Shown piece after piece: positions 1 to 64,000 of a stretch of 64,000 nt of DNA (the first letter of the stretch is position 1; the number at the start of each line of letters is the position of its first letter). Under the pieces are notes generated by a model. It saw only the letters and a list, made by a program, of their open reading frames with translations. It did no database searches and was not told the DNA's origin. The stretch is taken from positions 930,001 through 994,000 of the forward strand of contig CP073749.1 of assembly GCA_024398055.1 (NCBI GenBank), given 5' to 3'. The translations under genes were made by a program, and so were the position numbers. The DNA is from a bacterium SCSIO 12741. Lineage in GTDB: Bacteria; Bacteroidota; Bacteroidia; Flavobacteriales_G; Salibacteraceae.

Positions 1-516
1 TCTTTTATGCTCGTCGCCTCCATGAATCCTTCTCCGAGTGGAAACTTCTATTCACCAAATGATCCGGAATCCGATCCCTGGCATGTAGTCCGAAGGTACC
101 TAAGCAAGGTATCCGGCCCGCTGCTCGACCGAATCGATATTCATGTAGAAGTTACTCCGGTATCTATTGATGATCTTACCAGCAAACCACTGGGTGAAAA
201 ATCGGAGAGCATCAGAGAACGCGTCATCCAAGCACGGGAGATTCAGGAAAAACGGTTCAAGCGGATCAAAAAAGTGCATTGCAATGCTCAACTCACACCG
301 AAGATGATTCGCAAACATTGTGACATTGAGCCTACGGCTGAAAAGCTGCTCCGGAAAGCCATTGACAAGATGGATCTATCGGCACGAGCATATACCCGAA
401 TTTTAAAGGTATCGCGCACCATAGCGGACCTGAGAGGAGAAAAACTCATTCAGGAATTGCACATAGCCGAGGCCGTTCGATACCGGTGTATGGACCGCCC
501 ATATTACCGGATTTAG
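1..516 (+). CDS. ComM/YifB-type Mg-chelatase-like AAA+ ATPase, C-terminal part
   Basis: The reading frame is open from base 1, so the gene starts upstream and only the last 171 codons are here. The segment RYLSKVSGPLLDRIDIHVEV and the C-terminal helical part ending in the LSARAYTRILKVSRTIADL stretch are typical of the YifB/ComM family, whose members are hexameric AAA+ helicase-like ATPases; ComM promotes branch migration during natural transformation. The usual family motif MNPCPCG is written here MNPSPSG (residues 8-14 of the visible part), so both cysteines are replaced by serine. The Walker motifs lie outside the window. The family call is secure; a role in competence in this organism is inference. 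Confidence 0.88.
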   Translation, partial: SFMLVASMNPSPSGNFYSPNDPESDPWHVVRRYLSKVSGPLLDRIDIHVEVTPVSIDDLTSKPLGEKSESIRERVIQAREIQEKRFKRIKKVHCNAQLTPKMIRKHCDIEPTAEKLLRKAIDKMDLSARAYTRILKVSRTIADLRGEKLIQELHIAEAVRYRCMDRPYYRI

Positions 517-546
517 TGTTACCTTCCGTCCCCAGATACTCAAGAT

Positions 547-996
547 ATGGTATTCCGGATTATCCTGATAAGCGTGTTTTTTCTGGGGTCGGTTCTTTCC
601 TCCTTTGGTCAGAATGGAATTGAGGCTGGTATTCGGATCGGCAATAGTCCCGGACGCTCTCCCGGAGTTGGTATCGATGGCACCATGGGCCTTTCAGCTC
701 ACACCCGCATGCACCCTTCCTTCTATTGGCTAAATAATGGAATTGGCGTTGGACTTTACCTCGATCGACTCTTCGACTTTGGCAAACGATTCCGTTTATA
801 TCCAGGTATTGGCCCGGAATTCTACTTTGATCAGAATTTTGAAATGGGCATAGCCGCGAATATGGGATTCGAATATGCTTTTGAATTCCCGATTACTTTC
901 GGCTTTGATTATCGACCGTCATTCACCTTTGTAAACCGTACCGATCTTTATACAGAAAATTGGGGTTTTACGCTACGCTATCGGCTGAAGGATTAG
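547..996 (+). CDS. Small predicted outer-membrane beta-barrel protein
   Basis: Encodes 149 residues. Residues 1-21 form a signal peptide (hydrophobic core ending in SSFGQ), followed by alternating aromatic/glycine strands (for example GIGVGLYLDRL, FRLYPGIGPEFYF and the closing GFTLRYRLKD), the pattern of a small porin-like outer-membrane barrel of about eight strands. No specific family is recognised and no ligand can be proposed. It starts 30 bases after the ComM-like gene and its 3' end overlaps the convergent DUF983 gene by 29 bases. The start is the first ATG before the signal peptide. Confidence 0.72.
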   Translation: MVFRIILISVFFLGSVLSSFGQNGIEAGIRIGNSPGRSPGVGIDGTMGLSAHTRMHPSFYWLNNGIGVGLYLDRLFDFGKRFRLYPGIGPEFYFDQNFEMGIAANMGFEYAFEFPITFGFDYRPSFTFVNRTDLYTENWGFTLRYRLKD

Positions 997-1402
997 CCGT
1001 TGCTTTAGGCTCCTTGTACTTTGGATCGTAATGCACAAACATATTGATCCAAATCGATCTTGAAACCTTAAACATCAATGGAGCAATCGCAATCAAACTT
1101 CCGATTGATACAGCCAAGTACCACTCCAAATTAAACTCTGCCGATATCCAATCAGAAATGACATACATAGCCACAAAAACAGAGACCATCCAAGCTACCG
1201 CGACCCCGTAGGATACGTACATAGCTCCGTAATAAAATCCAGGCTCTCGTTCATATTTCAAGCCGCAATTCGGGCATTCCGAATGCATCTCAAAAAACTT
1301 ATCCAGTTTGTATGGATTCTTGTTGGGGAATAGATCTCCCTCATGGCATTTGGGGCACTTAAGCCCGAAGATGCTGTATAATTTTGTTCCCTTACCAATC
1401 AT
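968..1402 (-). CDS. DUF983 family membrane protein with zinc-ribbon-like N terminus
   Basis: Encodes 144 residues. Near the N terminus are two CxxC pairs (CPKC and CPNC, roughly residues 16-45) followed by the EPGFYYGAMYVSYG signature and two hydrophobic segments (about residues 65-85 and 95-115). This is the layout of DUF983, a small family found in Bacteroidota and alpha-proteobacteria with no settled function. The four cysteines probably bind a metal ion on the cytoplasmic side. The C terminus is polar and overlaps tail-to-tail with the barrel gene at 547-996. Confidence 0.85.
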   Translation of the reverse strand: MIGKGTKLYSIFGLKCPKCHEGDLFPNKNPYKLDKFFEMHSECPNCGLKYEREPGFYYGAMYVSYGVAVAWMVSVFVAMYVISDWISAEFNLEWYLAVSIGSLIAIAPLMFKVSRSIWINMFVHYDPKYKEPKATANPSADSVA

Positions 1403-1505
1403 GATGGACTAAATGGAAGACAAAGATCGCCCGTAAAAGTTGAAAAATTGGTAACCTGGGTCACATTATTGAGAATATTTTTCAGATTTTCAATCCAGTC
1501 TATCA

Positions 1506-2576
1506 CTAATTCTCGCTTGAAAAATCAATGGCATTGAATTCATCGATGACCGTTTGAAGTTCTGCCTCCTCAAATTCCCGATTGATTTCATGAGCTCCAA
1601 TACCCGTAAGCAGGGTAAAATTGATTTTGTCTGACGAATTCTTCTTGTCGGCTCGCATAATTTGAACCCAGGATTCAAAAGCAAATTTGGGTGGATTCAA
1701 GTATCCAAAATGTTCACTGATGAATTCACAAATCTCACCATACTCCTGAGCCGACAATCCACAATGCATTTGAGACAGTCCGGCTTCCAACATTATTCCA
1801 AAAGCAATGGCCTCACCATGAAGTAAAGGCTTTTCGGCAGCATGGGAAAGTGTTTCGAGGGCATGACCAAAGGTATGCCCAAAATTCAAGGCTTTTCTCG
1901 GCCCTTTTTCCAATGGGTCGGATTCAACAATGGCGGATTTAATGTCCACAGATTGCCGAATTAGAGCTTCCCAATCCTCGTTCTGGCCCCAATCTCTTGA
2001 AGTAAGGGTTTTCCAGTATTCGGCATCTGAAATCAAAGCGTGCTTTAGCATTTCTGCGTACCCGGATTTCAATTCCCTTTCAGGAAGGGTTTCCAAAAAT
2101 CCCGGATAAATGAAAACGCCTTGTGGATCAGAAAACACGCCGGCTTGATTCTTAATTCCACCTACATTAATTGCCGTTTTACTACCAACAGAGGCATCTA
2201 CCATGGCCAACAAAGACGTAGGGATTTGAATAAATGGAATTCCTCGCTTGTAAATGGATGCCAAAAAACCGCCTAAGTCTCCAACCATACCTCCACCTAA
2301 GTTAAGGATGAGTGTTTTACGGGTTAACCCAGATTCCAGCATAGCTTCAACCAACTGCTCAACAATGGCAAAACTCTTCGACTCTTCTCCTGGTGGAACC
2401 GTCATCGTTTCCGCGCCAATGAGATCGGGCACTCCCTCGAAATCAATTCGCATCAAGCTGGCTTCCTCGGTGTTCTCATCACACAGGATGATTTTCTGGT
2501 AACCTTCAAAATTTTCAGCCAAAAAAAGCTGTAGGGACTCAAAAGAGATATCCCCAATTACAATCGGGTAATTCAT
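1506..2576 (-). CDS. aroB: 3-dehydroquinate synthase (shikimate pathway)
   Basis: Converts DAHP to 3-dehydroquinate, the second step of the shikimate pathway, in the cytoplasm, using NAD+ and a divalent metal. The family core is clear: GGGMVGDLGGFLASIYKRG and IPTSLLAMVDASVGSKTAIN bind NAD/substrate, RELKSGYAEMLKH carries a metal-ligand glutamate, and LNFGHTFGHALE supplies zinc-binding histidine. I place the start at the ATG at 2576 (356 residues), which gives the family-typical N terminus MNYPIVIGD. An ATG at 2582 is an equal alternative. A longer frame to 2624 adds a cysteine-containing segment unlike the family. The next gene upstream ends 109 bases away. Confidence 0.95.
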   Translation of the reverse strand: MNYPIVIGDISFESLQLFLAENFEGYQKIILCDENTEEASLMRIDFEGVPDLIGAETMTVPPGEESKSFAIVEQLVEAMLESGLTRKTLILNLGGGMVGDLGGFLASIYKRGIPFIQIPTSLLAMVDASVGSKTAINVGGIKNQAGVFSDPQGVFIYPGFLETLPERELKSGYAEMLKHALISDAEYWKTLTSRDWGQNEDWEALIRQSVDIKSAIVESDPLEKGPRKALNFGHTFGHALETLSHAAEKPLLHGEAIAFGIMLEAGLSQMHCGLSAQEYGEICEFISEHFGYLNPPKFAFESWVQIMRADKKNSSDKINFTLLTGIGAHEINREFEEAELQTVIDEFNAIDFSSEN

Positions 2577-2685
2577 GGGCATTGACAATCGGCAGGCGTT
2601 TTTCCATGGGCAGAATGAACCCAACTACTATCTTCTTCTAGGAAAAACCTCATCTCAAGCGGTTCATTTCCTTCACGATCCACTT

Positions 2686-2970
2686 TCAAACTATATTCTT
2701 TGGGGATCCTTGGGTTACACTGGACGAGAAGTCGACCTCACCGTCCTTGAATAACAGATCCAAATCAGAATCAAAAACTCCCTGGCACTCCATCAAGCAA
2801 TTCAAAGTAGTATCTGAACGATCAAGGGTTGTATGGATCTTTTTTAACACACGACCTTCAGGCAACCAGCTGCCATAAAATTCGCGGTCCTGACCTTTAT
2901 AAAACAACATATATACGGCCATACATCCCATCAGGAATCCGATGGAATAGATTAAAACTCTTCGTGCCAT
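2686..2970 (-). CDS. Small membrane-anchored protein, DUF4258-like
   Basis: Encodes 94 residues with one N-terminal membrane segment (about residues 5-24) followed by a soluble domain with FYGSWLPEGRVLKKI and GEVDFSSSVTQGSPK. I recall this layout (a YLP-R-VL-K-I motif, then a -G-VDFS- motif near the C terminus) from small Bacteroidota proteins annotated DUF4258 that sit beside the alanine dehydrogenase gene. The assignment is from memory of the family and should be treated as moderate. It begins three bases after the ald-like gene stops, so the two are probably cotranscribed. No function is known. Confidence 0.7.
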   Translation of the reverse strand: MARRVLIYSIGFLMGCMAVYMLFYKGQDREFYGSWLPEGRVLKKIHTTLDRSDTTLNCLMECQGVFDSDLDLLFKDGEVDFSSSVTQGSPKNIV

Positions 2971-2973
2971 AGG

Positions 2974-4197
2974 TTAAAACATTCCCAGTAACATCTTCAA
3001 ATCACGGAAGGGCAGGTCGAAGGAATTGGCCAGAGCATTGCTGGTGAGTGTTCCCTTATAGAGATACACGCCATTTCTAACTCCTTCAAAATTTCTCAGG
3101 ACATTGACCAGGCTACCCTGCTCACCAAACTTAATGAGGATAGGAGAAAAAATATTACTCAGGGCTTTACTGGCCGTTCTCGATACCCGACTTGGAATAT
3201 TGGGTACACCATAATGGATCACTCCATACTTGGTGCAGATGGGGTGCTCATGAGTCGTTACTTCAGACGTTTCGAAACATCCGCCTTGATCGATAGACAC
3301 ATCCACGATTACCGAACCATAGCTCATGTTGTTTACCATTTCTTCGGTCACCAAACAAGGCGTGCGACCCGTATCAGAACGAACCGCTCCAATAGCCACA
3401 TGGCAAGTAGATAAGGCCTGAGCCAGACTATCCGGATGCATGGTGCAAGTATTTAAGCGTACTCCAATATCATTTTGCAACCTTCTCAACTTAGCCATCG
3501 ACCGATCAAACAAACGGACGGAGGCTCCAAGACCAAGGGCAGCACGTGCTGCATATTCACCTACGGTACCCGCTCCCAGGATAACTACCTCGGTTGGTGG
3601 CACACCAGTGATTCCGCCCAACATCGCCTTTTGGCTATTGGGGGCCTGGCTGAGCAACTCAGCAGCAATAAGTATGGACGTGTTTCCTGCAATTTCACCC
3701 ATAGCTCTCACGATGGGATAAACGCCATCTTCATCCTGAATAAAATCCCAGGCAATAGCCGTGATTTTCTTGTCCATCAGGCGTTGCAGAGAATTCTTAG
3801 GCTGGGTGCTTAATTGAAGAGCAGAAATCAAAGTCTGCCCGGTTTGCATCAGCTCAATCTCGGCCAGGGACGGTGGAGCCACCTTCATAATGATGTTGGC
3901 CTCCTTGTAAAGCCTTCTGGAATCTTCAGCAATTTCAGCTCCAGCTTGAATAAATTCATTGTCGCTAAAATTGGATCCGTTACCGGCCTTGCTTTCCACT
4001 ATAACCCGATGTCCATGAGCTACCATCAAGGCAACCGCATCCGGTGTTAAGGCAACCCTTCTCTCTTGAAAAGAAGTTTCCTTGGGAATTCCAAAAAAAA
4101 TAGTGTCTTTTTGGTTTTCAATGGCCTGAAGTTGTTCCTTGGGCGAGAACGCTGCTGATTCCGATAAGCGGCGCAGTTCGTCTGAGTGCAAATTCAT
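2974..4197 (-). CDS. ald: Alanine dehydrogenase / transhydrogenase-alpha family protein
   Basis: Encodes 407 residues of the AlaDH/PNT fold: an N-terminal substrate domain beginning with IPKETSFQERRVALTPDAV, then a Rossmann domain with VVILGAGTVGEYAARAALGLG. The family enzyme oxidises L-alanine to pyruvate and ammonia with NAD+. The substrate lysine (MKV, corresponding to Lys75 of the Mycobacterium enzyme) is present, but the family motif F-L-H-L, which holds the substrate/catalytic histidine, is here S-A-L-Q-L. The dehydrogenase activity is therefore less certain than the fold. A perfect -7 box lies 4 bases before the ATG. The tsaE gene ends 18 bases upstream. Confidence 0.85.
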   Translation of the reverse strand: MNLHSDELRRLSESAAFSPKEQLQAIENQKDTIFFGIPKETSFQERRVALTPDAVALMVAHGHRVIVESKAGNGSNFSDNEFIQAGAEIAEDSRRLYKEANIIMKVAPPSLAEIELMQTGQTLISALQLSTQPKNSLQRLMDKKITAIAWDFIQDEDGVYPIVRAMGEIAGNTSILIAAELLSQAPNSQKAMLGGITGVPPTEVVILGAGTVGEYAARAALGLGASVRLFDRSMAKLRRLQNDIGVRLNTCTMHPDSLAQALSTCHVAIGAVRSDTGRTPCLVTEEMVNNMSYGSVIVDVSIDQGGCFETSEVTTHEHPICTKYGVIHYGVPNIPSRVSRTASKALSNIFSPILIKFGEQGSLVNVLRNFEGVRNGVYLYKGTLTSNALANSFDLPFRDLKMLLGMF

Positions 4198-4201
4198 GAC
4201 T

Positions 4202-4209
4202 CAAAAGTA
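4202..4209 (-). promoter_or_regulatory. Candidate -7 promoter box for ald
   Basis: On the minus strand the bases read TACTTTTG, a full match to the Bacteroidota -7 consensus TAnnTTTG. It sits between the tsaE stop and the ald start, with only four bases to the ATG, so a transcript from it would be almost leaderless. No convincing -33 TTG is seen at the usual 19-base spacing. Confidence 0.4.
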
Positions 4210-4215
4210 ATAAAA

Positions 4216-4650
4216 TCAGCCCTCAGATGGAAGGGGTAGTCGATCGGCACGAATCTCACGTTGGCCTTCGGTTTCCACAATCTTCACCAAAATCATATCG
4301 GCAGGTAAATAGGCGTCCACCCGATCCGGCCATTCTACCAGGTTGTAATGACCGCTTTCGAGGTATTCTTCAAAGCCCATATCCAAGGCTTCTTCCGGAT
4401 TCTCAATGCGGTAAAAATCAAAGTGATAAACCGGATCACCCGCTCCTCCCTGGTATTCATTTACCAAGGAAAAAGTAGGACTTCCCGTTTCTTCTATCAC
4501 ACCCAATTCCTGGCACAAGGCATTGATAAATGTGGTTTTACCAGCACCCATTTTACCAACAAAAGCAAAAACTCGATCTTCCGGAAATTCGGCTAACAAA
4601 TTGCGGGCAATGGCTGGTAAATCATCCAATTGCCGTGCATACTGAATCAT
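4216..4650 (-). CDS. tsaE: tRNA t6A biosynthesis ATPase TsaE
   Basis: Encodes 144 residues. TsaE is the P-loop ATPase that works with TsaB and TsaD to make threonylcarbamoyl-adenosine at position 37 of ANN-decoding tRNAs. The Walker A motif is FVGKMGAGKTTFINAL (about residues 29-44), followed by GSPTFSLVNEY and the FDFYRIENPEEALDMGFEEY and VEWPDR motifs, all typical of the family, and length is normal. The start codon overlaps the porX stop by four bases (ATGA), implying translational coupling. Confidence 0.94.
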   Translation of the reverse strand: MIQYARQLDDLPAIARNLLAEFPEDRVFAFVGKMGAGKTTFINALCQELGVIEETGSPTFSLVNEYQGGAGDPVYHFDFYRIENPEEALDMGFEEYLESGHYNLVEWPDRVDAYLPADMILVKIVETEGQREIRADRLPLPSEG

Positions 4651-6203
4651 AGAATGTTCTTTGGCGACAAAGTTACAAAGGGAATCAGGACCTCTTCTAG
4701 AGAAATTCCTCCATGCTGAAAAGTATCCTTATAGAACTGCACAAAATGATTGTAATTGTTTGGATAGATGAAGTACTTATCTCCTTTCGAAAAGATGTAT
4801 TCAGTGTTCATATTTGGAGCAGGAAGGTGAGCTTCCCGAGGATCATCTACCACAAACACATCTCTTTTTTGGTAATCCAGATTTTTCCCTTGCTTGTAGC
4901 GCAAATTGGTGTTTGTATTACGATCACCAATAACTTTAGATGGATCACTTACTCGAATGCTACCATGGTCGGTAGTTAGGTTTACTCGCACCTTTTTCTC
5001 AGCCAACTTTTGAATGATCTCGAGCAAAGGAGAATGATCGAACCAAGAACGGCTAACCGAACGGTAGGCAGACTCATCATCAGCCAACTCTTTAATGACC
5101 TCCATATCCGTTTTAGCATGAGTCATCATGTCCACGAAATTGTAGCTAATCACCAAAAGATCGTTATGCAAATGGTTGTAGAGTGTGTCCGCCAACTTTT
5201 TTCCTTCTTCGATATTGGAAACATGAATGAACTCCGACTTAACAGATTTGCCATACAGCTTCACCATTCCTTCCAAAAGTACCTGCTCTTCGGTAAAGTC
5301 ATTATCGTCGGTAAACCACTGCTTGCCGTAGCGGGACTCAATTTCTGTGGGAAGTAATCCCGAGAACAGCGCATTTCTGGAAAACGAAGTAGCCGTAGGT
5401 AAAATACTGTAATACAGCTCTTCGGACTCGGAACGGTAGTAATTTGATATAATAGGTTCAATGGTTTTCCATTGATCGTATCTCATGTTGTCGATGCAAA
5501 TAACCACTAGCGGATCTTCCCCGTCTTTTACCTGTGGCAAGATGCGTTTTGGGAAAAGCGTGTGCGACATAATTGGTGCCACTTCACTCCTTCCATTAAT
5601 CCAATCCAGGTAGTTGTCTTCGTAAAAGCGGCAGAAGGAATTATTGGCTTCCTCTTTTTGCATGGAAAGAATATCTCCCATTCCGCTTCCTTTCGACTTA
5701 TCCAGCTCCAATTCCCAGTATACCAGTTTACGGTATACCTCAGTCCATTCATCCGCATCCAATCGATCGTTGATACGCATGCTCAACTGGCGAAATTCCT
5801 GCTGGTATTCAGAAGATGTTTTCTCGCGAACCAATCTTCTCGTATCCAGGTTCTTTTTAACCGAAAGCAAAATCTGCTTGGGGTTTACCGGTTTAATCAG
5901 GTAATCCGAAATCTTGGATCCGATGGCATCCTCCATGATATGCTCTTCCTCGCTTTTGGTAATCATTACCACAGGCAAGGAGCTAAAGGTCTCCTTGATT
6001 TTCGTTAAGGTCTCTAACCCCGTCAACCCAGGCATATTTTCATCGAGAAAAACAATATCAATGGGCTGGTATTCCAGGTATTCCAAAGCATCGTCGCCAC
6101 TAGTTGCGGTAAATACCCGATATCCTTTTTCCTCTAGAAATAGAATGTGCGGTTTTAGCAAATCAATTTCATCGTCGGCCCAGAGAATGTTTATTTCGTT
6201 CAT
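4647..6203 (-). CDS. porX: PorX: response regulator with PglZ-type phosphatase domain (T9SS control)
   Basis: Encodes 518 residues. Residues 1-120 are a CheY-like receiver with the acidic pair D10/D11, phospho-acceptor D54 (VFLDENMPG) and conserved lysine in DYLIKPVNP. The C-terminal two thirds form an alkaline-phosphatase-superfamily PglZ domain, with CIDNMRYDQW and LPTATSFSRNALFSG around the nucleophile threonine and LTTDHGS as a later metal motif. PorX, with the kinase PorY and sigma factor SigP, controls type IX secretion and gliding genes in Bacteroidota; the window contains a predicted T9SS cargo (23703-24191). porY is not in view. The 4-base overlap with tsaE is a common arrangement in the phylum. 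Confidence 0.95.
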   Translation of the reverse strand: MNEINILWADDEIDLLKPHILFLEEKGYRVFTATSGDDALEYLEYQPIDIVFLDENMPGLTGLETLTKIKETFSSLPVVMITKSEEEHIMEDAIGSKISDYLIKPVNPKQILLSVKKNLDTRRLVREKTSSEYQQEFRQLSMRINDRLDADEWTEVYRKLVYWELELDKSKGSGMGDILSMQKEEANNSFCRFYEDNYLDWINGRSEVAPIMSHTLFPKRILPQVKDGEDPLVVICIDNMRYDQWKTIEPIISNYYRSESEELYYSILPTATSFSRNALFSGLLPTEIESRYGKQWFTDDNDFTEEQVLLEGMVKLYGKSVKSEFIHVSNIEEGKKLADTLYNHLHNDLLVISYNFVDMMTHAKTDMEVIKELADDESAYRSVSRSWFDHSPLLEIIQKLAEKKVRVNLTTDHGSIRVSDPSKVIGDRNTNTNLRYKQGKNLDYQKRDVFVVDDPREAHLPAPNMNTEYIFSKGDKYFIYPNNYNHFVQFYKDTFQHGGISLEEVLIPFVTLSPKNIL

Positions 6204-6342
6204 GGAGTGAAAGTGTTTAATGCGAAATTAAGATACCCAAAGGGATGGAACCCTGGGTTTAAAAAATTAAAAGTTAAAAGTTATTCGATCGAGATTTCCA
6301 TTTACTCGTTGAGCGTTAAGATGCCGAGTCGATAAATCCATC

Positions 6343-6350
6343 TATTTTTG
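6343..6350 (+). promoter_or_regulatory. Candidate -7 promoter box for HD-domain gene
   Basis: TATTTTTG, a full match to TAnnTTTG, 20 bases before the TTG start at 6371, in the 167-base divergent gap between porX and the HD gene. No clear -33 element at standard spacing. Nothing else recognisable is in the gap apart from an imperfect minus-strand box (TAATTTCG, 6223-6230) that might serve porX. Confidence 0.45.
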
Positions 6351-6370
6351 CCCCCTGATAATTGTAAGGC

Positions 6371-7618
6371 TTGAACGACTCCCTTCACACCAGCAAAAGG
6401 AAACTACTGAACGATCCGGTTTACGGATTTATTACCATCCCGGATGAATTAATTTTTGACCTCATCCAACATCCCTGGTTTCAACGATTGAGGCGTATTA
6501 CGCAATTGGGACTGACTAACCTGGTGTATGGTGGAGCTCAACACACCCGATTTCAGCACGCCATTGGCGCCATGCACCTGATGACCAAGGCCATCGAGGT
6601 CATTCGATCGAAGGGACACCCCATTTCAGGCGAAGAGGCCTTGGGCGTTCAAATTGCCATTCTCCTTCATGATATTGGTCACGGCCCCTATTCCCATACT
6701 TTGGAAAATAGCCTGGTTACGGAAATTAGCCATGAGCAGATTTCCTTGCTCATCATGGAGCAAATCAACCAGGAATTAGGGGGCAAACTCGACATTGCGA
6801 TCAGCATTTTCAAAAATGAGTACCCGAAAAAGTATTTGAACCAATTGGTTTCCAGCCAGCTCGACATGGACCGATTGGACTACCTGCGCCGCGATAGTTT
6901 TTTTACTGGCGTATCTGAAGGAGTGATCGGGGTAGAGCGGATTATCAAAATGCTGAATGTGGTAGATGATGAGCTGCTGATCGAAGCCAAAGGAATCTAC
7001 TCCATCGAAAAATTCATTGTGGCCCGTCGACTCATGTATTGGCAGGTATACTTGCACAAAACCGTGATTGCTGCTGAGCAGATGCTGGTGAATATTTTGC
7101 GCAGGGCTCGGGAATTGGCCGAAGCCGGAGAAGAACTATTTGGATCCGCTCCCTTGCGTCATTTTCTATACCATTCGTGGAAAATAGACGATTTCCGAAA
7201 GAATCCTGAAATGATAGCCACCTTCGCTCAATTGGACGACTACGACATATTCGGAGCGATTAAAGTTTGGGCTCATCATGAGGATCGCGTATTATCTCAG
7301 CTGTGTCAAAGCCTGGTGGATCGGAAGCTTTTGAAAATCAAAATGCAAAATTCTCCCTTTAGCGAGTCCGAAATCCAGGAAGCCAAAGATAAAACCCTGC
7401 AATCCAGCAATCTCAGCCCTGACGAAGTTTCCTACTTTGTGTTTTCAGACTCCATTTACAACCGGGCCTACCAAAGCGAAATGACTGGAATTAATTTGCT
7501 TTTTAAAGATGGAACCAAACAAGATATTGCTCAAGCCGCCGACTTGTTAAACATATCTGCTCTTTCGAAACCGGTGACCAAGTTTTTTCTCTGTTATCCA
7601 TCAGGTCATTCGATCTAG
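6371..7618 (+). CDS. HD-domain phosphohydrolase (dNTPase/SamHD1-like)
   Basis: Encodes 415 residues. The N-terminal DPVYGFI-IP and HPWFQRLRRITQLG segments, HTRFQHAIGAMHL and ILLHDIGHGPYSHTLE (metal-binding H...HD...) mark the dGTPase/SAMHD1-like HD family, which hydrolyses nucleotides; the substrate here is unknown. A stop codon (6365-6367) lies two codons before the TTG at 6371 and there is no nearby in-frame ATG, so TTG is the probable start. The gene follows a -7 box closely and is a single unit; lpxD starts 119 bases later with its own promoter box. Length and layout fit the Bacteroidota members of the family. Confidence 0.9.
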   Translation: MNDSLHTSKRKLLNDPVYGFITIPDELIFDLIQHPWFQRLRRITQLGLTNLVYGGAQHTRFQHAIGAMHLMTKAIEVIRSKGHPISGEEALGVQIAILLHDIGHGPYSHTLENSLVTEISHEQISLLIMEQINQELGGKLDIAISIFKNEYPKKYLNQLVSSQLDMDRLDYLRRDSFFTGVSEGVIGVERIIKMLNVVDDELLIEAKGIYSIEKFIVARRLMYWQVYLHKTVIAAEQMLVNILRRARELAEAGEELFGSAPLRHFLYHSWKIDDFRKNPEMIATFAQLDDYDIFGAIKVWAHHEDRVLSQLCQSLVDRKLLKIKMQNSPFSESEIQEAKDKTLQSSNLSPDEVSYFVFSDSIYNRAYQSEMTGINLLFKDGTKQDIAQAADLLNISALSKPVTKFFLCYPSGHSI

Positions 7619-7674
7619 AGAAAGTTTTGTTGAAAAGTTTGATATCACTGACCAACGGCCTCTTTTTTATTATT

Positions 7675-7682
7675 TATTTTTG
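7675..7682 (+). promoter_or_regulatory. Candidate -7 promoter box for the lpxD operon
   Basis: TATTTTTG, full match to TAnnTTTG, 55 bases upstream of lpxD in an AT-rich 119-base gap. It would drive lpxD, lpxC-fabZ, lpxA and the ABC gene, which are spaced 1-18 bases apart. No good -33 box was found. Confidence 0.42.
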
Positions 7683-7737
7683 AGCGTTTTTAAACATCAA
7701 GGACAGCACTGTATCCCGTTAGGGACGAGAAGATTTT

Positions 7738-8763
7738 ATGGAATTTACCGCTAAGCAAGTAGCAGATCTTTTAACCGGTACAGTTGAAGGAGACCCCGAA
7801 GTCAAAATCAGCAAACTTTCAAAGATTGAAGAGGGCGAATCTGGCTCTCTGACTTTTTTGGCCAACGAGGCCTATACCGAGTACATATACGAAACCGACG
7901 CCTCTGTAGCTATTGTAGCTGAAACTTTTAGTCCGAGCCGTCCCATTAAAGAATCCCTTACTCTGGTTCGCGTAGCCGATCCACGAATGAGCTTTGCCAA
8001 GTTGTTGGAAGCTTACCAGCAATTTCGAAACAGCAAAGTAGGAATTCATCCGAGTGCCGTAGTGGCAGATAGTGCTCAAATTGGTGAGCAAGTATACATC
8101 GGGCCTGGAGTAAGCATCGGAGAACAATGTAAGGTTGGCAATGGAGTTAAACTTCATGCGAATGTTACCTTGGGAGATATGGTAAGTATCGGTGATAATA
8201 CCCAGGTACTCGCCAATGCTGTAGTTCACGCCGACACCGTAGTAGGTAAGGAATGTATGATCTACAGTGGAGTTATTCTCGGTGGAGATGGCTTTGGGTT
8301 TGCCCCAAATAGTGAAAACAATTACCAAAAGGTGGTACATATTGGAAACGTGATCGTTGAAGATCATGTAGAAATTGGATCGAACACCACCATTGATAAA
8401 GGCACCTTGGGATCCACTGTGATCCGCAAAGGAGCTAAACTGGACAATCTAATTCAAGTAGGTCACAATGTGGAGGTTGGTGAAAACACCGTAATCGCTG
8501 CCCAAACTGGAATTGCAGGCTCTACGAAAATTGGCAAGAACTGCATGATTGGCGGCCAAGTTGGTATCGTCGGTCACCTGTCTATTGCTGACGGAGTTAA
8601 GATTGCTGCTCAATCTGGAATTGGCGGACCAATAAAGGAGGAAAACTCACTTTGGCAAGGTTCTCCAGCAATTAAAGTGCGTGATTTCCAGCGTTCTTAC
8701 GTAATTTTTAGAAATTTGCCAGAATTGAAGTCCAGGATTGATCAATTGGAAAAAGATAGTTAA
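7738..8763 (+). CDS. lpxD: UDP-3-O-acylglucosamine N-acyltransferase LpxD
   Basis: Encodes 341 residues and catalyses the third lipid A step, N-acylation of UDP-3-O-acyl-glucosamine from acyl-ACP, in the cytoplasm. An N-terminal uridine-binding domain (about 1-100, MEFTAKQVADLLTG through SFAKLLEAYQQF) is followed by a left-handed beta-helix of hexapeptide repeats. The catalytic histidine is in LDNLIQVGHNVEVG and the helix closes with GQVGIVGHLSIADG. Length is that of the family. It heads a lipid A operon: lpxC-fabZ starts 18 bases downstream. A second, shorter LpxD homologue is encoded at 12270-13193. Confidence 0.95.
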   Translation: MEFTAKQVADLLTGTVEGDPEVKISKLSKIEEGESGSLTFLANEAYTEYIYETDASVAIVAETFSPSRPIKESLTLVRVADPRMSFAKLLEAYQQFRNSKVGIHPSAVVADSAQIGEQVYIGPGVSIGEQCKVGNGVKLHANVTLGDMVSIGDNTQVLANAVVHADTVVGKECMIYSGVILGGDGFGFAPNSENNYQKVVHIGNVIVEDHVEIGSNTTIDKGTLGSTVIRKGAKLDNLIQVGHNVEVGENTVIAAQTGIAGSTKIGKNCMIGGQVGIVGHLSIADGVKIAAQSGIGGPIKEENSLWQGSPAIKVRDFQRSYVIFRNLPELKSRIDQLEKDS

Positions 8764-8781
8764 ACTGAGTTTAGTAGTTAT

Positions 8782-10182
8782 ATGAGTGATAAGCAAAAGA
8801 CTTTAGCTAACGAAATAACTTTATCGGGTATTGGTCTTCACACAGGGAAGCACGTGAACATCACCCTAAAGCCCGCACCGGTAGACCACTGGTATGTTTT
8901 TAAACGAGTGGACCTTGACGGCGGGCCCACCATCAAGGCTGATGTAGACAATGTATTTGCTACTCAGCGTGGAACTTCTATGCGTCAAAATGGCGCCGAA
9001 GTGCATACGACTGAGCACTTGTTGGCTGCTTTGAGAGGCCTCGGTGTAGACAATGCTTTGATCGAACTTGATGGCCCTGAAATTCCGATTCTGGACGGTA
9101 GCTCACGCTACTTTGTTCAAGCCATTCGTAAAGCAGGCATCGTGGATCAGGACAAAGACAGAAACTACTTTGTTCTCAAAGAAAACCTGGCTTACGAAGA
9201 CACCGAGAAAGGCATCGAAATGTTGGCCGTACCTACTGACGGTGGAGAATTCAGATTGACCGTAATGGTTGACTACAACTCTCCTCTACTGGGAACTCAG
9301 CACGCTCACATGTACACCATGGATGAGTTTGAAGAGGAGATTGCCAACTGCCGCACCTTTGTATTCCTCCGTGAATTAATGAATCTGGTAAACGCCGGAC
9401 TGATTAAAGGTGGTGATGCAGACAACGCCATCGTTATGGTGGATACCCAACTCGAAGAAGAAGAAAAAGATCGCCTGGCTGCAGCCTTTAACCGAGACAA
9501 ATCGGAATTGGCTAAAGTGGGCATTGGAATACTCAACAACCTGGAACTGCAATTTGAAAATGAGCCAGCTCGTCACAAATTGCTTGATATCGTTGGAGAC
9601 CTCGCTTTGGTAGGTCGCCCGATTCGTGGTCACATTTTGGCTGCTCGCCCAGGTCACTACGGAAACGTAGAGTTTGGAAAACTGATCAAAGGCTTGATCC
9701 GCAAAGAGGAGAAACGTCCTCCTCAATACGATCCAAACAAACCTGCAGTAGCAGACATTCACGAGATCACCCGACTTCTTCCCCACCGCTACCCTTTCCT
9801 ATTGGTTGACAAGATTATTGAGTTGACCGAGAATAGTGTAGTTGGAGTGAAGAACGTAACGCGTAATGAAGAATTCTTTAATGGTCACTTCCCTGGAGAG
9901 CCCGTAATGCCAGGTGTATTGATCATTGAAGCGATGGCACAAACCGGAGGGATTTTATTCCTTCACGCCGTGGACGATCCTTCAGAGTACGCCACTTATT
10001 TTATGAAAATTGACAAGGTGAAGTTTAAGCAGAAAGTCGTACCCGGCGACACCCTGATTATGGAGCTTAAACTGATCCAGCCTATACGGCGCGGAATTTG
10101 TGTTGTAGAAGCCAAGGCCTACGTCGGTGACAAATTGGTTACCGAAGGAGAATTAATGGCCCAGGTAGCAAAAGTTCGCTAA
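8782..10182 (+). CDS. lpxC/fabZ: Bifunctional LpxC deacetylase / FabZ dehydratase fusion
   Basis: Encodes 466 residues. Residues 1-310 are LpxC, the zinc deacetylase that commits UDP-3-O-acyl-GlcNAc to lipid A: GIGLHTGKHVNITL, TTEHLLAALRGLGVDNA with a zinc histidine, RHKLLDIVGDLALVG with the other zinc ligands, and GHILAARPGH with the catalytic histidine. Residues 320-466 are FabZ, the 3-hydroxyacyl-ACP dehydratase of fatty-acid synthesis: LLPHRYPFLLVDKI and NGHFPGEPVMPGVLIIEAMA carry the catalytic His and Glu. Fusion of the two enzymes, which compete for the same 3-hydroxyacyl-ACP pool, is a known feature of Bacteroidota. All key residues are present in both halves. Confidence 0.97.
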   Translation: MSDKQKTLANEITLSGIGLHTGKHVNITLKPAPVDHWYVFKRVDLDGGPTIKADVDNVFATQRGTSMRQNGAEVHTTEHLLAALRGLGVDNALIELDGPEIPILDGSSRYFVQAIRKAGIVDQDKDRNYFVLKENLAYEDTEKGIEMLAVPTDGGEFRLTVMVDYNSPLLGTQHAHMYTMDEFEEEIANCRTFVFLRELMNLVNAGLIKGGDADNAIVMVDTQLEEEEKDRLAAAFNRDKSELAKVGIGILNNLELQFENEPARHKLLDIVGDLALVGRPIRGHILAARPGHYGNVEFGKLIKGLIRKEEKRPPQYDPNKPAVADIHEITRLLPHRYPFLLVDKIIELTENSVVGVKNVTRNEEFFNGHFPGEPVMPGVLIIEAMAQTGGILFLHAVDDPSEYATYFMKIDKVKFKQKVVPGDTLIMELKLIQPIRRGICVVEAKAYVGDKLVTEGELMAQVAKVR

Positions 10183-10185
10183 TCC

Positions 10186-10959
10186 ATGATTCACAAGTTT
10201 TCTGACGTACACCCAGATGCCAAGATCGGCAAGAATGTAAAGATTGGACCCTTTACCCACATCGCTGCAGATGTGGAAATTGGTGACAATACGGAAATTA
10301 TGTCCAACGTCAATATTCTTGACGGGGCTCGTATTGGAAGTCACTGTACCATTTATCCAACAGCCGTTATTTCTGCTGTATCGCAAGACCTCAAATACCA
10401 AGGTGAGTACACCACCGTAGAAATTGGTGATCATACCACCATTCGCGAAGGGGTAACCATTCACCGAGGCACCGCCGATCGATGGAAAACAGTAGTTGGT
10501 AGCCATACCTTATTAATGTCTTACGTACACATTGCGCACGACTGCGTGGTGGGTGATCACTGTATTATTGCTGGGTACTCCGGACTTTCCGGGCACACGG
10601 TGGTGGAAGACTACGCCATTCTGGAAGGAAAGGTAGGCACCGGTCAGTTCATCCGAATTGGAGCTCACTCCTTTATCGCAGGTGGTTCTTTGGTACGGAA
10701 AAACATTCCTCCTTTTGTAAAAGCCGCTCGTGAGCCTATTTCCTACATCGGAATCAACTCTGTAGGATTGAAGCGTAGAGGCTACGATGAGGAAACGATT
10801 CGCACCATCGAGAAGATTTATAAGATTCTGTACATCCAGAATAAAAACATGACCAAAGCCATCCAGATTATCCGTGAAACGGTTCCCGATTGTATGGAGA
10901 AAGAAATGATCCTAAAATTCATCGCTGAATCGCCCAACGGAATTATGAAAGGGGTTTAG
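10186..10959 (+). CDS. lpxA: Acyl-ACP--UDP-GlcNAc O-acyltransferase LpxA
   Basis: Encodes 257 residues, the normal LpxA length, and catalyses the first, reversible step of lipid A synthesis. The left-handed beta-helix repeats begin at DAKIGKNVKIGPF; the catalytic histidine lies in MSYVHIAHDCVVG, and the C-terminal helical domain (SVGLKRRGYDEETI onward) is present. It starts three bases after the lpxC-fabZ stop and ends two bases before the ABC gene, so it is in the same operon. Confidence 0.96.
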   Translation: MIHKFSDVHPDAKIGKNVKIGPFTHIAADVEIGDNTEIMSNVNILDGARIGSHCTIYPTAVISAVSQDLKYQGEYTTVEIGDHTTIREGVTIHRGTADRWKTVVGSHTLLMSYVHIAHDCVVGDHCIIAGYSGLSGHTVVEDYAILEGKVGTGQFIRIGAHSFIAGGSLVRKNIPPFVKAAREPISYIGINSVGLKRRGYDEETIRTIEKIYKILYIQNKNMTKAIQIIRETVPDCMEKEMILKFIAESPNGIMKGV

Positions 10960-10960
10960 G

Positions 10961-11587
10961 ATGATAAAAATCGGGTTAAGCGATGTAGGAAAACGGTTTA
11001 ACTACGATTGGATATTCCGTCATCTTAGTACCACGATCGAATCTGGACACCATTACCTAATTCAAGGAAACAATGGCTCTGGAAAATCTACCCTACTCAA
11101 AGTTATTTCTGGCGTGGTAAGCCCTAATGAGGGCAAAATCTCGTATGAAATAGATGGGCAAGCCATTGAGGTGGATCAGATTTATCGACACCTGAATATT
11201 TGTACACCTTACTTACAACTTATCGAAGAGTTTACCCTGGATGAGATGCTTCAATTCCACCAATCGGTAAAACCTTTGAAGCGCCACTTTAGTGGTAAAG
11301 AAATGTCGGAGTTTACGGAAATTCATTACCAACATGACAAGGCCCTACACCTGTTCTCTTCGGGAATGAAGCAACGAATAAAACTTGCCCTGGCTTTGCT
11401 CAGCGACAGTCCGCTTCTCTTATTGGATGAACCTCTATCTAACCTCGACGCTAACGGAATTGCCTGGTATAAAAGAACCATTCGTGAGCACCAGGAAAAC
11501 CGAGTCATTTGTGTGTGCTCCAATCAGGTAGAGGACGAATACTTCTTCTGCGACAAGAACATCGATCTGGCAGCGTACAAGAATTAA
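10961..11587 (+). CDS. ABC-type ATPase without a visible membrane partner
   Basis: Encodes 208 residues, one nucleotide-binding domain. Walker A is QGNNGSGKST (about residues 35-44), the signature is LFSSGMKQRIKLALAL (a variant of LSGGQ), and Walker B/D-loop is LLLLDEPLSNLDANG. The protein is short, with no membrane segments, and no permease gene is adjacent, so its partner and substrate cannot be named. In other flavobacteria a similar ATPase gene occurs between lpxA and efp, suggesting a conserved but unexplained linkage to envelope or translation functions. It begins two bases after the lpxA stop. Confidence 0.88.
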   Translation: MIKIGLSDVGKRFNYDWIFRHLSTTIESGHHYLIQGNNGSGKSTLLKVISGVVSPNEGKISYEIDGQAIEVDQIYRHLNICTPYLQLIEEFTLDEMLQFHQSVKPLKRHFSGKEMSEFTEIHYQHDKALHLFSSGMKQRIKLALALLSDSPLLLLDEPLSNLDANGIAWYKRTIREHQENRVICVCSNQVEDEYFFCDKNIDLAAYKN

Positions 11588-11644
11588 TTCTCCAGAATCC
11601 AATTCTAAAATCTACCCCTTAAAAGGGATCCCATATAGATCGGA

Positions 11645-11674
11645 TTGAAAATTGAAAATTATCCCCTAATTTCG
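11645..11674 (+). promoter_or_regulatory. Candidate promoter for efp
   Basis: A TTG at 11645-11647 and TAATTTCG at 11667-11674 are separated by 19 bases, matching the Bacteroidota -33/-7 layout with one mismatch in the -7 box. It lies in the 112-base gap between the ABC gene and efp, 25 bases before the efp ATG. Confidence 0.5.
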
Positions 11675-11699
11675 CAGCAAATACATTGATAATACTATT

Positions 11700-12266
11700 A
11701 TGGCATCAACTTCAGATATAAAGAACGGATTGTGTATCAACTTCAACAATGACCTATACCAAATCATTGAGTTTTTGCACGTAAAACCAGGTAAAGGTCC
11801 AGCTTTCGTTCGGACAAAAATTAAGAGCCTGACTTCCGGTAAAGTATTGGATCACACCTTCCCTTCAGGACATAAAATTGACGTTGTTCGTATTGAGAAC
11901 CGCAATTATCAGTACCTATACAACGATGGTGAGCAATACCACTTTATGCACACCGATACCTATGAGCAAATTTTCTTGGACGAGAAGCTGATCAATGCTC
12001 CTGGATTCCTTAAGGAAGGAGACATTGTAAATGTTCTTTTTCACGCTGATGAAGAAGCTGCGCTGTCTGCAGAATTACCGGCTTATGTGGTGATGGAAAT
12101 TACTTACACCGAGCCTGGCGTAAAAGGAGATACAGCTACTAACACACTTAAGCCAGCTACTGTAGAAACAGGTGCTGAAGTACGTGTACCGTTGTTTATC
12201 AATACCGGAGATAAAGTAAAAATTAACACGAAGGACGGAACCTATTCAGAAAGGGTGAAATCCTAA
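11700..12266 (+). CDS. efp: Translation elongation factor P
   Basis: Encodes 188 residues, the standard EF-P length. EF-P binds between the P and E sites and relieves ribosome stalling at polyproline. The N-terminal KOW-like domain has the tip loop HVKPGKGPAFVRTKIK carrying the lysine that is modified in many bacteria; the C-terminal OB domain ends with the family motif GAEVRVPLFINTGDKVKINT. The second lpxD-like gene follows after three bases. No EpmA/EpmB-type modification gene is in view. Confidence 0.97.
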   Translation: MASTSDIKNGLCINFNNDLYQIIEFLHVKPGKGPAFVRTKIKSLTSGKVLDHTFPSGHKIDVVRIENRNYQYLYNDGEQYHFMHTDTYEQIFLDEKLINAPGFLKEGDIVNVLFHADEEAALSAELPAYVVMEITYTEPGVKGDTATNTLKPATVETGAEVRVPLFINTGDKVKINTKDGTYSERVKS

Positions 12267-12269
12267 TCC

Positions 12270-13193
12270 ATGAAGTTTCCAAGCCCCCAAACGCTCACCA
12301 CTGTAGCCGACCTCATTGGTTGCAGTAAGGTAGGTCCGGATGATTTCCCGATTCTGGGATTGAATGAAATTCACGTTGTAGAACCTGGTGATATCGTTTT
12401 TGTAGATCACCCCAAGTACTATGACAAGGCCTTGAATTCTGCAGCTACCATTGTCTTGATCAACAAGGAAGTGGAATGCCCGGAAGGCAAGGCACTGCTA
12501 ATTAGCGAAGATCCTTTTGAAGATTTTCTGAAGCTGATCGAACACTTCCGTCCTTTTGAAAAAGCGACAGAAGCGATTAGCAACTCCAGCACCATTGGAG
12601 AAGGAACGCACATTCAACCCGGAGCCTTTATCGGAAATCACGTTACGATTGGCAAAGACTGCGTGATTCACGCCAATGCCGTGATCAATGATTACTCAGT
12701 AATCGGAGATCGGGTAATTATTCATGCCAATACCGTATTGGGAGCCGATGCCTTTTATTACCAAAAGAGAAACGGTGCTTACAAGCAGTTCACCTCTGGC
12801 GGGCGTGTGGTTATCGAGGATGACGTTCATATTGGTGCCAATTGCACCATTGATCGTGGTGTAACGGGAGATACAACAATTGGTGCTGGAAGCAAATTGG
12901 ACAATCTGGTCCATATAGGTCACGATACCGTGTTGGGTAAAAATTGTTTATTGGCTTCCCAGGTGGGAATTGCAGGCTGCGTGGTGGTCAAAGACAATGT
13001 TACTCTATGGGGACAGGTAGGCGTGATTAGTGATATTGAAATTGGCGAAAATGCAGTTGTTTACGCGCAGTCGGGAATCGCAAAAAGCGTTCCTGCCAAT
13101 GAGACTCAATTTGGGTCTCCAGCAGGCCCCATGCGCGAAAAATTCAGGGAAGTGGCGGCTATTCGATCGTTAACCAAGAACCATGGCCATTAA
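12270..13193 (+). CDS. Second LpxD-like N-acyltransferase
   Basis: Encodes 307 residues with an LpxD-type N-terminal domain (residues 1-100, including VEPGDIVFVDHPKYYDKAL) and a hexapeptide beta-helix. The catalytic histidine is present in LDNLVHIGHDTVLG and the QVGIAG repeat follows. It is clearly paralogous to the enzyme at 7738-8763 but shorter by 34 residues. It could be a second lipid A N-acyltransferase with a different acyl or sugar preference, or act on another UDP-sugar. It lies between efp and the phosphatase gene and overlaps the latter by 11 bases, implying one operon. Confidence 0.88.
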   Translation: MKFPSPQTLTTVADLIGCSKVGPDDFPILGLNEIHVVEPGDIVFVDHPKYYDKALNSAATIVLINKEVECPEGKALLISEDPFEDFLKLIEHFRPFEKATEAISNSSTIGEGTHIQPGAFIGNHVTIGKDCVIHANAVINDYSVIGDRVIIHANTVLGADAFYYQKRNGAYKQFTSGGRVVIEDDVHIGANCTIDRGVTGDTTIGAGSKLDNLVHIGHDTVLGKNCLLASQVGIAGCVVVKDNVTLWGQVGVISDIEIGENAVVYAQSGIAKSVPANETQFGSPAGPMREKFREVAAIRSLTKNHGH

Positions 13194-14406
13194 CCCTACG
13201 CAAAGAGAAAAATTAGCTGAAGCAAAATTCCAATTCCGCCGTATTCTCCAAATCACCACGGCGATTAACAACAACGAGTCAGGAGAGGCCCTATATGCCA
13301 TATTTGAAGAAATATTGGCTCAGGATCTTCATTTACCTCATCTCCTCTTCTACACTTGTGAAAACAAACAATGGGGCAAGGTAATTCACATTGGCTTTCC
13401 CAATTGGACCAATCAAATTCCGGAAAAGGAACTCCATCGTTTTCATGAAATCACCTCCTTAGGTGTAGCTGACAATGAACTATTTCCTGACGTGGAGATG
13501 GTCATTCCAGTTTACCACAAAGAACGGGTTCTTGGAGTGGTCTTGCTAAAAGATCAGGAAGATGAAGTGAACCGGGTAAGCCCGCTCATCAAAAACCTGA
13601 ACTACATTCAAAGCTTGGCCAACATCATTATGGTGGCTATTGAAAATAAGAGGATGGCCAAGGAAGCCCTGAATCAGGAACGCATCCGAAATGAGATGAA
13701 ACTCGCTGGCCAGATTCAGAAGGGCTTATTGCCTCAAAACCTGCCCTACGACGATCGCATTCAAGCAGCTGCCTTCCACCAATCTCATGACCGCGTGGGT
13801 GGCGACTACTACGATATGTTGGAAATACGTCCAGGAGAATATGTCTTTTGTATGGCCGATATTTCTGGGAAAGGAGTATCGGCGGCCCTTATAATGAGCA
13901 ATTTCCAAGCTTCTTTTCGCTCCCTTATCCGAATGGGATTCCCACTGCCAATTGCCCTGCAGGAACTAAATCGGGTAATTGTAGAAAACACAAAAGGAAC
14001 CAATTTTCTTACGCTCTTTATAGGCCACTACAATTCCACTACCCGAGAACTTAGTTACATCAATTGCGCTCATCCAGATGCCCTTTTGATTGAAGAGGGA
14101 ATCATCACTCCTTTAAAATCGACCCTACCAGGTATTGGCATGCTCGACAAACTTCCCGACCACGATGTGGCTACCTTGGAAGTGATTCCAGGCGCCTATT
14201 TGGTTTGCTCAACCGATGGTGTAACGGAAGCCGAAAACCTCGAAGGAGAAATGTTTCAAAGCGAAGGCCTAATGGAACTTCTCAATGGTTTTGATGATGC
14301 GCCGCCAGAGGAGATCAATAAAAAGATTGTTACGCGAATTGAGGATTGGTTGGGAGATCAACCACACGCCGATGATCTGGCTATTCTGAGTGTTCGGTTT
14401 TGCTGA
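13183..14406 (+). CDS. GAF-like plus PP2C/SpoIIE-type serine phosphatase
   Basis: Encodes 407 residues. Residues 20-165 resemble a GAF sensor domain and are followed by a linker helix (about 160-190, MAKEALNQERIRNEMKLAGQ) and a PP2C/RsbU-like phosphatase domain. Metal-binding motifs are all present: RVGGDYYD, ADISGKGVSAALIMS, STDGVTEAEN and ADDLAILSVRF. Such phosphatases usually dephosphorylate an anti-sigma-factor antagonist, but no partner-switch genes are near, so the target is unknown. The start overlaps the lpxD-like gene by 11 bases, and the 3' end overlaps the convergent ligase gene by 26 bases. Confidence 0.9.
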   Translation: MAINPTQREKLAEAKFQFRRILQITTAINNNESGEALYAIFEEILAQDLHLPHLLFYTCENKQWGKVIHIGFPNWTNQIPEKELHRFHEITSLGVADNELFPDVEMVIPVYHKERVLGVVLLKDQEDEVNRVSPLIKNLNYIQSLANIIMVAIENKRMAKEALNQERIRNEMKLAGQIQKGLLPQNLPYDDRIQAAAFHQSHDRVGGDYYDMLEIRPGEYVFCMADISGKGVSAALIMSNFQASFRSLIRMGFPLPIALQELNRVIVENTKGTNFLTLFIGHYNSTTRELSYINCAHPDALLIEEGIITPLKSTLPGIGMLDKLPDHDVATLEVIPGAYLVCSTDGVTEAENLEGEMFQSEGLMELLNGFDDAPPEEINKKIVTRIEDWLGDQPHADDLAILSVRFC

Positions 14407-15835
14407 TCTTCTTCTGATACAAATCCAAACTTACCACCAAAGCAGCACTTGCCCAGAAGGGAACGGAAGCCTTATCCGTATCTAAGAAGTTGTTGAGCAC
14501 TCCGTGTATGAGGTAGGTTGTTTGCCCAAGAATGGCACCCATGAGCAGGTATTTGAGTCGTGTGTCCTCCAGCACGTAATAAAGAGGTATGGCCTTGTAA
14601 TAGAAGAAAAAGACAATCACGATAAAAGTCACCAATCCCAGTACTCCCGTTTCTGCCAGAGGCCCGAAATACTCGCTGTGGGCATTTCCTCCATCTCCAA
14701 AGTTGGTGGAGATGATGGTTAATTGACTCGAATGCTGATAAGGAGCATACAAAAAGGAATAAGTTCCTGGACCATGACCAAACACAGGCCGTTCTTCAAA
14801 CATCCTAAACGCCGCGCTCCAACGATTGATACGCTCGAGGTTCGACGCATCCGTTGCCACGTTAGAAATCGATTCTACGTGCTCAGATAGGTCACTGGAA
14901 GAATCCTGCCTGTTCTTCTCCAATTTCATGAAGATTTGATCCTGCAAATTGACGAAGACAAACAGGGCAAAACCGGCCAATACAATCAAGTATTTTAAAT
15001 GGACCCTCAAGTAAATCACCAACCAAACCAAAAAGGCTCCTAAAAGACTTACCCATGCAGCCCGGGTATAGGAGAAAATAACCCCTACGGTGAATACGAT
15101 AAGGATGAGAAAAACCTGAATCTTTGAGGTAATTCTCAGCTTAGGCAAGGCCAGGTAGCACACCATCATGGGCATGAAATAGGCGATCATCGCACCATAG
15201 GAAGTATGATCTTTAAAAAAGGGTTGCATGACCCAGTGGGCGGGCTTTTCTTCAAAGCCTCGAATGGCGTGATTATAAACCGTGTAAATGATAACGGCAG
15301 CCATGGGAATGATGTACAACCAGAAAAGACGGTCTATGTTTTTGGTGTTTTTGAACAGAAGGACCGCCATGAAAAAGAAGGGCACAACAAACCAAAGTCT
15401 GGAAATCAAAAACTTCAACGAAACCAAAGGAAGTTGACTCGGAAATATGGTAAGAAAGATCCAAAGTAAGTTAGCCAACACGGCCAAGGTTAGCGGATAG
15501 GACAAAATCCTTCGATCGTAGTCACCATCAAAAAACAATTTGACCCCATACACGATCATAGCCCCAAACATGAGTGGCTCGGTAGGAAGGTAGACTCCTA
15601 ATCCAAATTCAAGCTTCTCCAGGTTTTGGGATAAGGGCACGAAGAATACGATGGCCAAAAGCAACCAATCCATCTTGAATAACGCTACCCCAACAATGCC
15701 AACAAAAACGGGCAAGGCCCACAGCCAATAGAACTCAGCATAGGTAGCCAGTCCTGCTGCAATAAGGTAAGTCCCCAATAGGGCATAAAACACCCATTGA
15801 CTTGACTTGGAAGCTATAGAAGGATTGGAGTCCAA
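14381..15835 (-). CDS. O-antigen ligase / polymerase family membrane protein
   Basis: Encodes 484 residues with about eleven membrane segments and a long periplasmic loop. The Wzy_C signature is present: FGHGPGTYSFLYAPYQ and, after a short gap, NAHSEYFGPLAETGVLGL, whose histidine is conserved in WaaL/Wzy enzymes. Members either join O-antigen to lipid A core or polymerise repeat units, and the two activities cannot be separated from sequence. It starts six bases after the Wzz-like gene stops, so the two are cotranscribed. Confidence 0.88.
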   Translation of the reverse strand: MDSNPSIASKSSQWVFYALLGTYLIAAGLATYAEFYWLWALPVFVGIVGVALFKMDWLLLAIVFFVPLSQNLEKLEFGLGVYLPTEPLMFGAMIVYGVKLFFDGDYDRRILSYPLTLAVLANLLWIFLTIFPSQLPLVSLKFLISRLWFVVPFFFMAVLLFKNTKNIDRLFWLYIIPMAAVIIYTVYNHAIRGFEEKPAHWVMQPFFKDHTSYGAMIAYFMPMMVCYLALPKLRITSKIQVFLILIVFTVGVIFSYTRAAWVSLLGAFLVWLVIYLRVHLKYLIVLAGFALFVFVNLQDQIFMKLEKNRQDSSSDLSEHVESISNVATDASNLERINRWSAAFRMFEERPVFGHGPGTYSFLYAPYQHSSQLTIISTNFGDGGNAHSEYFGPLAETGVLGLVTFIVIVFFFYYKAIPLYYVLEDTRLKYLLMGAILGQTTYLIHGVLNNFLDTDKASVPFWASAALVVSLDLYQKKISKTEHSE

Positions 15836-15841
15836 AGTGAC

Positions 15842-16867
15842 TTACAGCATTCCTTTGCGCTGCATGCGTTTGTAGTTCTCAATTCCGATGATGACCAAAA
15901 CGGCCAGAATAAAGGTGGAAAGGGTTGAAATAACCACAATCAACCAGCGGATAGGATAGGCCTTTTTCTCAGCTGGCCAAGCCTTGTTTACGGTAAACTT
16001 GTGCGTTACCGATTGAGATGCATCTACTTTCAATTCCTCGTACTTAGAGCGAAGAAGGATCATACGTTCCAGCTCAAATTCACGCTGATCGGACAGACGT
16101 TCGTGCTGGGCTCCGTATTTACCCAAAACATCCAATTGAGCTTTCAATTTCTTAACTGCCTCAGATTTACCTTGAGCCAAAGCCTTGTAGTACTCCTGCC
16201 CCAGCATCTCAGTTTGTTTTTCCACGTTGTAGATTCCAAGTTCACCCAAGTAGCTCAAGGTATCGTCCATACGTTGCATCTGGGCTTCCATTTGCTTGTA
16301 CTCTTTCTTAATTACCTCAAAGGCCTGAATGGCACGGTCGTGGATCATCCGGTTTTTGGTGGAGTCCAAGAGGGACGCAATGTCGTTGGCAATACCAGCA
16401 GCGATTTTTGGATCCTTGTCCAATACCCGAATTTCGATGGACTGGAATTCTGTTCTTTTATAAGAAACGTTACTCTCCCAGGTTTTAATCAATTTGGTTT
16501 GAGGATAGCTGTCGTCCGCATCAATTTCATAGTGCTCAAACAAGTTGTACTTGGCTACAATTTTGTCCCGGATTTCTTCGGAATTCAAAATTTGAAGCAT
16601 TTGTTCGGCTTGTTCTTCTTCCCCAAATTGTACGATATCGTTTTTTGCCCCGGCATCTTCCGTCATTACCCCTTTGGAAATCGAACTGGTGTAAGCGGGG
16701 AAGAAAACATACGTGGATTCGTACTTCTCTTCGATTAGAAGCGATACAATGGCCGACCCTATGGCCGCTATCGCAGTGATAATAATGAGCGGTTTCTTCC
16801 ACTGCAGCAAAAACACCAATAAGTTGGTTGAATCAAAATCTGCTGACTTTCTTTCTTCAGAATTCAT
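15842..16867 (-). CDS. Wzz-type polysaccharide chain-length regulator
   Basis: Encodes 341 residues from the ATG at 16867. There is an N-terminal membrane segment (LIIITAIAAIGSAIVSLLI), a long mainly helical, coiled-coil periplasmic part, and a C-terminal membrane segment (WLIVVISTLSTFILAVLV) followed by a short basic tail. This is the layout of Wzz/co-polymerase proteins, which set surface-polysaccharide length together with a Wzy or ligase such as its neighbour; no C-terminal tyrosine-kinase domain is present. A longer frame starting with TTG at 16894 overlaps a perfect -7 box (16892-16899), so I prefer the shorter start. Confidence 0.85.
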   Translation of the reverse strand: MNSEERKSADFDSTNLLVFLLQWKKPLIIITAIAAIGSAIVSLLIEEKYESTYVFFPAYTSSISKGVMTEDAGAKNDIVQFGEEEQAEQMLQILNSEEIRDKIVAKYNLFEHYEIDADDSYPQTKLIKTWESNVSYKRTEFQSIEIRVLDKDPKIAAGIANDIASLLDSTKNRMIHDRAIQAFEVIKKEYKQMEAQMQRMDDTLSYLGELGIYNVEKQTEMLGQEYYKALAQGKSEAVKKLKAQLDVLGKYGAQHERLSDQREFELERMILLRSKYEELKVDASQSVTHKFTVNKAWPAEKKAYPIRWLIVVISTLSTFILAVLVIIGIENYKRMQRKGML

Positions 16868-16891
16868 CAATCTGTATCGCTTAAATTTCGC

Positions 16892-16899
16892 CAAAAGTA
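16892..16899 (-). promoter_or_regulatory. Candidate -7 promoter box for the Wzz/ligase operon
   Basis: The minus strand reads TACTTTTG, a full TAnnTTTG match, 24 bases before the ATG at 16867. It lies next to the divergent GT4 gene (start 16927). It argues against the TTG at 16894 being the Wzz-like start. Confidence 0.45.
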
Positions 16900-16926
16900 A
16901 GCGAAATTGAATTAGTTTAGCTGTCC

Positions 16927-18054
16927 ATGAAAATCGCGGTTAATACCCGTCTTTTGCTTCCGAATAAACTTGACGGAATCGGGTGGTTCACCTACGAGAC
17001 CCTGAAACGTATCACGCAACAACGTCCGGAGGTTGAATTTATTTTTCTATTCGACCGTCGATATCATCCTCCCTATTTATTCAGCGAAAATGTGCGTGGC
17101 GTTTGGGCGGGTCCGCCAAGTCGCCATCCTTTTTTATGGTATATCTGGTTTGGCAACACGGTTCCACGCCTGCTCAATCACCTTAAACCGGATTTATTTT
17201 TATCTCCGGATGGTTACCTGCCGCATTTCACTCACGTGCCTTGCGTACCCGTAATTCATGACCTCAACTTTGAACATCACCCGGAGGACTTACCCTTTTG
17301 GTACAGGCATTACTACCGGCATTTCTTTCCCAAGTATGCCAAAAAAGCCACCCGAATTGCCACCGTTAGCGAGTATTCGAAAAAAGACATCAGCGAACGT
17401 TATGGAATTTCTTCGGAATTAATCGATGTGGTTTATAATGGGATTTCGGAAGATTACCATCCTATTGATTCGGCAGAAAAGGAAAAGGCCCGTCAAAAAT
17501 ACGCCGGAGGGAAACCCTACTTCTTGTTTATCGGAAGCCTACATCCAAGAAAAAATATTGCACGACTCATTCGGGCTTTTGATGACTTCAAGAAAACTCA
17601 GGGATCAGAAGAAATCCAGTTGGTGTTGGCGGGAAGAAAGAAATGGTGGGATCAAGATATGGAATCTGCCTTTCAGAGCTCACCGTATAAAAGTGAAATT
17701 CATTTTGTTCCTGGCTTTGAACAGAGCGAGGCCAATACTCTTGTTGGAGGAGCTGAATTGATGGTGTATCCATCCACCTTTGAAGGATTTGGAGTACCTC
17801 CTTTGGAGGCCATGAAAGCTGGGGTACCCGTGGTGGTTTCCAACCTTACCAGCATGCCGGAAATCTGTGGCGAGGCAGGATTCGGGATTGATCCTTTTAA
17901 CGCAGATTCGATTACCCGCGGACTACACGAAGTATGGAATAATTCGGATCTTAGAAACAACCTCATTGCACGAGGTTTAAATCGGTCTAAAGAGTTTACC
18001 TGGCAAAGATCCGCCGACCTATTATGGGCCTCCGTTGAGAAGGCGCTTTCTTAG
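16927..18054 (+). CDS. GT4-family glycosyltransferase
   Basis: Encodes 375 residues with the GT-B fold. The N-terminal half has NTRLLLPNKLDGIGWFTYE; the C-terminal half has FIGSLHPRKNIARLIRAF and STFEGFGVPPLEAMKAGVPV, the E-x7-E donor-sugar motif of the GT4 family. It transfers a sugar from a nucleotide donor, probably at the inner face of the cytoplasmic membrane, most likely for surface polysaccharide given the divergently transcribed Wzz-like and ligase genes 59 bases away. Donor and acceptor cannot be predicted. Confidence 0.92.
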   Translation: MKIAVNTRLLLPNKLDGIGWFTYETLKRITQQRPEVEFIFLFDRRYHPPYLFSENVRGVWAGPPSRHPFLWYIWFGNTVPRLLNHLKPDLFLSPDGYLPHFTHVPCVPVIHDLNFEHHPEDLPFWYRHYYRHFFPKYAKKATRIATVSEYSKKDISERYGISSELIDVVYNGISEDYHPIDSAEKEKARQKYAGGKPYFLFIGSLHPRKNIARLIRAFDDFKKTQGSEEIQLVLAGRKKWWDQDMESAFQSSPYKSEIHFVPGFEQSEANTLVGGAELMVYPSTFEGFGVPPLEAMKAGVPVVVSNLTSMPEICGEAGFGIDPFNADSITRGLHEVWNNSDLRNNLIARGLNRSKEFTWQRSADLLWASVEKALS

Positions 18055-18057
18055 TCT

Positions 18058-18981
18058 TTAGGCCAATCTGTTTTTATCAATCTCTTCTTGGATCAAACCG
18101 TGATAACCTTTTCGAAGCTTATCAATCATGGCATGACTGCCCGTTCCGATATCCCGACCGTCGATTCGATTGACTGGTGTAAGTCCGCCAAAAGTTCCGG
18201 TTACAAATGCTTCATCAGCCGAGTACACATCCGTCAGGCTAAAGTCCTTTTGGTGACATGCTACCCCCAATCGGCTGCAAGCTTCGATGACTTTGGCTCG
18301 GGTAATTCCATTCATGCAGTAAGCTCCGGTTGAGGTCCACACCTCTCCCCTTTTGACTACAAAAAAGTTGGTGGCATTGCAAGTGGACACAAAACCATTA
18401 ACATCGAGCATTAGTGCTTCGTCGGCTCCCGCTTCTATGGCTTGCACCAAGGCCTGAACCTCGTGTAATTTGCTATGACAATTGAGTTTAGGATCCAGGT
18501 AGTCGGCAGATCCGCGACGGATAGTGCTGGTGAATAAGGTAATTCCCTCATCGCGACTTTTGGGTGAGGCTACTTTGTACTCCGGAATGATTACGACATT
18601 GGGACCCGAAATGGTAAGCCTTGGGTCTTGAGAGGGTGTCTTTTTAATTCCACGGGTCACCATGATTCGAACATGGACGTTGTCTGTCATTTGGTTTGCC
18701 TTGAGCGTAGCCCCTATTTGGTTTGTCAACTCCTCTCGGCTAAAAGGAAGCTTCATCCCGATAGCCGCTGCACCTTCCCATAACCGATCCAGGTGGAGGT
18801 CCAGAAATACCAAAACTCCCTGGTGAAGTCGTAAGGCTTCCCAAACGCCGTCGCCCACCAGGTAACCGCTGTCAAAAACCGAGATTCGGGCTTCATTTCG
18901 GTTGAACAATTCTCCATTTATCGAAATTTGAATCGATTCGTTGCGTGGATCATCCAGTGCGTTGTGGGTTCCGTGGACCAT
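18058..18981 (-). CDS. Class IV PLP-dependent aminotransferase-like protein
   Basis: Encodes 307 residues from the ATG at 18981. The fold-IV family includes branched-chain aminotransferase, D-amino-acid aminotransferase and aminodeoxychorismate lyase. Recognisable are the N-terminal ISVFDSGYLVGDGVWEALR, the probable PLP lysine in PKLNCHSKLHEV and the phosphate loop GTFGGLTPV. The position that normally holds a conserved glutamate (V-T/S-E) reads V-S-T-C-N-A-T-N, so the glutamate is missing; similar variants exist in uncharacterised family members, and the substrate is uncertain. A longer frame to 19065 would use 28 codons that lie in REP-type inverted-repeat DNA, so I reject it. Confidence 0.85.
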   Translation of the reverse strand: MVHGTHNALDDPRNESIQISINGELFNRNEARISVFDSGYLVGDGVWEALRLHQGVLVFLDLHLDRLWEGAAAIGMKLPFSREELTNQIGATLKANQMTDNVHVRIMVTRGIKKTPSQDPRLTISGPNVVIIPEYKVASPKSRDEGITLFTSTIRRGSADYLDPKLNCHSKLHEVQALVQAIEAGADEALMLDVNGFVSTCNATNFFVVKRGEVWTSTGAYCMNGITRAKVIEACSRLGVACHQKDFSLTDVYSADEAFVTGTFGGLTPVNRIDGRDIGTGSHAMIDKLRKGYHGLIQEEIDKNRLA

Positions 18982-19041
18982 GGTAAAAAGCTTTTGAGGG
19001 AATCGAAAATACACCTTTTGGGATTTCAATTCCGGACAACT

Positions 19042-19114
19042 CTTTCGGATTTGCAACTGCCTCATGACCGTAGGGAATAATCCGAAAGCAAGAGCTCAGG
19101 ATTTGTAATCCTGA
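19042..19114. repeat. REP-type inverted repeats downstream of the RAYT gene
   Basis: Two inverted repeats: CTTTCGGATT (19042-19051) pairs with AATCCGAAAG (19079-19088) across a 27-base loop, and TCAGGATT-TGT-AATCCTGA (19096-19114) is a perfect stem with a three-base loop. Both have the GGATT...AATCC core that also appears on the other side of the transposase gene, in different flanking arms. Confidence 0.75.
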
Positions 19115-19131
19115 AAAAGTCCTATAGCTGT

Positions 19132-19662
19132 TCAATTTACCAATCCTCTTTGCCCACTCACATTTCGAGCAGAGCTATAGATGTATTCCTCTTCATTTTC
19201 TACCCACTCTGCCTTAACCGGATTTTGGTGAATGTAATTCACTTTCTGGTCCAATATTTCTACTGAATCCATCTCCTTGGCTTCGTTTCCAGGAGCCCAT
19301 ATTTTGAAATATCGAATTTTCGAATCAAATCTTCCGGCAAATTCGAATCGATCCAAGAGCCAAGTCTTTCGACTCTCTTGAGGATTTTGAATAATTTCTG
19401 CCGATATTTTCTTGGAGGTATACTTCTTGAAATCTCGTAAAATGGAGCTCAAATCCTGTTTATCGGATGAAGCAATTAAGTGAAGATGATTCGACATAAG
19501 AACCCAGGAATAAACCTTCAAGCCTTTGTGGCTAATGCAATAGTTTAATGAATCAACAATAATATGACGGTATACAGGTCTCGTAAAAAGGTCTACCCAG
19601 TCGACGACAGTGAGCGTAAGAAAATAGACGAGACCAGGGTAAATTTTGTTTTTCTGGCCCAT
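19132..19662 (-). CDS. REP-associated tyrosine transposase (RAYT, Y1 HUH family)
   Basis: Encodes 176 residues. The HUH metal motif is SNHLHLI (His59 and His61), preceded by YSWVLM; the conserved helix motif YIHQNPVKAEW (from Tyr143) and FKKYTSKKI (Tyr81) supply candidate nucleophile tyrosines. These are the marks of the Y1 transposase superfamily, and the absence of IS200-type ends plus flanking hairpins with a GGATT...AATCC core identifies it as a RAYT, a domesticated-type single-copy relative that processes REP palindromes. The gene is full-length; part of its 5' end is duplicated upstream (19769-19927). Confidence 0.88.
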   Translation of the reverse strand: MGQKNKIYPGLVYFLTLTVVDWVDLFTRPVYRHIIVDSLNYCISHKGLKVYSWVLMSNHLHLIASSDKQDLSSILRDFKKYTSKKISAEIIQNPQESRKTWLLDRFEFAGRFDSKIRYFKIWAPGNEAKEMDSVEILDQKVNYIHQNPVKAEWVENEEEYIYSSARNVSGQRGLVN

Positions 19663-19813
19663 GGTTTAATTTGGTTGGTTAATGAATCAAAGATAGGCAA
19701 GGCTAAATCGACATCCAAAAAGAAGTAACTCATCTGGATTTGCAATCTATATGTAGGAGCAGCGGATTTTAAATCCGCAACTCTTCCTTTCGGATTGCAA
19801 ATCCGAAAGAGAT
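19549..19813. repeat. Tandem direct repeat, copy A (RAYT 5' end plus REP triplet)
   Basis: About 265 bases covering the first 38 codons of the RAYT gene, its 5' flank and a cluster of three hairpins. The next 275 bases (copy B) repeat it with scattered substitutions and small indels, offset by 265-266 bases. The duplication is recent enough that the first 38 codons differ only at a few bases. Confidence 0.85.
19731..19809. repeat. REP hairpin triplet, copy A
   Basis: Three consecutive inverted repeats. The first (19731-19753) has a decayed right arm. The second is GCGGATT-TTA-AATCCGC (19762-19778). The third is CTTTCGGATT, loop GCA, AATCCGAAAG (19787-19809), a perfect 10-base-pair stem. All keep the GGATT...AATCC core while the outer arms change in a complementary way. 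Confidence 0.8.
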
Positions 19814-19927
19814 TGAATCAACAATGATATGGCGGTATACAGGTCTCGTAAAAAGGTCTACCCAGTCGACGACAGTGAGCGTAAGAAAATAGACGAGACC
19901 AGGGTAAATTTTGTTTTTCTGGCTCAT
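19769..19927 (-). pseudogene. Truncated RAYT 5' fragment
   Basis: In copy B the RAYT reading frame restarts at an ATG (19925-19927) and matches residues 1-38 of the intact protein with one or a few changes (second residue Ser for Gly), then runs into hairpin DNA and stops at 19769-19771 after 52 codons. HUH and tyrosine motifs are absent, so it cannot be an active transposase. Confidence 0.8.
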
Positions 19928-20088
19928 GGTTTAATTTGATTGGTTAATAGATCACAAGATAGGTAAGGCTAAATCGTCATCCAAATTGAAGTAACTCATC
20001 TGGATTTGCAATCCAGATGTGGGAGCCGCGGATTTTAAATCCGCAACTCTTCCTTTCGGATCCCCGATGGTTATCGGGGCCGAAAGAG
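19814..20088. repeat. Tandem direct repeat, copy B
   Basis: Second copy of the unit at 19549-19813. Its hairpin cluster differs: the first stem is perfect here and degraded in copy A, and the third stem has a longer inner stem inserted. Together with copy A it fills the 442-base gap 19663-20104, which holds no intact gene. Confidence 0.85.
19997..20086. repeat. REP hairpin triplet, copy B
   Basis: The first stem is CATCTGGATT, loop TGC, AATCCAGATG (19997-20019), perfect. The second is GCGGATT-TTA-AATCCGC (20028-20044). In the third, outer arms CTTTCGG (20053-20059) and CCGAAAG (20080-20086) enclose a new inner stem CCCCGAT-GGTT-ATCGGGG (20062-20079). Confidence 0.8.
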
Positions 20089-20089
20089 T

Positions 20090-20097
20090 TATGTTTG
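20090..20097 (+). promoter_or_regulatory. Candidate -7 promoter box at the edge of the REP unit
   Basis: TATGTTTG, a full TAnnTTTG match, directly after repeat copy B and seven bases before the ATG at 20105. If used, the mRNA would be nearly leaderless. Confidence 0.35.
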
Positions 20098-20104
20098 AAA
20101 CATC

Positions 20105-20524
20105 ATGACCATCGTCCTCACCATTCATATTCTCCTGACCCTTTTCATGACGGGCCTCTGTTGGTTTGTTCAAATCGTACACTATCCCTTGTTCTTGCAA
20201 ATCAGGCAAGAAGATTTTGCTGAATACGAACAGCGCAATTTTGCCACAGGCTACATCACGGTGCCCGTTATGATTGTAGAATGGATCACTGGATTTTGGA
20301 TGCTTTGGGAAACACCCGATGTTTGGTGGATGATTAATGGAGCCCTTATGATCGCCATCGGCCTTAGTACCTTTCTGTTTCAGGTTCCCACTCACCTTCG
20401 CTTGGCAGCCTCTCCTAACCCTCAACTCATCCGGTTTTTGATTCGAACCAATTGGATTCGAACTGCAAGCTGGACTTTGCGTTCTATTCTATTGGCTATC
20501 TGGCTCATTCACAGTCTGGGATAG
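20105..20524 (+). CDS. Small four-helix membrane protein of unknown function
   Basis: Encodes 139 residues with about four hydrophobic segments (residues 3-25, 48-66, 72-90 and 116-136). The first has the polar motif HYPLF after a helix rich in aromatic residues, and the third helix ends near the polar segment FQVPTHLRLA. I do not recognise a named family, though similar four-helix proteins are common as hypothetical membrane proteins. It stands alone between the REP region and korA; korA starts about 106 bases later with its own promoter box. Confidence 0.75.
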   Translation: MTIVLTIHILLTLFMTGLCWFVQIVHYPLFLQIRQEDFAEYEQRNFATGYITVPVMIVEWITGFWMLWETPDVWWMINGALMIAIGLSTFLFQVPTHLRLAASPNPQLIRFLIRTNWIRTASWTLRSILLAIWLIHSLG

Positions 20525-20607
20525 GCACAACAGCCTTGTTTCGCGGTTTGCAACTTTTCTCCCGATGAATTGTAATAAAGGTCACCGGACGAGTAGCGGT
20601 TTATCAC

Positions 20608-20615
20608 TACTTTTG
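20608..20615 (+). promoter_or_regulatory. Candidate -7 promoter box for korAB
   Basis: TACTTTTG, a full TAnnTTTG match, 15 bases before the korA ATG at 20631. It supports the downstream start over the ATG at 20565, since codons before 20608 would lie upstream of transcription. Confidence 0.48.
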
Positions 20616-20630
20616 CACCGATTTACGACT

Positions 20631-22475
20631 ATGACAAAAACAGAAGAAATCAAAAAGGAAATTACCATCCTATTTGCCGGAGATTCCGGGGATGGTATGC
20701 AGTTGACCGGGAACCAATTGGCCAACACCAATGCGTGGTTCGGTAACGACCTGGCCACTTTTCCAAATTACCCTGCAGAAATCCGCGCTCCAATTGGAAC
20801 GGTTGCCGGAGTATCGGGTTATCAAATGAAATTTGGTAGCATTGATGTATTCACTCCTGGAGATTTGTGTGATGTATTGGTTGCTATGAACGTTGCCGGA
20901 TTGGTAGCGAACAAACATAAAATTGCCGAAAACGGAGTCATTCTCATCAACACAGATGGATTTGACAAAAAGAACCAAAAATTAGCTGGTCAAGAGAGTA
21001 ATCCCCTGGAGGATGGATCTCTTTCCGACTATCAGGTGATTACCATGCCAGTTACCACCCTAACTCGTGAAGCCCTGAAAGAATCAGGCTTATCCAGAAA
21101 GGTGGTTGACCGAAGCAAAAACATGTTTGTGCTGGGTTTTGTGTACTGGATGTTTAACCGTTCTTTGGATCAAACATTGGGCTTTATCCATCAAAAGTTT
21201 GCCAGCAAACCCGAGATTGCAGAAGCCAATATCCAAGTTTTGAAAGCGGGTTATCACTACGGTGAGACGACCGAAACTTTCACCTCTCGATTCAACGTAG
21301 AGCGGGCCAACATGCCGAAAGGCACCTACCGTGCGGTAATGGGAAACCAAGCTGCAGCATTGGGATTGATCGCTGCTTCTAAAAAGGCAAATCTGGATCT
21401 TTTCTATGGATCTTATCCCATTACACCTGCTTCCGACATTCTGCACGAATTAGCAAAGCATAAAAAATACGGCGTAAAAACCTTTCAAGCCGAAGACGAG
21501 ATTGCTGCTGTTACCGCTTGTATCGGAGCATCCTTCGGCGGAGCTCTGGCTGCTACAGGTTCATCCGGGCCTGGAATTGCCATCAAAGGAGAAGCCTTGG
21601 GACTGGCTGTTATGCTGGAATTGCCGTTGGTTATCATCAACGTTCAACGTGGTGGCCCCTCAACAGGACTTCCTACCAAAACGGAACAGTCTGACTTGAT
21701 GCAAGCCTTGTTTGGACGGAATGGTGAGGCTCAAACGGTGGTAGTAGCTCCGCAAACGCCTAAAGATTGTTTTGACGCAGTGTATGAAGGTTGTCGGATT
21801 GCCGTGGAGCATATGGTTCCTGTCATGGTACTCAGCGATGGTTATGTCGCCAACGGCTCTGAACCATGGGCCTTCCCAACAGCTGATCAATTGCCAAGCA
21901 TTACGGCCAAATTTCCCAATCCGGAAGACTTTACCGAAGAGACTTACTACCCCTACAAACGCGACGAAAACCTCGTTCGCCAATGGGCCATTCCAGGTAT
22001 GAAAGGATTGGAACACCGGGTAGGTGGTTTGGAAAAAGAAGATTTGACCGGAAACGTTTCGTACGATCCGGATAACCATGAGCACATGGTAAAAACCAGA
22101 GCCGCCAAGATTGATAAAATTGCCGAAGACATTCCCCTTCAAACCATTGATCAGGGAGCTGAATCTGGTAAAATTTTAATCCTGAGTTGGGGTTCTCCTT
22201 ATGGAGCCGTTAAATCGGCTGTTCGCGATCTTCTTTTGGAAGGCTATGAAGTAAGTCATGCCCAATTGCGTTACCTGAATCCATTCCCCAAAAATCTGGG
22301 CGAAATTCTGGAACGTTTTGATCAAGTGTTGATTCCAGAAATCAACGATGGTCAGTTGGATATTTTGATTCGAAACAAGTTTTTGATCCCGTCCATTCGA
22401 TTGTGCAAAATCAAAGGACTCCCCTTTACAGCTAAGGAAATCAAAGACAAGGTTCGGGAAATCTACGAAGACTAA
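20631..22475 (+). CDS. korA: 2-oxoacid:ferredoxin oxidoreductase, fused gamma-alpha subunit
   Basis: Encodes 614 residues from the ATG at 20631. Residues 8-190 are the gamma domain (FAGDSGDGMQLTGNQLA), which in some organisms is a separate subunit; residues 210-614 are the alpha domain with GSYPITPASDILHEL, FQAEDEIAAVTACIGASFGG and NVQRGGPSTGLPTKTEQSDL. With the beta subunit it decarboxylates 2-oxoglutarate (or another 2-oxoacid) to the acyl-CoA, reducing ferredoxin. This layout is common in Bacteroidota, where the pair is usually annotated as the 2-oxoglutarate enzyme of the TCA cycle. An upstream in-frame ATG at 20565 is rejected because it precedes the -7 box. korB starts two bases after the stop. 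Confidence 0.93.
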   Translation: MTKTEEIKKEITILFAGDSGDGMQLTGNQLANTNAWFGNDLATFPNYPAEIRAPIGTVAGVSGYQMKFGSIDVFTPGDLCDVLVAMNVAGLVANKHKIAENGVILINTDGFDKKNQKLAGQESNPLEDGSLSDYQVITMPVTTLTREALKESGLSRKVVDRSKNMFVLGFVYWMFNRSLDQTLGFIHQKFASKPEIAEANIQVLKAGYHYGETTETFTSRFNVERANMPKGTYRAVMGNQAAALGLIAASKKANLDLFYGSYPITPASDILHELAKHKKYGVKTFQAEDEIAAVTACIGASFGGALAATGSSGPGIAIKGEALGLAVMLELPLVIINVQRGGPSTGLPTKTEQSDLMQALFGRNGEAQTVVVAPQTPKDCFDAVYEGCRIAVEHMVPVMVLSDGYVANGSEPWAFPTADQLPSITAKFPNPEDFTEETYYPYKRDENLVRQWAIPGMKGLEHRVGGLEKEDLTGNVSYDPDNHEHMVKTRAAKIDKIAEDIPLQTIDQGAESGKILILSWGSPYGAVKSAVRDLLLEGYEVSHAQLRYLNPFPKNLGEILERFDQVLIPEINDGQLDILIRNKFLIPSIRLCKIKGLPFTAKEIKDKVREIYED

Positions 22476-22477
22476 TT

Positions 22478-23509
22478 ATGGAAAACTCCACAATAAAAAA
22501 TACATTAACAGCTAAGGATTTCGCCACCGATCAAGATGTGAGATGGTGTCCTGGTTGCGGGGATTATTCCATCCTCAAACAAGTTCAATCGGTATTGGCT
22601 GAATTGGGCAAAAATCGTGAAGAAACCGTATTTATTTCCGGTATCGGATGCTCAAGTCGCTTTCCATACTACATGGAAACCTATGGTATGCACTCGATTC
22701 ATGGACGTGCCACAGCTATTGCTTCCGGACTTAAGGCTACAAATCCCGAATTGGATGTTTGGATCATCACCGGCGACGGTGACTCCCTATCCATTGGAGG
22801 TAACCACCTGATCCATTTGTTGAGAAGAAACTTCGATGTTAATATTCTTCTGTTCAACAATGAAATTTACGGCTTGACAAAAGGGCAGTATTCGCCCACT
22901 TCCCGTGAAGGAAAAATCACGAAATCCAGTCCGTTAGGTGCACTGGACCATGCCTTCAATCCTCTGGCCTTGGCCCTGGGAGCTGATGCCACCTTTGTAG
23001 CGCGTACCATGGATCGTGATCCTCGCCATTTGAAAGACATTCTCAAAAGAGCTGAGAGCCATCGTGGTTCTTCATTGGTAGAGATTTATCAGAATTGCAA
23101 TGTATTTAACGACGGAGCTTTCTTCACCTTTACCGATAAAGACACCAAACCGGAAATGGCCCTCTTCCTCGAACAAGGGAAGCCATTGATCTTCGGAGCC
23201 AATAACGACAAAGGAATTCGCTTAAACGGATTTTCACCTGAAGTAGTGAGTTTAGGTTCGGATTATTCGGCTGATGACCTATGGATTCATGATGAAAAAG
23301 ATCCCTTTAAAGCTCATTTGCTTAGCCGAATGTTTGACGATCCAAGAGATGAGCGCGCCATGCCTCGTCCATTTGGAATCTTTTTCACCGCAGATCGCTT
23401 GTGTTATGAAGAAGCTATGCAGCTTCAAATCAACCAGGCTATCGAACAACAAGGTGAAGGTGATTTGGATGAATTGCTGGCCGGAAACAACACTTGGAAA
23501 ATCGAGTAA
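22478..23509 (+). CDS. korB: 2-oxoacid:ferredoxin oxidoreductase, beta subunit
   Basis: Encodes 343 residues. The thiamine-pyrophosphate subunit shows WCPGCGDYSILKQV (iron-sulfur/TPP-region cysteines), GIGCSSRFPYYMETYGMHSI, and the TPP/Mg motif ITGDGDSLSIGGNHLIHLLR with NNEIYGLTKGQYSPTS. Length is normal. It is coupled to korA by a two-base gap. Substrate preference (2-oxoglutarate rather than pyruvate) follows the usual assignment of two-subunit enzymes with a fused gamma-alpha chain and is not proven by the sequence. Confidence 0.94.
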   Translation: MENSTIKNTLTAKDFATDQDVRWCPGCGDYSILKQVQSVLAELGKNREETVFISGIGCSSRFPYYMETYGMHSIHGRATAIASGLKATNPELDVWIITGDGDSLSIGGNHLIHLLRRNFDVNILLFNNEIYGLTKGQYSPTSREGKITKSSPLGALDHAFNPLALALGADATFVARTMDRDPRHLKDILKRAESHRGSSLVEIYQNCNVFNDGAFFTFTDKDTKPEMALFLEQGKPLIFGANNDKGIRLNGFSPEVVSLGSDYSADDLWIHDEKDPFKAHLLSRMFDDPRDERAMPRPFGIFFTADRLCYEEAMQLQINQAIEQQGEGDLDELLAGNNTWKIE

Positions 23510-23678
23510 TCCGAGGTCGAGGCTTTCGTCGAATTTTTATGCTGCTAAACTAACCTCAACTTCAACACACCAACGCATGTGCGCTTAAACGTGTTCTTTT
23601 GAAGTGAGAGACGATGCGAAGAAACCAAGACTATTCTTCCATTCCATTTTTTTGAAAAAAGGCATTTAAGTATTCGGT

Positions 23679-23686
23679 ATATTTGA
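23679..23686 (+). promoter_or_regulatory. Candidate -7 promoter box for the secreted-protein pair
   Basis: TATATTTG, a full TAnnTTTG match, 16 bases before the ATG at 23703. A TTTG at 23652-23655 is 23 bases upstream, a little far for a -33 element. The rest of the 193-base gap after korB shows nothing I can name. Confidence 0.48.
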
Positions 23687-23702
23687 ATAAGACATCAAAA
23701 CC

Positions 23703-24191
23703 ATGAAGAAGCTATTTTCCTATATCCTGTTCGGATCCAGTCTTCTGCCCCTTTCATTATCGGGCCAGGAGTTGATAGGAACTGTTGCCAGCTCAACGAT
23801 CGATACAAATGGATATTCCATTAGTTGGACCGTGGGGGAAATAATGACCCTAACCGATACTTCGGGCAATTTTACATTTACGCAGGGATTACATCAAGCT
23901 GGATTTACCATTGTATCCATTGATCGTATTGGAGAGCCCAGTGCTGGCCAATTCAGAATCTATCCCAACCCTTTCCAACATGAGTTGAATCTTGTTCCTC
24001 AGGATTTTGAGGAAGAGTCGTTTACAGCCACCCTTACAGACATGACGGGTAAGGTTCTTCACCGATTTGACCTGATCAATGACAAAAACACCTTAGAATT
24101 TCCACCATTAGCTGATGCACAATATTTGCTTTTGATTCGTTCCGAATCCGGAAGATACCAAGAGCATTTTAAAGTTATTAAGTCCCAATAA
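23703..24191 (+). CDS. Secreted T9SS cargo protein with type A sorting domain
   Basis: Encodes 162 residues. Residues 1-21 are a signal peptide ending in LSGQ. A short central segment has SISWTVGEIMTL and FTQGLHQAGF, a motif common in Bacteroidota surface proteins. The C-terminal 75 residues form a type A sorting domain: QFRIYPNPFQHELNL, LTDMTGKVLHRFDL, and the final basic KVIKSQ. This tail directs export through the type IX system, where it is cleaved and may be replaced by an A-LPS anchor. The next gene, encoding a large fibre-like protein, starts nine bases after the stop. Confidence 0.88.
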   Translation: MKKLFSYILFGSSLLPLSLSGQELIGTVASSTIDTNGYSISWTVGEIMTLTDTSGNFTFTQGLHQAGFTIVSIDRIGEPSAGQFRIYPNPFQHELNLVPQDFEEESFTATLTDMTGKVLHRFDLINDKNTLEFPPLADAQYLLLIRSESGRYQEHFKVIKSQ

Positions 24192-24200
24192 ATCCTTGCG

Positions 24201-27026
24201 ATGAAAAAAATACTTCCTTTCCTAATTATGCTACTGAGCCTGCAGGCTTTCTCCCAGGCTCCTGACTTGTTTAGTTATCAAGCAGTAGTAAGAAACTCTG
24301 ACGGAGATGTTGTACCCAACAAAACTGTCAATTTCCAATTCACCATTTTTGAGAATCACTCGGGTGGCGTAGATGTGTATGTGGAAACACAAACGGCAAC
24401 TACCAATGGCTACGGTTTAGTAAGCTTGAGAATCGGTGAAGGAACCGTTGTATCCGGAGATTTCAGCACGGTAAAATGGGGCCAATTTGAACACGTATTG
24501 AAAGTAGAGGTTGATCCGGACGGAGGCACCAATTACACGGTGTTGAGCAATTCTCAACTGGTCTCTGTGCCATACGCATTGTATGCAGCCACATCGGATA
24601 ATCCAAACGATCATGACCAGGATTCAACCAATGAGATTCAAACGCTATCCTTCAACAACGATATTATTGAATTGTCCAAAAACGGCGGACAAGTAGATCT
24701 ATCCACCTATGCCCTTCGCCTGGATACCCTCGAAGGAGATGTAGATACCTTGAACATGGATTTGGATTCGCTCGAAGCGGATTTCAACGACTTAGTAATC
24801 CAACGCAGAAATGACTCCCTCATTTTTGCCACCATTTTGCAACAAATTGTAATCAAGCAAGTAGCCGATTCATTAACCCTGGCTACGAAAATCAGATTGG
24901 ACTCCGTGGTTCATGCCACTCGGATTGTAGCCGTGAGCACTGCTCTCACCACAAAAATTCAAGCTGACTCCTTGGTTCTTTCCGCAAGCATTGCAGCTAC
25001 ATCCAATGCGCTTTTGGCCAAAATTCAAGCTGACTCGTTGGTTCATTCTGCCAACGTTGCGACTACTTCGGCCACCCTATTAGCGAAAATCAGAGCCGAT
25101 TCCATTGTACAGACCACGCACTTGGCGGATACTGCTTCTGTTCTCCGCGGATTGATTAACTCCGGTGGTGCAACGGATCACGACCGTGATAGCACGAATG
25201 AAATTCAAACGATCTCCTCGTCTAACGATACTATATACCTTTCCAAAAATGGTGGATTTGTGGTAAATAACTCCGGCGTTTGGGGCGAAAGCGGAAGCGA
25301 TATTTATTATGCCGCAGGCAACGTTGCCATCGGTGGATCTGCTCCTTCTCATCAGTTGCACGTATTGGATACGACCAATCAAACCAGTACAACTAATCAA
25401 GGTTATGGAGTATTGGTTCAATCTCAAATTACCAACTCAGCCAACACAGAATATGCTGGCATAGGCGCCACCATAGTGGGTACCGATGGTGTGAATCGCG
25501 GTGTTCAAGGGGTGTCTGCCGGAAACTCTTCAGGCCACAACGTAGGGGTTTTAGGTTATGCCACCGATGCCGACACCAACATTGCGGTGCAAGCGGTAGC
25601 GGAAAGCTCAGGAGCCTCTGATGCGAACATTGGTATTTCCTATTCTGTTGAGAATGGAGGATCAAACTTCGGTATGATTGGAACTTTAGTCTCAGGCTCA
25701 GGAATTGCCACGCAAAACATTGGGATCTACAACCAGGTAACTGCCAATAACGGTCCTGCTATCGGTATTTATAATTTACAGGAAGGGAGTCAGAGAGCCA
25801 TTGGTATTCAATCGGATGCTCGGAGCACTAATACGAATACGGCCATTATAGCCAATACCTACTCCACTGCTGGAAATACATTCGAACAACATGGTGTATT
25901 TGGTCAAGCTCGTCCCCAATTTGGTACTGGTGGAAGTGGAAACCACTACGGTGTTTACGGTTATGCCGAAGGAGGAGGAAGTGGGGCTAGTCAAACCTTG
26001 AGTTCAGGCCTTTTTGGCGAGGCCAACAGTGGATCTACTTCTTCTAATAGCGACAACCGAGGTGTAACCGGTATTGCCGAATCATCTACTACTCTAAGAA
26101 ATGAAGGGGTAGCGGGTTTTGCAGAAGTAACTAACTCGGCCTTTAGCAATGGTTTCAATGCAGGTTTAAGTGGATTCTCAAGAGGTCATAGTACGCTTAA
26201 CTATGGTGTGGTAGGACAGGCCTATGGGACAGTGGCTGATCGAAACTATGGATCGGCCGGATTTGCCTACGGTGTTGCAACCGGTGGTGGAAAATGGAAT
26301 GTTGGATCCTACGGCTATGCCTGGGGTGCTGATACCAATATTGCCTTGTACGGTTATGCAGCCGACGATTTCGCCCACCCCAACATCGGTGTTTATTCTC
26401 GAGTAAATACCAGTACCGGTAGCTTAGCAGGATACTTCATCGGAAACGTGACCATCACAGGAAACTTGTCTATTACCGGTTCAATCAGTAAAGGTTCTGG
26501 TACCTTTAAGATTGATCACCCAGAAGATCCAGAGAACAAATTCTTGGTGCACAGTTTTGTGGAAAGTCCTGATATGATGAACATCTACAACGGAAACATT
26601 GTAACTGATGCTCAAGGATATGCTACTGTTACCCTACCAGACTACTTTGATGGCAACAACATTGAATACCGTTACCAATTGACTCCCATTGGTCAGTTTG
26701 CTCAGTGTATTGTAAAAGAGGAAATTTCGGGCAATCAGTTCATCATTCAAACGGATCAGCCTAATGTCAAAGTTAGCTGGCAGGTTACCGGAATTCGTAA
26801 CGATCCATACGCACAGCAAAATCGTATTGTTCCTGTTCAGGACAAGAATGCTGAGGAGCGTGGAAAATACTTACATCCTGAGGCTTATGGTCAGCCTGCA
26901 ACCAAGGCAATGTACCAGCCTTTGAAGCAGGACAAAACGATTGAAGAAATCAAACAACAGTCGGAAGGTACTCGTGGTGTATCTGAAAAGGTGTTGGAAA
27001 ACAGCGAGTCTCCCGCTAATCGATAA
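24201..27026 (+). CDS. Large secreted tail-fibre-like repeat protein
   Basis: Encodes 941 residues. A signal peptide (MKKILPFLIMLLSLQAFSQ) precedes an Ig-like domain (residues 20-130, FSYQAVVRNSDGDVVPNKTV). Two copies of a NEIQT-x-S-x-N-D-x-I-x-LSKNGG motif (about 140 and 331) frame a helical region with four 22-residue repeats. A long Gly/Asn-rich part with GVxGxA- and NYGVVGQAYG-like repeats follows, then a conserved C-terminal module (FKIDHPEDPENKFLVHSFVE, SWQVTGIRNDPYAQ, KYLHPEAYG). No T9SS type A tail is visible. It may form a surface fibre with the T9SS protein encoded just upstream, but this is inference. Confidence 0.8.
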   Translation: MKKILPFLIMLLSLQAFSQAPDLFSYQAVVRNSDGDVVPNKTVNFQFTIFENHSGGVDVYVETQTATTNGYGLVSLRIGEGTVVSGDFSTVKWGQFEHVLKVEVDPDGGTNYTVLSNSQLVSVPYALYAATSDNPNDHDQDSTNEIQTLSFNNDIIELSKNGGQVDLSTYALRLDTLEGDVDTLNMDLDSLEADFNDLVIQRRNDSLIFATILQQIVIKQVADSLTLATKIRLDSVVHATRIVAVSTALTTKIQADSLVLSASIAATSNALLAKIQADSLVHSANVATTSATLLAKIRADSIVQTTHLADTASVLRGLINSGGATDHDRDSTNEIQTISSSNDTIYLSKNGGFVVNNSGVWGESGSDIYYAAGNVAIGGSAPSHQLHVLDTTNQTSTTNQGYGVLVQSQITNSANTEYAGIGATIVGTDGVNRGVQGVSAGNSSGHNVGVLGYATDADTNIAVQAVAESSGASDANIGISYSVENGGSNFGMIGTLVSGSGIATQNIGIYNQVTANNGPAIGIYNLQEGSQRAIGIQSDARSTNTNTAIIANTYSTAGNTFEQHGVFGQARPQFGTGGSGNHYGVYGYAEGGGSGASQTLSSGLFGEANSGSTSSNSDNRGVTGIAESSTTLRNEGVAGFAEVTNSAFSNGFNAGLSGFSRGHSTLNYGVVGQAYGTVADRNYGSAGFAYGVATGGGKWNVGSYGYAWGADTNIALYGYAADDFAHPNIGVYSRVNTSTGSLAGYFIGNVTITGNLSITGSISKGSGTFKIDHPEDPENKFLVHSFVESPDMMNIYNGNIVTDAQGYATVTLPDYFDGNNIEYRYQLTPIGQFAQCIVKEEISGNQFIIQTDQPNVKVSWQVTGIRNDPYAQQNRIVPVQDKNAEERGKYLHPEAYGQPATKAMYQPLKQDKTIEEIKQQSEGTRGVSEKVLENSESPANR
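24888..25151 (+). repeat. Four 66-base repeats encoding a helical stalk
   Basis: Residues 230-317 of the fibre-like protein are four tandem 22-residue units, each starting with K-I-x-x-D-S (for example KIQADSLVLSASIAATSNAL). Ala, Leu, Ile and Val recur at about seven-residue spacing, suggesting a coiled-coil stalk. Confidence 0.75.
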
Positions 27027-27046
27027 GCAGGAGACCTCGCCGGATT

Positions 27047-29104
27047 TTATTCTGCGCGATCCATTAGATCCAACAGGAAGGCATATTCCTGTGCAATTTC
27101 TTTCAACGATTCAAATCGTCCGCTTGCTCCACTGTGGCCAAAATCCATTTCGGTTTGAAGCAGGAGAATGTTGTTATCCGTTTTTAACTCCCTGAGTTTA
27201 GCTACCCATTTGGCAGGTTCCCAGTATTGAACTTGAGAATCGTGTAGCCCTGTAGTTACCAAAATGTTTGGATAATCCTTGGCTTCTACCTGGTCATAGG
27301 GAGAATAGGACTTGATGTAGTTGTAGTATTCCGGATCATTGGGGTTTCCCCATTCGTCATACTCACCTGTTGTCAATGGAATAGATTCGTCCAGCATGGT
27401 GGTTACTACATCCACAAAAGGCACGGCAGCCACCATCCCCTTAAACAAATCAGGGCGCTCATTCATAACCGCCCCCATAAGCAAACCACCGGCACTTCCG
27501 CCCATGGCAAAAAGTTGCTCCTTACTGGTATATCCTTTTTGGATAAGACTTTCGGCAACATCGATAAAATCGAAGAAAGTATTTTTCTTTTTGAGAAGCT
27601 TCCCGTCCTCGTACCAGGATCTGCCCAGAGTTTCACTCCCTCGAATGTGGGCAATGGCAAATACCACTCCTCTATCCAATAGAGATAGTCTTACGGAAGA
27701 GAAATAAGGATCGATGCTGTGTCCGTAGCTTCCGTATCCGTACAAAAGTAAAGGGGCTGCACCTTGATCCATGGCGCCCTTTCGATAAACCAATGAAACC
27801 GGCACTTTAACTCCATCACGAACTTCTAATTGTAAACGCTCACTCTGGTAGTTCGCCACATCAAATTCACCAAGAACCTCTTGCTGCTTCAACACCTCCA
27901 TATTCCGACTCTCAAAATCGTATTCCATAATGGAAGACGGAGTGGTCATGGAAGTATAGCTAATTCTCAATTTTTGAGCGGCAAACTCATAATTATTGAC
28001 GCAGTATGCCTGGTAAGCTTCTTCTCCAAATTGGAGGTATTCATCTCGTGAGCCATCCAAGGTCATCACTCGGATGTTAACGATTCCCTGAATGCGTTCT
28101 TCTAATATCAGGTAGTTTTCAAACAGCTCGATATCCTCCAGCAACACATCCTCACGGTGCGGAATAACCTCTACCCATTCTTCTTTGCTGGTGACGCCAA
28201 CCGGCACCTCCATCAATCGGAAATTTTTGGCTTTCCAATTCGTGAGTACGTAAAACTTATCTCCAATGTGACCGACACCATATTCGAGGTCATCTTCCCT
28301 CGGTTGAATTATGGTAAAGTCCTGAAAAGGATGATCCGCATCCAGGTATCGATATTCCGTAGAAAGCGTACTTGAGGTTCCAATTAAAATGTACTTCTTG
28401 GACTTCGACTTGTAGACAAAGCAATTGAAGGTAGCATCTTCTTCCTCAAAAACCTTTACATCCTCAGCCGGATTAGATTCAAAGGCATGGCGCCAAACCT
28501 GATAAGGACGAAGAGTCTCGTCTTTTCTTGAGTAAAAAATGTGGCCATTATCATTGGCCCAAGCCACATCGCCACTGGTATTTTCGATTCGTTCATCGAG
28601 TAATTCACCCGTCTCCAAATTTTTGAAACGGATGGTATAGATTCTCCGGCTCAGGGTATCCTCACCGAAGGCCAATATCTTCTTGTTTGGACTGAGGGCC
28701 AGGCCAACAACCTGATAGTACTCATAGTCCTTGGCCAGCTCATTTACGTTGAGCAATATCTCTTCCGGAGCATCCAGGCTTCCCTCCTTTCGGCAATAGA
28801 TGGGATACTCCAACCCTTCTTCGTACCGCGAATAATACCACCAACCATCTGATTGGTAAGGAACCGACATGTCCGTTTCCTTAATCCGGCCTTTCATCTC
28901 CTCAAAAAGGGATTGACGAAAGTCTTTCAGGTCAGCCATAACCTCTTCGGTATGGGCATTCTCCCGCCGGAGGTAATCCAGTACTTCTTCGTTTTCTCTT
29001 TCTCGCAGCCAGTAGTAATCATCGGTTCTTAGGTCACCGTGTTTTTCCAACTGCTCCGGTCTTTTTTCAGCCACTCCGGAAAAGGGCAAATTCTTCATCT
29101 TCAT
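27047..29104 (-). CDS. ptrB: Oligopeptidase B (S9 family serine peptidase)
   Basis: Encodes 685 residues: an N-terminal beta-propeller (to about 410) with TDDYYWLRERENEEVLDYLR near its start, followed by an alpha/beta-hydrolase catalytic domain. The nucleophile serine is in AMGGSAGGLLMG, with the aspartate in GLHDSQVQYWEPAKW and histidine in DFGHSGASGRFES. Oligopeptidase B cleaves short peptides after Lys or Arg in the cytoplasm or periplasm; no signal peptide is visible here. The gene is convergent with the fibre-protein gene (20-base gap) and starts 13 bases after hemB stops. Confidence 0.93.
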   Translation of the reverse strand: MKMKNLPFSGVAEKRPEQLEKHGDLRTDDYYWLRERENEEVLDYLRRENAHTEEVMADLKDFRQSLFEEMKGRIKETDMSVPYQSDGWWYYSRYEEGLEYPIYCRKEGSLDAPEEILLNVNELAKDYEYYQVVGLALSPNKKILAFGEDTLSRRIYTIRFKNLETGELLDERIENTSGDVAWANDNGHIFYSRKDETLRPYQVWRHAFESNPAEDVKVFEEEDATFNCFVYKSKSKKYILIGTSSTLSTEYRYLDADHPFQDFTIIQPREDDLEYGVGHIGDKFYVLTNWKAKNFRLMEVPVGVTSKEEWVEVIPHREDVLLEDIELFENYLILEERIQGIVNIRVMTLDGSRDEYLQFGEEAYQAYCVNNYEFAAQKLRISYTSMTTPSSIMEYDFESRNMEVLKQQEVLGEFDVANYQSERLQLEVRDGVKVPVSLVYRKGAMDQGAAPLLLYGYGSYGHSIDPYFSSVRLSLLDRGVVFAIAHIRGSETLGRSWYEDGKLLKKKNTFFDFIDVAESLIQKGYTSKEQLFAMGGSAGGLLMGAVMNERPDLFKGMVAAVPFVDVVTTMLDESIPLTTGEYDEWGNPNDPEYYNYIKSYSPYDQVEAKDYPNILVTTGLHDSQVQYWEPAKWVAKLRELKTDNNILLLQTEMDFGHSGASGRFESLKEIAQEYAFLLDLMDRAE

Positions 29105-29117
29105 GCTCTAAGGGGTC

Positions 29118-30101
29118 TTAGATTTTGCCGTCTTTGGCCATTTGGGCATATGTTTTTGCGAAGTAGGTCAAAATAACCTGGGCTCCTGCACGTCGGATGG
29201 ACAGTAACATTTCAGGCATCACCTTATCAAAATCCAACCAACCATTTTGTGCAGCCGCAATTAACATGGCACACTCACCACTCACGTTGTAAGCAGCAAT
29301 GGGAATATCGTAGTTCTCGTTCAACATGTGAATGATGTCCAGATAAGGCAAAGCCGGCTTCACCATCAGATAATCCGCTCCTTCGGCATAATCAAGATCT
29401 GCTTCAAGCAGGGCCTCTCTTTTGTTTGCCGGATCCATCTGATAAGTCTTTTTATCCCCTTTTTTGGGTGCCGAATCCAGGGCATCACGGAAGGGGCCGT
29501 AGAAACCGGACGCATACTTGGCGGTGTAAGCCATAATGCCACGATCGGTATATCCGTTGCTGTCCAACATTTCCCGCAAGTACCCCACTCGACCATCCAT
29601 CATATCCGATGGCCCAATGATATCTGCTCCGGCCTGAACCTGAGCCAAAGCCATTTCCGCCAAGATGGGAAGGGTTTCATCGTTTACGATATCATCTCCT
29701 ACCACCAATCCGTCGTGACCATCGCTGGAATAGGGATCCATGGCTACATCGGTAATGAGGCAAACATCCTTGCCAAATCGCTTTTTGATTTCGGTAAAAG
29801 CCTTTAGGTAAAAGTTATCCGGGTGACCACCGTAGGTCGCTCTTGAATCTTTGAGTTCTTCCTGAACCGCAGGGAACAAAATGAAACTTCCAATTCCCAG
29901 CTCGAGGCAGGAATCAATTTCCTTGAGCAGTTCATCCGTAGACAGGCGAAAATTTCCTGGCATGGATTTCACCTCATCCCTAATTCCCTTTCCATCGACC
30001 ATAAATAGAGGTTGAACCAAATTTTCCAGAGATAATCTGGTTTCTCTCAAGTGACCTCGGGTTAGAGGCGTCATGCGATTTCTTCTTGGTCTTCTGTGCA
30101 T
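29118..30101 (-). CDS. hemB: Porphobilinogen synthase (heme biosynthesis)
   Basis: Encodes 327 residues and condenses two 5-aminolevulinates to porphobilinogen in tetrapyrrole synthesis. The Schiff-base lysine is in YLMVKPALPYLDII and the second active-site lysine in PFRDALDSAPKKGDKKTYQ. The metal region reads LITDVAMDPYSSDGHDGLV, with aspartates where zinc enzymes have cysteines, so this is the Mg-dependent, non-zinc class. The long ORF extends further upstream, but MHRRPRRNRMTPLTRGHLRE is a normal N terminus. ptrB follows after 13 bases. Confidence 0.96.
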   Translation of the reverse strand: MHRRPRRNRMTPLTRGHLRETRLSLENLVQPLFMVDGKGIRDEVKSMPGNFRLSTDELLKEIDSCLELGIGSFILFPAVQEELKDSRATYGGHPDNFYLKAFTEIKKRFGKDVCLITDVAMDPYSSDGHDGLVVGDDIVNDETLPILAEMALAQVQAGADIIGPSDMMDGRVGYLREMLDSNGYTDRGIMAYTAKYASGFYGPFRDALDSAPKKGDKKTYQMDPANKREALLEADLDYAEGADYLMVKPALPYLDIIHMLNENYDIPIAAYNVSGECAMLIAAAQNGWLDFDKVMPEMLLSIRRAGAQVILTYFAKTYAQMAKDGKI

Positions 30102-30169
30102 TGTTTTGTTCTTTACTTAGGTTCTGAATTGAGTTAGGGAGGTTCTCCACTAACCCTTCAAAATTAGGC

Positions 30170-30177
30170 CAAAAGTA
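30170..30177 (-). promoter_or_regulatory. Candidate -7 promoter box for hemB
   Basis: The minus strand reads TACTTTTG, a full TAnnTTTG match, 68 bases before the hemB ATG. It lies in the 211-base divergent gap with the LOG-family gene (30102-30312); nothing else is recognised in that gap besides a ribosome-binding-like AAGGAG at 30304-30309. Confidence 0.4.
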
Positions 30178-30312
30178 GCGCCAACGGCTCAATGGTAGCG
30201 GGGAATCTTTATTCAAAAAATAAGAAACGTTAAAGCGGGATTATTCTGCTCCGATATGCCTGCCGATTCCCCGAGGAATTGTTTACTTCGTAGCACCATT
30301 GATAAGGAGTTT

Positions 30313-30906
30313 ATGGGAAATAAAATCAGTAGCGTTTGTGTATTCTGTGCCTCAGGAGAAGGCAACAACCCCATTTACAAAAAGTCTGCCCGAGAAGCAG
30401 GTAAAGCCATTGCCCAGCGTGGCATGGAATTGATTTATGGCGGAGGTAAAGTTGGCCTTATGGGTGCCGTGGCAGACGGTGCTATGGAAGCCGGAGGAAA
30501 AGTGACCGGAATTATTCCTGAATTCATGATTCCTCATGAGGTTGGACACACTGGAATTACCGATCTTCTAACGGTTTCTTCCATGCATGAGCGAAAATTG
30601 GAAATGCATGAGCGTTCTGACGCTGTACTTACCCTTCCCGGAGGATTTGGAACCTTTGAAGAACTCTTTGAAATCGTCACCTGGATTCAATTGGGGCTCT
30701 ACGCCAAGCCAGTTGCCCTTTTAAACGTCAATGGATATTATGATTTACTCGGCCAACAATTGGACTTAATGGCGAAGGAAGGTCTGCTACGTGATAAGCA
30801 TCGCCCCTTAATTCATTTGTGCTCCAACCTGGACGAAGTATTTGACCATTTTGAAACCTACTTGCCCGGAGATTCCATCTTTAAAATCCTGGAAGAACAA
30901 ACCTAA
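30313..30906 (+). CDS. LOG-family nucleotide phosphoribohydrolase (TIGR00730)
   Basis: Encodes 197 residues from the ATG at 30313, which follows AAGGAG at the right distance; an upstream ATG at 30256 gives 19 extra residues unlike the family. The family hydrolyses nucleoside 5'-monophosphates, releasing ribose 5-phosphate; some members activate cytokinins. The motif GGGKVGLMGAVADGA and the PGGFGTFEELFEIVTW segment carrying the catalytic glutamate and arginine region are both present. Substrate is not predictable. The gene is a single unit followed after 69 bases by lgt. Confidence 0.9.
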   Translation: MGNKISSVCVFCASGEGNNPIYKKSAREAGKAIAQRGMELIYGGGKVGLMGAVADGAMEAGGKVTGIIPEFMIPHEVGHTGITDLLTVSSMHERKLEMHERSDAVLTLPGGFGTFEELFEIVTWIQLGLYAKPVALLNVNGYYDLLGQQLDLMAKEGLLRDKHRPLIHLCSNLDEVFDHFETYLPGDSIFKILEEQT

Positions 30907-30975
30907 ACCTTTGATTGCCTTGAACAAGGCTCCAAAAAAAGAACTATTTTTTAGCTAATTTGCAAGCCATACATC

Positions 30976-31785
30976 ATGCACATGCTTTATATCACCTGGG
31001 ACATTGACCCTGAAATCATCTCCTCTCCAATAGCGATTCGGTACTACGGCCTTTTGTTTGCCAGTGCCTTCCTATCCGGATATTTTGTTCTCAACCGCAT
31101 GTTCCGCAATGAGCAAGTGAATAAGGAATGGTTGGATAGCGTATTGATGTATGTGATTATTGGCGCGGTGGCCGGAGCTCGCATCGGGCATTGCGTTTTT
31201 TACGACTGGGCTTACTTTCAGAATCATCTTCTGGAAATATTTCTACCTGTCCAATTTGAGCCCGAGTTTCGATTCACTGGATTCTTGGGCCTTGCCAGTC
31301 ATGGTGCGGCAATCGGAATAATATTGGCCCTTTGGCTGTGGTCTCGCAAGGTGAGCAAAAAGTCCATCATCTGGATTCTCGACCGTGTGGTAATTACCGT
31401 TGCCCTTGGTGGATTTTTCATTCGAATGGGTAACCTGATGAATTCTGAAATCATTGGCCAACCTACGGACTTGCCATGGGGATTCATTTTTAAGCAAGTT
31501 GACGACCTTCCACGGCATCCCAGCCAGTTGTATGAAGCCTTGAGTTATATCACCATTTTCCTGGTACTTAACTTCCTTTACTGGAAGAAAAAATGGGGCG
31601 AACGCTCCGGTGCCATCTTTGGATTATTCCTGATTTTACTGTTTGCTGCACGTTTTCTCATTGAGTTTGTCAAAGAGAATCAAGTGGCCTTTGAAGACGG
31701 GCTATATTTCAATATGGGACAATTATTAAGTATTCCTTTTATTTTTGGTGGTATCTATTTCCTAATACGAGCCAAAAAAACATAA
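30976..31785 (+). CDS. lgt: Prolipoprotein diacylglyceryl transferase
   Basis: Encodes 269 residues of an integral inner-membrane enzyme with about seven membrane segments. Lgt transfers diacylglycerol from phosphatidylglycerol to the lipobox cysteine of prelipoproteins. Signature motifs are present: GARIGHCVFYDW, IRMGNLMNSEIIGQPTDLPW, and RHPSQLYEAL. The start is the ATG at 30976 or 30982. The M48 protease gene begins eight bases after the stop, suggesting cotranscription. Confidence 0.95.
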   Translation: MHMLYITWDIDPEIISSPIAIRYYGLLFASAFLSGYFVLNRMFRNEQVNKEWLDSVLMYVIIGAVAGARIGHCVFYDWAYFQNHLLEIFLPVQFEPEFRFTGFLGLASHGAAIGIILALWLWSRKVSKKSIIWILDRVVITVALGGFFIRMGNLMNSEIIGQPTDLPWGFIFKQVDDLPRHPSQLYEALSYITIFLVLNFLYWKKKWGERSGAIFGLFLILLFAARFLIEFVKENQVAFEDGLYFNMGQLLSIPFIFGGIYFLIRAKKT

Positions 31786-31793
31786 CCCTAATT

Positions 31794-34079
31794 ATGAAAA
31801 AACCTCTCAGCATCGCGTTCCTACTTCTGATTGCAGCGATACCTACTTTCGCTCAGCTATCAAAAGAAGATTACCGACCATTGGAATGCAAAGGGGAAAT
31901 TCCTGAAGTTTTTCTCCGCCTCTCCAGTGAAATTTCTAAAGAAATAAACGAACAGAACCAATACGCCACCGAAAGCAAAAGGGTCAGAAAACAAACCGAG
32001 AATTTTTATGAGATGAGCAATTTCATGCTCGATCAAATTCTCCTAAGCGGTGACATCTTGTTTGGTGCTACCCTTACCCGATACTTCAACAAGATTGGGA
32101 AAGAACTCATGAAGGACAACCCTGAACTACAAAAAAAGGTCACCTTCTTCACTTTCAAATCTCCTCACGTAAATGCCTTTGCCACAGACCAGGGATACAT
32201 CTTCGTAAATGTTGGCTTGCTGGCTCAGGTATCGAATGAAACGGAATTGGCTTTCGTACTCTCACACGAATTGGTTCACTACCGCGAACAGCACAACATT
32301 CAGGAATTTTTGGAAACGGACCTGATCAAAAAAGGAAAAGGAAAATACCGTTACACCAGCACCTCCGATCGTGTTAACTCCTACTACCAATATTCCCGCG
32401 AATTGGAGACTGAAGCGGATAAGGAAGGCCTTAAAATGCTGGCCAACACCAATTACAACATTAAGAAGGCCAAAGGCCTGTTTGATGTTTTGCTTTACTC
32501 CTACCTACCTTTCGACGAAGAAGAATTTGACCGTGGATTCTTAGGTAATTCCTCCTTCGAGTTTCCAGAAAAGTACTTTTTGGACAGTGTAAAAAGCATT
32601 AGTGCTCGTGATGATGTGAGTGACGAATTAAGCACCCACCCCAACATCCGCAAGCGACGCGACGCCGCTCTAAAACGATTCAAAAAACTTCAGAAAAGCT
32701 CGAAAGGAAAAAGCACTTACCTTACCAGCAAAGAAGAATTCAGATACGTTCGCGACATTGCCCGTTTTGAAATTATTCGTCAAAACCTGCTGATGCACCG
32801 CTACGACAGAGCCATTTACAACTGCTTCCTGATGAAGGAAGACTACCCCAATAACAAATGGCTGGATAAGTGTTTGATTCAAGCTCTATCCGGAGCTCTG
32901 GCTTACAAGGAACAAAACAAATCATCGGAGGCGATGTCTTACTACAAAAAAGTAGAAGGCTACTCCCAGGATGTATCCTACTTCCTGCGCAAAATCAAAA
33001 AGAAGGAATTGGCCATTACGACCACCGCCAAGGCCTACGAAATTTACCAGAAGTACCCAGACGATAAGTACCTGGCTAAGTATGCTGAGGACTTAATGTA
33101 TCACCTGATCTCATTCTACGAATTGTCTTTGGAAGACTTTACCCGGGACAAGGAAGATGAAAGTGAGGACGAAGATGGGGACGATGAAGAATCGGCTTCT
33201 GCTGAATCGGAGGACGATGAAGATGAGGATGAAGACGACGATGAGGAACTGAGTAAATACGACAAAATCAAAAAGAAGAAGAGCGAGGACAAAGAAGCCA
33301 TGTCTGACGACGAGAAGTATTACTACCTCAATGCCTTCCGTTCTTTCTTCAAGGATCCTGACTTCGAAATCATGTTTGAAAAGGCCTATTCACGGTACCA
33401 GAAAAATACGGACATCAGCGAATCGGAAAGAGCTCGTATGACGAAACAAGCCAAGAAGCGGGAAAAGATGATTGCCAAGAAAGGGGAAGCCTTAGGCATT
33501 GACGAGTTGGTGGTGGTTGATCCTACCTACCTCGTGATTGATGACCGGGGTTCAAACAGCAAGGTCAATTACGCTCAGTCAGAAGGCAAGAAGCAAGACT
33601 TGAAAGACAAAATCTCCGACATATCGAGCGACATTGAACTTAAGACTACCCTACTTGACCCTAAGGTGTTTGATTACTCTCAAACGAAAGAATTTAACGC
33701 CTTGATGAAAATGAAAGAATGGATTAGTGAGATGTCCTCCCATGAAGTAGACTCCGTTAACTCCATCCTGCTGGAAGAACTGAACCAGGTTTCTAATTCC
33801 TTTAACACGCCTTATGTCGCGGTTCCGGCCTGCTACAATTTCACCATCAACGAAAACAAAGGAAAGTACATCTGGCCGATGTTTTTTGTAGTAACGATCC
33901 CCTGGGCGATCTACAAAATGGTGACGCCAACGGAAGGAACCTACATTCGATTCTATGTACTCGATTTGAAATCGGGCAACAGCGTATTTGATGAGGAATA
34001 CGTATTTCTCCATCGAGACAGCGACGCCAATGTCAATAGCTGCCTCTACGATAGTATGTCCCAAATTAAACGTCGATAA
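31794..34079 (+). CDS. Periplasmic M48-family metalloprotease with acidic insert
   Basis: Encodes 761 residues with a signal peptide (residues 1-21, ending PTFAQ). The protease domain has VLSHELVHYREQHN (HExxH, around residue 157) and ELETEADKEGLKML with the third zinc ligand, so it is a complete M48 active site. A TPR-like helical part follows (about 310-445). Residues 455-490 are a nearly unbroken Asp/Glu tract, followed by lysine-rich sequence. The C-terminal 200 residues are unlike standard M48 members. BepA/LoiP-type proteins of this family act in outer-membrane assembly quality control; a similar role here is inference. Barrel genes follow immediately downstream. Confidence 0.85.
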   Translation: MKKPLSIAFLLLIAAIPTFAQLSKEDYRPLECKGEIPEVFLRLSSEISKEINEQNQYATESKRVRKQTENFYEMSNFMLDQILLSGDILFGATLTRYFNKIGKELMKDNPELQKKVTFFTFKSPHVNAFATDQGYIFVNVGLLAQVSNETELAFVLSHELVHYREQHNIQEFLETDLIKKGKGKYRYTSTSDRVNSYYQYSRELETEADKEGLKMLANTNYNIKKAKGLFDVLLYSYLPFDEEEFDRGFLGNSSFEFPEKYFLDSVKSISARDDVSDELSTHPNIRKRRDAALKRFKKLQKSSKGKSTYLTSKEEFRYVRDIARFEIIRQNLLMHRYDRAIYNCFLMKEDYPNNKWLDKCLIQALSGALAYKEQNKSSEAMSYYKKVEGYSQDVSYFLRKIKKKELAITTTAKAYEIYQKYPDDKYLAKYAEDLMYHLISFYELSLEDFTRDKEDESEDEDGDDEESASAESEDDEDEDEDDDEELSKYDKIKKKKSEDKEAMSDDEKYYYLNAFRSFFKDPDFEIMFEKAYSRYQKNTDISESERARMTKQAKKREKMIAKKGEALGIDELVVVDPTYLVIDDRGSNSKVNYAQSEGKKQDLKDKISDISSDIELKTTLLDPKVFDYSQTKEFNALMKMKEWISEMSSHEVDSVNSILLEELNQVSNSFNTPYVAVPACYNFTINENKGKYIWPMFFVVTIPWAIYKMVTPTEGTYIRFYVLDLKSGNSVFDEEYVFLHRDSDANVNSCLYDSMSQIKRR

Positions 34080-34081
34080 TC

Positions 34082-34927
34082 ATGAACAGATCTATTCAAA
34101 CAATAATTGGGTTGGCTGTTCTGGTATTGATGGCTAACCATACGGCCTCGGCACAAAGCCCCTATGGTTACAAAGGGAAAAAGCTTTTTCTCAACTACGA
34201 TCTATCTGGATCATTGAGTATTTTGAGAATGACCGAAAGTGGTGAAAATGCATTTCCGGCATTGAACCTGTTTCACAATGTTTCGCTGTCGATGGTTACG
34301 AACAAAACCACGGCATTGGGATTAAACTACAAGTATTACAGCGACGTTGCTTCGGTTACGGATGGTGCTAATATTGGCCCTTTCAGTTCTGGCCCTTTAA
34401 GTAGCAGCGATTTTTTAGCTCATGAGCGGTTTACGACCAATGAGATTGGCGTGCACATCACTTGGTACACTTCCGATCTTAACGCTCCTTTGGGACGTTA
34501 CGTGAGTATGGGATTAGGCTTGGGTATGTCCAACTTCCCTGAAACATTTCGGGTGTCTACTTACCAGGAGGACTACCTAAAAGGACTAAATGAAACAAGT
34601 TCTGGAGTTCCTAACCCAGATGATGTTTTCATTTTCTACGACAACGCCCGACCTATTATTTCTCCAATTTTCCGCACCACCCTGGGTGGTCAGCAGCTGT
34701 TTTTTGATCGCTTCTTTTTGAATGCAGCAATGGAATTTGGACTGAATTTGGGAATTATTGGAGCCGCCCTTAGTTCAAACGGCGACCCCATTGAACCGAT
34801 ACTCGTTGGCAGTGGTAACATTGATCAGGAAACCTTAAATCAAAATACTCGAGCAGCTGTTCAACAACGTGTTTTCATGAAGAACCTGCTTAACTTCAAA
34901 ATTGGTGGGGGAATCCTATTGTTTTAA
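34082..34927 (+). CDS. Outer-membrane barrel protein, PYGYKGK family, member 1
   Basis: Encodes 281 residues: signal peptide (to NHTASAQ), then SPYGYKGKKLFLNYDLSGSL, repeated barrel strands, the motif NAPLGRYVSMGLGLGMSNF, and a closing VFMKNLLNFKIGGGILLF with terminal Phe, as expected for a BAM substrate. Two other genes (34931-35758 and 51680-52465) share the N-terminal PYGY-[KQ]-G, NAPLG-x-Y and C-terminal K-N-L/F-x-x-F motifs, so they form a paralogous family. Function unknown. The start is two bases after the M48 gene stop, implying the same operon. Confidence 0.82.
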   Translation: MNRSIQTIIGLAVLVLMANHTASAQSPYGYKGKKLFLNYDLSGSLSILRMTESGENAFPALNLFHNVSLSMVTNKTTALGLNYKYYSDVASVTDGANIGPFSSGPLSSSDFLAHERFTTNEIGVHITWYTSDLNAPLGRYVSMGLGLGMSNFPETFRVSTYQEDYLKGLNETSSGVPNPDDVFIFYDNARPIISPIFRTTLGGQQLFFDRFFLNAAMEFGLNLGIIGAALSSNGDPIEPILVGSGNIDQETLNQNTRAAVQQRVFMKNLLNFKIGGGILLF

Positions 34928-34930
34928 GCC

Positions 34931-35758
34931 GTGGTGATTGTGAAAAGAGCTTTTGTACTATTTCTTTTTAGTTTCCTTGTCACCACCTTTGCCTTTGCCC
35001 AATCCCCTTACGGATATAAAGGGAAACGTACTTACCTAACAGGAGATTTGACCGGTAGCCTTCGGGTTTTGGCTCACAATGAGGAGGGAAAACTCTTCAG
35101 TCCGCCGGTAAACGTTATGCCGGAGATATCGCTTCGTCATGTCTACAACAAGCGCAATGAATTAGGCCTGAGTGTTAAACTGTACAATGACGTTGCTACC
35201 ATGACCTACAATGGAACGGCTTGGTGGAGTTATAGCGATTATTCTTTTGAGGAAGATTCGCTGGACAAACAGGCATTTCGAACTACGGATATTTCAGTGG
35301 AACACTTCTGGTACCGATCAGGCACTAATGCTCCCCTGGGGAAATACTTTGGAATAGGTATTGGCGCTGCTTTTTCGTCGTTTAATGATTCCATCCACAT
35401 CCGTAGCACAGACCCTCAATTTGGTTTTAATAATGGACCCAACTTAAGTGACACGACTTTTCAGTTAACCGGTCCAGTCGTATCTCCGATGTTGCGTTTC
35501 CACTTTGGAAACCGCCAGCTGCTGAGCAATCGAATCTTTATACAATACGGAATGTCTATTGGCCTGAATCTGGCCTACATTGGAGACGCTCTGGTGTATG
35601 ATAGCTTGATCAATTTGGTAGGCCTTGAATTGTCGAAAAATACCGATGAAACGGATCCGACCCGTTACGAGAACATGGCCAAGAAGAGCATTCAGAGCCG
35701 CGTATTCTATAAGAACCTGCTCAACTTTAAGTTGGGGGTAGGAATCCTGCTTTTTTAG
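34931..35758 (+). CDS. Outer-membrane barrel protein, PYGYKGK family, member 2
   Basis: Encodes 275 residues from a GTG at 34931 (a second GTG at 34940 gives VKRAFVLFLF and is equally plausible); no ATG is available near the signal peptide. It shares with member 1 the mature start QSPYGYKGKRTYLTGDLTGS, the motif TNAPLGKYFGIGIGAAFSSF and the C-terminal KNLLNFKLGVGILLF. It is three bases after member 1, so the tandem pair probably arose by duplication. Length and motifs are close, but long internal segments have diverged. Confidence 0.82.
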   Translation: MVIVKRAFVLFLFSFLVTTFAFAQSPYGYKGKRTYLTGDLTGSLRVLAHNEEGKLFSPPVNVMPEISLRHVYNKRNELGLSVKLYNDVATMTYNGTAWWSYSDYSFEEDSLDKQAFRTTDISVEHFWYRSGTNAPLGKYFGIGIGAAFSSFNDSIHIRSTDPQFGFNNGPNLSDTTFQLTGPVVSPMLRFHFGNRQLLSNRIFIQYGMSIGLNLAYIGDALVYDSLINLVGLELSKNTDETDPTRYENMAKKSIQSRVFYKNLLNFKLGVGILLF

Positions 35759-35761
35759 GCC

Positions 35762-36349
35762 TTAGAAGCCGAGCCCAATCCCAAAATTGAAATCCATAAT
35801 CAAGGCATTGTCTTTGAATTGATCATGACCGATTTGATAGGCCGGCCCTACGTTGATATCAATAAATCCCTTTTGCCCGATGTCAAATTGCCATCCATAG
35901 AGTAAGGAAATCTGAGAGTGAACGGCATGAATCATGTTGTCGGTATCGAAGTAGTTTCTCCGTTGGGTTTGAATCCAATTGTATTCGGTTGAAATATACC
36001 CACCAGTCATTAAAGGCCGTCCTGCTTTCTTGGCCAAATGATAAAACCGTCCGCTCAATTCAAAACCAGAATGGAACGCTGGTGTATAGGTAGATGACAT
36101 CTCTGTAGCTCCAAACAGGATGCCTCCTTGAACCGAAAAACTTCTGTTTAAAGACCGCTCGTAGCTCAAGTCCACAACCAGGTTGGTCAGTCCATTTGTG
36201 CTTGTTCCAAAGGCAAAGCCCAAATCATTGATGTTGAACTTAACGTTTTGCTTGTTTGAAGTAGGTAAATCGCCTGGCTCAGAAACTTCCTGACCGAAGC
36301 CGTAACCGACCATGAGAAAAATGAAAAGGGTAATGGCTGCTTGTTTCAT
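35762..36349 (-). CDS. Outer-membrane beta-barrel protein of unknown function
   Basis: Encodes 195 residues: signal peptide (MKQAAITLFIFLMVGYGFGQ), a short polar segment, then a porin-like barrel with amphipathic strands ending LIMDFNFGIGLGF, a terminal Phe as in BAM substrates. It lacks the PYGYKGK motif of the genes at 34082-35758. The 3' end faces the preceding gene with three bases between, and its start is 58 bases from the next minus-strand gene, so it may be transcribed as the last gene of that operon. No specific role can be proposed. Confidence 0.78.
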   Translation of the reverse strand: MKQAAITLFIFLMVGYGFGQEVSEPGDLPTSNKQNVKFNINDLGFAFGTSTNGLTNLVVDLSYERSLNRSFSVQGGILFGATEMSSTYTPAFHSGFELSGRFYHLAKKAGRPLMTGGYISTEYNWIQTQRRNYFDTDNMIHAVHSQISLLYGWQFDIGQKGFIDINVGPAYQIGHDQFKDNALIMDFNFGIGLGF

Positions 36350-36407
36350 AAGTTGGATTTTGAGGTTAACAACCTCAAATATAAGGATATAATCAGTCTA
36401 TTTCAAA

Positions 36408-38288
36408 CTATCGACCTTGCGTCTTGTTCTGGCAAAGCATCACATGAAGCTTTTTCCCTTGTTCATCACCGAGCTCTGCTGCTCGAGCAAAGGCTTGACA
36501 AGCTCCGTCTCGATCGTTCTTTCGGCGCAATAGAATATCAGCAATACCGAGGTAGGCCTTGGCGAATTCAGGGTCTAATGAAACACTGGTATATAGATCA
36601 TTCAGGGCCTGATCATAATTCTCTCTTATGTTGTAGCAATAACCCCGCATTTGGTAAGAACGTGCACTCTCCAAGGGGTTCAATTCTATCTGTCGAGTAA
36701 AGGACCCAATGGCGGAATACGACTGACCAATGGCTACCTGAGAACACCCCAGGTAATAATAGGTAACCGAATAGTCCGGATCTAATTCAATGGCCTTTTC
36801 AGCAAATTCGATAGCCTTTTCATAACCCTGTAATTCGTAAGCCAGGGACGCCATCATACTCCAACCTTTTGCATGATCAGGATGTTGCTCTACCCAGGCT
36901 TTCAAAACCTCACCGGCTTCCTTGTGATTTTTGGTATAAATCAGGTTTTGAGCCCATGACATTGCAACAATCTCCTGGTTAGGGTTCAGTTCGTAAGCTT
37001 GTCTCAAATCGGCAGTTGCGGGTTCAAAGTTCCAATTCTCCAGGTGATGTTGCCCCCGAGATAAATACCCCTTCCAATAATCCGGGTATACTTCTATCAC
37101 CCGGGTCCATAATGTTTCGCTATTCTGCCAGATTTGATTCTGTTTCCAGGTTAACAGCGAAAGGCAAATAGTCATCATCCAAGCCAGCTTGACCAGGTCG
37201 GTACGTTGAAAACGGGGATAATTATTTTTAAACCAGGTAATACCTCTTGCCCATAGAAAGAACATTCCAACAGAAGCCAGGTAGGTATAATGATCCGCCA
37301 CAAAGGAGTTGTTGGTGGCATAGAGCTGAAGAACAAATAGAAGGTTGACCGTAAAAAATCCAAGTCCAAACAAAAGTGCCGGAAAACGTTTCCAACGCCA
37401 CATAGCCAATCCACCCATCAAAAGAGCAGCAAATGGGTAGAGCCAATAGCGCCAGGAAGATACCTCCGGATAAGGATGAATAGGCGACAAATCGAAGGGC
37501 CAAATGTGTTGCCAGGTGTAAATGATGAATCCCATTCCGGCCAGTTTCATTTTCTCCGGCCAGGAATACACGGCATCAACCGCCACCTGATCCTGGGTGC
37601 TCGTTGCCCAAACGGCAATCAATCCAAAAGTCAAAGACAGGGCGAAAAAGGGAACCTTATCCCCCACCCATTTCCAAGACCATTTACGATTCAGGAATAC
37701 ATCAATTAAGATCAAAACCAACGAGAGGGAAACCGCCATTCCCTTACTCAAGCAAGACAGGCCGAAAAACAAAATTCCCAGCCACCAATACTTGCTCTTT
37801 CCAGTGAGTACATAATCCGTGTACCGCATCAAGGCCAAAAGGTAGAACAAGGTATAAAGGAGATCTTTGCGCTCCGCAGCCCATACTACCGACTCTGCCC
37901 GTAGGGGGTGAACAGCAAACAGTGCAGCGGTAAAAAAAGCAACGGCAACCTGGCCTCGTGTCAATTTCTTAATCCAGAAAAATACCAGCGCGACATTGGC
38001 AACATGGAGCATCAAATTGGTAAAGTGAACTACTGTACTACTCAGACCAAAAATGCTTCTTTCTAAGGCGAAGGACAGATAAGTCAGTGGCATGTAATTC
38101 AACCAATACGGTTGAGTGAACATGTCTATCAAAGTAGAGAAGGAAAGTACCGTGTAAGGATTTTGGACAATCAGTTTCCGATCATCCCAATTGGTAAAAT
38201 CAAAGAAAAGCCCTGGCGAATAAAGAAGAAAGGTAAGCACAAGCAAACCCAGCAAATTGCGGTTCTTCTTCAGCCACTCCTTATTCAT
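36408..38288 (-). CDS. TMTC-like GT-C membrane protein with TPR repeats, copy 1
   Basis: Encodes 626 residues. About the first 390 residues are multi-pass membrane (roughly ten segments) with FTNWDDRKLIVQNP in the first loop and FAVHPLRAESVVWAAERKDL, motifs of the TMTC/GT-C family of dolichyl- or undecaprenyl-phosphate-sugar-using glycosyltransferases (the human TMTC1-4 proteins are O-mannosyltransferases). The last 230 residues are TPR repeats, a usual arrangement in this family, probably for substrate recognition. The donor sugar and acceptor are unknown. It overlaps the next gene by four bases and is the last gene of a minus-strand operon. Confidence 0.82.
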   Translation of the reverse strand: MNKEWLKKNRNLLGLLVLTFLLYSPGLFFDFTNWDDRKLIVQNPYTVLSFSTLIDMFTQPYWLNYMPLTYLSFALERSIFGLSSTVVHFTNLMLHVANVALVFFWIKKLTRGQVAVAFFTAALFAVHPLRAESVVWAAERKDLLYTLFYLLALMRYTDYVLTGKSKYWWLGILFFGLSCLSKGMAVSLSLVLILIDVFLNRKWSWKWVGDKVPFFALSLTFGLIAVWATSTQDQVAVDAVYSWPEKMKLAGMGFIIYTWQHIWPFDLSPIHPYPEVSSWRYWLYPFAALLMGGLAMWRWKRFPALLFGLGFFTVNLLFVLQLYATNNSFVADHYTYLASVGMFFLWARGITWFKNNYPRFQRTDLVKLAWMMTICLSLLTWKQNQIWQNSETLWTRVIEVYPDYWKGYLSRGQHHLENWNFEPATADLRQAYELNPNQEIVAMSWAQNLIYTKNHKEAGEVLKAWVEQHPDHAKGWSMMASLAYELQGYEKAIEFAEKAIELDPDYSVTYYYLGCSQVAIGQSYSAIGSFTRQIELNPLESARSYQMRGYCYNIRENYDQALNDLYTSVSLDPEFAKAYLGIADILLRRKNDRDGACQAFARAAELGDEQGKKLHVMLCQNKTQGR

Positions 38289-40729
38289 CGATTCACAACC
38301 TCCCCATTTTTATACAACACCTGCTTAACGCGTTTCCCATTAGCATTGTACTGATTGAGGACACCACTACCTGACTTGAAGGAACCTACCTCCAATGTAT
38401 CCCCAGTAAAGGAAAGAACCACAGGAACCTCCCAGAGCTTTCCTCCGCGGTAAATTCTTCGGGTCCACAGTCTACCTGGCATATCGTAGAAGAAGTCGTA
38501 AACGCCTTCCTTCACTCCATTTTGATAACTGTATTTGGCTTTTACAGCACCACCCGGGTAGTATTCAATCCAATCACCATAAGGTGTTTTGTCCTGGTGA
38601 TAACCTTCAATTCCAACTCGTCCAGTTTCAAAAAACCAACGAACCTTTCCAGCATACACCCCGTTTTCAATCACCCCTTCTTCTTCTAACCAACCTGCAC
38701 GGTTATAGCGTTTCAAAAGAGTGAGGCTATCGCCGTCACGAAATTCTCTTACCGTTTCCAGCATAATCTTACCATTGTCGTAATAGACCTTTTCCGCCGG
38801 TTCTTGTTTTTTGATTTTGACCGTTTTCTCGACACAGTACTTCTGATGCATTTCAGATGAACGCTCATTGCCCAGCTTTTTGCCTTTCATCAAGCAGGCA
38901 CAAGCACTATCCATATCATTCACCTGATTCATGTAGTAAAGGGCCATCGCTGTGTAAGTGGGTGTAAAGCTTGGATCCACATCCAAGGCCCGCTTATAGT
39001 CTTGCATGGCTTCCTTGAAGCGACCCAATTCCTGGTAAGTATTACCCCGAGCGTGGATACATTCCGTATAGACTGGCTTGATGATTAAAGCTCGATTAAA
39101 ATCGGCTAAAGCGCTGTCTTGCTTTCCTTTCTTAATCCAAACATTTCCCCGGTAGTAATAATTGATTTCATCGTCTGGCTTTTTCTCCACGGCCAGGTTC
39201 AAAAACTTAAGGGCTTCGTCGTAGTTTTTTTGGTGGTACATCAGAGCGCCAAACTTGTGTAGGTTGGTCGCATTGCTTGGGTTAATCTCCAATGCACGTT
39301 GAGCACTGCGGTTGGCACTTTCAAAATCTTTGAGGGAGCTGTGCAATAGCGCCTCCTCCATGTAGTATTGACTAAAACTTGGACGCTTGGCCTGAGCCAA
39401 CCGAATTTGGAACAAGGCATCGTCGTAGCGTTCTTGTTCTGCGTAAGTAGCAGCCAGGTTAGCGTGACTCTTATCGGATACCGGCCAGGTAGCTACTGCG
39501 TTTTCCCAAAGGGTTTCTCCATTCTGCCAAACTCGGGTTCTAATATTGGTACCAATAGCAAGAATGATCCATCCAACGGCCAACGTTCCGAAGATGAGTC
39601 GGTTTTTCAGCTTGTCGTCCAAAGCAGGCAAAGGCTTATTGATTAAGTAGTAGATTCCTTCTGCCAGTATAAAGCACAATCCGATATAGGGAATATAGGT
39701 GTATCGATCAGCGATAAAACCGGTGTTGGTGGCCAACAGCTGAAGGACCATAACGATGGTAACGCTGAAAAACGCGAATCCAAATACTATTACCCGAGTC
39801 ACTCGGTGAGTCAAGGCAACCAAGCCTAAAAGCAAGGTTACAGCCACCGGATAAAGCCAAAAGGAATAAGGAAACTCACCCGTCCCATAAACTGGATAGG
39901 GATAGAGATTGGACAGGTTAAAGGGGAAAATAAATTTCTTCAAATAAAGCAGGTAGCCCAAACTCGCCAGGGAAACACGCTCGGGCAAGTTGTACATGGC
40001 ATTCACCTGATCCTGTCCATCGGTAGCCGTGGCAAAAACGGCAATCAAACCAAAGACCATGGATAATGCAAAGAAGGGCACCTTCTCCACAATGGCCTTA
40101 GTCGTGATTTTACGCTTGTAGTAGTAATCTAAAGCGATGATGGCCAAACTCAAGGAAACGGCCATCCCCTTGGCAAAACAGGAAATGATAAAGAATCCAA
40201 GGGCAAAGAGAAGGTACTTGTTTTTCAAGCCTTGCTTCAGGTAGTTCACATAATGAATTAAAGCCAGCAAGTAAAACAAAGTATACAGCACATCCTTACG
40301 CTCTACAGCCCAACTCACCGATTCCACCCGCATGGGATTAAAGGCCCAGAAGGCTGTGGCAATTAGAGCTACCAAAGGTTTATCAGACAACTTGCGAATG
40401 AAGACATAGACCAGAATGGTATTGATCAAATGCAGCAATAGGTTATCCAGGTGAACGACAAAAGAGTTGAGTCCAAAGAAATGATGTTCCAAAGCCAGCG
40501 TGAGCAGGGTAAGCGGCTGGTAATTGAGCCAATAGGTTTGAGTAAACATGGTCACCAGGGCATCACCATCAAAATGGCGAATCAGGGGATTCCAGATAAT
40601 TAGCTTGGGGTCATCCCAGTTGGTAAAATCGCAAAACAAGGACGGGTAAAAACCGGCAAAGGTCACCAACAATATAACCAGTAGCCATAGGCGCTCGGAG
40701 CGCTGAGAAAGGGTAAATGAACGACTCAT
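38285..40729 (-). CDS. TMTC-like GT-C/TPR membrane protein with MORN-type C-terminal repeats, copy 2
   Basis: Encodes 814 residues. Residues 1-400 match the copy 1 membrane domain (FTNWDDPKLIIWNP, FWAFNPMRVESVSWAVERKD), followed by TPR repeats to about 640. The C-terminal 170 residues add MORN-type repeats of the pattern GxWxxYYxxGxxKxxxxYxxG (for example GDWIEYYPGGAVKAKYSYQN), which the paralogue downstream lacks. The same repeat type fills the separate gene at 43767-44987 of the same operon. It overlaps copy 1 by four bases, and tandem duplication with later gain or loss of the MORN part explains the pair. Confidence 0.8.
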   Translation of the reverse strand: MSRSFTLSQRSERLWLLVILLVTFAGFYPSLFCDFTNWDDPKLIIWNPLIRHFDGDALVTMFTQTYWLNYQPLTLLTLALEHHFFGLNSFVVHLDNLLLHLINTILVYVFIRKLSDKPLVALIATAFWAFNPMRVESVSWAVERKDVLYTLFYLLALIHYVNYLKQGLKNKYLLFALGFFIISCFAKGMAVSLSLAIIALDYYYKRKITTKAIVEKVPFFALSMVFGLIAVFATATDGQDQVNAMYNLPERVSLASLGYLLYLKKFIFPFNLSNLYPYPVYGTGEFPYSFWLYPVAVTLLLGLVALTHRVTRVIVFGFAFFSVTIVMVLQLLATNTGFIADRYTYIPYIGLCFILAEGIYYLINKPLPALDDKLKNRLIFGTLAVGWIILAIGTNIRTRVWQNGETLWENAVATWPVSDKSHANLAATYAEQERYDDALFQIRLAQAKRPSFSQYYMEEALLHSSLKDFESANRSAQRALEINPSNATNLHKFGALMYHQKNYDEALKFLNLAVEKKPDDEINYYYRGNVWIKKGKQDSALADFNRALIIKPVYTECIHARGNTYQELGRFKEAMQDYKRALDVDPSFTPTYTAMALYYMNQVNDMDSACACLMKGKKLGNERSSEMHQKYCVEKTVKIKKQEPAEKVYYDNGKIMLETVREFRDGDSLTLLKRYNRAGWLEEEGVIENGVYAGKVRWFFETGRVGIEGYHQDKTPYGDWIEYYPGGAVKAKYSYQNGVKEGVYDFFYDMPGRLWTRRIYRGGKLWEVPVVLSFTGDTLEVGSFKSGSGVLNQYNANGKRVKQVLYKNGEVVNR

Positions 40730-40735
40730 GACAAC

Positions 40736-42169
40736 TTACCAGAATTTAATTTTATGCATGGCATACCAACTCATTTTCAACAAAATAAAACCATGGCGGA
40801 ATCGAGAAATATTGGTATCCCCATAGATTCTTTCCTGATAGCGAATAGGCAAATCTATAATCTTCAAATTGAGTTTGTAGGCTCCAAAAATGAGGTCGAA
40901 GTCACCAAAGGGATCAAACTCCCCAAAGAACTTTCGGTTTTTGGCCAACTTGAGGTAATCGGTGCGAAACATCACTTTGGTACCGCACAAGGTATCGCGG
41001 ATAGGACGCTCCAAAATCCAGCTAAAGGCCATGCTAAAAAACTTATTCCCCATGATGTTGAGGGTTCGCATGGAGTTTTGCTCCAGGGGATAAACCATTC
41101 TTGACCCATTGATAAATTCTCCTTTACCTGAGGCCAATGCATGATAGAACTTGGGTAACTCTTCGGGCGGGACGGTTAGGTCTGCATCCAAAATCATGAG
41201 AATATCGCCCGTAGCCATTTGGTAGCCCTTGCGAACGGCATCTCCTTTTCCTTTGCCATCCTGACGAGCGATTTTTATGTCGTGGGAATCCTTGTATTTT
41301 TCGCTTATTTCCTGAATAACTTCCCAGGTATTATCGGTAGAATTTCCTTCTACAAAAATGATTTCCTGGTGTTTCCCAAACTTGGGTAGGCGTAAGATCG
41401 CATTTTCAATATTCCCTGCTTCATTTCTGGCGGGAATAACAATGGTAGAAGAATACTTCTCCTCCACATCAGACCTTGTATAAGGCTGTGGGCGAGCTAC
41501 CAGAAAACTGTTTAAACACAACCTATTAATCAAAGGCAAACGTGCCAGGTAGCGGTTGCAGATAAACGAGATCAAAGGAATATTAAAAGGAATCAACATT
41601 CCCTTGGCTTGCTTAAAAGCCTCGAAGTCGGCCAGGTAAAGTAGGTTGGCAATATCTTGGTTGGACAACCAGTTTTGAACAGGCATTTTCTTTTTGAATC
41701 CCAAAGTCTCCCCCAAAGAAGAAAGAGGCTGCCAGAAGTAGTTAAAGTAACTAATCAGGACCCGAGTTTGTGGATGAGACACCCGGTGCAGGGTTTCAAA
41801 AACATCCTGCACATTAGCAAACACACCTACCACATTGGTGAGCACGATCACGTCAAACTTCTCATCCAAATCAAGCTCATCGGCTGCCATGCAATGAAAT
41901 TCCAGATCGGGGTTTTCTTTTTTAGCCGCGTCAATCATGGCGGGAGAATAATCGATTCCCACACGCTTTGATCCTTTGAGTTGACTCAAAGTAGCTCCGG
42001 TTCCACAGCCAATTTCCAGCACCTTGTCATCCTCATGAATAAAGTAGTTACACCAATTGGTGATGGACTTCCAATAGTACTTCCTTCCCGATCGATACCG
42101 GGAATAGCGAGGAGCGAAGTCTTCGAAAAAAGAATAAAAACGGTTGCGGGCTTCCAGCTTAGGATTCAT
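40736..42169 (-). CDS. Fused SAM-methyltransferase and GT2 glycosyltransferase
   Basis: Encodes 477 residues. Residues 40-200 form a class I SAM-dependent methyltransferase (VLEIGCGTGATLSQLKG, FDVIVLTNVVGVFA). Residues 235-477 form a GT2 domain (STIVIPARNEAGNIENAI, DGKGKGDAVRKGYQMATGDI, LDADLTVPPEELPKFYHAL with the DxD metal motif, CGTKVMFR), close to polyprenyl-phosphate hexosyltransferases. No C-terminal membrane segments are obvious. A polyprenyl-phosphate-sugar product would feed the TMTC-like enzymes encoded just downstream, which is an inference from gene order. It overlaps the upstream methyltransferase gene by 11 bases. Confidence 0.85.
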   Translation of the reverse strand: MNPKLEARNRFYSFFEDFAPRYSRYRSGRKYYWKSITNWCNYFIHEDDKVLEIGCGTGATLSQLKGSKRVGIDYSPAMIDAAKKENPDLEFHCMAADELDLDEKFDVIVLTNVVGVFANVQDVFETLHRVSHPQTRVLISYFNYFWQPLSSLGETLGFKKKMPVQNWLSNQDIANLLYLADFEAFKQAKGMLIPFNIPLISFICNRYLARLPLINRLCLNSFLVARPQPYTRSDVEEKYSSTIVIPARNEAGNIENAILRLPKFGKHQEIIFVEGNSTDNTWEVIQEISEKYKDSHDIKIARQDGKGKGDAVRKGYQMATGDILMILDADLTVPPEELPKFYHALASGKGEFINGSRMVYPLEQNSMRTLNIMGNKFFSMAFSWILERPIRDTLCGTKVMFRTDYLKLAKNRKFFGEFDPFGDFDLIFGAYKLNLKIIDLPIRYQERIYGDTNISRFRHGFILLKMSWYAMHKIKFW

Positions 42170-42926
42170 GTGAGCGTACTATAGTAATCGTTTGAAACAT
42201 GGCAGTTAACGCATTTAATGGCGAAAAGATTCGTTCGGTTAATCTAACCATGGAAAATAAGGATGCTGGTAGGGATAAAGGAGTGGATAATCCACCGGAC
42301 AAAAGGTAGGCTGCCGGCGTGTGTAATTGAACCTGTGGCGCATTCCACTGAGGGTGGTTTTTAAGAAAGCTTTTACGGTCTCGTTGAAACACGATCCAAG
42401 GCAAAGCACCATTCGCATCGGAAAGGGGGCCAGCTGAAGGAAAGGTCCATTCCGCGCGATTTGGATCGAAAGGTTCGTGGTGAATGTTTTGGTAAAAAAA
42501 ACGCCCCCAAAGGGTATTGGCAGGTTCTACCATGTAAACAATTCCTCCGGGTTTAATTACCCGAGCTGCCTCTCGCAAAAACTGCTCTACATCAGGCAGG
42601 TGGTGAAATACGTTGAGCATAAACAGAGCGCTCACACTCCCCTCCTCCAAAGGCATATCTAAGGCCGAGAATGTATAATCGCAACCCAGGGGCAAAATAT
42701 CGGAAGTGGTGATTCGAGGATCTCTATCTTTTAGAAAACCGCCGCCGCTTCCAATCTCCAACCACATGCCTTCGGGGCCTTTTTCTGCAGCTTGTATGAA
42801 TCCATCGTACCACTCGGTGTACAACTTCTTGAGGAAGGGTTTCCCTAAGATGATTTCCCGGTGAACCAGGGAGGTTTCCGGATCATCTAAAGCCAGTGAT
42901 TTTTTCTTTTCAAAAAGCTCTTTCAT
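42159..42926 (-). CDS. Class I SAM-dependent methyltransferase
   Basis: Encodes 255 residues. The core motifs are MWLEIGSGGGFLKDRDPRI (motif I), PLEEGSVSALFMLNVFHHLP and AARVIKPGGIVYMVEPANT (post-I and motif III). It has the form of a sugar or small-molecule methyltransferase; the substrate is unknown. It overlaps the FkbM-type gene by four bases and the fused methyltransferase-glycosyltransferase gene by 11 bases, so all three are translationally linked. Confidence 0.86.
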   Translation of the reverse strand: MKELFEKKKSLALDDPETSLVHREIILGKPFLKKLYTEWYDGFIQAAEKGPEGMWLEIGSGGGFLKDRDPRITTSDILPLGCDYTFSALDMPLEEGSVSALFMLNVFHHLPDVEQFLREAARVIKPGGIVYMVEPANTLWGRFFYQNIHHEPFDPNRAEWTFPSAGPLSDANGALPWIVFQRDRKSFLKNHPQWNAPQVQLHTPAAYLLSGGLSTPLSLPASLFSMVRLTERIFSPLNALTAMFQTITIVRSHES

Positions 42927-43765
42927 GACTTCGGTAATGCCAAAATATCTGCGGTTCCCTGAGGTGGAATTATTTGCTCAATGGAGTTCGAGGAGATCGA
43001 TTTACCCGACTTCGCTTCAAAAAGGTCGTAGTTCAAGCCCTTAAAAAAGGTCTCAAATTGTTCGAACCGCTGCCCTCTTTCTTTTAAGAGATACAGACCA
43101 CATTCAAATACCACTGCAGGACGGTATTTTTGCAGGCCCTGCTCAAATCCTTTAAGCACTTCCCACTCATATCCGTCGGTATCAATCTTGATCAGGTCCA
43201 CCCGATCGATGGATTGTGCCTGAGCAAAATCGTCCAGGGAAATGGCTCCGACTCCCTCTGCCGACTTGGCGGTTCCCAGATGAACGGGATGCAAGTCGCC
43301 CTCTTCCTTCTCCAAAGACCAGCTTGAAAATGCCTTGAGTTCGGGATTCTCCTCAGATTGATCAGAAATAAAGGTCTGAGTCACTTCAATGCGTCCGGCC
43401 AAATCGGGATTGAGTTTCAAGTTCGTCTTTAGCTTTTGGAGCGCGTAGTCAGTGGGTTCAAAGGCCCATACTTTTCCTTGAGGAATCTGGCGGGCAAACT
43501 GGAGGGAAATGGCTCCTACATTGGCTCCCACATCCATCACCACGGCATTTTCGGGTAACTGAAACTGCTTGCTGGCAAAAATGTATTCCTGAAAATTGCC
43601 TCTCAACCAAATGGAGAAATCAATCCCTTCGCTGAGGTCCAGGGCATAACGAATACCATTTCGGGTTACTTCTTTGTTCTTACCGGTAATGGGTTTGAGC
43701 AAGCGATACATCGAACGAGCTACAGCAATTTTGAATGCCGTGCTCTGAAAATAGGAAGCCACCAT
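42923..43765 (-). CDS. FkbM-family methyltransferase
   Basis: Encodes 280 residues. FkbM-type motifs are NAVVMDVGANVGAISLQFAR (SAM-binding, about residues 66-85), KVWAFEPTDYALQKLKTNLK and IDRVDLIKIDTDGYEWEVLKG. Family members O-methylate sugars or polyketides, often in exopolysaccharide or lipid-glycan clusters. It starts one base after the MORN-repeat gene stops and overlaps the following methyltransferase by four bases. Confidence 0.88.
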   Translation of the reverse strand: MVASYFQSTAFKIAVARSMYRLLKPITGKNKEVTRNGIRYALDLSEGIDFSIWLRGNFQEYIFASKQFQLPENAVVMDVGANVGAISLQFARQIPQGKVWAFEPTDYALQKLKTNLKLNPDLAGRIEVTQTFISDQSEENPELKAFSSWSLEKEEGDLHPVHLGTAKSAEGVGAISLDDFAQAQSIDRVDLIKIDTDGYEWEVLKGFEQGLQKYRPAVVFECGLYLLKERGQRFEQFETFFKGLNYDLFEAKSGKSISSNSIEQIIPPQGTADILALPKS

Positions 43766-43766
43766 A

Positions 43767-44987
43767 TTATTGTGTTCCTCCCTTTATGGATTCTTTCAAC
43801 TGATCGTCTTCAAATCGCTGGCGACCTAATTCAACCCCATTATCGGAGTAAACTATAGCCCAGCCTTCTCTTCGGGCTTGCTTAAAATGAGTCACCGCTT
43901 GCAAGTTTCCAGAAGGATAAAAGCTTTTCCACTCCCCTTCTTTGAGGTCGTCGAGGTAAGATCCTTTTTTACGCAAGGTTCCATCCGGGTAATAAAACTC
44001 CCACTCACCCTGGGCCCATCCTTTTTTGTAAAGTCCCTTGTGCTTTAAACTGCCGTCGTGGAAATATACTTTCCATTCACCCGAGTATTCACCATCGAGG
44101 TAAATTCCTTCCGATTGAAGCTGGCCATTGGAGAACCAGGTCTCCCATCGACCCGATTTTTTTCCTTGATCGTAGACGCCTTGCCTCCAAAGTATTTGTT
44201 GACCGTTGTAGGCGGTTGTATCTTTTGTGGAACCAAAATATTTTTTGAAAATGCCTACCTGTACGTTGTCCTTGTATTGGCTTTCCACCATCAAATTACC
44301 GTTCGGATAGTAACCGCGAAAATCCCCGTCTAACATTCCATCTACATAGGTACATTCCTTTTGGAGTGCACCCGGCTTAAAATCTTTGTAATAGGATTTA
44401 AATGGCCCTGAGTATTTCCCTTCTTTTCGCGATCCCTCCGACCGGATATATCCGTTCCGGTACCAGGTCTTAAAAGGACCATGTTCGAGATCCTTTAGAA
44501 AGTACTTTTCATACAGCATAACGCCTTCATCGGAAAACCCTTGGGCCATGCCGTTGAGTTCGCCTTTGTTGTACGTGCTCATTTCCATGATCTGACCATT
44601 GGGGTAATAAGAGGTTACAACCCCATGAACCACATCCCCGATGTAGGGAATCTCCTTTTTCAAAGCTCCGTCTTCGTAGTAGATCTCAACAGGTCCTTCG
44701 AGAAAACCATCCGCAAAAAAGAGCGTTTGTCTTACTTGACCATTTTCATGGTACAAAATCCACATTCCCGTATTCTTTCCACGGTTGTAGCTTCCCTCCT
44801 GCTCCAGCTTTCCATCTGGATAGTAGCGGGAATACTTACCGTGGCGAACGTTTCCGGTATCCACCTTTTGAATTCCAAATACTTCCTTAAAGCCCTGTTT
44901 ATCAACCAGGGAATCCGTTTGAGCCTTTACTTGAAAGGCAAAAAGAAGCGCTATGATCAAACAACCAATAGGTCGAAACAATGCCAT
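43767..44987 (-). CDS. Secreted MORN-type repeat protein
   Basis: Encodes 406 residues: signal peptide (residues 1-22), a short linker, and about fourteen tandem units of roughly 23 residues with the pattern G-x-W/F-x-x-Y-[YF]-x-[DN]-G-x-L-x-x-x-x-x-Y-x-x-G (such as GEWEFYYPDGTLRKKGSY). Databases often name such proteins YwqK-family antitoxin or MORN-2; that name does not fit a secreted repeat array of this kind. MORN repeats often bind lipid or other surfaces. The TMTC-like protein at 38285-40729 has the same repeats at its C terminus. It starts five bases after the chaperone-like gene stops. Confidence 0.82.
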   Translation of the reverse strand: MALFRPIGCLIIALLFAFQVKAQTDSLVDKQGFKEVFGIQKVDTGNVRHGKYSRYYPDGKLEQEGSYNRGKNTGMWILYHENGQVRQTLFFADGFLEGPVEIYYEDGALKKEIPYIGDVVHGVVTSYYPNGQIMEMSTYNKGELNGMAQGFSDEGVMLYEKYFLKDLEHGPFKTWYRNGYIRSEGSRKEGKYSGPFKSYYKDFKPGALQKECTYVDGMLDGDFRGYYPNGNLMVESQYKDNVQVGIFKKYFGSTKDTTAYNGQQILWRQGVYDQGKKSGRWETWFSNGQLQSEGIYLDGEYSGEWKVYFHDGSLKHKGLYKKGWAQGEWEFYYPDGTLRKKGSYLDDLKEGEWKSFYPSGNLQAVTHFKQARREGWAIVYSDNGVELGRQRFEDDQLKESIKGGTQ

Positions 44988-44992
44988 CGAAT

Positions 44993-45793
44993 CTATTTTA
45001 CGGTAAGAGGAACCTGAGTTGCTTCAATAGGCTGTCGGTGCCCGTAGTTAAACAGAGCAGCCAGAGCGTAGTTGCCCGGAGAAAGTTGCGTGGGCAATAC
45101 CAGTTTTACCTTTAAAGGGTGTCCTGGATATACAGTAATCTTTTTAGGCTGATACTTTTCTTCCACCGCCGTTTCGATGTTGGCCAAGGCCAGGCTAAGC
45201 TCGCCTTCTACAATTTTGTCACCCGTATTTTCAACGGTTACTTCAAATACCCGAAACCCGTTGAATTTCTCATCCAGTTCGTGCAAGTCAAAAACCCGGG
45301 ATTTGTAGTTGTTATTGGATTTAGGAGATTGCTTCACCAAAATGGCAATTCTGGGTAACACGATCACACCCGCAGCGGTCTTGTCCTTATCAATAGGATC
45401 TACCCCTTCTTTTTCACGGGATTGAACATGAATCATTCCCCAGCGGGTTTGAAAATTGTTTTGAGGAACCGTTATAATAACGTCAAAAGTTGCTGATTCA
45501 TTAGGATTCAGATCTAAATATCCGGGGTTAATCGTCATCCAGGAAGACAAGCTTCGTTCCGAGGTACCAACCTCCATGGAGTACTTTCCTCCCTTTTCGT
45601 TTACTCCGTAGTCAGCCATTTTAAAAACGAAACGCTGAGGTTCGTTGGCATGATTGGTAATGGTAACCTTTTTGGTTTCGATATTACCAGGCTCAACCTG
45701 ATAACTCATAACAACTGGAGCAACTTCAAAATCCTGGGCGCTCAATCCTGTATATAGAAGTGCAGCGAACAAGGTGGTGAGTAGATGTTTCAT
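44993..45793 (-). CDS. PapD/DUF916-like two-domain periplasmic protein
   Basis: Encodes 266 residues from the ATG at 45793, preferred over the ATG at 45814 because it begins the signal peptide directly (MKHLLTTLFAALLYTGLSAQ). Two Ig-like domains follow: residues 20-140 (VTITNHANEPQRFVFK, LNPNESATFDVIITVP) and 145-266 (VFEVTVENTGDKIVEGEL). The pattern resembles periplasmic pilus chaperones (PapD type) and also DUF916/DUF3324 surface proteins of Gram-positive bacteria; sequence alone does not decide. It heads the minus-strand operon and diverges from the secreted-protein/barrel genes starting at 46051. Confidence 0.78.
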   Translation of the reverse strand: MKHLLTTLFAALLYTGLSAQDFEVAPVVMSYQVEPGNIETKKVTITNHANEPQRFVFKMADYGVNEKGGKYSMEVGTSERSLSSWMTINPGYLDLNPNESATFDVIITVPQNNFQTRWGMIHVQSREKEGVDPIDKDKTAAGVIVLPRIAILVKQSPKSNNNYKSRVFDLHELDEKFNGFRVFEVTVENTGDKIVEGELSLALANIETAVEEKYQPKKITVYPGHPLKVKLVLPTQLSPGNYALAALFNYGHRQPIEATQVPLTVK

Positions 45794-46050
45794 ATTGGGC
45801 GAATTAATTTTCAAAGTAGAGCTTTATACGCCGAAGTTTAATTTGGGTTTTGGTCAATTTTCTAACAAAGATGCCTTAAAAATCATAACCCCTTGCTGAC
45901 AAGGTTATTAACAACCGATTTTTAACAGTTTCATCGATCAAATTCATATGGGCAGACGAAAAAAAACTTCTTTGGTCCTAACTTTTTTGTTTGCCCCCCG
46001 TACAAGGGGTCATCAATAATCGAAATTGTTAAACTACTAAAACACAAAAA
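45794..46050. promoter_or_regulatory. Divergent intergenic region between the chaperone-like and secreted-protein operons
   Basis: 257 bases, AT-rich, with no open frame. It must carry promoters for both directions. I found no full TAnnTTTG match; TAACTTTT at 45979-45986 is a near match for the plus strand, and CTACTTTG on the minus strand has an extra base. A C-run and G-run at 45994-46009 could form a small hairpin in the 5' leader of the plus-strand gene, but the stem is short. Confidence 0.5.
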
Positions 46051-46713
46051 ATGAAAAAATTCGGAACGTTGCTTGCCGCCTTTGCTCTCTTCAGTGCCAC
46101 GGCCAATGCTCAAGCTGTTTCAGATCGTGATGTTGTACCCATTGCCGTTAACCTGAACCAGATTTTGCGTCTGGATATTCTGGATGGTGGTAACGTAGAA
46201 TTTACGTTCTCAACTATTGAGCAGTATGAAAGTGGAATTGATAATGATGATGAGTACAACACTCGTTTTTCAGTATCATCTTCCTCGGATTGGGAAGTAA
46301 GAATGGGATCAGAGGACGCGACTTTCATTGGAGTGGACGATAACACCCACACAATCGAACTAAACAATGTTGGTTACACTTTGGAAATTACAGGTAACCA
46401 CGTATTAGGAACAGAGTTGTTGACTGAAATGACAACATCTACTACTTCCTGGGACTCATCTAACGACGTTGAAGCCTTGTTGCAATACTCAACTGGTATG
46501 AACCGTCTTTTGTTCCGTCACACTGATACATCTAACGACTCAAACGCTGGCGATGAAGCAGATAACGACTTCACCATTCACTGGAGATGTGGTACTACTG
46601 AAGCTTCAAACAACGCGAACGACGATATGAATACACAGTCACTCATCGATCAGGGTAATGCCGCTGACCGTTACGTGACGAACGTGATCTTTGAGCTGAA
46701 CGCTTCTAATTAA
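46051..46713 (+). CDS. Small secreted protein, candidate fibre subunit 1
   Basis: Encodes 220 residues with a signal peptide ending ATANAQ. The mature protein is rich in Ser, Thr, Asn and Asp, mainly beta-strand, with a single late cysteine in the FTIHWRCG motif. The stretch DGGNVEFTFSTIEQYESGI and the C-terminal VTNVIFELNAS match segments of the next gene, so the two are homologous. I do not recognise a named family. The position opposite a chaperone-like gene and before a large outer-membrane barrel suggests an exported subunit; this is inference. A strong terminator follows 20 bases after the stop. Confidence 0.75.
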   Translation: MKKFGTLLAAFALFSATANAQAVSDRDVVPIAVNLNQILRLDILDGGNVEFTFSTIEQYESGIDNDDEYNTRFSVSSSSDWEVRMGSEDATFIGVDDNTHTIELNNVGYTLEITGNHVLGTELLTEMTTSTTSWDSSNDVEALLQYSTGMNRLLFRHTDTSNDSNAGDEADNDFTIHWRCGTTEASNNANDDMNTQSLIDQGNAADRYVTNVIFELNASN

Positions 46714-46733
46714 GATTCATTTGTTCATGATAT

Positions 46734-46761
46734 AAAAAATGGCCCTAGTGGCCATTTTTTT
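46734..46761 (+). terminator. Strong rho-independent terminator
   Basis: ATGGCC (46739-46744) pairs with GGCCAT (46750-46755) around a CTAGT loop, flanked by an A-run on the left and seven T bases on the right, so the stem extends into A-T pairs. It separates the first secreted-protein gene from the second and the barrel gene. A structure like this ends or attenuates transcription, which would make the first product more abundant. Confidence 0.85.
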
Positions 46762-46793
46762 GTCTTGTTACATTTGCTTAAAAGCGTTCAACA

Positions 46794-47387
46794 TTGTTCC
46801 TGAGAGTAGCATTATTATTATTATTTGCCCTTGCCGGCTGCTTGCAATCTGTCGCCCAGGAATGGAATTATGCCCGGGTCTCTATTGTTAATGGAGGTCG
46901 GGTGCCCTTTAACTTCAATTCCCTGAACAAATTGAAAAACGGGATAACCCTCACTGACTACACCGTAATCGGAATCACCATGGTTGACAGCAACCAGGTT
47001 GGTCACGATCTAACGGGATTTGAATTGCAGTTTCGTGCCTTTAATGGCGCCACGCAAATCACAGGTGAGAACCCACTCAATTTTTTACCACTCAGCGAAA
47101 TCGAAGTTGAAGCCAGCGACAACGGAATAGGAACGGCTCCCGGAGTAATCATTTTTAATGACGGACTCGGAGGACCTCAGGAATTGGATCAGGTGTTTAA
47201 GAATTGTGTAGAATACACCGAAGCGGCGGCCTTAGGCGCGCCGGTTTTTAACAGTCTGGACGCGGCATCTCACCAGATTAATATCAGTTACCGTTGTGGG
47301 GACGGCGGTAGCCTGTTGGGAATGCCTGCAGACTATTACAGTGTTGAAATTGAATTCCAGCTTATCCCTACAGGGCCTGGATTCTAA
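46794..47387 (+). CDS. Small secreted protein, candidate fibre subunit 2
   Basis: Encodes 197 residues starting with TTG at 46794; no ATG is available before the hydrophobic signal peptide (residues 1-21, ending SVAQ). It is related to the product of 46051-46713: NGGRVPFNFNSLNKLKNGI aligns with DGGNVEFTFSTIEQYESGI, INISYRCG with FTIHWRCG, and VEIEFQLIP with VIFELN near the C terminus. It also has an earlier cysteine (KNCVEY), so a disulfide is possible here but not in subunit 1. The barrel gene begins 15 bases later, indicating one transcript. Confidence 0.72.
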   Translation: MFLRVALLLLFALAGCLQSVAQEWNYARVSIVNGGRVPFNFNSLNKLKNGITLTDYTVIGITMVDSNQVGHDLTGFELQFRAFNGATQITGENPLNFLPLSEIEVEASDNGIGTAPGVIIFNDGLGGPQELDQVFKNCVEYTEAAALGAPVFNSLDAASHQINISYRCGDGGSLLGMPADYYSVEIEFQLIPTGPGF

Positions 47388-47402
47388 ATACATAAACACC
47401 CA

Positions 47403-50400
47403 GTGGGAACCATTAGGTCAATCATTTGGAGCGGCCTCTTGCTATTTAGCCTTGCCGCCCATGCCCAGGTTACCGAGCCCGATTCTACGGGTATCGCAGG
47501 AGACTCCTTGGCTTTGGATTCTCTGGGTGATGGCTTGAGCCTGCAAGAAAAACTGGATCAACTCAATCCAGATGGCGATCTGTCGATTGCCTTTATGAGA
47601 CCTAATCAATCTCACTCTCCCGATTCTTCCTACTTCAATATTGTCAAGATTGACAACAACACGGGAAGCCCCATTTCCGGAAAGGTTAAAATCATAGGCC
47701 CTGACAACTGGAACATCGTATACAGTATATCAGGATCTACGACAGTTCAGCCTGGACAACCTCTCTATATCCCCTTCCGAATATCCCTTCCCGCAGAAAC
47801 TTACGGAGGCCTGAGTTATATTCTCAACGCCTATTTTGAATTGGACGACAAGAAATATACCGGTATCGATTTCGTTCGTACCCCGGTTAAGTCCAACTGG
47901 AAATTGATCATGGACAAAGGGTTGGCTTACCAAACCAAAACGGATGAGTTTACCCCCATGCAGTTCAAGTTGAAGAACGATGGAAACACCACGGAACTTA
48001 TTCGGGTGCAGCTGGAAATCGGGAAACTTCTTAAGGTAAGCGGATTCAACAAAGACCTCAATTTCAAATACATTGAAATTCCTCCGCAAACAGACACTAC
48101 CATTACCTGGTATGTGATGCCCAACACCGACATGGACCCGGATTTGGCCGACCGCTACAAGAATAGCTGGAAAGCCACCTCGATCAATTTGGAAGTGGGC
48201 AACACCGAAAAGAAAGAATACCGAAGTTTCCGTGTAATAGCCTTGGAAAGTGAGTATACCAATGAGCGTCCTACGAGCAAATTCCCCTTAAACATCAGCG
48301 GTCGTTTTTCGAACCTGATTTTTGTCAAAAGACCTCGGCTGCGCCTGAATGTGTGGGGCACCGTTGAGCTAAAACGTCAACGAGAATTGTACTACCGCTT
48401 CTACAGTATTTGGAATTTCAATAAGCTGGATCAGTGGAACTACAACCAAAATGCCTTTTTGTACTTGGTTTACCGTTCACCAAAACTCACCTTGACTTAC
48501 GGCGATCGTTTGAATACGGGTAAGCTACACTCGGTGAATGGTCGAGGAATAAACGCTTACTACAAGCTTCTCAAAAACCACCACATTGAAGCCGGATATG
48601 TAAGCTATCCGTTAGCGCCCATTCAAGGGTTTTCGGCTTTTTACAACGGTTTTTACAAAAATGGAATCACCGCCCGTGCCGGGATTATTTTGGAGACCAA
48701 CGAGGTATTCCGCTACAATGCGCAGTCGCTGCAATTGGGTGGTAAATTGAGGGTATTGAAGTACAACCACGTATTCCTGGATGTGTTGTTCACCCAAGCG
48801 GACTTCAACAACATGAATACTTTCCCGGGAATCAACACCAGCCAATCGGATACATCCGTTCTGGGTTATGCCTACAACCTGGGCTATGCGTTTGGGTTTA
48901 GAAAATTCAGTTTCTCAATCAACAACCTAAATCACACCAACAACTACATTATGAATAGTGGCTCCAATCAAATTCGGATTCGGAGTATGTACAAGTTCAC
49001 CAAAAAGGTGCTGCTGGAGCTCAACTACAACCTCAGACGCCAAAACCAAACCCGGTATCCCCTGCGATTCTTCCGACCAACGGATTACTACAACTACGAC
49101 TATGGATTGCTAACCATTCAAATGCCTTTAGGGGACCGAACGATCAGCCGAATTGGACCTTCTTATGTGGGATCGGTGAACAATCGCTACAATACGCTCA
49201 GACAAACCGAGACCCGCAACTCCTTATACAACCCGGGTATTTATGGATTGATGCGTTACCGTCTGGATGAATTTAAATCGGTATCTCTGAATTTTAATGC
49301 CGGTGCCTATCAGGTTCAAGTAGCCTCGAACGATACTTTATTTCCCAATTGGACTTCCAACTGGGAGCCTACTTACCGTGTTGGGATAAACTATTATGGA
49401 AAGCACCTGCGAGTTTTGGCCTATTACTCCAAGAATCCAACTTTCCGTCTGGTATACGATCCATTGGCTGATGAGCCCTATGACTTATCCCCGAATCAGA
49501 TTATTCAGATTCGTCCGGCCTACCAGCGTTTCTTCTTCAACAACTTTATTAAGCTGACGACCTACCTCAACTACATGTACATGCTCCCAGCACGACGGGT
49601 GGCCACCGGCGTTTATTTACGCGGAGATTTGTACCTACCGAATTACTGGTCGTTTAACGCTGCTGCCAACTGGCAAAGCACCAGCTGGAACCGGGAAGGA
49701 AGCGGAACCGTTACCACCAATGGTTTGACCATGTTGTTTGGATTTAAGAAATCATTTGACTGGCAGCAACCTCGAATGAAGTACTACGACATCGACGTGG
49801 TATGTTTTAAAGATGTGAACGGAAATGGAATGAAGGATGAAAACGAAAACGTTTTGCCGAACATTCTGATTCACTTTGAAAGAAACACCGAGATTCCGGA
49901 TGTAGACAAGGTCTACTTTGCCAGCAAAGATCTTTGTACCAGTCCTGAGGGCATGGTGGAATACAACAAAATTGCCGAAGGAACTTATGACATTTCCATC
50001 ATCCCCATGGAAAATTTGCAGGACATTTTCCCTCGCTATGGCAACGAACAAAAAATAATTATCACCTCAAACACCACGTATTACATTCCTTTTATCGAGT
50101 CCTTCAAATCGGTTGGGAAGGTTATGGTAGAACGTGATGAGAACTTCAGTAATCACGACAACCTGGAGCTTAAAGGAATAAAGATTACCGCCACCAACAG
50201 CAACAACGAAGAGTTTGCCACCTTTACCGATGACTATGGAAACTACACCTTAACGATTCCTCAATCGGGCGTTTTCCAGGTGAAATGCCACAACACCCTG
50301 GGCCCTGATTTTGAAATTGAAAACGACGAGTACATCATCGACTTTAGTCAAAATGCGGTGTACAACATCGACTTTGTTTTCAAGGAGAAAGACCGTGGCA

Positions 50401-51593
50401 TCAATACGTCAGGAAATCAGGTATACCAGTTTAAATCATTTGGTGCCGGCAATGACGAACCCAAAGCTGAACCTGAAAAGACTCAGGATCCAGCAGCAGG
50501 CAGTGGCGGTGGTGTAAGCCCCGAACTGGAAAAACTGATCAAAGACCAGCAGGAGTTGATTCAGGCCTTGTCTGATCGATTGAAAAACTTAGAAGAAAAA
50601 ACAGCTCAACAACAGAGCGCACCGGCTCAGGTAGCTGCTCCAAATGCCTTCCAAAACGGACGTAGACAAACCGATATTCCGGACAACATCCTAAATGAGG
50701 AAACCGAATTTGATCCACAAAAACTCGGCTACCGGGTTGACCTGGGTGAGTTTACCAATGACGTTCCTGCGGACATTCTTAATAAGCTCATTCGCCTGGG
50801 ATACAAAGAAGACAATGAACCTATTGATGGCAAGGTGCGCTACCTGTCAGAAAAGTTCCGTCAACTACCAAATGCTGAAAGCTACCGGGATGATATGATT
50901 GATGAAGGATTTAAGGATCCAGATCCAAAAATTGTTGCGGACTACGACGGCAAAATCATTTCACTGGAAGAAGCTGAACGACTTAAGCGTCAGGATGAAG
51001 AAAGAAGACGTCAGCAAGCCGAACAGCGTCGTGCTCAACAGGCCCGCTCCAATGCCACTCCTGCCCAGGCAACACAAGCTCCTGCAACAACGAATAACCA
51101 AACCACCGATGGTGAATCGCTGGAATCATTGGCCGACATGAGCGACTACGAAGACTTGAATAACTTGATTGACGAGTTAATCGATCAAAATGAAGGACCA
51201 CAGGAAATTGACAATCGCCAGGAATTTGATCAGGTAGATGACTTGATCGATGACTTGTTATTGAAAACCAATCCTGATGCACCTAACAACGGCATTGAAT
51301 CCATAGATAAGAAGAAGATCTCCTATCGCCTTGAGCTGGGTGTATTTGAAGCTAACTTGAACCCGGATCAATTAAAGAAATTGGAAGAACTGGGTTACGT
51401 TTCAAAAGGTGCATCCAAAAACGATCCACCAGTAGCCTTCTTGTCCAATACCTTCTCTGATATCAGCCTTGCTGAGAAGTATCAAAAAGAATTGGAAGCA
51501 GCCGGATTTGGTAAACCAAGAATCGTTGGAGATTATGATGGTGTATTGATTACGGTAAAAGAAGCCCAGATGCTTATCAACGCAGGTAATTAG
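47403..51593 (+). CDS. Usher-like outer-membrane barrel with Ig-like, SdrD-B and two SPOR-like domains
   Basis: Encodes 1396 residues from a GTG at 47403. Signal peptide (to AAHAQ); Ig-like domains (about 50-290); a large barrel (about 291-784) with LTYGDRLNTG and NGRGINAYYK near residue 366, reminiscent of the GD-x-x-T...RG motif of pilus ushers; an SdrD-B-like module (about 798, FKDVNGNGMKDENENVLPN); a carboxypeptidase-regulatory-like module (about 920); coiled coil (about 1038-1075); and two SPOR-like domains (1108-1190 and 1306-1396), each starting Y-R-[VL]-[DE]-L-G-x-F. SPOR domains bind peptidoglycan, so the protein may link outer membrane and cell wall. The whole architecture is not one I recognise. 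The usher reading is inference. Confidence 0.75.
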   Translation: MGTIRSIIWSGLLLFSLAAHAQVTEPDSTGIAGDSLALDSLGDGLSLQEKLDQLNPDGDLSIAFMRPNQSHSPDSSYFNIVKIDNNTGSPISGKVKIIGPDNWNIVYSISGSTTVQPGQPLYIPFRISLPAETYGGLSYILNAYFELDDKKYTGIDFVRTPVKSNWKLIMDKGLAYQTKTDEFTPMQFKLKNDGNTTELIRVQLEIGKLLKVSGFNKDLNFKYIEIPPQTDTTITWYVMPNTDMDPDLADRYKNSWKATSINLEVGNTEKKEYRSFRVIALESEYTNERPTSKFPLNISGRFSNLIFVKRPRLRLNVWGTVELKRQRELYYRFYSIWNFNKLDQWNYNQNAFLYLVYRSPKLTLTYGDRLNTGKLHSVNGRGINAYYKLLKNHHIEAGYVSYPLAPIQGFSAFYNGFYKNGITARAGIILETNEVFRYNAQSLQLGGKLRVLKYNHVFLDVLFTQADFNNMNTFPGINTSQSDTSVLGYAYNLGYAFGFRKFSFSINNLNHTNNYIMNSGSNQIRIRSMYKFTKKVLLELNYNLRRQNQTRYPLRFFRPTDYYNYDYGLLTIQMPLGDRTISRIGPSYVGSVNNRYNTLRQTETRNSLYNPGIYGLMRYRLDEFKSVSLNFNAGAYQVQVASNDTLFPNWTSNWEPTYRVGINYYGKHLRVLAYYSKNPTFRLVYDPLADEPYDLSPNQIIQIRPAYQRFFFNNFIKLTTYLNYMYMLPARRVATGVYLRGDLYLPNYWSFNAAANWQSTSWNREGSGTVTTNGLTMLFGFKKSFDWQQPRMKYYDIDVVCFKDVNGNGMKDENENVLPNILIHFERNTEIPDVDKVYFASKDLCTSPEGMVEYNKIAEGTYDISIIPMENLQDIFPRYGNEQKIIITSNTTYYIPFIESFKSVGKVMVERDENFSNHDNLELKGIKITATNSNNEEFATFTDDYGNYTLTIPQSGVFQVKCHNTLGPDFEIENDEYIIDFSQNAVYNIDFVFKEKDRGINTSGNQVYQFKSFGAGNDEPKAEPEKTQDPAAGSGGGVSPELEKLIKDQQELIQALSDRLKNLEEKTAQQQSAPAQVAAPNAFQNGRRQTDIPDNILNEETEFDPQKLGYRVDLGEFTNDVPADILNKLIRLGYKEDNEPIDGKVRYLSEKFRQLPNAESYRDDMIDEGFKDPDPKIVADYDGKIISLEEAERLKRQDEERRRQQAEQRRAQQARSNATPAQATQAPATTNNQTTDGESLESLADMSDYEDLNNLIDELIDQNEGPQEIDNRQEFDQVDDLIDDLLLKTNPDAPNNGIESIDKKKISYRLELGVFEANLNPDQLKKLEELGYVSKGASKNDPPVAFLSNTFSDISLAEKYQKELEAAGFGKPRIVGDYDGVLITVKEAQMLINAGN

Positions 51594-51679
51594 ATCATTT
51601 TTAGGCAGTCCCCAAAAAAGCCAAAAAGGTGAACTTAGGTAAAAATGCAATATTTTGGTCCTGCATTTAAACCACTGTT

Positions 51680-52465
51680 TTGAAAACGAACCTACTTCTC
51701 TTAGCCCTACTAACCCTGGGCTGTTTATACCTGCATGGTCAGAATCCTTACGGATATCAGGGACATCGCCTGTATCTTCAGTACAATTTTGGCGCATCTG
51801 TAAACCTGATTGGAAACAAACCCGAAAATCCAACTGCCCTACCCTATCTAAACCGATTTCACGATTTGTCGCTCAACTATTGCCTCAATCGCCATTGGGT
51901 GGCAGGCATCCACGGCATGTATAGCCGAGATGTGGCCGACATCGAATACACCAGTGCCCATATTTTTGACTCAAGAAAAACTTATACCCCTTTTCGAACT
52001 ACCGAGGTAGGCATTCAATTTTACCGATTCATCAATGATTTAAATGCGCCACTTGGCACCTATTTGAATGTAGGCTTGGGCATGGCGATTACTGAATTGG
52101 ACGGAACAGTAAGAGCAAGCGTCATCACCGAAGCGGCCAATTGGTGGAACAGTACTCATCAGGAGACCGTTTTTTCCTACACCCAAACTCGTCCTTACCT
52201 CTCTCCCATGCTGCGCCTTGGAATAGGCACCCAGCATTTGATTGGGAACCACCTTATGATTAACGTAGCCGGTCAACTAGGGCTCAACCTGGCCTGGATT
52301 CACGAAAGACGAGTGGCCACTGATATATTCTCTGATGACAACATCGATAGTTCAGAAATGACATCAAACGAGGATTTAGAATCATTAACCAAAAGCGCTA
52401 CTCAATCTCGTATTTCCTTTAAAAACTTCTACCATTTCCGACTGGGCATAGGGTATTTGTTCTAA
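51680..52465 (+). CDS. Outer-membrane barrel protein, PYGYKGK family, member 3
   Basis: Encodes 261 residues from TTG at 51680 (no ATG precedes the signal peptide). Mature start QNPYGYQGHRLYLQYNFGAS, motif LNAPLGTYLNVGLGMAITEL, and C-terminal SFKNFYHFRLGIGYLF are shared with the products at 34082-34927 and 34931-35758. It lies 86 bases after the usher-like gene in the same orientation. Function unknown; membership in the same family as two genes on the other side of the fibre-like cluster is the main clue. Confidence 0.8.
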   Translation: MKTNLLLLALLTLGCLYLHGQNPYGYQGHRLYLQYNFGASVNLIGNKPENPTALPYLNRFHDLSLNYCLNRHWVAGIHGMYSRDVADIEYTSAHIFDSRKTYTPFRTTEVGIQFYRFINDLNAPLGTYLNVGLGMAITELDGTVRASVITEAANWWNSTHQETVFSYTQTRPYLSPMLRLGIGTQHLIGNHLMINVAGQLGLNLAWIHERRVATDIFSDDNIDSSEMTSNEDLESLTKSATQSRISFKNFYHFRLGIGYLF

Positions 52466-52581
52466 GGCATGGCCTGAAATAGAGTCCAGGTATTTGCTCT
52501 CTTGAAGGGCGTTCAATTCGTCATTTCGAAAACATTTTTGGCTCCGATTGTTATACTCTTCGGTTGCTATACCCAAACTGC

Positions 52582-52589
52582 TATTTTTG
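52582..52589 (+). promoter_or_regulatory. Candidate -7 promoter box for the PIG-L gene
   Basis: TATTTTTG, a full TAnnTTTG match, 20 bases before the ATG at 52610. It supports that start; an in-frame ATG at 52502 would place 36 codons upstream of transcription. Confidence 0.45.
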
Positions 52590-52609
52590 TCTTTCGATTT
52601 TCAACAACG

Positions 52610-55114
52610 ATGAGAAAACACCTACTACTTAGTGCTCTTTTGGTTTTGGCTGTAATTAGCAGCTGGGCAAAAGGAAGCCACTCGCCTTCCCCATTGAGTT
52701 CGACCGAGGTTTTGGAACGCCTTCAAAAGTTAAACGTCATGGGCTCTGTGCTATACATTGCTGCACACCCGGATGATGAAAACACCCGCCTCATTTCTTG
52801 GCTGGCCAATGACAAAAAGGTACGAACCGCTTACCTATCGCTTACCCGTGGAGACGGCGGACAGAACCTGATTGGAACTGAAAAAGGAGAACTAATTGGT
52901 GTGCTCAGAACCCAGGAGTTGCTCGAAGCCCGCAAGATTGACGGAGGCCAGCAATTCTTTAGCCGTGCAGTGGACTTTGGGTATTCCAAAACCAGCGAAG
53001 AGACTTTTCAAAAATGGGATGAGCAAGAAGTACTAAGGGATATGGTGTGGGTAATCCGTCAATTTAGACCTGACATCATCATCACTCGATTCCCAAAAGA
53101 TAAATATGCCGGACATGGTCATCATTCCGCGTCAGCCATTCTTGCTGAAAAAGCCTTTGATATGGCCGGAGACCCAGCTCAGTTTCCCGAGCAGTTATCG
53201 GTAGTTACGGCTTGGAAACCAAATCGCATGTATCACAACACCTCTGAATGGTGGGATAAATCGCTTCCGGAAAAGGCCAAATACCGCGACGACATTATAT
53301 CCATCGATGTCGGGTCATACAACCCTAACTTGGGTCAGTGGCACAACCAGATTGCCATGGAAAGCCGAAGCCAGCACAAGAGCCAGGGATTCGGAGCTTC
53401 GTTGCTTCGCGGAGAGCAAATGGAATACCTGCAATACATCAAAGGGCAAAAAGCAGGTAACAACGATTTGTTTCAAGGACTCGACATTTCCTGGAAACGC
53501 TTAGCTAAAACCGAAACCATTCAAAACCGGTTAAACGATATCATCGAAGCCTACGATCCTCGCGACCCTTCTAAATCAGTTCCCGACTTGGTGGAACTGT
53601 ACCAAATGATGGAAAAATACCCGTACCGCGATTTTATGATGGATCGAAAAAAGGAAGAATTAAAGCAATTGATCTTTGATGCATCCGGACTTTGGATCGA
53701 GGCCATCGCTTCTGAGGAATATGGAGTACCTGGTTCACCTATTCGAATTACCGCGGAAATCATCAATGCAGGAAACTATCCTGGCATCGATCTGGATACG
53801 GTTCATTTTCCAGGAAAAGATACCGCCATCCTTAACCCCATTGAAGTGAACAAGTGGTTGAAATACACCACCACCTATACCTTGCCTGCCAATACCCCAA
53901 TCACTCAGCCCTATTGGTTGACCGAGCCCTATGAAAACATGTTTGTGGTGCGCGACCCCATGCTTCGGGGATTACCGGAAAACCCTCCTACCTTAACCGT
54001 AGGCTATAAAATCATGATTGGCGGCACTTACTTCACCTACACCACTCCGGTAGTTTACAAATGGAGAGACCGGGTAGACGGGGAAAATGTGGCCAATTTC
54101 TCCGTGGTTCCGGATGTAACCGTCAACCTGGATGATAAGGTATACCTGGCCCCGAATGGAAAAGAGCAAACGATTAGCGTAACGCTTCAAACCCACAAAG
54201 AAAGACTAACGGGTAAACTCGAACTAAAGGTTCCTGAAGGATGGGATATTTTACCTGCCAATCATCAATTTACCATCAACACCAAAGGAACAACCAAGGT
54301 TTACACCTTTCGTGCTGTTCCCGGAAAAAATGCTCAAACCGGCCCCCTCAAGGCGCAGTGTGTAGTGGGACCAAAAACATTTGATCGCTCTCTTGTGGTG
54401 ATCGATTACCTCCATATTCACAAACAGGTACTTTTCCCAAAATGTGAGGGAAAATTGGTAGCCGTTGACCTCCAATCGCTTTCTACCAAGGTGGGATACA
54501 TTAAAGGGGCAGGTGATGAAATTCCTGAGGCTTTGATGCAAATGGGGCTTCAACCTACCATCATTGTTCCGGAGGAAATTCCCTCAACCCCGCTGGACAG
54601 CTTCGATGTAATTCTTACCGGAATCCGAGCGTACAATACCCAAGAAGCGCTGGGCTCTTTCCAGGAACTTTTGCTCAATTATGTAGAGAAAGGCGGTCTA
54701 CTTGTGGTGCAGTACAACACCAACCGAGGTTTGAAAACAGAGAACATTGGCCCCTATCCTTTTTCCCTTTCCAGAGATCGGGTAACCGATGAGTATGCTG
54801 AAGTTCGGTTTAAATCTCCCGATCATTCCATTTTGCAGATTCCTAATAAGCTAAGCCAGGAAGACTTTGAAGGCTGGGTACAAGAACGAGGATTATACTT
54901 TGCTAATAAGTGGGATAACCAGTACGAAACCGTATTGTCCTGGAACGACCCAGGCGAAAAACCCATGGAAGGCGGATTGATTGCAGCGCCTTATGGCAAA
55001 GGACACTTTGTGTATACAGGAATTTCATTTTTCCGCCAATTGCCTGCGGGTGTAGAAGGAGCATATCGACTATTTGCGAATATTCTATCCTATGGAAAGC
55101 AACCCGCCAAATAA
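52610..55114 (+). CDS. Secreted PIG-L/LmbE-family deacetylase
   Basis: Encodes 834 residues from the ATG at 52610, which begins a clean signal peptide (to SSWAK). The N-terminal LmbE/PIG-L domain has AAHPDDENTRLISWLAND, TRGDGGQN and GHGHHSASAILAEKAF, the zinc-binding motifs of N-acetylglucosaminyl deacetylases. About 500 residues follow, with Ig-like domains and a C-terminal region that contains LTGIRAYNTQE and EKGGLLVVQYNTNRG, as in a recurrent family of long PIG-L proteins of Bacteroidota. Exported deacetylation of N-acetylated sugars is the likely activity; the substrate is unknown. The 3' end overlaps a 42-codon frame. Confidence 0.88.
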   Translation: MRKHLLLSALLVLAVISSWAKGSHSPSPLSSTEVLERLQKLNVMGSVLYIAAHPDDENTRLISWLANDKKVRTAYLSLTRGDGGQNLIGTEKGELIGVLRTQELLEARKIDGGQQFFSRAVDFGYSKTSEETFQKWDEQEVLRDMVWVIRQFRPDIIITRFPKDKYAGHGHHSASAILAEKAFDMAGDPAQFPEQLSVVTAWKPNRMYHNTSEWWDKSLPEKAKYRDDIISIDVGSYNPNLGQWHNQIAMESRSQHKSQGFGASLLRGEQMEYLQYIKGQKAGNNDLFQGLDISWKRLAKTETIQNRLNDIIEAYDPRDPSKSVPDLVELYQMMEKYPYRDFMMDRKKEELKQLIFDASGLWIEAIASEEYGVPGSPIRITAEIINAGNYPGIDLDTVHFPGKDTAILNPIEVNKWLKYTTTYTLPANTPITQPYWLTEPYENMFVVRDPMLRGLPENPPTLTVGYKIMIGGTYFTYTTPVVYKWRDRVDGENVANFSVVPDVTVNLDDKVYLAPNGKEQTISVTLQTHKERLTGKLELKVPEGWDILPANHQFTINTKGTTKVYTFRAVPGKNAQTGPLKAQCVVGPKTFDRSLVVIDYLHIHKQVLFPKCEGKLVAVDLQSLSTKVGYIKGAGDEIPEALMQMGLQPTIIVPEEIPSTPLDSFDVILTGIRAYNTQEALGSFQELLLNYVEKGGLLVVQYNTNRGLKTENIGPYPFSLSRDRVTDEYAEVRFKSPDHSILQIPNKLSQEDFEGWVQERGLYFANKWDNQYETVLSWNDPGEKPMEGGLIAAPYGKGHFVYTGISFFRQLPAGVEGAYRLFANILSYGKQPAK

Positions 55115-55220
55115 CAAACCTCCTTTGTTTTCCAAATGGAGTAACTGGTACTGGTTCATCGCCTTTGCCCTGGTTGCTCAAATTGGTATTTATCTCTTGC
55201 TAACTCAGCATTTCTCATGA
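55092..55220 (+). CDS. 42-residue single-pass membrane peptide
   Basis: An ATG at 55092-55094 opens 42 codons, too short for most ORF calls. The peptide is polar and proline-rich at residues 1-15 (MESNPPNNKPPLFSKW), followed by a hydrophobic segment of about 20 residues (FIAFALVAQIGIYLLL) and a short tail. It overlaps the PIG-L gene end by 23 bases and its TGA overlaps the symporter ATG (ATGA), an arrangement typical of coupled translation. Some transporters have small single-pass partner subunits, so it may be one; no homologue can be checked here. Confidence 0.6.
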   Translation: MESNPPNNKPPLFSKWSNWYWFIAFALVAQIGIYLLLTQHFS

Positions 55221-56899
55221 GTCAAATTGACTGGGTAGTTTTAATTGGGACGCTCGCAACAATTGTGGGCTATGGAGTTTGGAAAACCCGAAAAAATGCC
55301 AACCTCAACGAATACCTCAAGGGAGGAAAAGACTTAGGCTGGGCTACTATTGGGCTTTCGGTAATGGCTACACAGGCCAGTGCCATCACCTTCATTTCCA
55401 CACCCGGACAGGCTTATGAATCGGGAATGGCATTTGTGCAGAATTACTTCGGTCTGCCGCTTGCCCTGATTGTGGTTTGTGCGGTTTTCATTCCCATTTA
55501 TTACAAGCTCAAAGTCTATACCGCCTACGAATACCTGGAACAGCGATTTGACCTCAAGGTCCGACTATTAACGGCCTTTTTGTTTCTCGTTCAGCGTGGA
55601 CTCGCAGCAGGGATTACGATTTATGCGCCGGCCATTATACTGGCTGCGATGCTGGGTTGGGATTTGAACCTAACCATCATTGGAGTGGGAGCCCTTGTAA
55701 TCATCTATACCGTTACCGGAGGTACCCGAGCGGTAAGCCTGACTCAGAAGTGGCAAATGATGATCATTCTTACCGGAATGTTCACTGCCTTTTTCCTTTT
55801 GCTGCAAAGCTTACCCGAATCCTTTGGATTTACCGACGCTCTGCATGTGGCTGGAAAATCGGGTCGTTTGGAAATCGTTGATTTTTCCTTTGATCTGAAA
55901 AAGAGATATACCATTTGGACCGGGATAGGTGGTGGATTTTTCTTAGCACTCTCCTACTTTGGCACCGATCAATCTCAAGTTCAACGCTACCTGGGTGGTA
56001 AATCCGTAAACGAAAGCCGAATGGGGCTCATTTTCAATGCCTTATTGAAGATCCCAATGCAGTTTTTCATTTTGCTGACCGGGGTATTGGTTTTCGTTTT
56101 TTACCAGCTTAATGATCAGCCCTTGTTGTTCAACAGAAATGCCGTTTCAGCCGTGCAGCAGTCTGAATATGCGGAAGAGTTTTCTCAACTCAATCACCAG
56201 CATCACCTTCTGCACGACCAGAAAAAGGAAACGATTCACCACCTCGTTCAGGCCATTCATGAAGAAGACCAGGATCAAACCGATATATACCAGAATCAAT
56301 TGCAGGTGATGGACAAAGAGTCCAAAGCACTACGCGATCAGGCACAGGAATTGGCTTTTCAGGCCGATCCCACCACCGTATCCAAAGATTCAGATTACGT
56401 TTTCCTGACCTATATTCTCGACCATTTACCAAAAGGGATTGTAGGGTTATTGATAGCCGTGATACTTTCAGCTGCCATGTCTTCAACTTCGGGCGAGCTC
56501 AATGCATTGGCCTCAACCACTACGATCGATTTTTACAAGCGATTGGGAAAGGTCCAAAGTGCTAAACAGGAAGTATTGGCGTCGAAATGGCTCACCTTAT
56601 TTTGGGGCATTCTGGCCATTAGCTTCGCCCTTTTTGCCCGCCTGGTGGAGAATTTGATTGAGGCGGTTAATATCCTTGGGTCCCTGTTTTACGGGACGGT
56701 TCTGGGTGTCTTTTTGATCGCTTTTTTCTTGAAAAAACTAAAGAGTTTTGAGACCTTTATTGGCGCTATCATCACCCAAACTTTGGTCATCGCATCCTTC
56801 TTCATTCTTGGCGATGACGTTAGCTATCTGTTATATAACCTCTTGGGCTGTCTATCAGTCCTGATTTTTTCCTACCTTGTGGGGCTTTTTAGAAATTGA
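55217..56899 (+). CDS. Sodium:solute symporter (SSS/SLC5 family)
   Basis: Encodes 560 residues with about thirteen membrane segments. Family motifs include LKGGKDLGWATIGLSVMATQ, SYFGTDQSQVQRYLGGKS and LLIAVILSAAMSSTSGELNA. It takes up a solute with Na+; the substrate could be a sugar or an organic acid and is not predictable. A polar insertion of about 70 residues, rich in His, Gln and Glu (QLNHQHHLLHDQKKETIHH), separates two membrane segments around residues 320-390; such insertions occur in some Bacteroidota members. The start codon overlaps the stop of the 42-codon frame. Another start is unlikely because MSQIDWVVLIGTLATI is a normal first helix. Confidence 0.92.
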   Translation: MSQIDWVVLIGTLATIVGYGVWKTRKNANLNEYLKGGKDLGWATIGLSVMATQASAITFISTPGQAYESGMAFVQNYFGLPLALIVVCAVFIPIYYKLKVYTAYEYLEQRFDLKVRLLTAFLFLVQRGLAAGITIYAPAIILAAMLGWDLNLTIIGVGALVIIYTVTGGTRAVSLTQKWQMMIILTGMFTAFFLLLQSLPESFGFTDALHVAGKSGRLEIVDFSFDLKKRYTIWTGIGGGFFLALSYFGTDQSQVQRYLGGKSVNESRMGLIFNALLKIPMQFFILLTGVLVFVFYQLNDQPLLFNRNAVSAVQQSEYAEEFSQLNHQHHLLHDQKKETIHHLVQAIHEEDQDQTDIYQNQLQVMDKESKALRDQAQELAFQADPTTVSKDSDYVFLTYILDHLPKGIVGLLIAVILSAAMSSTSGELNALASTTTIDFYKRLGKVQSAKQEVLASKWLTLFWGILAISFALFARLVENLIEAVNILGSLFYGTVLGVFLIAFFLKKLKSFETFIGAIITQTLVIASFFILGDDVSYLLYNLLGCLSVLIFSYLVGLFRN

Positions 56900-56992
56900 A
56901 AGTAACGTATTAATCTTACCCTGGATTAGTTGCTGATATGAACGATAATCAAACCGAAAAAAGATAGCTGACTATCGCTAAGTGCTTTTGCT

Positions 56993-59900
56993 ATGAACCG
57001 TATTACATCCATCTTGTTAACGGCCTTGTCGACCCTATTATTGTCTGGTTCGCTTTTGGCCCAAACCATTACTGTAACCGCGCCTAACGGCGGAGAAATC
57101 TGGGCCGGTTGTACCACAAAAAACATTACCTGGACCGCTTCCGGTACCTCTAACTTTTATTCGATCGACTACTCGACGGATGGGGGAACCAATTGGACCT
57201 CGGTAACGAGTTTTTACAACACCACTTCCGGATCCTATTCCTGGACGGTGCCCAACATTAACTCGTCGAACTGCCTGGTTCGAATCACCGACTCCAACAA
57301 TCCGGGAACCAAGGATCAGAGTAATGCGAGTTTTACCATTACCGCCCCCTTGATTCTAACCGCTCCAAATGGAGGTGAAAAATGGGAAGCCGGAACGGTT
57401 AAATCCATCACTTTCGCTGCTACCGGAACCTCTAAGCGCTACAACATTCAGTACTCCACGAATGCAGGAAGCAGCTGGACCAACATTGTAACCAACTACT
57501 ACAACACCAGTGGGATTTACAACTGGACCGTTCCTAACGCTCCTTCTACTTCTTGCTTGATCAGAATCACCGACTACTACACTTCTTGTATGACTGACAA
57601 GAGTGACAACGTATTCACTATCGATCCTCCAACTCCTACCATTGGGCTAACCTACCCCAACGGCGGGCAAACCCTATACTCCGGAAAAGCTTATAACATT
57701 ACCTGGAGTTCTCAAAACCTGACCAGTGCCCTTATTGCCCTGGATTACTCCATTGATTCCTCCAAAACCTGGATTCCGATTGTAACTGGAATTTCAAATA
57801 CCGGATCTCATTCCTGGACAGTTCCCAATACTCCATCCAATGCCTGCCGGATAAGACTCAAAGTAGTAGGATCGACTACCCTAAAGGATTCCAGTGACTT
57901 CTACTTCTCGATTAAAGAACCTTTTATTCAGCTCAATACTCCTAATGGAACCGAAACCTGGTCGGGCTGTAACACCCAAACCATTCGATGGTCGAGTGGT
58001 GGAACGGTTAATCGCCGTTACAACATTCAGTACTCTACTGATAACGGCTTTAGCTGGATCAATATAGCCACCAATTACTACCAAAGCAGTCAAACCAATG
58101 CAACTTATAACTGGACGGTACCCAACATTCAAGCCAATGCCCTGATTCGGGTATCGGATTACAACAACAGTGCAAATTACGATCAAACCGATTCAACCTT
58201 TACCCTGGTTCCGAATTCCAATATCATTGTGACCACTCCTAATGGTGGCGAATCCTGGGAAGCGGGAAAAACCTATAAAGTGGAATGGGTAGACAATGGC
58301 GTGAGTCGTTTCCGGGTTTATTACTCCATCGATAATGGAGCAAACTGGAGCTACATTACTTCCAGCACCTACAACAACTATGTAAACTGGAACATTCCAA
58401 CATCAGCCGTTTCTTCCAACTGCCTGATCCGCGTTCAAGACTACAATAATTCCTGCAAAAAGGATGAGAGCAATAACGTATTCACCATTACCCCACCCGT
58501 ACCTGTGATTACGGTTTCTTATCCCAATGGAGGAAACACCTTTTATCCAAACGCATCAACCAACATTAACTGGAGTTCGGCTCACCTAACCTCTCCTTTT
58601 GTAACCATTGATTTTTCCTCAGATAGTGGTTCAACCTGGACCAGTGTAGTTTCAGTAACAAACAACGATGGAAGCCATGGATGGACAGTACCCAATGCGG
58701 TATCCACAAAATGTTTGGTTCGAGTATCGGAGTATAACAATGCCAGCGTATTCGACATCAGCAATGCCACCTTCACCATCGCCCCACCTTACCTCAATTT
58801 AACCTCGCCAAATGGAGGTGAAATCTGGAAGGGATGTGAATCGAAAACTATCTCATGGTCTCAAGGTGGAAACACAGGAAGCAACCGGGTCGAATACTCG
58901 TTAGACTCAGGTAGTACCTGGAATTACATCAGCTCTACTTCCGGAACTTCAAGATCGTGGACCATCCCGAGCAAAACATCCAGTACCAAGGCATTAATTC
59001 GGGTTATAAACCCTACTTCCGGTTTGGGTGACACCAGTGCCGCAATATTCTCTATTATTCCTAATACAGACATCATTATCACCTCCCCAAATGGGGGTGA
59101 ATCCTGGGAAGCTGCTACCTCAAAAACCATTTCCTGGGTAGACAATGGCGTAAGTCGTTTTAGAGTGTACTATTCGACTAACAACGGAGCAAACTGGACT
59201 CATATCACCAACACCTATAGCAACTCCTATAACTGGTCGGTGCCTAACACACCAACATCTCAATACAAGATTCGCGTAAATGATTATTACACCAGCTGTA
59301 AGGTGGATGAAAGTGATTCTGTATTTACAGTTATCCCTCCTACCCCTTATATCAATGTAACTCGCCCTTATGCGTCAAGCACGATTTACCCTCAAAACAA
59401 CTTTACGATTCAATGGTCGAGTCAATACCTGAATTCGAACTTCGTAAACATTGAGTTCTCTTCGGATAGCATGTCAAGCTGGAACACGATCGTGAACGGA
59501 ACCAACAACGACGGAAGTCATTCCTGGACGGTTCCAAACAATGTTTCTACCAAATGTTTTATCCGAATCTCTGAGGTGGGTAGACCATCGGTTAATGACA
59601 CCAGTGCCCAATTTAGTATTAGAGCTCCATTCCTTACGCTGACATCTCCCAATGGAGGCCAAGTTTGGAAAGGCTGCCAGTCTCAAACCATTAGCTGGAG
59701 CGTTGGAGGTGGATCAAACAGCTACAAGCTGGAATACTCACTGGATTCAGCTTCTACCTGGACGACTATTGGGACCTATGGTGGAAGCTCAAGAAGCTGG
59801 ACCCTTCCTGCTAAATTATCTTCCAACAAAGCCTTTATCCGAATTACGGATGCAACCAGAAACTTGCAGGATCAAAGTAATGCTCCGTTCACCATTATTC

Positions 59901-62900
59901 CGAGTACCGACATCGTACTTACTACACCCAATGGCGGTGACTCTTTAGAAGCCGGAAAGACTAAAAGTATTTCATGGGTTGACAATAGTGTCTCTCGTTT
60001 CCGCATTTACTACTCTGCAAATTCCGGAGCAAGTTATAACTACATCACAAGCACCTATAGCAACTCCTACAACTGGTCTGTTCCAAATAGCCCTGGCAAC
60101 ACCTATAAAATCAAAGTTGTAGACTATTACAATACTTGTAAGTTCGATGAGAGTGACAACAACTTCACCATCGTACCTCCCATTCCAACTATTACGGTGA
60201 CCTCACCTGGAAGTAGTACTTATTATCCGAATTCTTCGGTCCAGGTTCGTTGGTCAAGCTCATACTTGAATTCAAGCTTCGTAACCATTGACTTCTCCTC
60301 GGATAGCGGTTCAACCTGGACAAGCGTGGTATCGGTGACCAATAACAATGGCTCCTACAATTGGACTTTACCAAACAACATTTCAAACAACTGTTTTTTC
60401 CGAGTATCGGAATATGGACGTCCATCCGTATATGACTGGAGCAACCGTTTTATCATTGCTGAACCTTATGTAACCATTACCTCGCCTAACGGTGGTGAAG
60501 TATGGAAAGGATGTGATAGCAGAAACATTACCTGGAGTTCAGGTGGACTCGTAGGAAGCAGTTTAATTCAATATTCTGCAGATTCCGGAAGTACCTGGAT
60601 AACCGTTGGATCTTCGAGTAGCAGCTCTCGATCCTGGACTCTGCCATCGAGCCTAAGCACTTCTAAGGCATTGGTGCGAATCAACAACGCATCAACCGGT
60701 AAATCGGACGTTAGTAATAACGTATTTACGATTACTCCCAATACCGATATCATCATCACGAAGCCCAATGGCGGCGAAGTATTGGAAGCTAACAAATCAA
60801 CTACGATACAATGGGTAGACAATGGCGTTTCTCGTGCCAATGTTTATTACTCTTCTAATGGCGGAGCCTCCTGGAGCTATTATACTTATTCTTATGGTAA
60901 CTCCGTTAGTTGGTCTGTTCCTAACAACCCTGGAAGCAACTACCGCATTCGGGTAACCAACTACCACAATAGCTGTGAACAAGACATTAGTGACTCTAAC
61001 TTTACGGTCATTGCTCCAATACCTTGGATTTCGGTTAACTCACCAAGTGGTGGAACCTATTACCCCCTTCAATCCGTTAACATTTCATGGAGCAGTCAAT
61101 ACCTAAGCTCCAGCTTTGTAAACATTGAATTCTCCTCGGATAGCGGTAGTACCTGGACCAGCGTAATCAACAGTACAAACAACGATGGTTCTCATTCCTG
61201 GACCTTACCGAACGTTATTTCGAGTAAGTGCTTTTTCCGAATTTCTGAAGTGGGAAGACCATCTGTCAATGACTGGAGCAATCGTTTTACCATGGCAACA
61301 CCTTACTTGCGGGTCAATTCTCCGAATGGTGGTGAAATCTGGAAAGGCTGCGACAGCAAGAGCATTTCTTTGTCTGTAGGTGGTGGATCTGGAACCTATA
61401 CCGTGGATTACTCACTGGATTCCGGTGCTACCTGGATTACCCTTGGAAACAAGTCGGGTTCATTTAACTGGACCGTGCCTACCAAGTCAAATACATCTAA
61501 GCTCTTGTTTAGAGCTAAGGATAACGATTCGAACCGAAATCTTTCGGATACCAGTGATGCCGTGGCTACATTGGTTCCTTATCAGGATATCGCCGTAATC
61601 AAGCCGAATGGTGGTGGAAGCTACGAAGCCAATAAGTCGATCAACATTCAATGGTTGGATCAGGGTGTTTCCAGAGCTCGGATTTACTACTCATCCAACA
61701 ACGGAGCCTCTTGGTCATACTACAGTCATTCTTATGGAAATTCCGTAAACTGGACGGCACCAAATGCTCCTGGCAACAACTACAAAATTCGAATTCGCGA
61801 TTACTACAACTCTTGTAAGTACGACGATTCAGATAGTGCCTTTGCCATTACGCCTCCAGTACCTGTTCTTACCTTGACCAGTCCTAATGGAGCCAATACG
61901 ATTTATGAAGGCCAGTCCTACACCATTCGCTGGACCAGTGCCAACTTAACTGCTCCTTTCGTTCGTTTGGATTATTCAACCGATTCCGGAGCTACCTGGA
62001 TTCCAATTGTAAATGCGGCGAACAACAACGGCAGCTACAACTGGGCCGTCCCTAACATTGTTACCGATAATGCACTGGTTAGAATCCAGGAGTACAACAA
62101 TCCTTCGATGCAGGACATTAGTGATGCTGTATTCAGCATTAAGCCATCGATCGAGTTGACCGCTCCAAACGGAGACAATGGATTTGTGGATTACCGTGGT
62201 TGTACCGTTACCTCAATTAAATGGACAGCTGGTGGAACTTCGCGCTACTACAAAATTGAATACTCGCTGGACAATGGCTCAACCTGGAGTACTATTGCTT
62301 CCAGCTTCTACAGTTCAAGCTCCAACCCAGTATACAACTGGACCATGCCAAACACGGCCACTACCAAAGCCTTGGTTAGGGTAAGTGATCGAAACAATGC
62401 GACTAAGACGGATCAGAGTGACAATACCTTTACTATTACTGCTCCGATCAATTTGATTCAGCCGAATTACGGTGGAATTCTTTACGTAGGAGATACCTTT
62501 AATATCGTTTGGAAATCTAACGGAACATCGAACTACTACAACATCGATTACTCGACCAATGGTGGCGTTAGTTGGACATCAGTAGTGTTTAACTACAATA
62601 CCAGTGGAAACAGCTACGCCTGGAAAGTACCTGGAACCGTATCCAGCAATTGCAAAATCCGGGTAACGGACAACATTAATAACTGTAAGAAAACAGAAAG
62701 CGTTATTCCATTTACCATTTCGGCCAGCAACAAAACCATCGACTTGGTCACCCCTAAAGGTGGTGAAAGTTGGCAAGCCTGTTCGAAACAGGACATTAAA
62801 TGGACGGATGCCGGAAGTTCTGCTTCCTACAAATTGGAATACAGTAACAATGCTGGACAAAGCTGGAACCTGATTACAGCCAGTTACTCGTCTAGCGCGG

Positions 62901-64000
62901 CAACAAAAAGCTTTAACTGGACCGTTCCTACCCTGGCAGGTAACCAATACCTGGTTCGGGTAAGCGATGCTGCCGATTCCACTAAAACGGATCAAAGTGA
63001 TAGCTTGTTTGTGGTATCCGGACAAAGTGTTCCTGTGGTGAGCGCTTTGGGTAAAACCAAACTATGTACCGGTGAAAATGTGACCTTAACTTCGAGCTTT
63101 GCTACAGGAAACACCTGGTATCCCGGAGGAGCAACCACACAAACTATTACGGTAAATACAGCAGGAAGCTACTATGTTGTAGTAACTGACACCAATGGAT
63201 GTAGTGCTCAATCTAACTCCTTACAAGTATCTGTAGGAGCACCTCCATCAAGACCTACGGTTGCGGCCGGAGGGCCTACCAATTTCTGTATCGGTGGAAA
63301 TGTGGTACTCACATCGAATAAACCTACTGGCAATACTTGGTATCCAGGAGGTCAAAAGACTCAATCCATCACTGTGACATCTGGAGGAAGCTATTCTGTA
63401 ACCTATACTGATTCTACAGGTTGCTCTGCCACTTCTCTGGCCACCAATGTGACTACCAATCCAGTTCCAACGGTTTCAGTTCAAGCTCCGGCAGCAGTTT
63501 GCCAAGGCGATACAGTTACCTTGACCTCAAGCAGTGCAACTGGCAACGTGTGGTATCCAGGTGGAGACACTACTCAATCTTTGAAAGTAACTCAATCGGG
63601 AGTGTACTACGTGCAAGTAACCGACAATAATAACTGTACGACAAACTCAGTACCGGATACGGTTACCGTAAAAAGTAAGCCGGCTCCTCCAACAATTACT
63701 GCGAATGGTTCCTTGAACCTTTGTCCTGGAACATCAGTTACCTTCAAGGCAAGTCCTACTACAGGTATTACCTGGAGCACGGGAGTGGTTGATTCAGTAC
63801 TTACAGTTGATACCTCACTCACCGTTTATGCCACGTACACCCACTCAAATGGATGTAGCTCTGTTTCCAATGAATTAACGACTTCCTTGAAATCGGCTCC
63901 GGCCAAACCGGTGATCAGCACTATCGGAAATGCTACTTTCTGTGCGGGTGATTCGGTAGTTCTTAGTTCAAGTGCCGCTGGAGGCAATGTTTGGTCCAAT
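56993..64000 (+). CDS. Giant secreted Ig-like repeat protein (5' part)
   Basis: The frame opens at an ATG (56993-56995) and stays open for 2336 codons to the window edge, so the gene continues beyond it. Residues 1-24 are a signal peptide (to SLLAQ). From about residue 31 to 2010 there are 21 modules of roughly 93 residues with the pattern PNGGE-x-W-x-x-G, an I-x-YS-x-D-x-G-x-x-W core, YxWTVPN and a final D-x-S-x-x-x-F-x-I, resembling bacterial Kre9/KNH-like Ig domains (PF10342). From about residue 2012 a second module type of about 75 residues follows (GNTWYPGG, VTDSNGC). Many such Bacteroidota proteins carry a C-terminal T9SS tail; the end is not visible. Adhesin function is inferred. Confidence 0.9.
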   Translation, partial: MNRITSILLTALSTLLLSGSLLAQTITVTAPNGGEIWAGCTTKNITWTASGTSNFYSIDYSTDGGTNWTSVTSFYNTTSGSYSWTVPNINSSNCLVRITDSNNPGTKDQSNASFTITAPLILTAPNGGEKWEAGTVKSITFAATGTSKRYNIQYSTNAGSSWTNIVTNYYNTSGIYNWTVPNAPSTSCLIRITDYYTSCMTDKSDNVFTIDPPTPTIGLTYPNGGQTLYSGKAYNITWSSQNLTSALIALDYSIDSSKTWIPIVTGISNTGSHSWTVPNTPSNACRIRLKVVGSTTLKDSSDFYFSIKEPFIQLNTPNGTETWSGCNTQTIRWSSGGTVNRRYNIQYSTDNGFSWINIATNYYQSSQTNATYNWTVPNIQANALIRVSDYNNSANYDQTDSTFTLVPNSNIIVTTPNGGESWEAGKTYKVEWVDNGVSRFRVYYSIDNGANWSYITSSTYNNYVNWNIPTSAVSSNCLIRVQDYNNSCKKDESNNVFTITPPVPVITVSYPNGGNTFYPNASTNINWSSAHLTSPFVTIDFSSDSGSTWTSVVSVTNNDGSHGWTVPNAVSTKCLVRVSEYNNASVFDISNATFTIAPPYLNLTSPNGGEIWKGCESKTISWSQGGNTGSNRVEYSLDSGSTWNYISSTSGTSRSWTIPSKTSSTKALIRVINPTSGLGDTSAAIFSIIPNTDIIITSPNGGESWEAATSKTISWVDNGVSRFRVYYSTNNGANWTHITNTYSNSYNWSVPNTPTSQYKIRVNDYYTSCKVDESDSVFTVIPPTPYINVTRPYASSTIYPQNNFTIQWSSQYLNSNFVNIEFSSDSMSSWNTIVNGTNNDGSHSWTVPNNVSTKCFIRISEVGRPSVNDTSAQFSIRAPFLTLTSPNGGQVWKGCQSQTISWSVGGGSNSYKLEYSLDSASTWTTIGTYGGSSRSWTLPAKLSSNKAFIRITDATRNLQDQSNAPFTIIPSTDIVLTTPNGGDSLEAGKTKSISWVDNSVSRFRIYYSANSGASYNYITSTYSNSYNWSVPNSPGNTYKIKVVDYYNTCKFDESDNNFTIVPPIPTITVTSPGSSTYYPNSSVQVRWSSSYLNSSFVTIDFSSDSGSTWTSVVSVTNNNGSYNWTLPNNISNNCFFRVSEYGRPSVYDWSNRFIIAEPYVTITSPNGGEVWKGCDSRNITWSSGGLVGSSLIQYSADSGSTWITVGSSSSSSRSWTLPSSLSTSKALVRINNASTGKSDVSNNVFTITPNTDIIITKPNGGEVLEANKSTTIQWVDNGVSRANVYYSSNGGASWSYYTYSYGNSVSWSVPNNPGSNYRIRVTNYHNSCEQDISDSNFTVIAPIPWISVNSPSGGTYYPLQSVNISWSSQYLSSSFVNIEFSSDSGSTWTSVINSTNNDGSHSWTLPNVISSKCFFRISEVGRPSVNDWSNRFTMATPYLRVNSPNGGEIWKGCDSKSISLSVGGGSGTYTVDYSLDSGATWITLGNKSGSFNWTVPTKSNTSKLLFRAKDNDSNRNLSDTSDAVATLVPYQDIAVIKPNGGGSYEANKSINIQWLDQGVSRARIYYSSNNGASWSYYSHSYGNSVNWTAPNAPGNNYKIRIRDYYNSCKYDDSDSAFAITPPVPVLTLTSPNGANTIYEGQSYTIRWTSANLTAPFVRLDYSTDSGATWIPIVNAANNNGSYNWAVPNIVTDNALVRIQEYNNPSMQDISDAVFSIKPSIELTAPNGDNGFVDYRGCTVTSIKWTAGGTSRYYKIEYSLDNGSTWSTIASSFYSSSSNPVYNWTMPNTATTKALVRVSDRNNATKTDQSDNTFTITAPINLIQPNYGGILYVGDTFNIVWKSNGTSNYYNIDYSTNGGVSWTSVVFNYNTSGNSYAWKVPGTVSSNCKIRVTDNINNCKKTESVIPFTISASNKTIDLVTPKGGESWQACSKQDIKWTDAGSSASYKLEYSNNAGQSWNLITASYSSSAATKSFNWTVPTLAGNQYLVRVSDAADSTKTDQSDSLFVVSGQSVPVVSALGKTKLCTGENVTLTSSFATGNTWYPGGATTQTITVNTAGSYYVVVTDTNGCSAQSNSLQVSVGAPPSRPTVAAGGPTNFCIGGNVVLTSNKPTGNTWYPGGQKTQSITVTSGGSYSVTYTDSTGCSATSLATNVTTNPVPTVSVQAPAAVCQGDTVTLTSSSATGNVWYPGGDTTQSLKVTQSGVYYVQVTDNNNCTTNSVPDTVTVKSKPAPPTITANGSLNLCPGTSVTFKASPTTGITWSTGVVDSVLTVDTSLTVYATYTHSNGCSSVSNELTTSLKSAPAKPVISTIGNATFCAGDSVVLSSSAAGGNVWSN
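57083..63026 (+). repeat. 21-module tandem repeat in a three-module (A-B-C) register
   Basis: Module starts (P of the PNGGE-like motif) fall about every 280 bases. Type A has W-K-G-C, type B has WEAG plus VDNGVSRFRVYYS, and type C has YYPN plus an SSQYLNSSFV-like stretch and FSSDSGSTW. Types recur in the order A-B-C; type A modules begin near 57083, 57940, 58808, 59645, 60484, 61318 and 62163, so the higher-order unit is about 835-868 bases. The last modules break the pattern. Confidence 0.8.
63029..64000 (+). repeat. Second Ig-like repeat array, truncated by the window edge
   Basis: Units of about 75 residues (225 bases) begin near 63029, 63257, 63470, 63680 and 63900, with the pattern C-x-G-[DE]-x-V-x-L-x-S, GNxWYPGG, and a late D-x-x-GC. 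This is the PKD/Ig-like repeat type common before T9SS tails in Bacteroidota surface proteins. At least five units are seen. Confidence 0.75.

Follow-up and report, generated by a model that had tools for sequence, protein, structure and literature searches.

A conserved gene cluster of Bacteroidia as a candidate chaperone/usher-like machine for TLP-1-type fibres

Between positions 36408 and 51593 of the window (the whole 64,000-nucleotide stretch analysed here, from the bacterium SCSIO 12741), seven minus-strand genes diverge from three plus-strand genes, raising the question of what these genes build together and which of them belong to one machine. A preliminary description had read the locus as a chaperone/usher-like system that assembles a cell-wall-anchored, glycosylated surface fibre. 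The surface-fibre part of this reading is well supported by the results below, in which the main secreted subunit proved to be related to the protomer of the TLP-1a and TLP-1b fibrils. We consider it likely that the locus encodes a chaperone/usher-like machine of Bacteroidota that exports a donor-strand-exchange pilus and is the probable maker of TLP-1-type fibrils. This reading rests on the observed gene content, its conserved linkage, the homology of the subunit to the fibril protomer, the WxLIP homology of the proposed chaperone and the predicted barrel.

Gene content and conservation of the cluster

Every open reading frame of the preliminary description was recovered at its coordinates, and the spacing of the minus-strand run was reproduced (gaps of 6, 1 and 5 bases; overlaps of 4, 11 and 4 bases). 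Pfam and NCBIfam searches confirmed the domain calls FkbM, methyltransferase, methyltransferase–GT2 fusion, GT-C with TPR, MORN_2 and DUF916. The products of 46051–46713, 46794–47387 and 47403–51593 are called SecA, SecB and BARREL here.

The core cluster consists of a two-Ig-domain secreted protein, SecA, SecB and an outer-membrane barrel of about 1000 residues, joined in many loci by a MORN protein. In the class Bacteroidia, two Sec genes lie directly before the barrel gene in 56 of 61 testable dereplicated loci, with SecB between SecA and BARREL in most. SecA was found in about 12% of the sampled Bacteroidia genomes (48/395). The gene at the SecB position was unmatched by the SecB profile at one locus (L172), and the chaperone gene was absent from the stretch seen at three (L035, L036 and L042). 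The only widely recurrent neighbour beyond the core is the gene for a secreted MORN_2-repeat protein, which adjoins the chaperone gene (43767–44987, minus strand; Pfam 5e-46) and was found at 61 loci before dereplication. Proteins of about 1040 aa from another family gave weak SecA matches; none of the core profiles matched them, and these matches were set aside as chance. The preliminary description had treated the divergent genes as one shared system; in relatives, co-occurrence was found for the core and only in part for the glycan genes.

The secreted subunits and the WxLIP-like protein

SecA (46051–46713, plus strand; 220 aa), the proposed major pilin, is related by both profile and fold to the protomer of the TLP-1a and TLP-1b fibrils. 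Searched against the PDB, the SecA family profile matched TLP-1b (9ikk) at E 6e-20 and TLP-1a (9ikj) at E 8e-19, structures that correspond to the CryoSeek fibrils described by Wang et al. (2024). A profile made from type-I SecA sequences alone matched the fibril protomer at E 0.003, and a type-II family member matched it over its full length at E 4e-49. The AlphaFold2 model of SecA (pLDDT 84) placed TLP-1b and TLP-1a at ranks 1 and 2 in Foldseek, and VIA-align gave Z 9.5 against TLP-1b (rmsd 3.8, 172 residues aligned, 18% identity in the structural alignment), the next rows lying at about 6. Below TLP-1 in both rankings came many donor-strand pilins (CfaB/CfaE, Csu, CS20, FimG, FimA and PapA) and also TasA.

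The fibril protein has sequence relatives in 30 of the 395 Bacteroidia genomes. When the neighbourhoods of its best genomic matches were fetched, all 17 contained the SecA/SecB/BARREL cluster and 16 the chaperone gene, the exception (L160) lying at a contig end. The fibrils were solved by cryo-EM from pond water, and according to a 2026 review the identity of such filaments could not be established (PMC12967142). No assigned maker of the TLP-1 fibre was found in the literature searched, a search that did not reach the original CryoSeek paper.

According to the predicted model and the fold ranking, SecA has an incomplete-Ig pilin fold preceded by an N-terminal extension, as in classical chaperone-usher pilins. 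The extension (residues 22–37; 46114–46161, plus strand) has the consensus AVxDRxVIPVAVxLNQ with alternating hydrophobic residues, is conserved across 55 SecA sequences and forms no strand in the monomer model; it is proposed as the donor strand. SecA would assemble into fibrils by donor-strand exchange. SecB (46794–47387, plus strand) is homologous to SecA (hhalign 99.4%, E 2e-21), in agreement with the relatedness noted earlier. Most SecB proteins are short at the N terminus and lack the SecA-type extension, and SecB may be the tip or first subunit of the fibre; in one genus it carries a different N-terminal stretch.

The 266-aa product of 44993–45793 (minus strand) carries a signal peptide and two Ig domains and is proposed as the periplasmic chaperone. 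Of its earlier label, "PapD/DUF916-like", the DUF916 side was borne out by sequence and the PapD side was not. The protein matched fn3_5 (7e-6) and WxLIP_PGBD (DUF916; 9e-4) in Pfam; its family profile matched EfmWxLIP1 in the PDB at E 2.5e-6 across both domains, and aligned with Firmicutes WxLIP over 216 columns (hhalign 96.9%, E 1.9e-10). PapD_N (PF00345) was matched neither by this protein at E 0.1 nor elsewhere in the host genome, and 3 of 45 relatives matched it weakly (best 5e-4). As judged from sequence, the protein is thus a homologue of the WxLIP (DUF916–DUF3324) of Gram-positive WxL clusters rather than of PapD. Direct reading showed no C-terminal transmembrane helix, the sequence ending without a hydrophobic helix. 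AlphaFold2 work has predicted that a hairpin strand of WxLIP inserts into WxL (PMC10599100). By analogy, the WxLIP-like protein may act as a chaperone, including by donating a strand to the pilin.

The same homology allows for a diderm WxL-type cluster, in which the WxLIP-like protein and the two secreted proteins would form an adhesive complex bound to the surface or peptidoglycan, with the barrel as its anchor and no pilus. Such a cluster would account for WxLIP homology that spans both Ig domains; one WxLIP with two secreted proteins is also the composition of the commonest WxL cluster type (PMC10599100), and a "gW-x-L" register is common to the weak alignments of SecA and SecB with WxL. 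However, neither SecA nor SecB gave a significant profile match to WxL domains (hhalign 5% and 1%), the host genome has no PF13731 match, and SecA matches the filament protomer instead. We regard this explanation as very unlikely and favour the pilus.

The predicted barrel and the glycan genes

BARREL (47403–51593, plus strand; 1396 aa with a signal peptide) had been called a barrel protein with Ig-like and SPOR-like domains. Its AlphaFold2 model (mean pLDDT 86) upheld the barrel, modelled with about 26 strands at residues 296–785 of a barrel domain spanning 293–790 (48279–49772, plus strand) and with no inserted plug. Two Ig-like domains precede it (about residues 60–290) and two beta-domains follow it (residues 794–910 and 927–995). 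The lineage-variable C-terminal extension (50433–51590, plus strand) contains two copies of a repeated domain of about 95 residues, which is also present in proteins of about 700 aa in relatives; many BARREL homologues stop near residue 1000. The SPOR-like label, made by eye, was not confirmed, as neither repeat matched SPOR (PF05036) in Pfam even at E 10, and the claim of cell-wall anchoring, which had leaned on these domains, loses that footing.

In its N-terminal half, BARREL is similar to the family of the proposed chaperone (hhalign 90.7%, E 1e-6). No match to the Usher family (PF00577) was found in BARREL or elsewhere in the host genome, and the BARREL family profile gave nothing significant against PDB sequences. 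Judged from the model, the likeness of BARREL to ushers is non-specific: the top Foldseek rows were FimD with TM-scores of only 0.20–0.33, MtrB exceeded PapC and FimD in VIA-align (Z 19.5, 14.5 and 14.0, respectively), and TonB-dependent receptors scored as high as ushers or higher. A protein of the porin or receptor type, anchoring a fibre that is secreted otherwise (for example by a type IX secretion system, T9SS), would fit these scores and the missing plug. Against it, the adjacency of barrel and subunit genes is conserved, a chaperone-like N-terminal part with two C-terminal domains is the order found in ushers, and FimD was ranked first by Foldseek; moreover, SecA terminates directly past its last Ig strand, so that no T9SS C-terminal domain is visible on it. 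This alternative is unlikely in our judgement, and the model points rather to an usher-like barrel that may gate and export the subunits.

Five minus-strand genes encode candidate glycan enzymes: an FkbM-family methyltransferase (42923–43765; PF05050 8e-18, TIGR01444 4e-29), a class I methyltransferase (42159–42926; PF08241 1e-11), a methyltransferase–GT2 fusion (40736–42169; PF13489/PF00535, with TIGR04182 at 3e-29, below its cut-off) and two TMTC-like GT-C proteins with TPRs. The GT2 part of the fusion comes closest to AglJ-like synthases of polyprenyl-phosphate sugars. The first GT-C protein (38285–40729) also bears C-terminal MORN repeats (TPR and weak MORN matches in Pfam), and two pilus loci, L033 and L111, encode relatives of its full length; it is 38% identical to the second (36408–38288; PMT_2 4.9e-6, above cut-off). 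Three such GT-C genes occur in the host genome in all, two of them at this locus. Human TMTC1–4 O-mannosyltransferases share the GT-C membrane part and TPR with the window proteins, which differ in being bacterial and in some cases fused to MORN repeats. The proteins modified by TMTCs are cadherins, which have Ig-like EC domains (PMC13123603, PMC11292533).

The coupling to glycan enzymes proposed earlier holds at the window locus and exceeds chance at a few others, but is absent from most. Counted with a membrane-domain profile, 5 of 64 dereplicated loci had GT-C genes within the cluster or next to it, where 0.43 would be expected (P about 9e-5, or about 0.001 without the window locus, in a post hoc test). 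First-pass "GT-C" neighbours at L043, L045, L053, L094, L116, L122 and L123 had matched through TPRs only and were dropped.

The glycan genes may be an unrelated operon that lies beside the pilus genes by chance, the fibre not being glycosylated by them, an explanation compatible with the pilus and one that we rate as evenly balanced with its opposite. It agrees with the lack of glycan genes at most core loci, with the presence of the fusion (once as a fragment) in 8 other genomes of 60 relatives, several of which gave no SecA match, and with one genome that has methyltransferase, fusion and GT-C genes together on a different contig from its pilus genes. It sits less well with the GT-C excess, with the packing of the window glycan genes into a single run with the chaperone gene, and with L111, one of two pilus loci with the fusion, where SecA–SecB–barrel is independently combined with three GT-Cs, an FkbM protein and a fusion that is 61% identical to the window one. 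The glycan genes are facultative and outside the core machine, because most loci lack them and the enzymes are also found away from the pilus. Glycosyl transfer to the pilin by the TMTC-like proteins, giving a glycosylated fibre, is plausible.

Proposed assembly and comparison with known systems

In the proposed mechanism, SecA, SecB and the WxLIP-like protein would enter the periplasm via Sec signal peptides, and each incomplete Ig-fold subunit would be held by the WxLIP-like two-Ig protein, which probably lends a strand as PapD does. The N-terminal Ig domains of the barrel would receive these complexes and the subunits would leave through its pore. Outside, the subunits would polymerise through donor-strand exchange, in which one SecA fills the groove of another with its conserved N-terminal segment, while SecB, mostly without this segment, would start the fibre or sit at its tip. 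The product would be a fibre of the TLP-1a/TLP-1b type, to which the TMTC-like GT-C proteins, GT2 and methyltransferases may add methylated O-glycans at the window locus.

More tentatively, and with slightly less than even confidence, the cluster may represent a separate class of outer-membrane pilus in Bacteroidota, distinct from chaperone-usher pili and type V fimbriae. Such a class would combine a WxLIP-type chaperone, a plug-less gate of about 26 strands with chaperone-like domains of its own, TLP-1-type donor-strand fibres and, in some lineages, TMTC-like decoration, with the Gram-positive WxL clusters as monoderm relatives. The pond-water cryo-EM fibre gains a candidate genetic address in a conserved cluster. 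Because its main subunit is related to the TLP-1 protomer, the cluster points to the bacteria behind such fibres and to their mode of assembly, and through it the export, capping and glycosylation of TLP-1-type fibres become testable. For the WxL/WxLIP surface proteins of Gram-positive bacteria, which are poorly understood, the cluster suggests a connection to fibre assembly in a possible chaperone-like role.

Type V (FimA/Mfa1) fimbriae of Porphyromonas gingivalis are likewise pili of Bacteroidota, but their pilins are lipoproteins matured by Rgp proteases, and they are not known to have a dedicated usher or chaperone. With chaperone-usher pili (FimA/C/D, PapA/C/D and the archaic Csu), the window system has in common a two-Ig periplasmic protein, a donor-strand-type pilin fold, an N-terminal extension on the main pilin and, as predicted here, an outer-membrane barrel flanked by periplasmic domains at both termini. 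It differs in that it has no PF00345 or PF00577 match and its chaperone is WxLIP-like by sequence; usher barrels have 24 strands and an inserted plug, whereas the model has about 26, no plug and two N-terminal Ig domains. The WxL/WxLIP clusters of Lactobacillales share a homologous WxLIP protein with two secreted partners, but the window partners are not detectably WxL, the chaperone has no transmembrane helix and an outer-membrane barrel is added. TLP-1a and TLP-1b share fold and detectable sequence homology with the window SecA, which differs as a distant type I member, while type-II family members reach 50% identity to the fibril protomer and are located in the same kind of cluster.

Gene content and conservation of the cluster

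All of the genes named in the preliminary description were found: a WxLIP/PapD-like gene (44993-45793, minus strand; here the two-Ig protein), two secreted-protein genes (SecA, 46051-46713, and SecB, 46794-47387, both plus strand; labels unrelated to the Sec translocase proteins of the same names) and the gene of a 1396-residue protein, the barrel (47403-51593, plus strand). Tightly spaced with the WxLIP/PapD-like gene on the minus strand are MORN, FkbM, methyltransferase and methyltransferase-GT2 fusion (MT-GT2) genes and two GT-C/TPR genes. Pfam and NCBIfam backed the enzyme labels, and neither supported a SPOR-like label in the 1396-residue protein. Three homologous outer-membrane-type proteins of ~270 residues starting with PYGYKGKxLFL (34082-34927, 34931-35758 and 51680-52465) border the pilus/glycan block on either side and are not recurrent cluster neighbours in other genomes. 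A giant open reading frame (56993-64000, continuing past the window end) encodes at least 2336 residues, with a signal peptide, then many Ig-like repeat units (xPNGGExWxxGxxxxIxW) and PKD-like units, and represents a very large surface protein near the pilus genes.

When 60 related genomes were searched using the large protein as query and neighbourhoods of up to 20 kb were inspected, the same gene block turned up repeatedly. A SecA profile scan of named genomes identified 63 further loci in Flavobacteriales, Bacteroidales and their relatives. Most of the source organisms are represented by metagenome assemblies. After dereplication to 64 loci, the two Sec genes lay immediately upstream of the barrel gene in 56 of the 61 testable barrels, bearing out the expected co-occurrence in relatives. 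The two-Ig protein was present in 47 of the 64 loci, some contigs ending too early to reveal it, and MORN was the only other widely recurrent neighbour. SecA occurred in 48/395 sampled Bacteroidia genomes and in 22/42 genomes of the small order to which the window belongs; credible matches in a broader phylum sample fell within the same class.

Individual lineages showed further features. Throughout one genus (L037-L041, L043, L048 and relatives; 16 loci), the MORN gene is followed by a lipoprotein-like protein of ~111 residues (LNQTGC). In one type-II branch (L156-L160, L164), a 516-564-residue protein, possibly an extra subunit or adhesin, adjoins the barrel gene. L033 and L109 each have SecA in duplicate, perhaps as alternative major pilins.

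Relationship of SecA to the TLP-1 fibrils

SecA had no credible match in Pfam. Against the PDB, its family profile matched TLP-2/TLP-1 (9ikk and 9ikj; E 6e-20 and 8e-19), two cryo-EM structures of 16 chains whose titles read TLP-1b and TLP-1a. By these titles, they are probably the CryoSeek fibrils from the Tsinghua Lotus Pond, in which the subunits are joined by donor-strand exchange. A member of the second subfamily matched the fibril protomer over its full length at E 4e-49, and the window's own subfamily alone at E 0.003. The AlphaFold model of the window SecA (pLDDT 84) had 9ikk/9ikj as top fold matches (Z 9.5, 172 aligned residues; next rows ~6), followed by many donor-strand pilins of chaperone-usher systems, with TasA also present.

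As an independent test, the fibril sequence itself was used as query against the 395 Bacteroidia genomes. The result showed relatives in 30 of them (best identity 50%), and all 17 neighbourhoods fetched for the top matches carried the cluster, with SecA and barrel in each. SecB was present in 16/17 (L172 has a 225-aa frame in its place, unmatched by the SecB profile), as was the two-Ig protein (the L160 contig stops where its gene would lie). Among the genomic relatives recovered, those nearest to the fibril protomer thus belong to this cluster.

The barrel protein and the glycan genes

The predicted structure of the large protein (pLDDT 86) upheld its description as a barrel, with ~26 strands (residues 296-785, no inserted domain), two N-terminal Ig-like domains and two C-terminal beta-domains. 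Homologues often stop near residue 1000, and the C-terminal extension is therefore a lineage addition. The domain repeated in this region (residues 1101-1196) is also found at the C-terminal end of a ~700-aa protein that most relatives have (e.g. L026, L031). Loci L042, L048 and L123 have the barrel gene in two pieces, as overlapping or adjacent frames, through either sequencing error or decay.

Foldseek ranked FimD ushers first with low TM-scores. In VIA-align the top match was MtrB (Z 19.5), and ushers scored ~14, alongside TonB-dependent barrels; the barrel fold by itself is no proof of an usher. PF00577 and PF00345 had no match across the genome. The N-terminal half is chaperone-like (hhalign 90.7%), and this, together with the domain order and the constant placement of the gene behind those of the pilins, makes usher-like export of subunits the best reading.

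By a membrane-domain profile, five dereplicated loci (window, L033, L044, L111, L170) have genuine GT-C genes inside or next to the cluster, compared with 0.43 expected from the background density of 175 in 199 Mb of relatives (P ~9e-5, in a post hoc test; by our own arithmetic, P ~0.001 for the four loci excluding the window). The window's gene set recurs in L111, where an MT-GT2 fusion (61% identical), an FkbM protein and three GT-Cs precede SecA-SecB-barrel. However, among the 60 relatives eight more genomes carried the fusion, several of them having no SecA match, and in one genome (G052) MT, MT-GT2 and GT-C are grouped on a contig other than that of the pilus genes. The proposed coupling of glycan genes to the fibre system is thus supported as an enrichment and not as a fixed association. 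Cadherins, with their Ig-like EC domains, are substrates of human TMTCs (PMC13123603), and by analogy O-glycosylation of the Ig-like pilin is reasonable, if unproven.

A WxLIP-like chaperone candidate and a proposed route of fibre assembly

The two-Ig family profile matched EfmWxLIP1 at E 2.5e-6 with both domains covered, but a PapD-type chaperone only at E 0.27; profile-profile comparison with WxLIP of lactic acid bacteria gave 96.9% (E 1.9e-10). The DUF916 part of the 'PapD/DUF916-like' label therefore stood and the PapD part did not, and by sequence the chaperone candidate groups with WxLIP. In plasmid record CP069367.1, which bears the name Klebsiella pneumoniae, positions 101782-102462 code for a protein with 73% identity to Enterococcus faecium WxLIP; this is probably a foreign stretch in that assembly.

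Ahead of its first Ig strand, SecA has a conserved extension, AVxDRxVIPVAVxLNQ, in which every second position is hydrophobic; this is missing from most SecB proteins. In donor-strand systems the fibre is started by a subunit able to accept but not donate a strand, implying that SecB is likely the tip or first subunit. In the assembly that we propose, the WxLIP-like protein would donate a strand to the subunits, these would be exported through the barrel, and SecB would start the fibre or cap its tip.

In published AlphaFold2 models a WxLIP hairpin strand is predicted to insert into the WxL partner; WxL clusters most often comprise one WxLIP and two WxL proteins (PMC10599100). Although sequence comparison detected no WxL domain in SecA or SecB, the present cluster has a similar make-up, two secreted proteins beside a single WxLIP-like one.

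Follow-up and report, generated by a model that had tools for sequence, protein, structure and literature searches.

A chaperone-usher-like gene cluster of a Bacteroidota bacterium with two SPOR-type domains on its presumed outer-membrane platform

The window, a stretch of 64,000 nucleotides from the genome of the Bacteroidota bacterium SCSIO 12741 (contig CP073749.1), contains a cluster of genes for a chaperone-like protein, two secreted subunits and a large usher-like protein, the gene for the latter being the last of the conserved cluster. This gene is a single open frame with a GTG start, and its product of 1396 residues opens with an apparent signal peptide. The features of the locus are as follows:

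43767-44987, reverse strand: MORN_2-repeat protein, adjoining the chaperone gene
44993-45814, reverse strand: chaperone-like periplasmic protein with two Ig-type domains, similar to PapD and WxLIP; transcribed away from the subunit genes
46051-46713, forward strand: major subunit (sub1), secreted, with a C-terminal strand motif
46734-46760, forward strand: terminator-like hairpin following sub1 (fold z -4.33)
46794-47387, forward strand: minor subunit (sub2), secreted, with a C-terminal strand motif
47403-51593, forward strand: usher-like outer-membrane protein with two C-terminal SPOR-type domains, 1396 aa
47580-48257, forward strand: residues 60-285, N-terminal pair of Ig-type domains with an hhalign profile match to the chaperone family
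48270-49757, forward strand: residues 290-785, presumed transmembrane beta-barrel (amphipathic-strand density)
49770-50411, forward strand: residues 790-1003, two C-terminal beta-sandwich modules (SdrD_B/CarboxypepD_reg-like)
50520-50606, forward strand: residues 1040-1068, probably a short coiled coil, from a heptad-like pattern visible on sequence inspection
50712-50990, forward strand: SPOR-type domain 1, Gln position Asp, beta3 Arg present
51306-51590, forward strand: SPOR-type domain 2, Gln position Glu, beta3 Arg replaced by Ala

The C-terminal strand motif is found in 62 of 63 subunits and in 39 of 403 other open reading frames, counts that are only descriptive because the motif was written after these sequences had been viewed. 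A subunit profile showed no match to E. coli pilins outside the signal-peptide region. The hairpin lies 3' of the major subunit gene in the window and in six of the eight relatives that were folded, whereas the terminator pattern scan alone finds no more than chance would give (9 hits for 9.5 expected). The MORN_2-repeat protein also adjoins the chaperone in several relatives and is a possible accessory of the cluster.

The chaperone family was aligned by hhalign with ten chaperone-usher chaperones of E. coli and matched them at 96.9% (E 1.6e-10) over 212 columns covering both domains, with a score of 75.8 against at most 15.0 (0.0-0.2%) for ten column shuffles and one reversal. At the level of sequence profiles, this establishes that the chaperone is related to PapD-type chaperones and possesses two collinear Ig-type domains. 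PF00345 (PapD_N), the profile of FGS/FGL-type chaperones, matched one of the 13 family members (E 0.01) and, below the cut-off, one more distant relative (E 0.021). The anchor residues of PapD, Arg8 and Lys112, align remotely to columns that are not basic in the family, a difference from the chaperones of chaperone-usher pili. Of the 13 members, seven matched the PGBD profile PF06030 at E<=1, the strongest at 2.8e-10, with the window chaperone itself below the cut-off at 9.4e-4, and the family matches EfmWxLIP1 across both domains (E 0.003). Synaptotagmin matches, some of which outscore the WxLIP rows, covered approximately 50 residues and were judged to be chance. WxLIP proteins (DUF916-DUF3324) belong to Gram-positive WxL clusters and, according to the accessible part of PMC10599100, are predicted to provide a strand that completes a partner's beta-sandwich. 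Unlike WxLIP, the chaperones end within the second domain, with no C-terminal transmembrane helix seen on inspection, and the partners here are secreted subunits and an outer-membrane barrel-type protein rather than WxL proteins. Among plasmids, four distant Streptomyces DUF916-type matches to the chaperone and no relative of the barrel were found, and viral contigs yielded no relative.

Residues 60-285 of the 1396-aa protein match the chaperone family (hhalign 96.1%, E 3.6e-9; score 65.8 against at most 15.8 for ten shuffles and one reversal) and for this reason look like two Ig-type domains, in line with the Ig-like domains proposed in an earlier note on this DNA. Residues ~290-785 exhibit an amphipathic-strand density 1.80 times that of shuffled sequence, compared with 1.84 for E. 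coli usher barrels, and are presumed to form a large outer-membrane barrel. The earlier note had named a closed barrel at 291-784 as a check of its proposal; the strand density is indeed barrel-like, but a single-sequence AlphaFold prediction of residues 20-1003 reached a pLDDT of only 31.9 and gave no usable barrel model. The SdrD_B-like module that the note had named is present at 801-869, although below the Pfam cut-off, as is a CarboxypepD_reg-like module at 923-961, and the coiled coil that it had named probably corresponds to the short heptad-like segment at ~1040-1068, which was recognised by eye.

No sequence relationship to known ushers was detected. PF00577 had no match at E<=10 across the whole genome, with a positive E. 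coli control, and matched none of 12 barrel-family members at E<=1; hhalign of the barrel family against six E. coli K-12 ushers gave 1.7%, which is no profile match, and no relation to EcpC was found. Direct Pfam and NCBIfam searches gave no match over the cut-off for the tail or the barrel, and PDB searches with the protein alone and with the barrel profile returned one row each, the latter at E 0.44, both judged to be chance. As in chaperone-usher pili (FimC/FimD and the archaic and alternative systems), the barrel gene is encoded with small secreted subunits bearing a C-terminal strand motif and with a two-domain PapD-like chaperone, a hairpin follows the major subunit gene, and the large outer-membrane protein has flanking beta domains. 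Unlike in those systems, the N-terminal domains are chaperone-like, the middle region of ~490 residues has no recognised plug such as accompanies the 24-strand barrel of PF00577 ushers, and a SPOR tail is present. The label of usher is thus partly supported: it holds by gene context, and by sequence the protein is not a PF00577 usher.

The cluster of chaperone, subunits and barrel is conserved in relatives from several Bacteroidota families, and the gene set recurs in rearranged order across several families of the class. At some of these loci the subunit gene is repeated in tandem, and a larger subunit-like protein shares the C-terminal motif. Many phylum-wide matches are to the SdrD_B-like module alone and were not counted as relatives; a leucine-rich protein (L005), the single match in a search for related loci, shares only this module and was excluded from the alignment and all later counts. 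The lack of usher homology and of a structure of useful confidence would fit a different outer-membrane protein, such as an adhesin or translocon, clustered by chance with secreted Ig-type proteins. This is improbable, the least favoured of the readings considered here, given the recurrence of the rearranged gene set, the tandem and larger subunit-like proteins of those loci, and the match of the chaperone to PapD-type chaperones.

The tail contains two repeats, YRVDLGEF beginning at 1110 and YRLELGVF at 1308, each of which finishes with DYDG[K/V] and EA; the motifs reported in the earlier note are therefore all present, but start two residues later than it had them. The copies are 35% identical over ~100 residues and retrieve each other by BLAST (E 6e-13, small database), so their likeness is not due to chance. 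PF05036 did not match the 1396-aa protein, or copy 1 alone, at E<=1, and matches five of 16 usher tails (best 4.3e-8). The direct Pfam match that the note had named as a check was thus missing, but hhalign aligned the window copies with 35 SPOR copies of other proteins at 99.4% (E 1e-21; reversal 0.2%), and these comparison proteins of the lineage carry Pfam-recognised SPOR. Copy 1 is predicted to adopt a SPOR fold (pLDDT 84.7); the best VIA-align row for the model is the RlpA SPOR (Z 6.7, rmsd 2.4 over 70), with those of CwlC, DamX and DedD also in the list, while Foldseek returned no match at E<=0.001. Profile homology and the RNP-like predicted fold of copy 1 confirm the tail as two SPOR-type domains, as the note had proposed. 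As in FtsN, DamX, DedD, RlpA and CwlC, the homologous domain is C-terminal after a flexible linker; unlike in those proteins, it sits on an outer-membrane barrel-type protein. No usher with a SPOR domain was found described in the open-access literature, as far as its accessible text extends, which agrees with the note's statement that classical ushers lack such a tail.

The SPOR tail was identified in 17 of 23 matching genomes of the order and, on the usher-like protein, is confined to this one order within the sampling. Four relatives in the order possess the same cluster without a tail; assembly as such can therefore do without it. A single origin with simple inheritance was rejected, as SPOR-bearing barrels do not form one clade (AU p 1.7e-68). 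That value comes from a quick core tree with long rows, built after seven rows (three fragments and four near-duplicates) had been set aside; G323 counted as tail-less in it, though its reading frame is cut by the edge of a contig. In a tree of this short domain the window's tail falls with those of G327/G322, a weak grouping. The history of the tail may have involved one gain and several losses, two gains, or exchange.

In RlpA, Q270 is the key Gln that holds denuded glycan, the polar contacts are mostly main-chain, and basic residues vary between SPOR domains (PMC6895207, accessible part). At the corresponding position copy 1 has Asp and copy 2 has Glu; the beta3 Arg is present in copy 1 but Ala in copy 2, so that the RlpA-type site of a conserved Gln and basic patch is not kept as a whole in the window copies. 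Because of this substitution, binding of denuded peptidoglycan, which the earlier note had assumed, is doubtful here. Of 16 usher tails, 12 have Asp, Glu, Val or Phe in place of the Gln and four retain it. Usher tails of a sister family keep it, as do other SPOR proteins of the same genome; among the C-terminal SPOR copies that belong to other proteins, 14 of 16 have it. This pattern, together with the tail-less relatives, could indicate that the tail no longer binds glycan and is either a protein-protein module, directed for example at other proteins of the envelope, or a relict that drifts while the rest of the usher-like protein still works. Such a loss is rather unlikely, since in RlpA the polar glycan contacts come mostly from the main chain and SPOR domains differ in their basic residues (PMC6895207, accessible part), the window copies retain the SPOR fold together with the conserved Phe and the terminal DYDG, and the tail has been duplicated in the window, not lost. 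Targeting of fibre assembly to sites of division, at which denuded glycan becomes exposed through amidases, would accord with the roles in division or morphogenesis of SPOR proteins of known function, within the accessible text of PMC6895207. This alternative to a mechanical anchor is less likely again, given the altered Gln and the occurrence of SPOR arrays on PorG- and PorE-like proteins in this genome. Neither of these is known as a division protein.

The cluster is most likely a chaperone-usher-like fibre system in which the SPOR tail of the usher-like protein tethers the platform to peptidoglycan, a reading to which we assign a probability of slightly under 0.6. The chaperone-like protein would keep the secreted subunits in the periplasm, and the 1396-aa protein would act as an outer-membrane pore, with Ig-type domains facing the periplasm, that builds a fibre in which sub1 predominates and sub2 is incorporated less often. 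With the Ig-type N-terminal domains behind a signal peptide, a barrel with an even number of strands would leave the C-terminus in the periplasm, where a flexible, partly coiled linker past the last beta-sandwich would bear the two SPOR-type domains. The tether would take up pulling force, or keep the platform at a suitable exposed glycan. The surface-to-wall span proposed in the earlier note fits this topology, but its wall end is doubtful; peptidoglycan binding is the weakest step, since the residues expected at the ligand site are changed. The outer-membrane surface-adhesion protein YeeJ, an inverse autotransporter, likewise binds peptidoglycan, through a periplasmic LysM domain rather than SPOR (PMC5595812, accessible part), as the window protein may do. 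YeeJ has no chaperone or fibre subunits. Its LysM domain is N-terminal, in contrast to the C-terminal SPOR tail.

A broader proposal, which we hold tentatively, is that these clusters represent a separate Bacteroidota lineage of chaperone-usher-like fibre assembly, in which the platform is unrelated by sequence to known ushers, its N-terminal module duplicates the fold of the chaperone, the chaperone bridges PapD and Gram-positive WxLIP, and one order has added a periplasmic SPOR tail whose acidic site recognises some element of the wall that is not ordinary denuded glycan. No Bacteroidota chaperone-usher system was found described in the accessible open-access literature. If the reading is correct, Bacteroidota would possess a chaperone-usher-like pathway alongside their FimA/Mfa1-type fimbriae, and direct attachment of an usher-like pore to the cell wall would be possible. 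The passage of pilus force to the envelope, the re-use of SPOR outside division, and a common origin of PapD chaperones and Gram-positive WxLIP would then become testable.

The usher-like barrel protein is encoded by the last gene of a cluster whose members lie in the window as follows:

44993-45814, minus strand: chaperone-like protein, 273 aa, divergent from the subunit genes
46051-46713: major secreted subunit, upstream of the barrel gene
46794-47387: minor secreted subunit, upstream of the barrel gene
47403-51593, plus strand: usher-like barrel protein, open frame with a GTG start, 1396 aa

The barrel protein begins with an apparent signal peptide ending at AHA-Q and is present in a single copy in the SCSIO 12741 genome (one contig, 5.1 Mb). 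The only Pfam matches on it are weak: an SdrD_B-like module (801-869) and, weaker still, a CarboxypepD_reg-like one. The two C-terminal SPOR-like segments described in the earlier note both begin with Y-R-[VL]-[DE]-L-G-x-F and end in DYDG[KV] and EA, as it had proposed, but the starts, 1110 for YRVDLGEF and 1308 for YRLELGVF, lie two residues further on than it placed them. The two copies share 35% identity.

The Pfam SPOR model does not match the window protein directly. In relatives, however, other proteins from open frames of some 690-840 aa have ends that match its residues at about 1100-1196; two of them were scanned with Pfam, and both carry SPOR (4.9e-16 and 2.6e-11). Taken singly, 5 of 16 usher tails, the C-terminal SPOR-type segments, match PF05036, and a profile from 16 usher-type tails matched CwlC (E 2.4e-4) and FtsN (E 0.34) in the PDB. 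Profile comparison of the two window copies with 35 SPOR copies of other proteins gave 99.4% and E 1e-21, the latter from a one-to-one comparison, versus 0.2% when reversed. An AlphaFold model of copy 1, for which copy 2 was the sole additional row, reached pLDDT 84.7 and is predicted to run beta, alpha, beta, alpha, beta, followed by a short strand and a final helix. In VIA-align, the RlpA SPOR domain ranks first (Z 6.7, where a Z under 8 is weak if taken alone; rmsd 2.4 over 70 residues) and CwlC, DamX and DedD are also among the rows; Foldseek alone returned no match for this model at E<=0.001. Because the Z of 6.7 stands together with the sequence evidence, the SPOR fold modelled for the tail is taken as settled.

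Within the order, the barrel profile matches 23 of 42 genomes, and 17 of these 23 carry a SPOR-type tail (SCSIO 12741, G301, G306, G307, G309-G311, G313, G315, G316, G322, G327, G328, in a broken gene, and G429-G432, where the G431 gene is split). Four lack the tail (G296-G298 and G325), and in the remaining two the barrel gene runs off its contig (G323) or is broken and not among the tails read (G312). Across the phylum, 29 of 395 genomes match, most by the SdrD_B-like module alone, and 11, SCSIO 12741 included, do so at E<=2.7e-20. Of these strong matches, none of the nine outside the order whose loci were read has a tail (G273, G354, G342, G210, G068, G002, G012, G405 and G358), a count that leaves out G095. 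Neither the SPOR-bearing rows on the core tree (at least two changes; AU p 1.7e-68) nor the usher tails on the SPOR tree (p 4.9e-6, from few columns) form a single clade. The SPOR-tailed usher-like protein is a real, conserved feature. Barrel genes at loci L048 and L017, in G328 and G312, are broken by stops or frame changes, and the system therefore seems to be in decay in some relatives.

Residues 290-785 of 27 family members contain 2.93 amphipathic-strand peaks per 100 aa, 1.80 times the shuffled value, on a home-made score with a single threshold; E. coli usher barrels gave 2.51 peaks (1.84 times), and the flanking domains of both gave 0.89-1.30 times. The large barrel claimed earlier is supported by this strand density but not by the AlphaFold model of residues 20-1003, which is meaningless (pLDDT 31.9) and offers no usable barrel. 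Profile comparison linked the barrel neither to six E. coli ushers nor to EcpC, and a search for PF00577 across the SCSIO 12741 genome found none; the protein is therefore usher-like by context and layout and is not a member of PF00577. Its N-terminal 225 residues match the chaperone family (96.1%, score 65.8, versus at most 15.8 for shuffles and reversal) and show no profile match to E. coli chaperones (10.2%). The chaperone family itself matches WxLIP_PGBD (PF06030) in 7 and fn3_5 in 9 of 13 members, the structure EfmWxLIP1 across both domains (E 0.003), and, in a profile-to-profile alignment spanning 212 columns, ten chaperones of E. coli K-12 (96.9%, E 1.6e-10; score 75.8 versus at most 15.0 for ten column shuffles and one reversal). 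The PapD anchor residues are absent at its aligned columns.

In most of the relatives fetched, the barrel gene has the same genes around it. Of 13 relative loci whose barrel ORF is long (L035-L047; in one it runs off the contig), 11 show the chaperone, both subunit types and the barrel; the stretch of contig at L041 shows no chaperone, and L047 lacks a clear minor subunit. More distant loci contain tandem major-subunit copies, chaperone and barrel, some with a 457-478-aa protein of similar end. In three of the distant relatives (L121, L122 and L127), two to five closely similar major-subunit genes lie in tandem, possibly for variation or dosage. Of 63 subunit candidates, 62 end in an alternating strand motif led by an aromatic residue, versus 39 of 403 other ORFs, a descriptive count rather than a test, since the pattern was written post hoc and the candidates were found with profiles including that end; the motif resembles the C-terminal strand of chaperone-usher subunits. 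Just 3' of its major subunit gene the window has a strong hairpin (z -4.33), as do 6 of the 8 relatives that were folded; both misses (L036 and L038) were short stretches cut by choice of start codon. In fimbrial operons, the major pilin gene is usually followed by a leaky terminator. A MORN_2-repeat protein (43767-44987, minus strand) adjoins the chaperone gene, as does a MORN_2-like gene in L036-L040. Directly behind the usher-like gene, 51680-52465 (plus strand) encodes 261 aa that start with a signal-like segment; this protein has no Pfam match at E<=1, and the other clusters fetched contain no homologue of it.

Two further SCSIO 12741 proteins outside the window end in SPOR copies. One (L148:5330-7531, minus strand; 733 aa) has a PorG-like (T9SS) N-terminal part and a TSP_3 stretch (PorG NCBIfam 5e-13, below cut-off; SPOR Pfam 2.1e-16), and similar proteins occur in many relatives. 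The other (L149:4825-11508, minus strand; 2227 aa) is a relative of PorE/CHU_0125 by matches that stay below the cut-offs (3.5e-21 and 2e-26), and its C-terminus consists of three SPOR copies in the position of the OmpA domain of PorE; L051 and L052 have similar SPOR ends.

According to PMC6895207, the RlpA glycan site is formed by Q270, F274 and a basic patch, and many of its contacts involve the main chain. The Q270 column holds Asp in window copy 1 and Glu in copy 2; across 16 aligned usher tails it holds Gln 4, Asp 4, Glu 2, Val 5 and Phe 1 times, and in the last SPOR copies of 16 PorG-like/PorE-like proteins Gln 14 and Leu 2 times, a sample without duplicates, a pair of shorter Gln-bearing proteins and one G302 fragment with Glu. 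The proposal that the segments bind denuded peptidoglycan is favoured by the Phe retained in both window copies and opposed by the replaced Gln and by the lack of the beta3 Arg in copy 2, whereas copy 1 has this Arg. The ligand signature is thus lost in the window protein and its nearest kin, yet in the sister family f57 the usher tails retain it. With its changed ligand site, the tail may instead be a protein-protein module. On the best reading, the SPOR tail is a wall anchor: it would hang into the periplasm via a long linker and hold the platform to the wall, while subunits held by the chaperone would be handed to the barrel protein for assembly into a fibre. No paper on Bacteroidota chaperone-usher systems or on ushers with SPOR domains was found in the open-access literature, a weak statement of absence. 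Three observations suggest that SPOR modules serve this lineage generally to anchor outer-membrane machines to the wall: the tail recurs, it is duplicated in the window, and PorG-like and PorE-like proteins of the same genome carry SPOR arrays.
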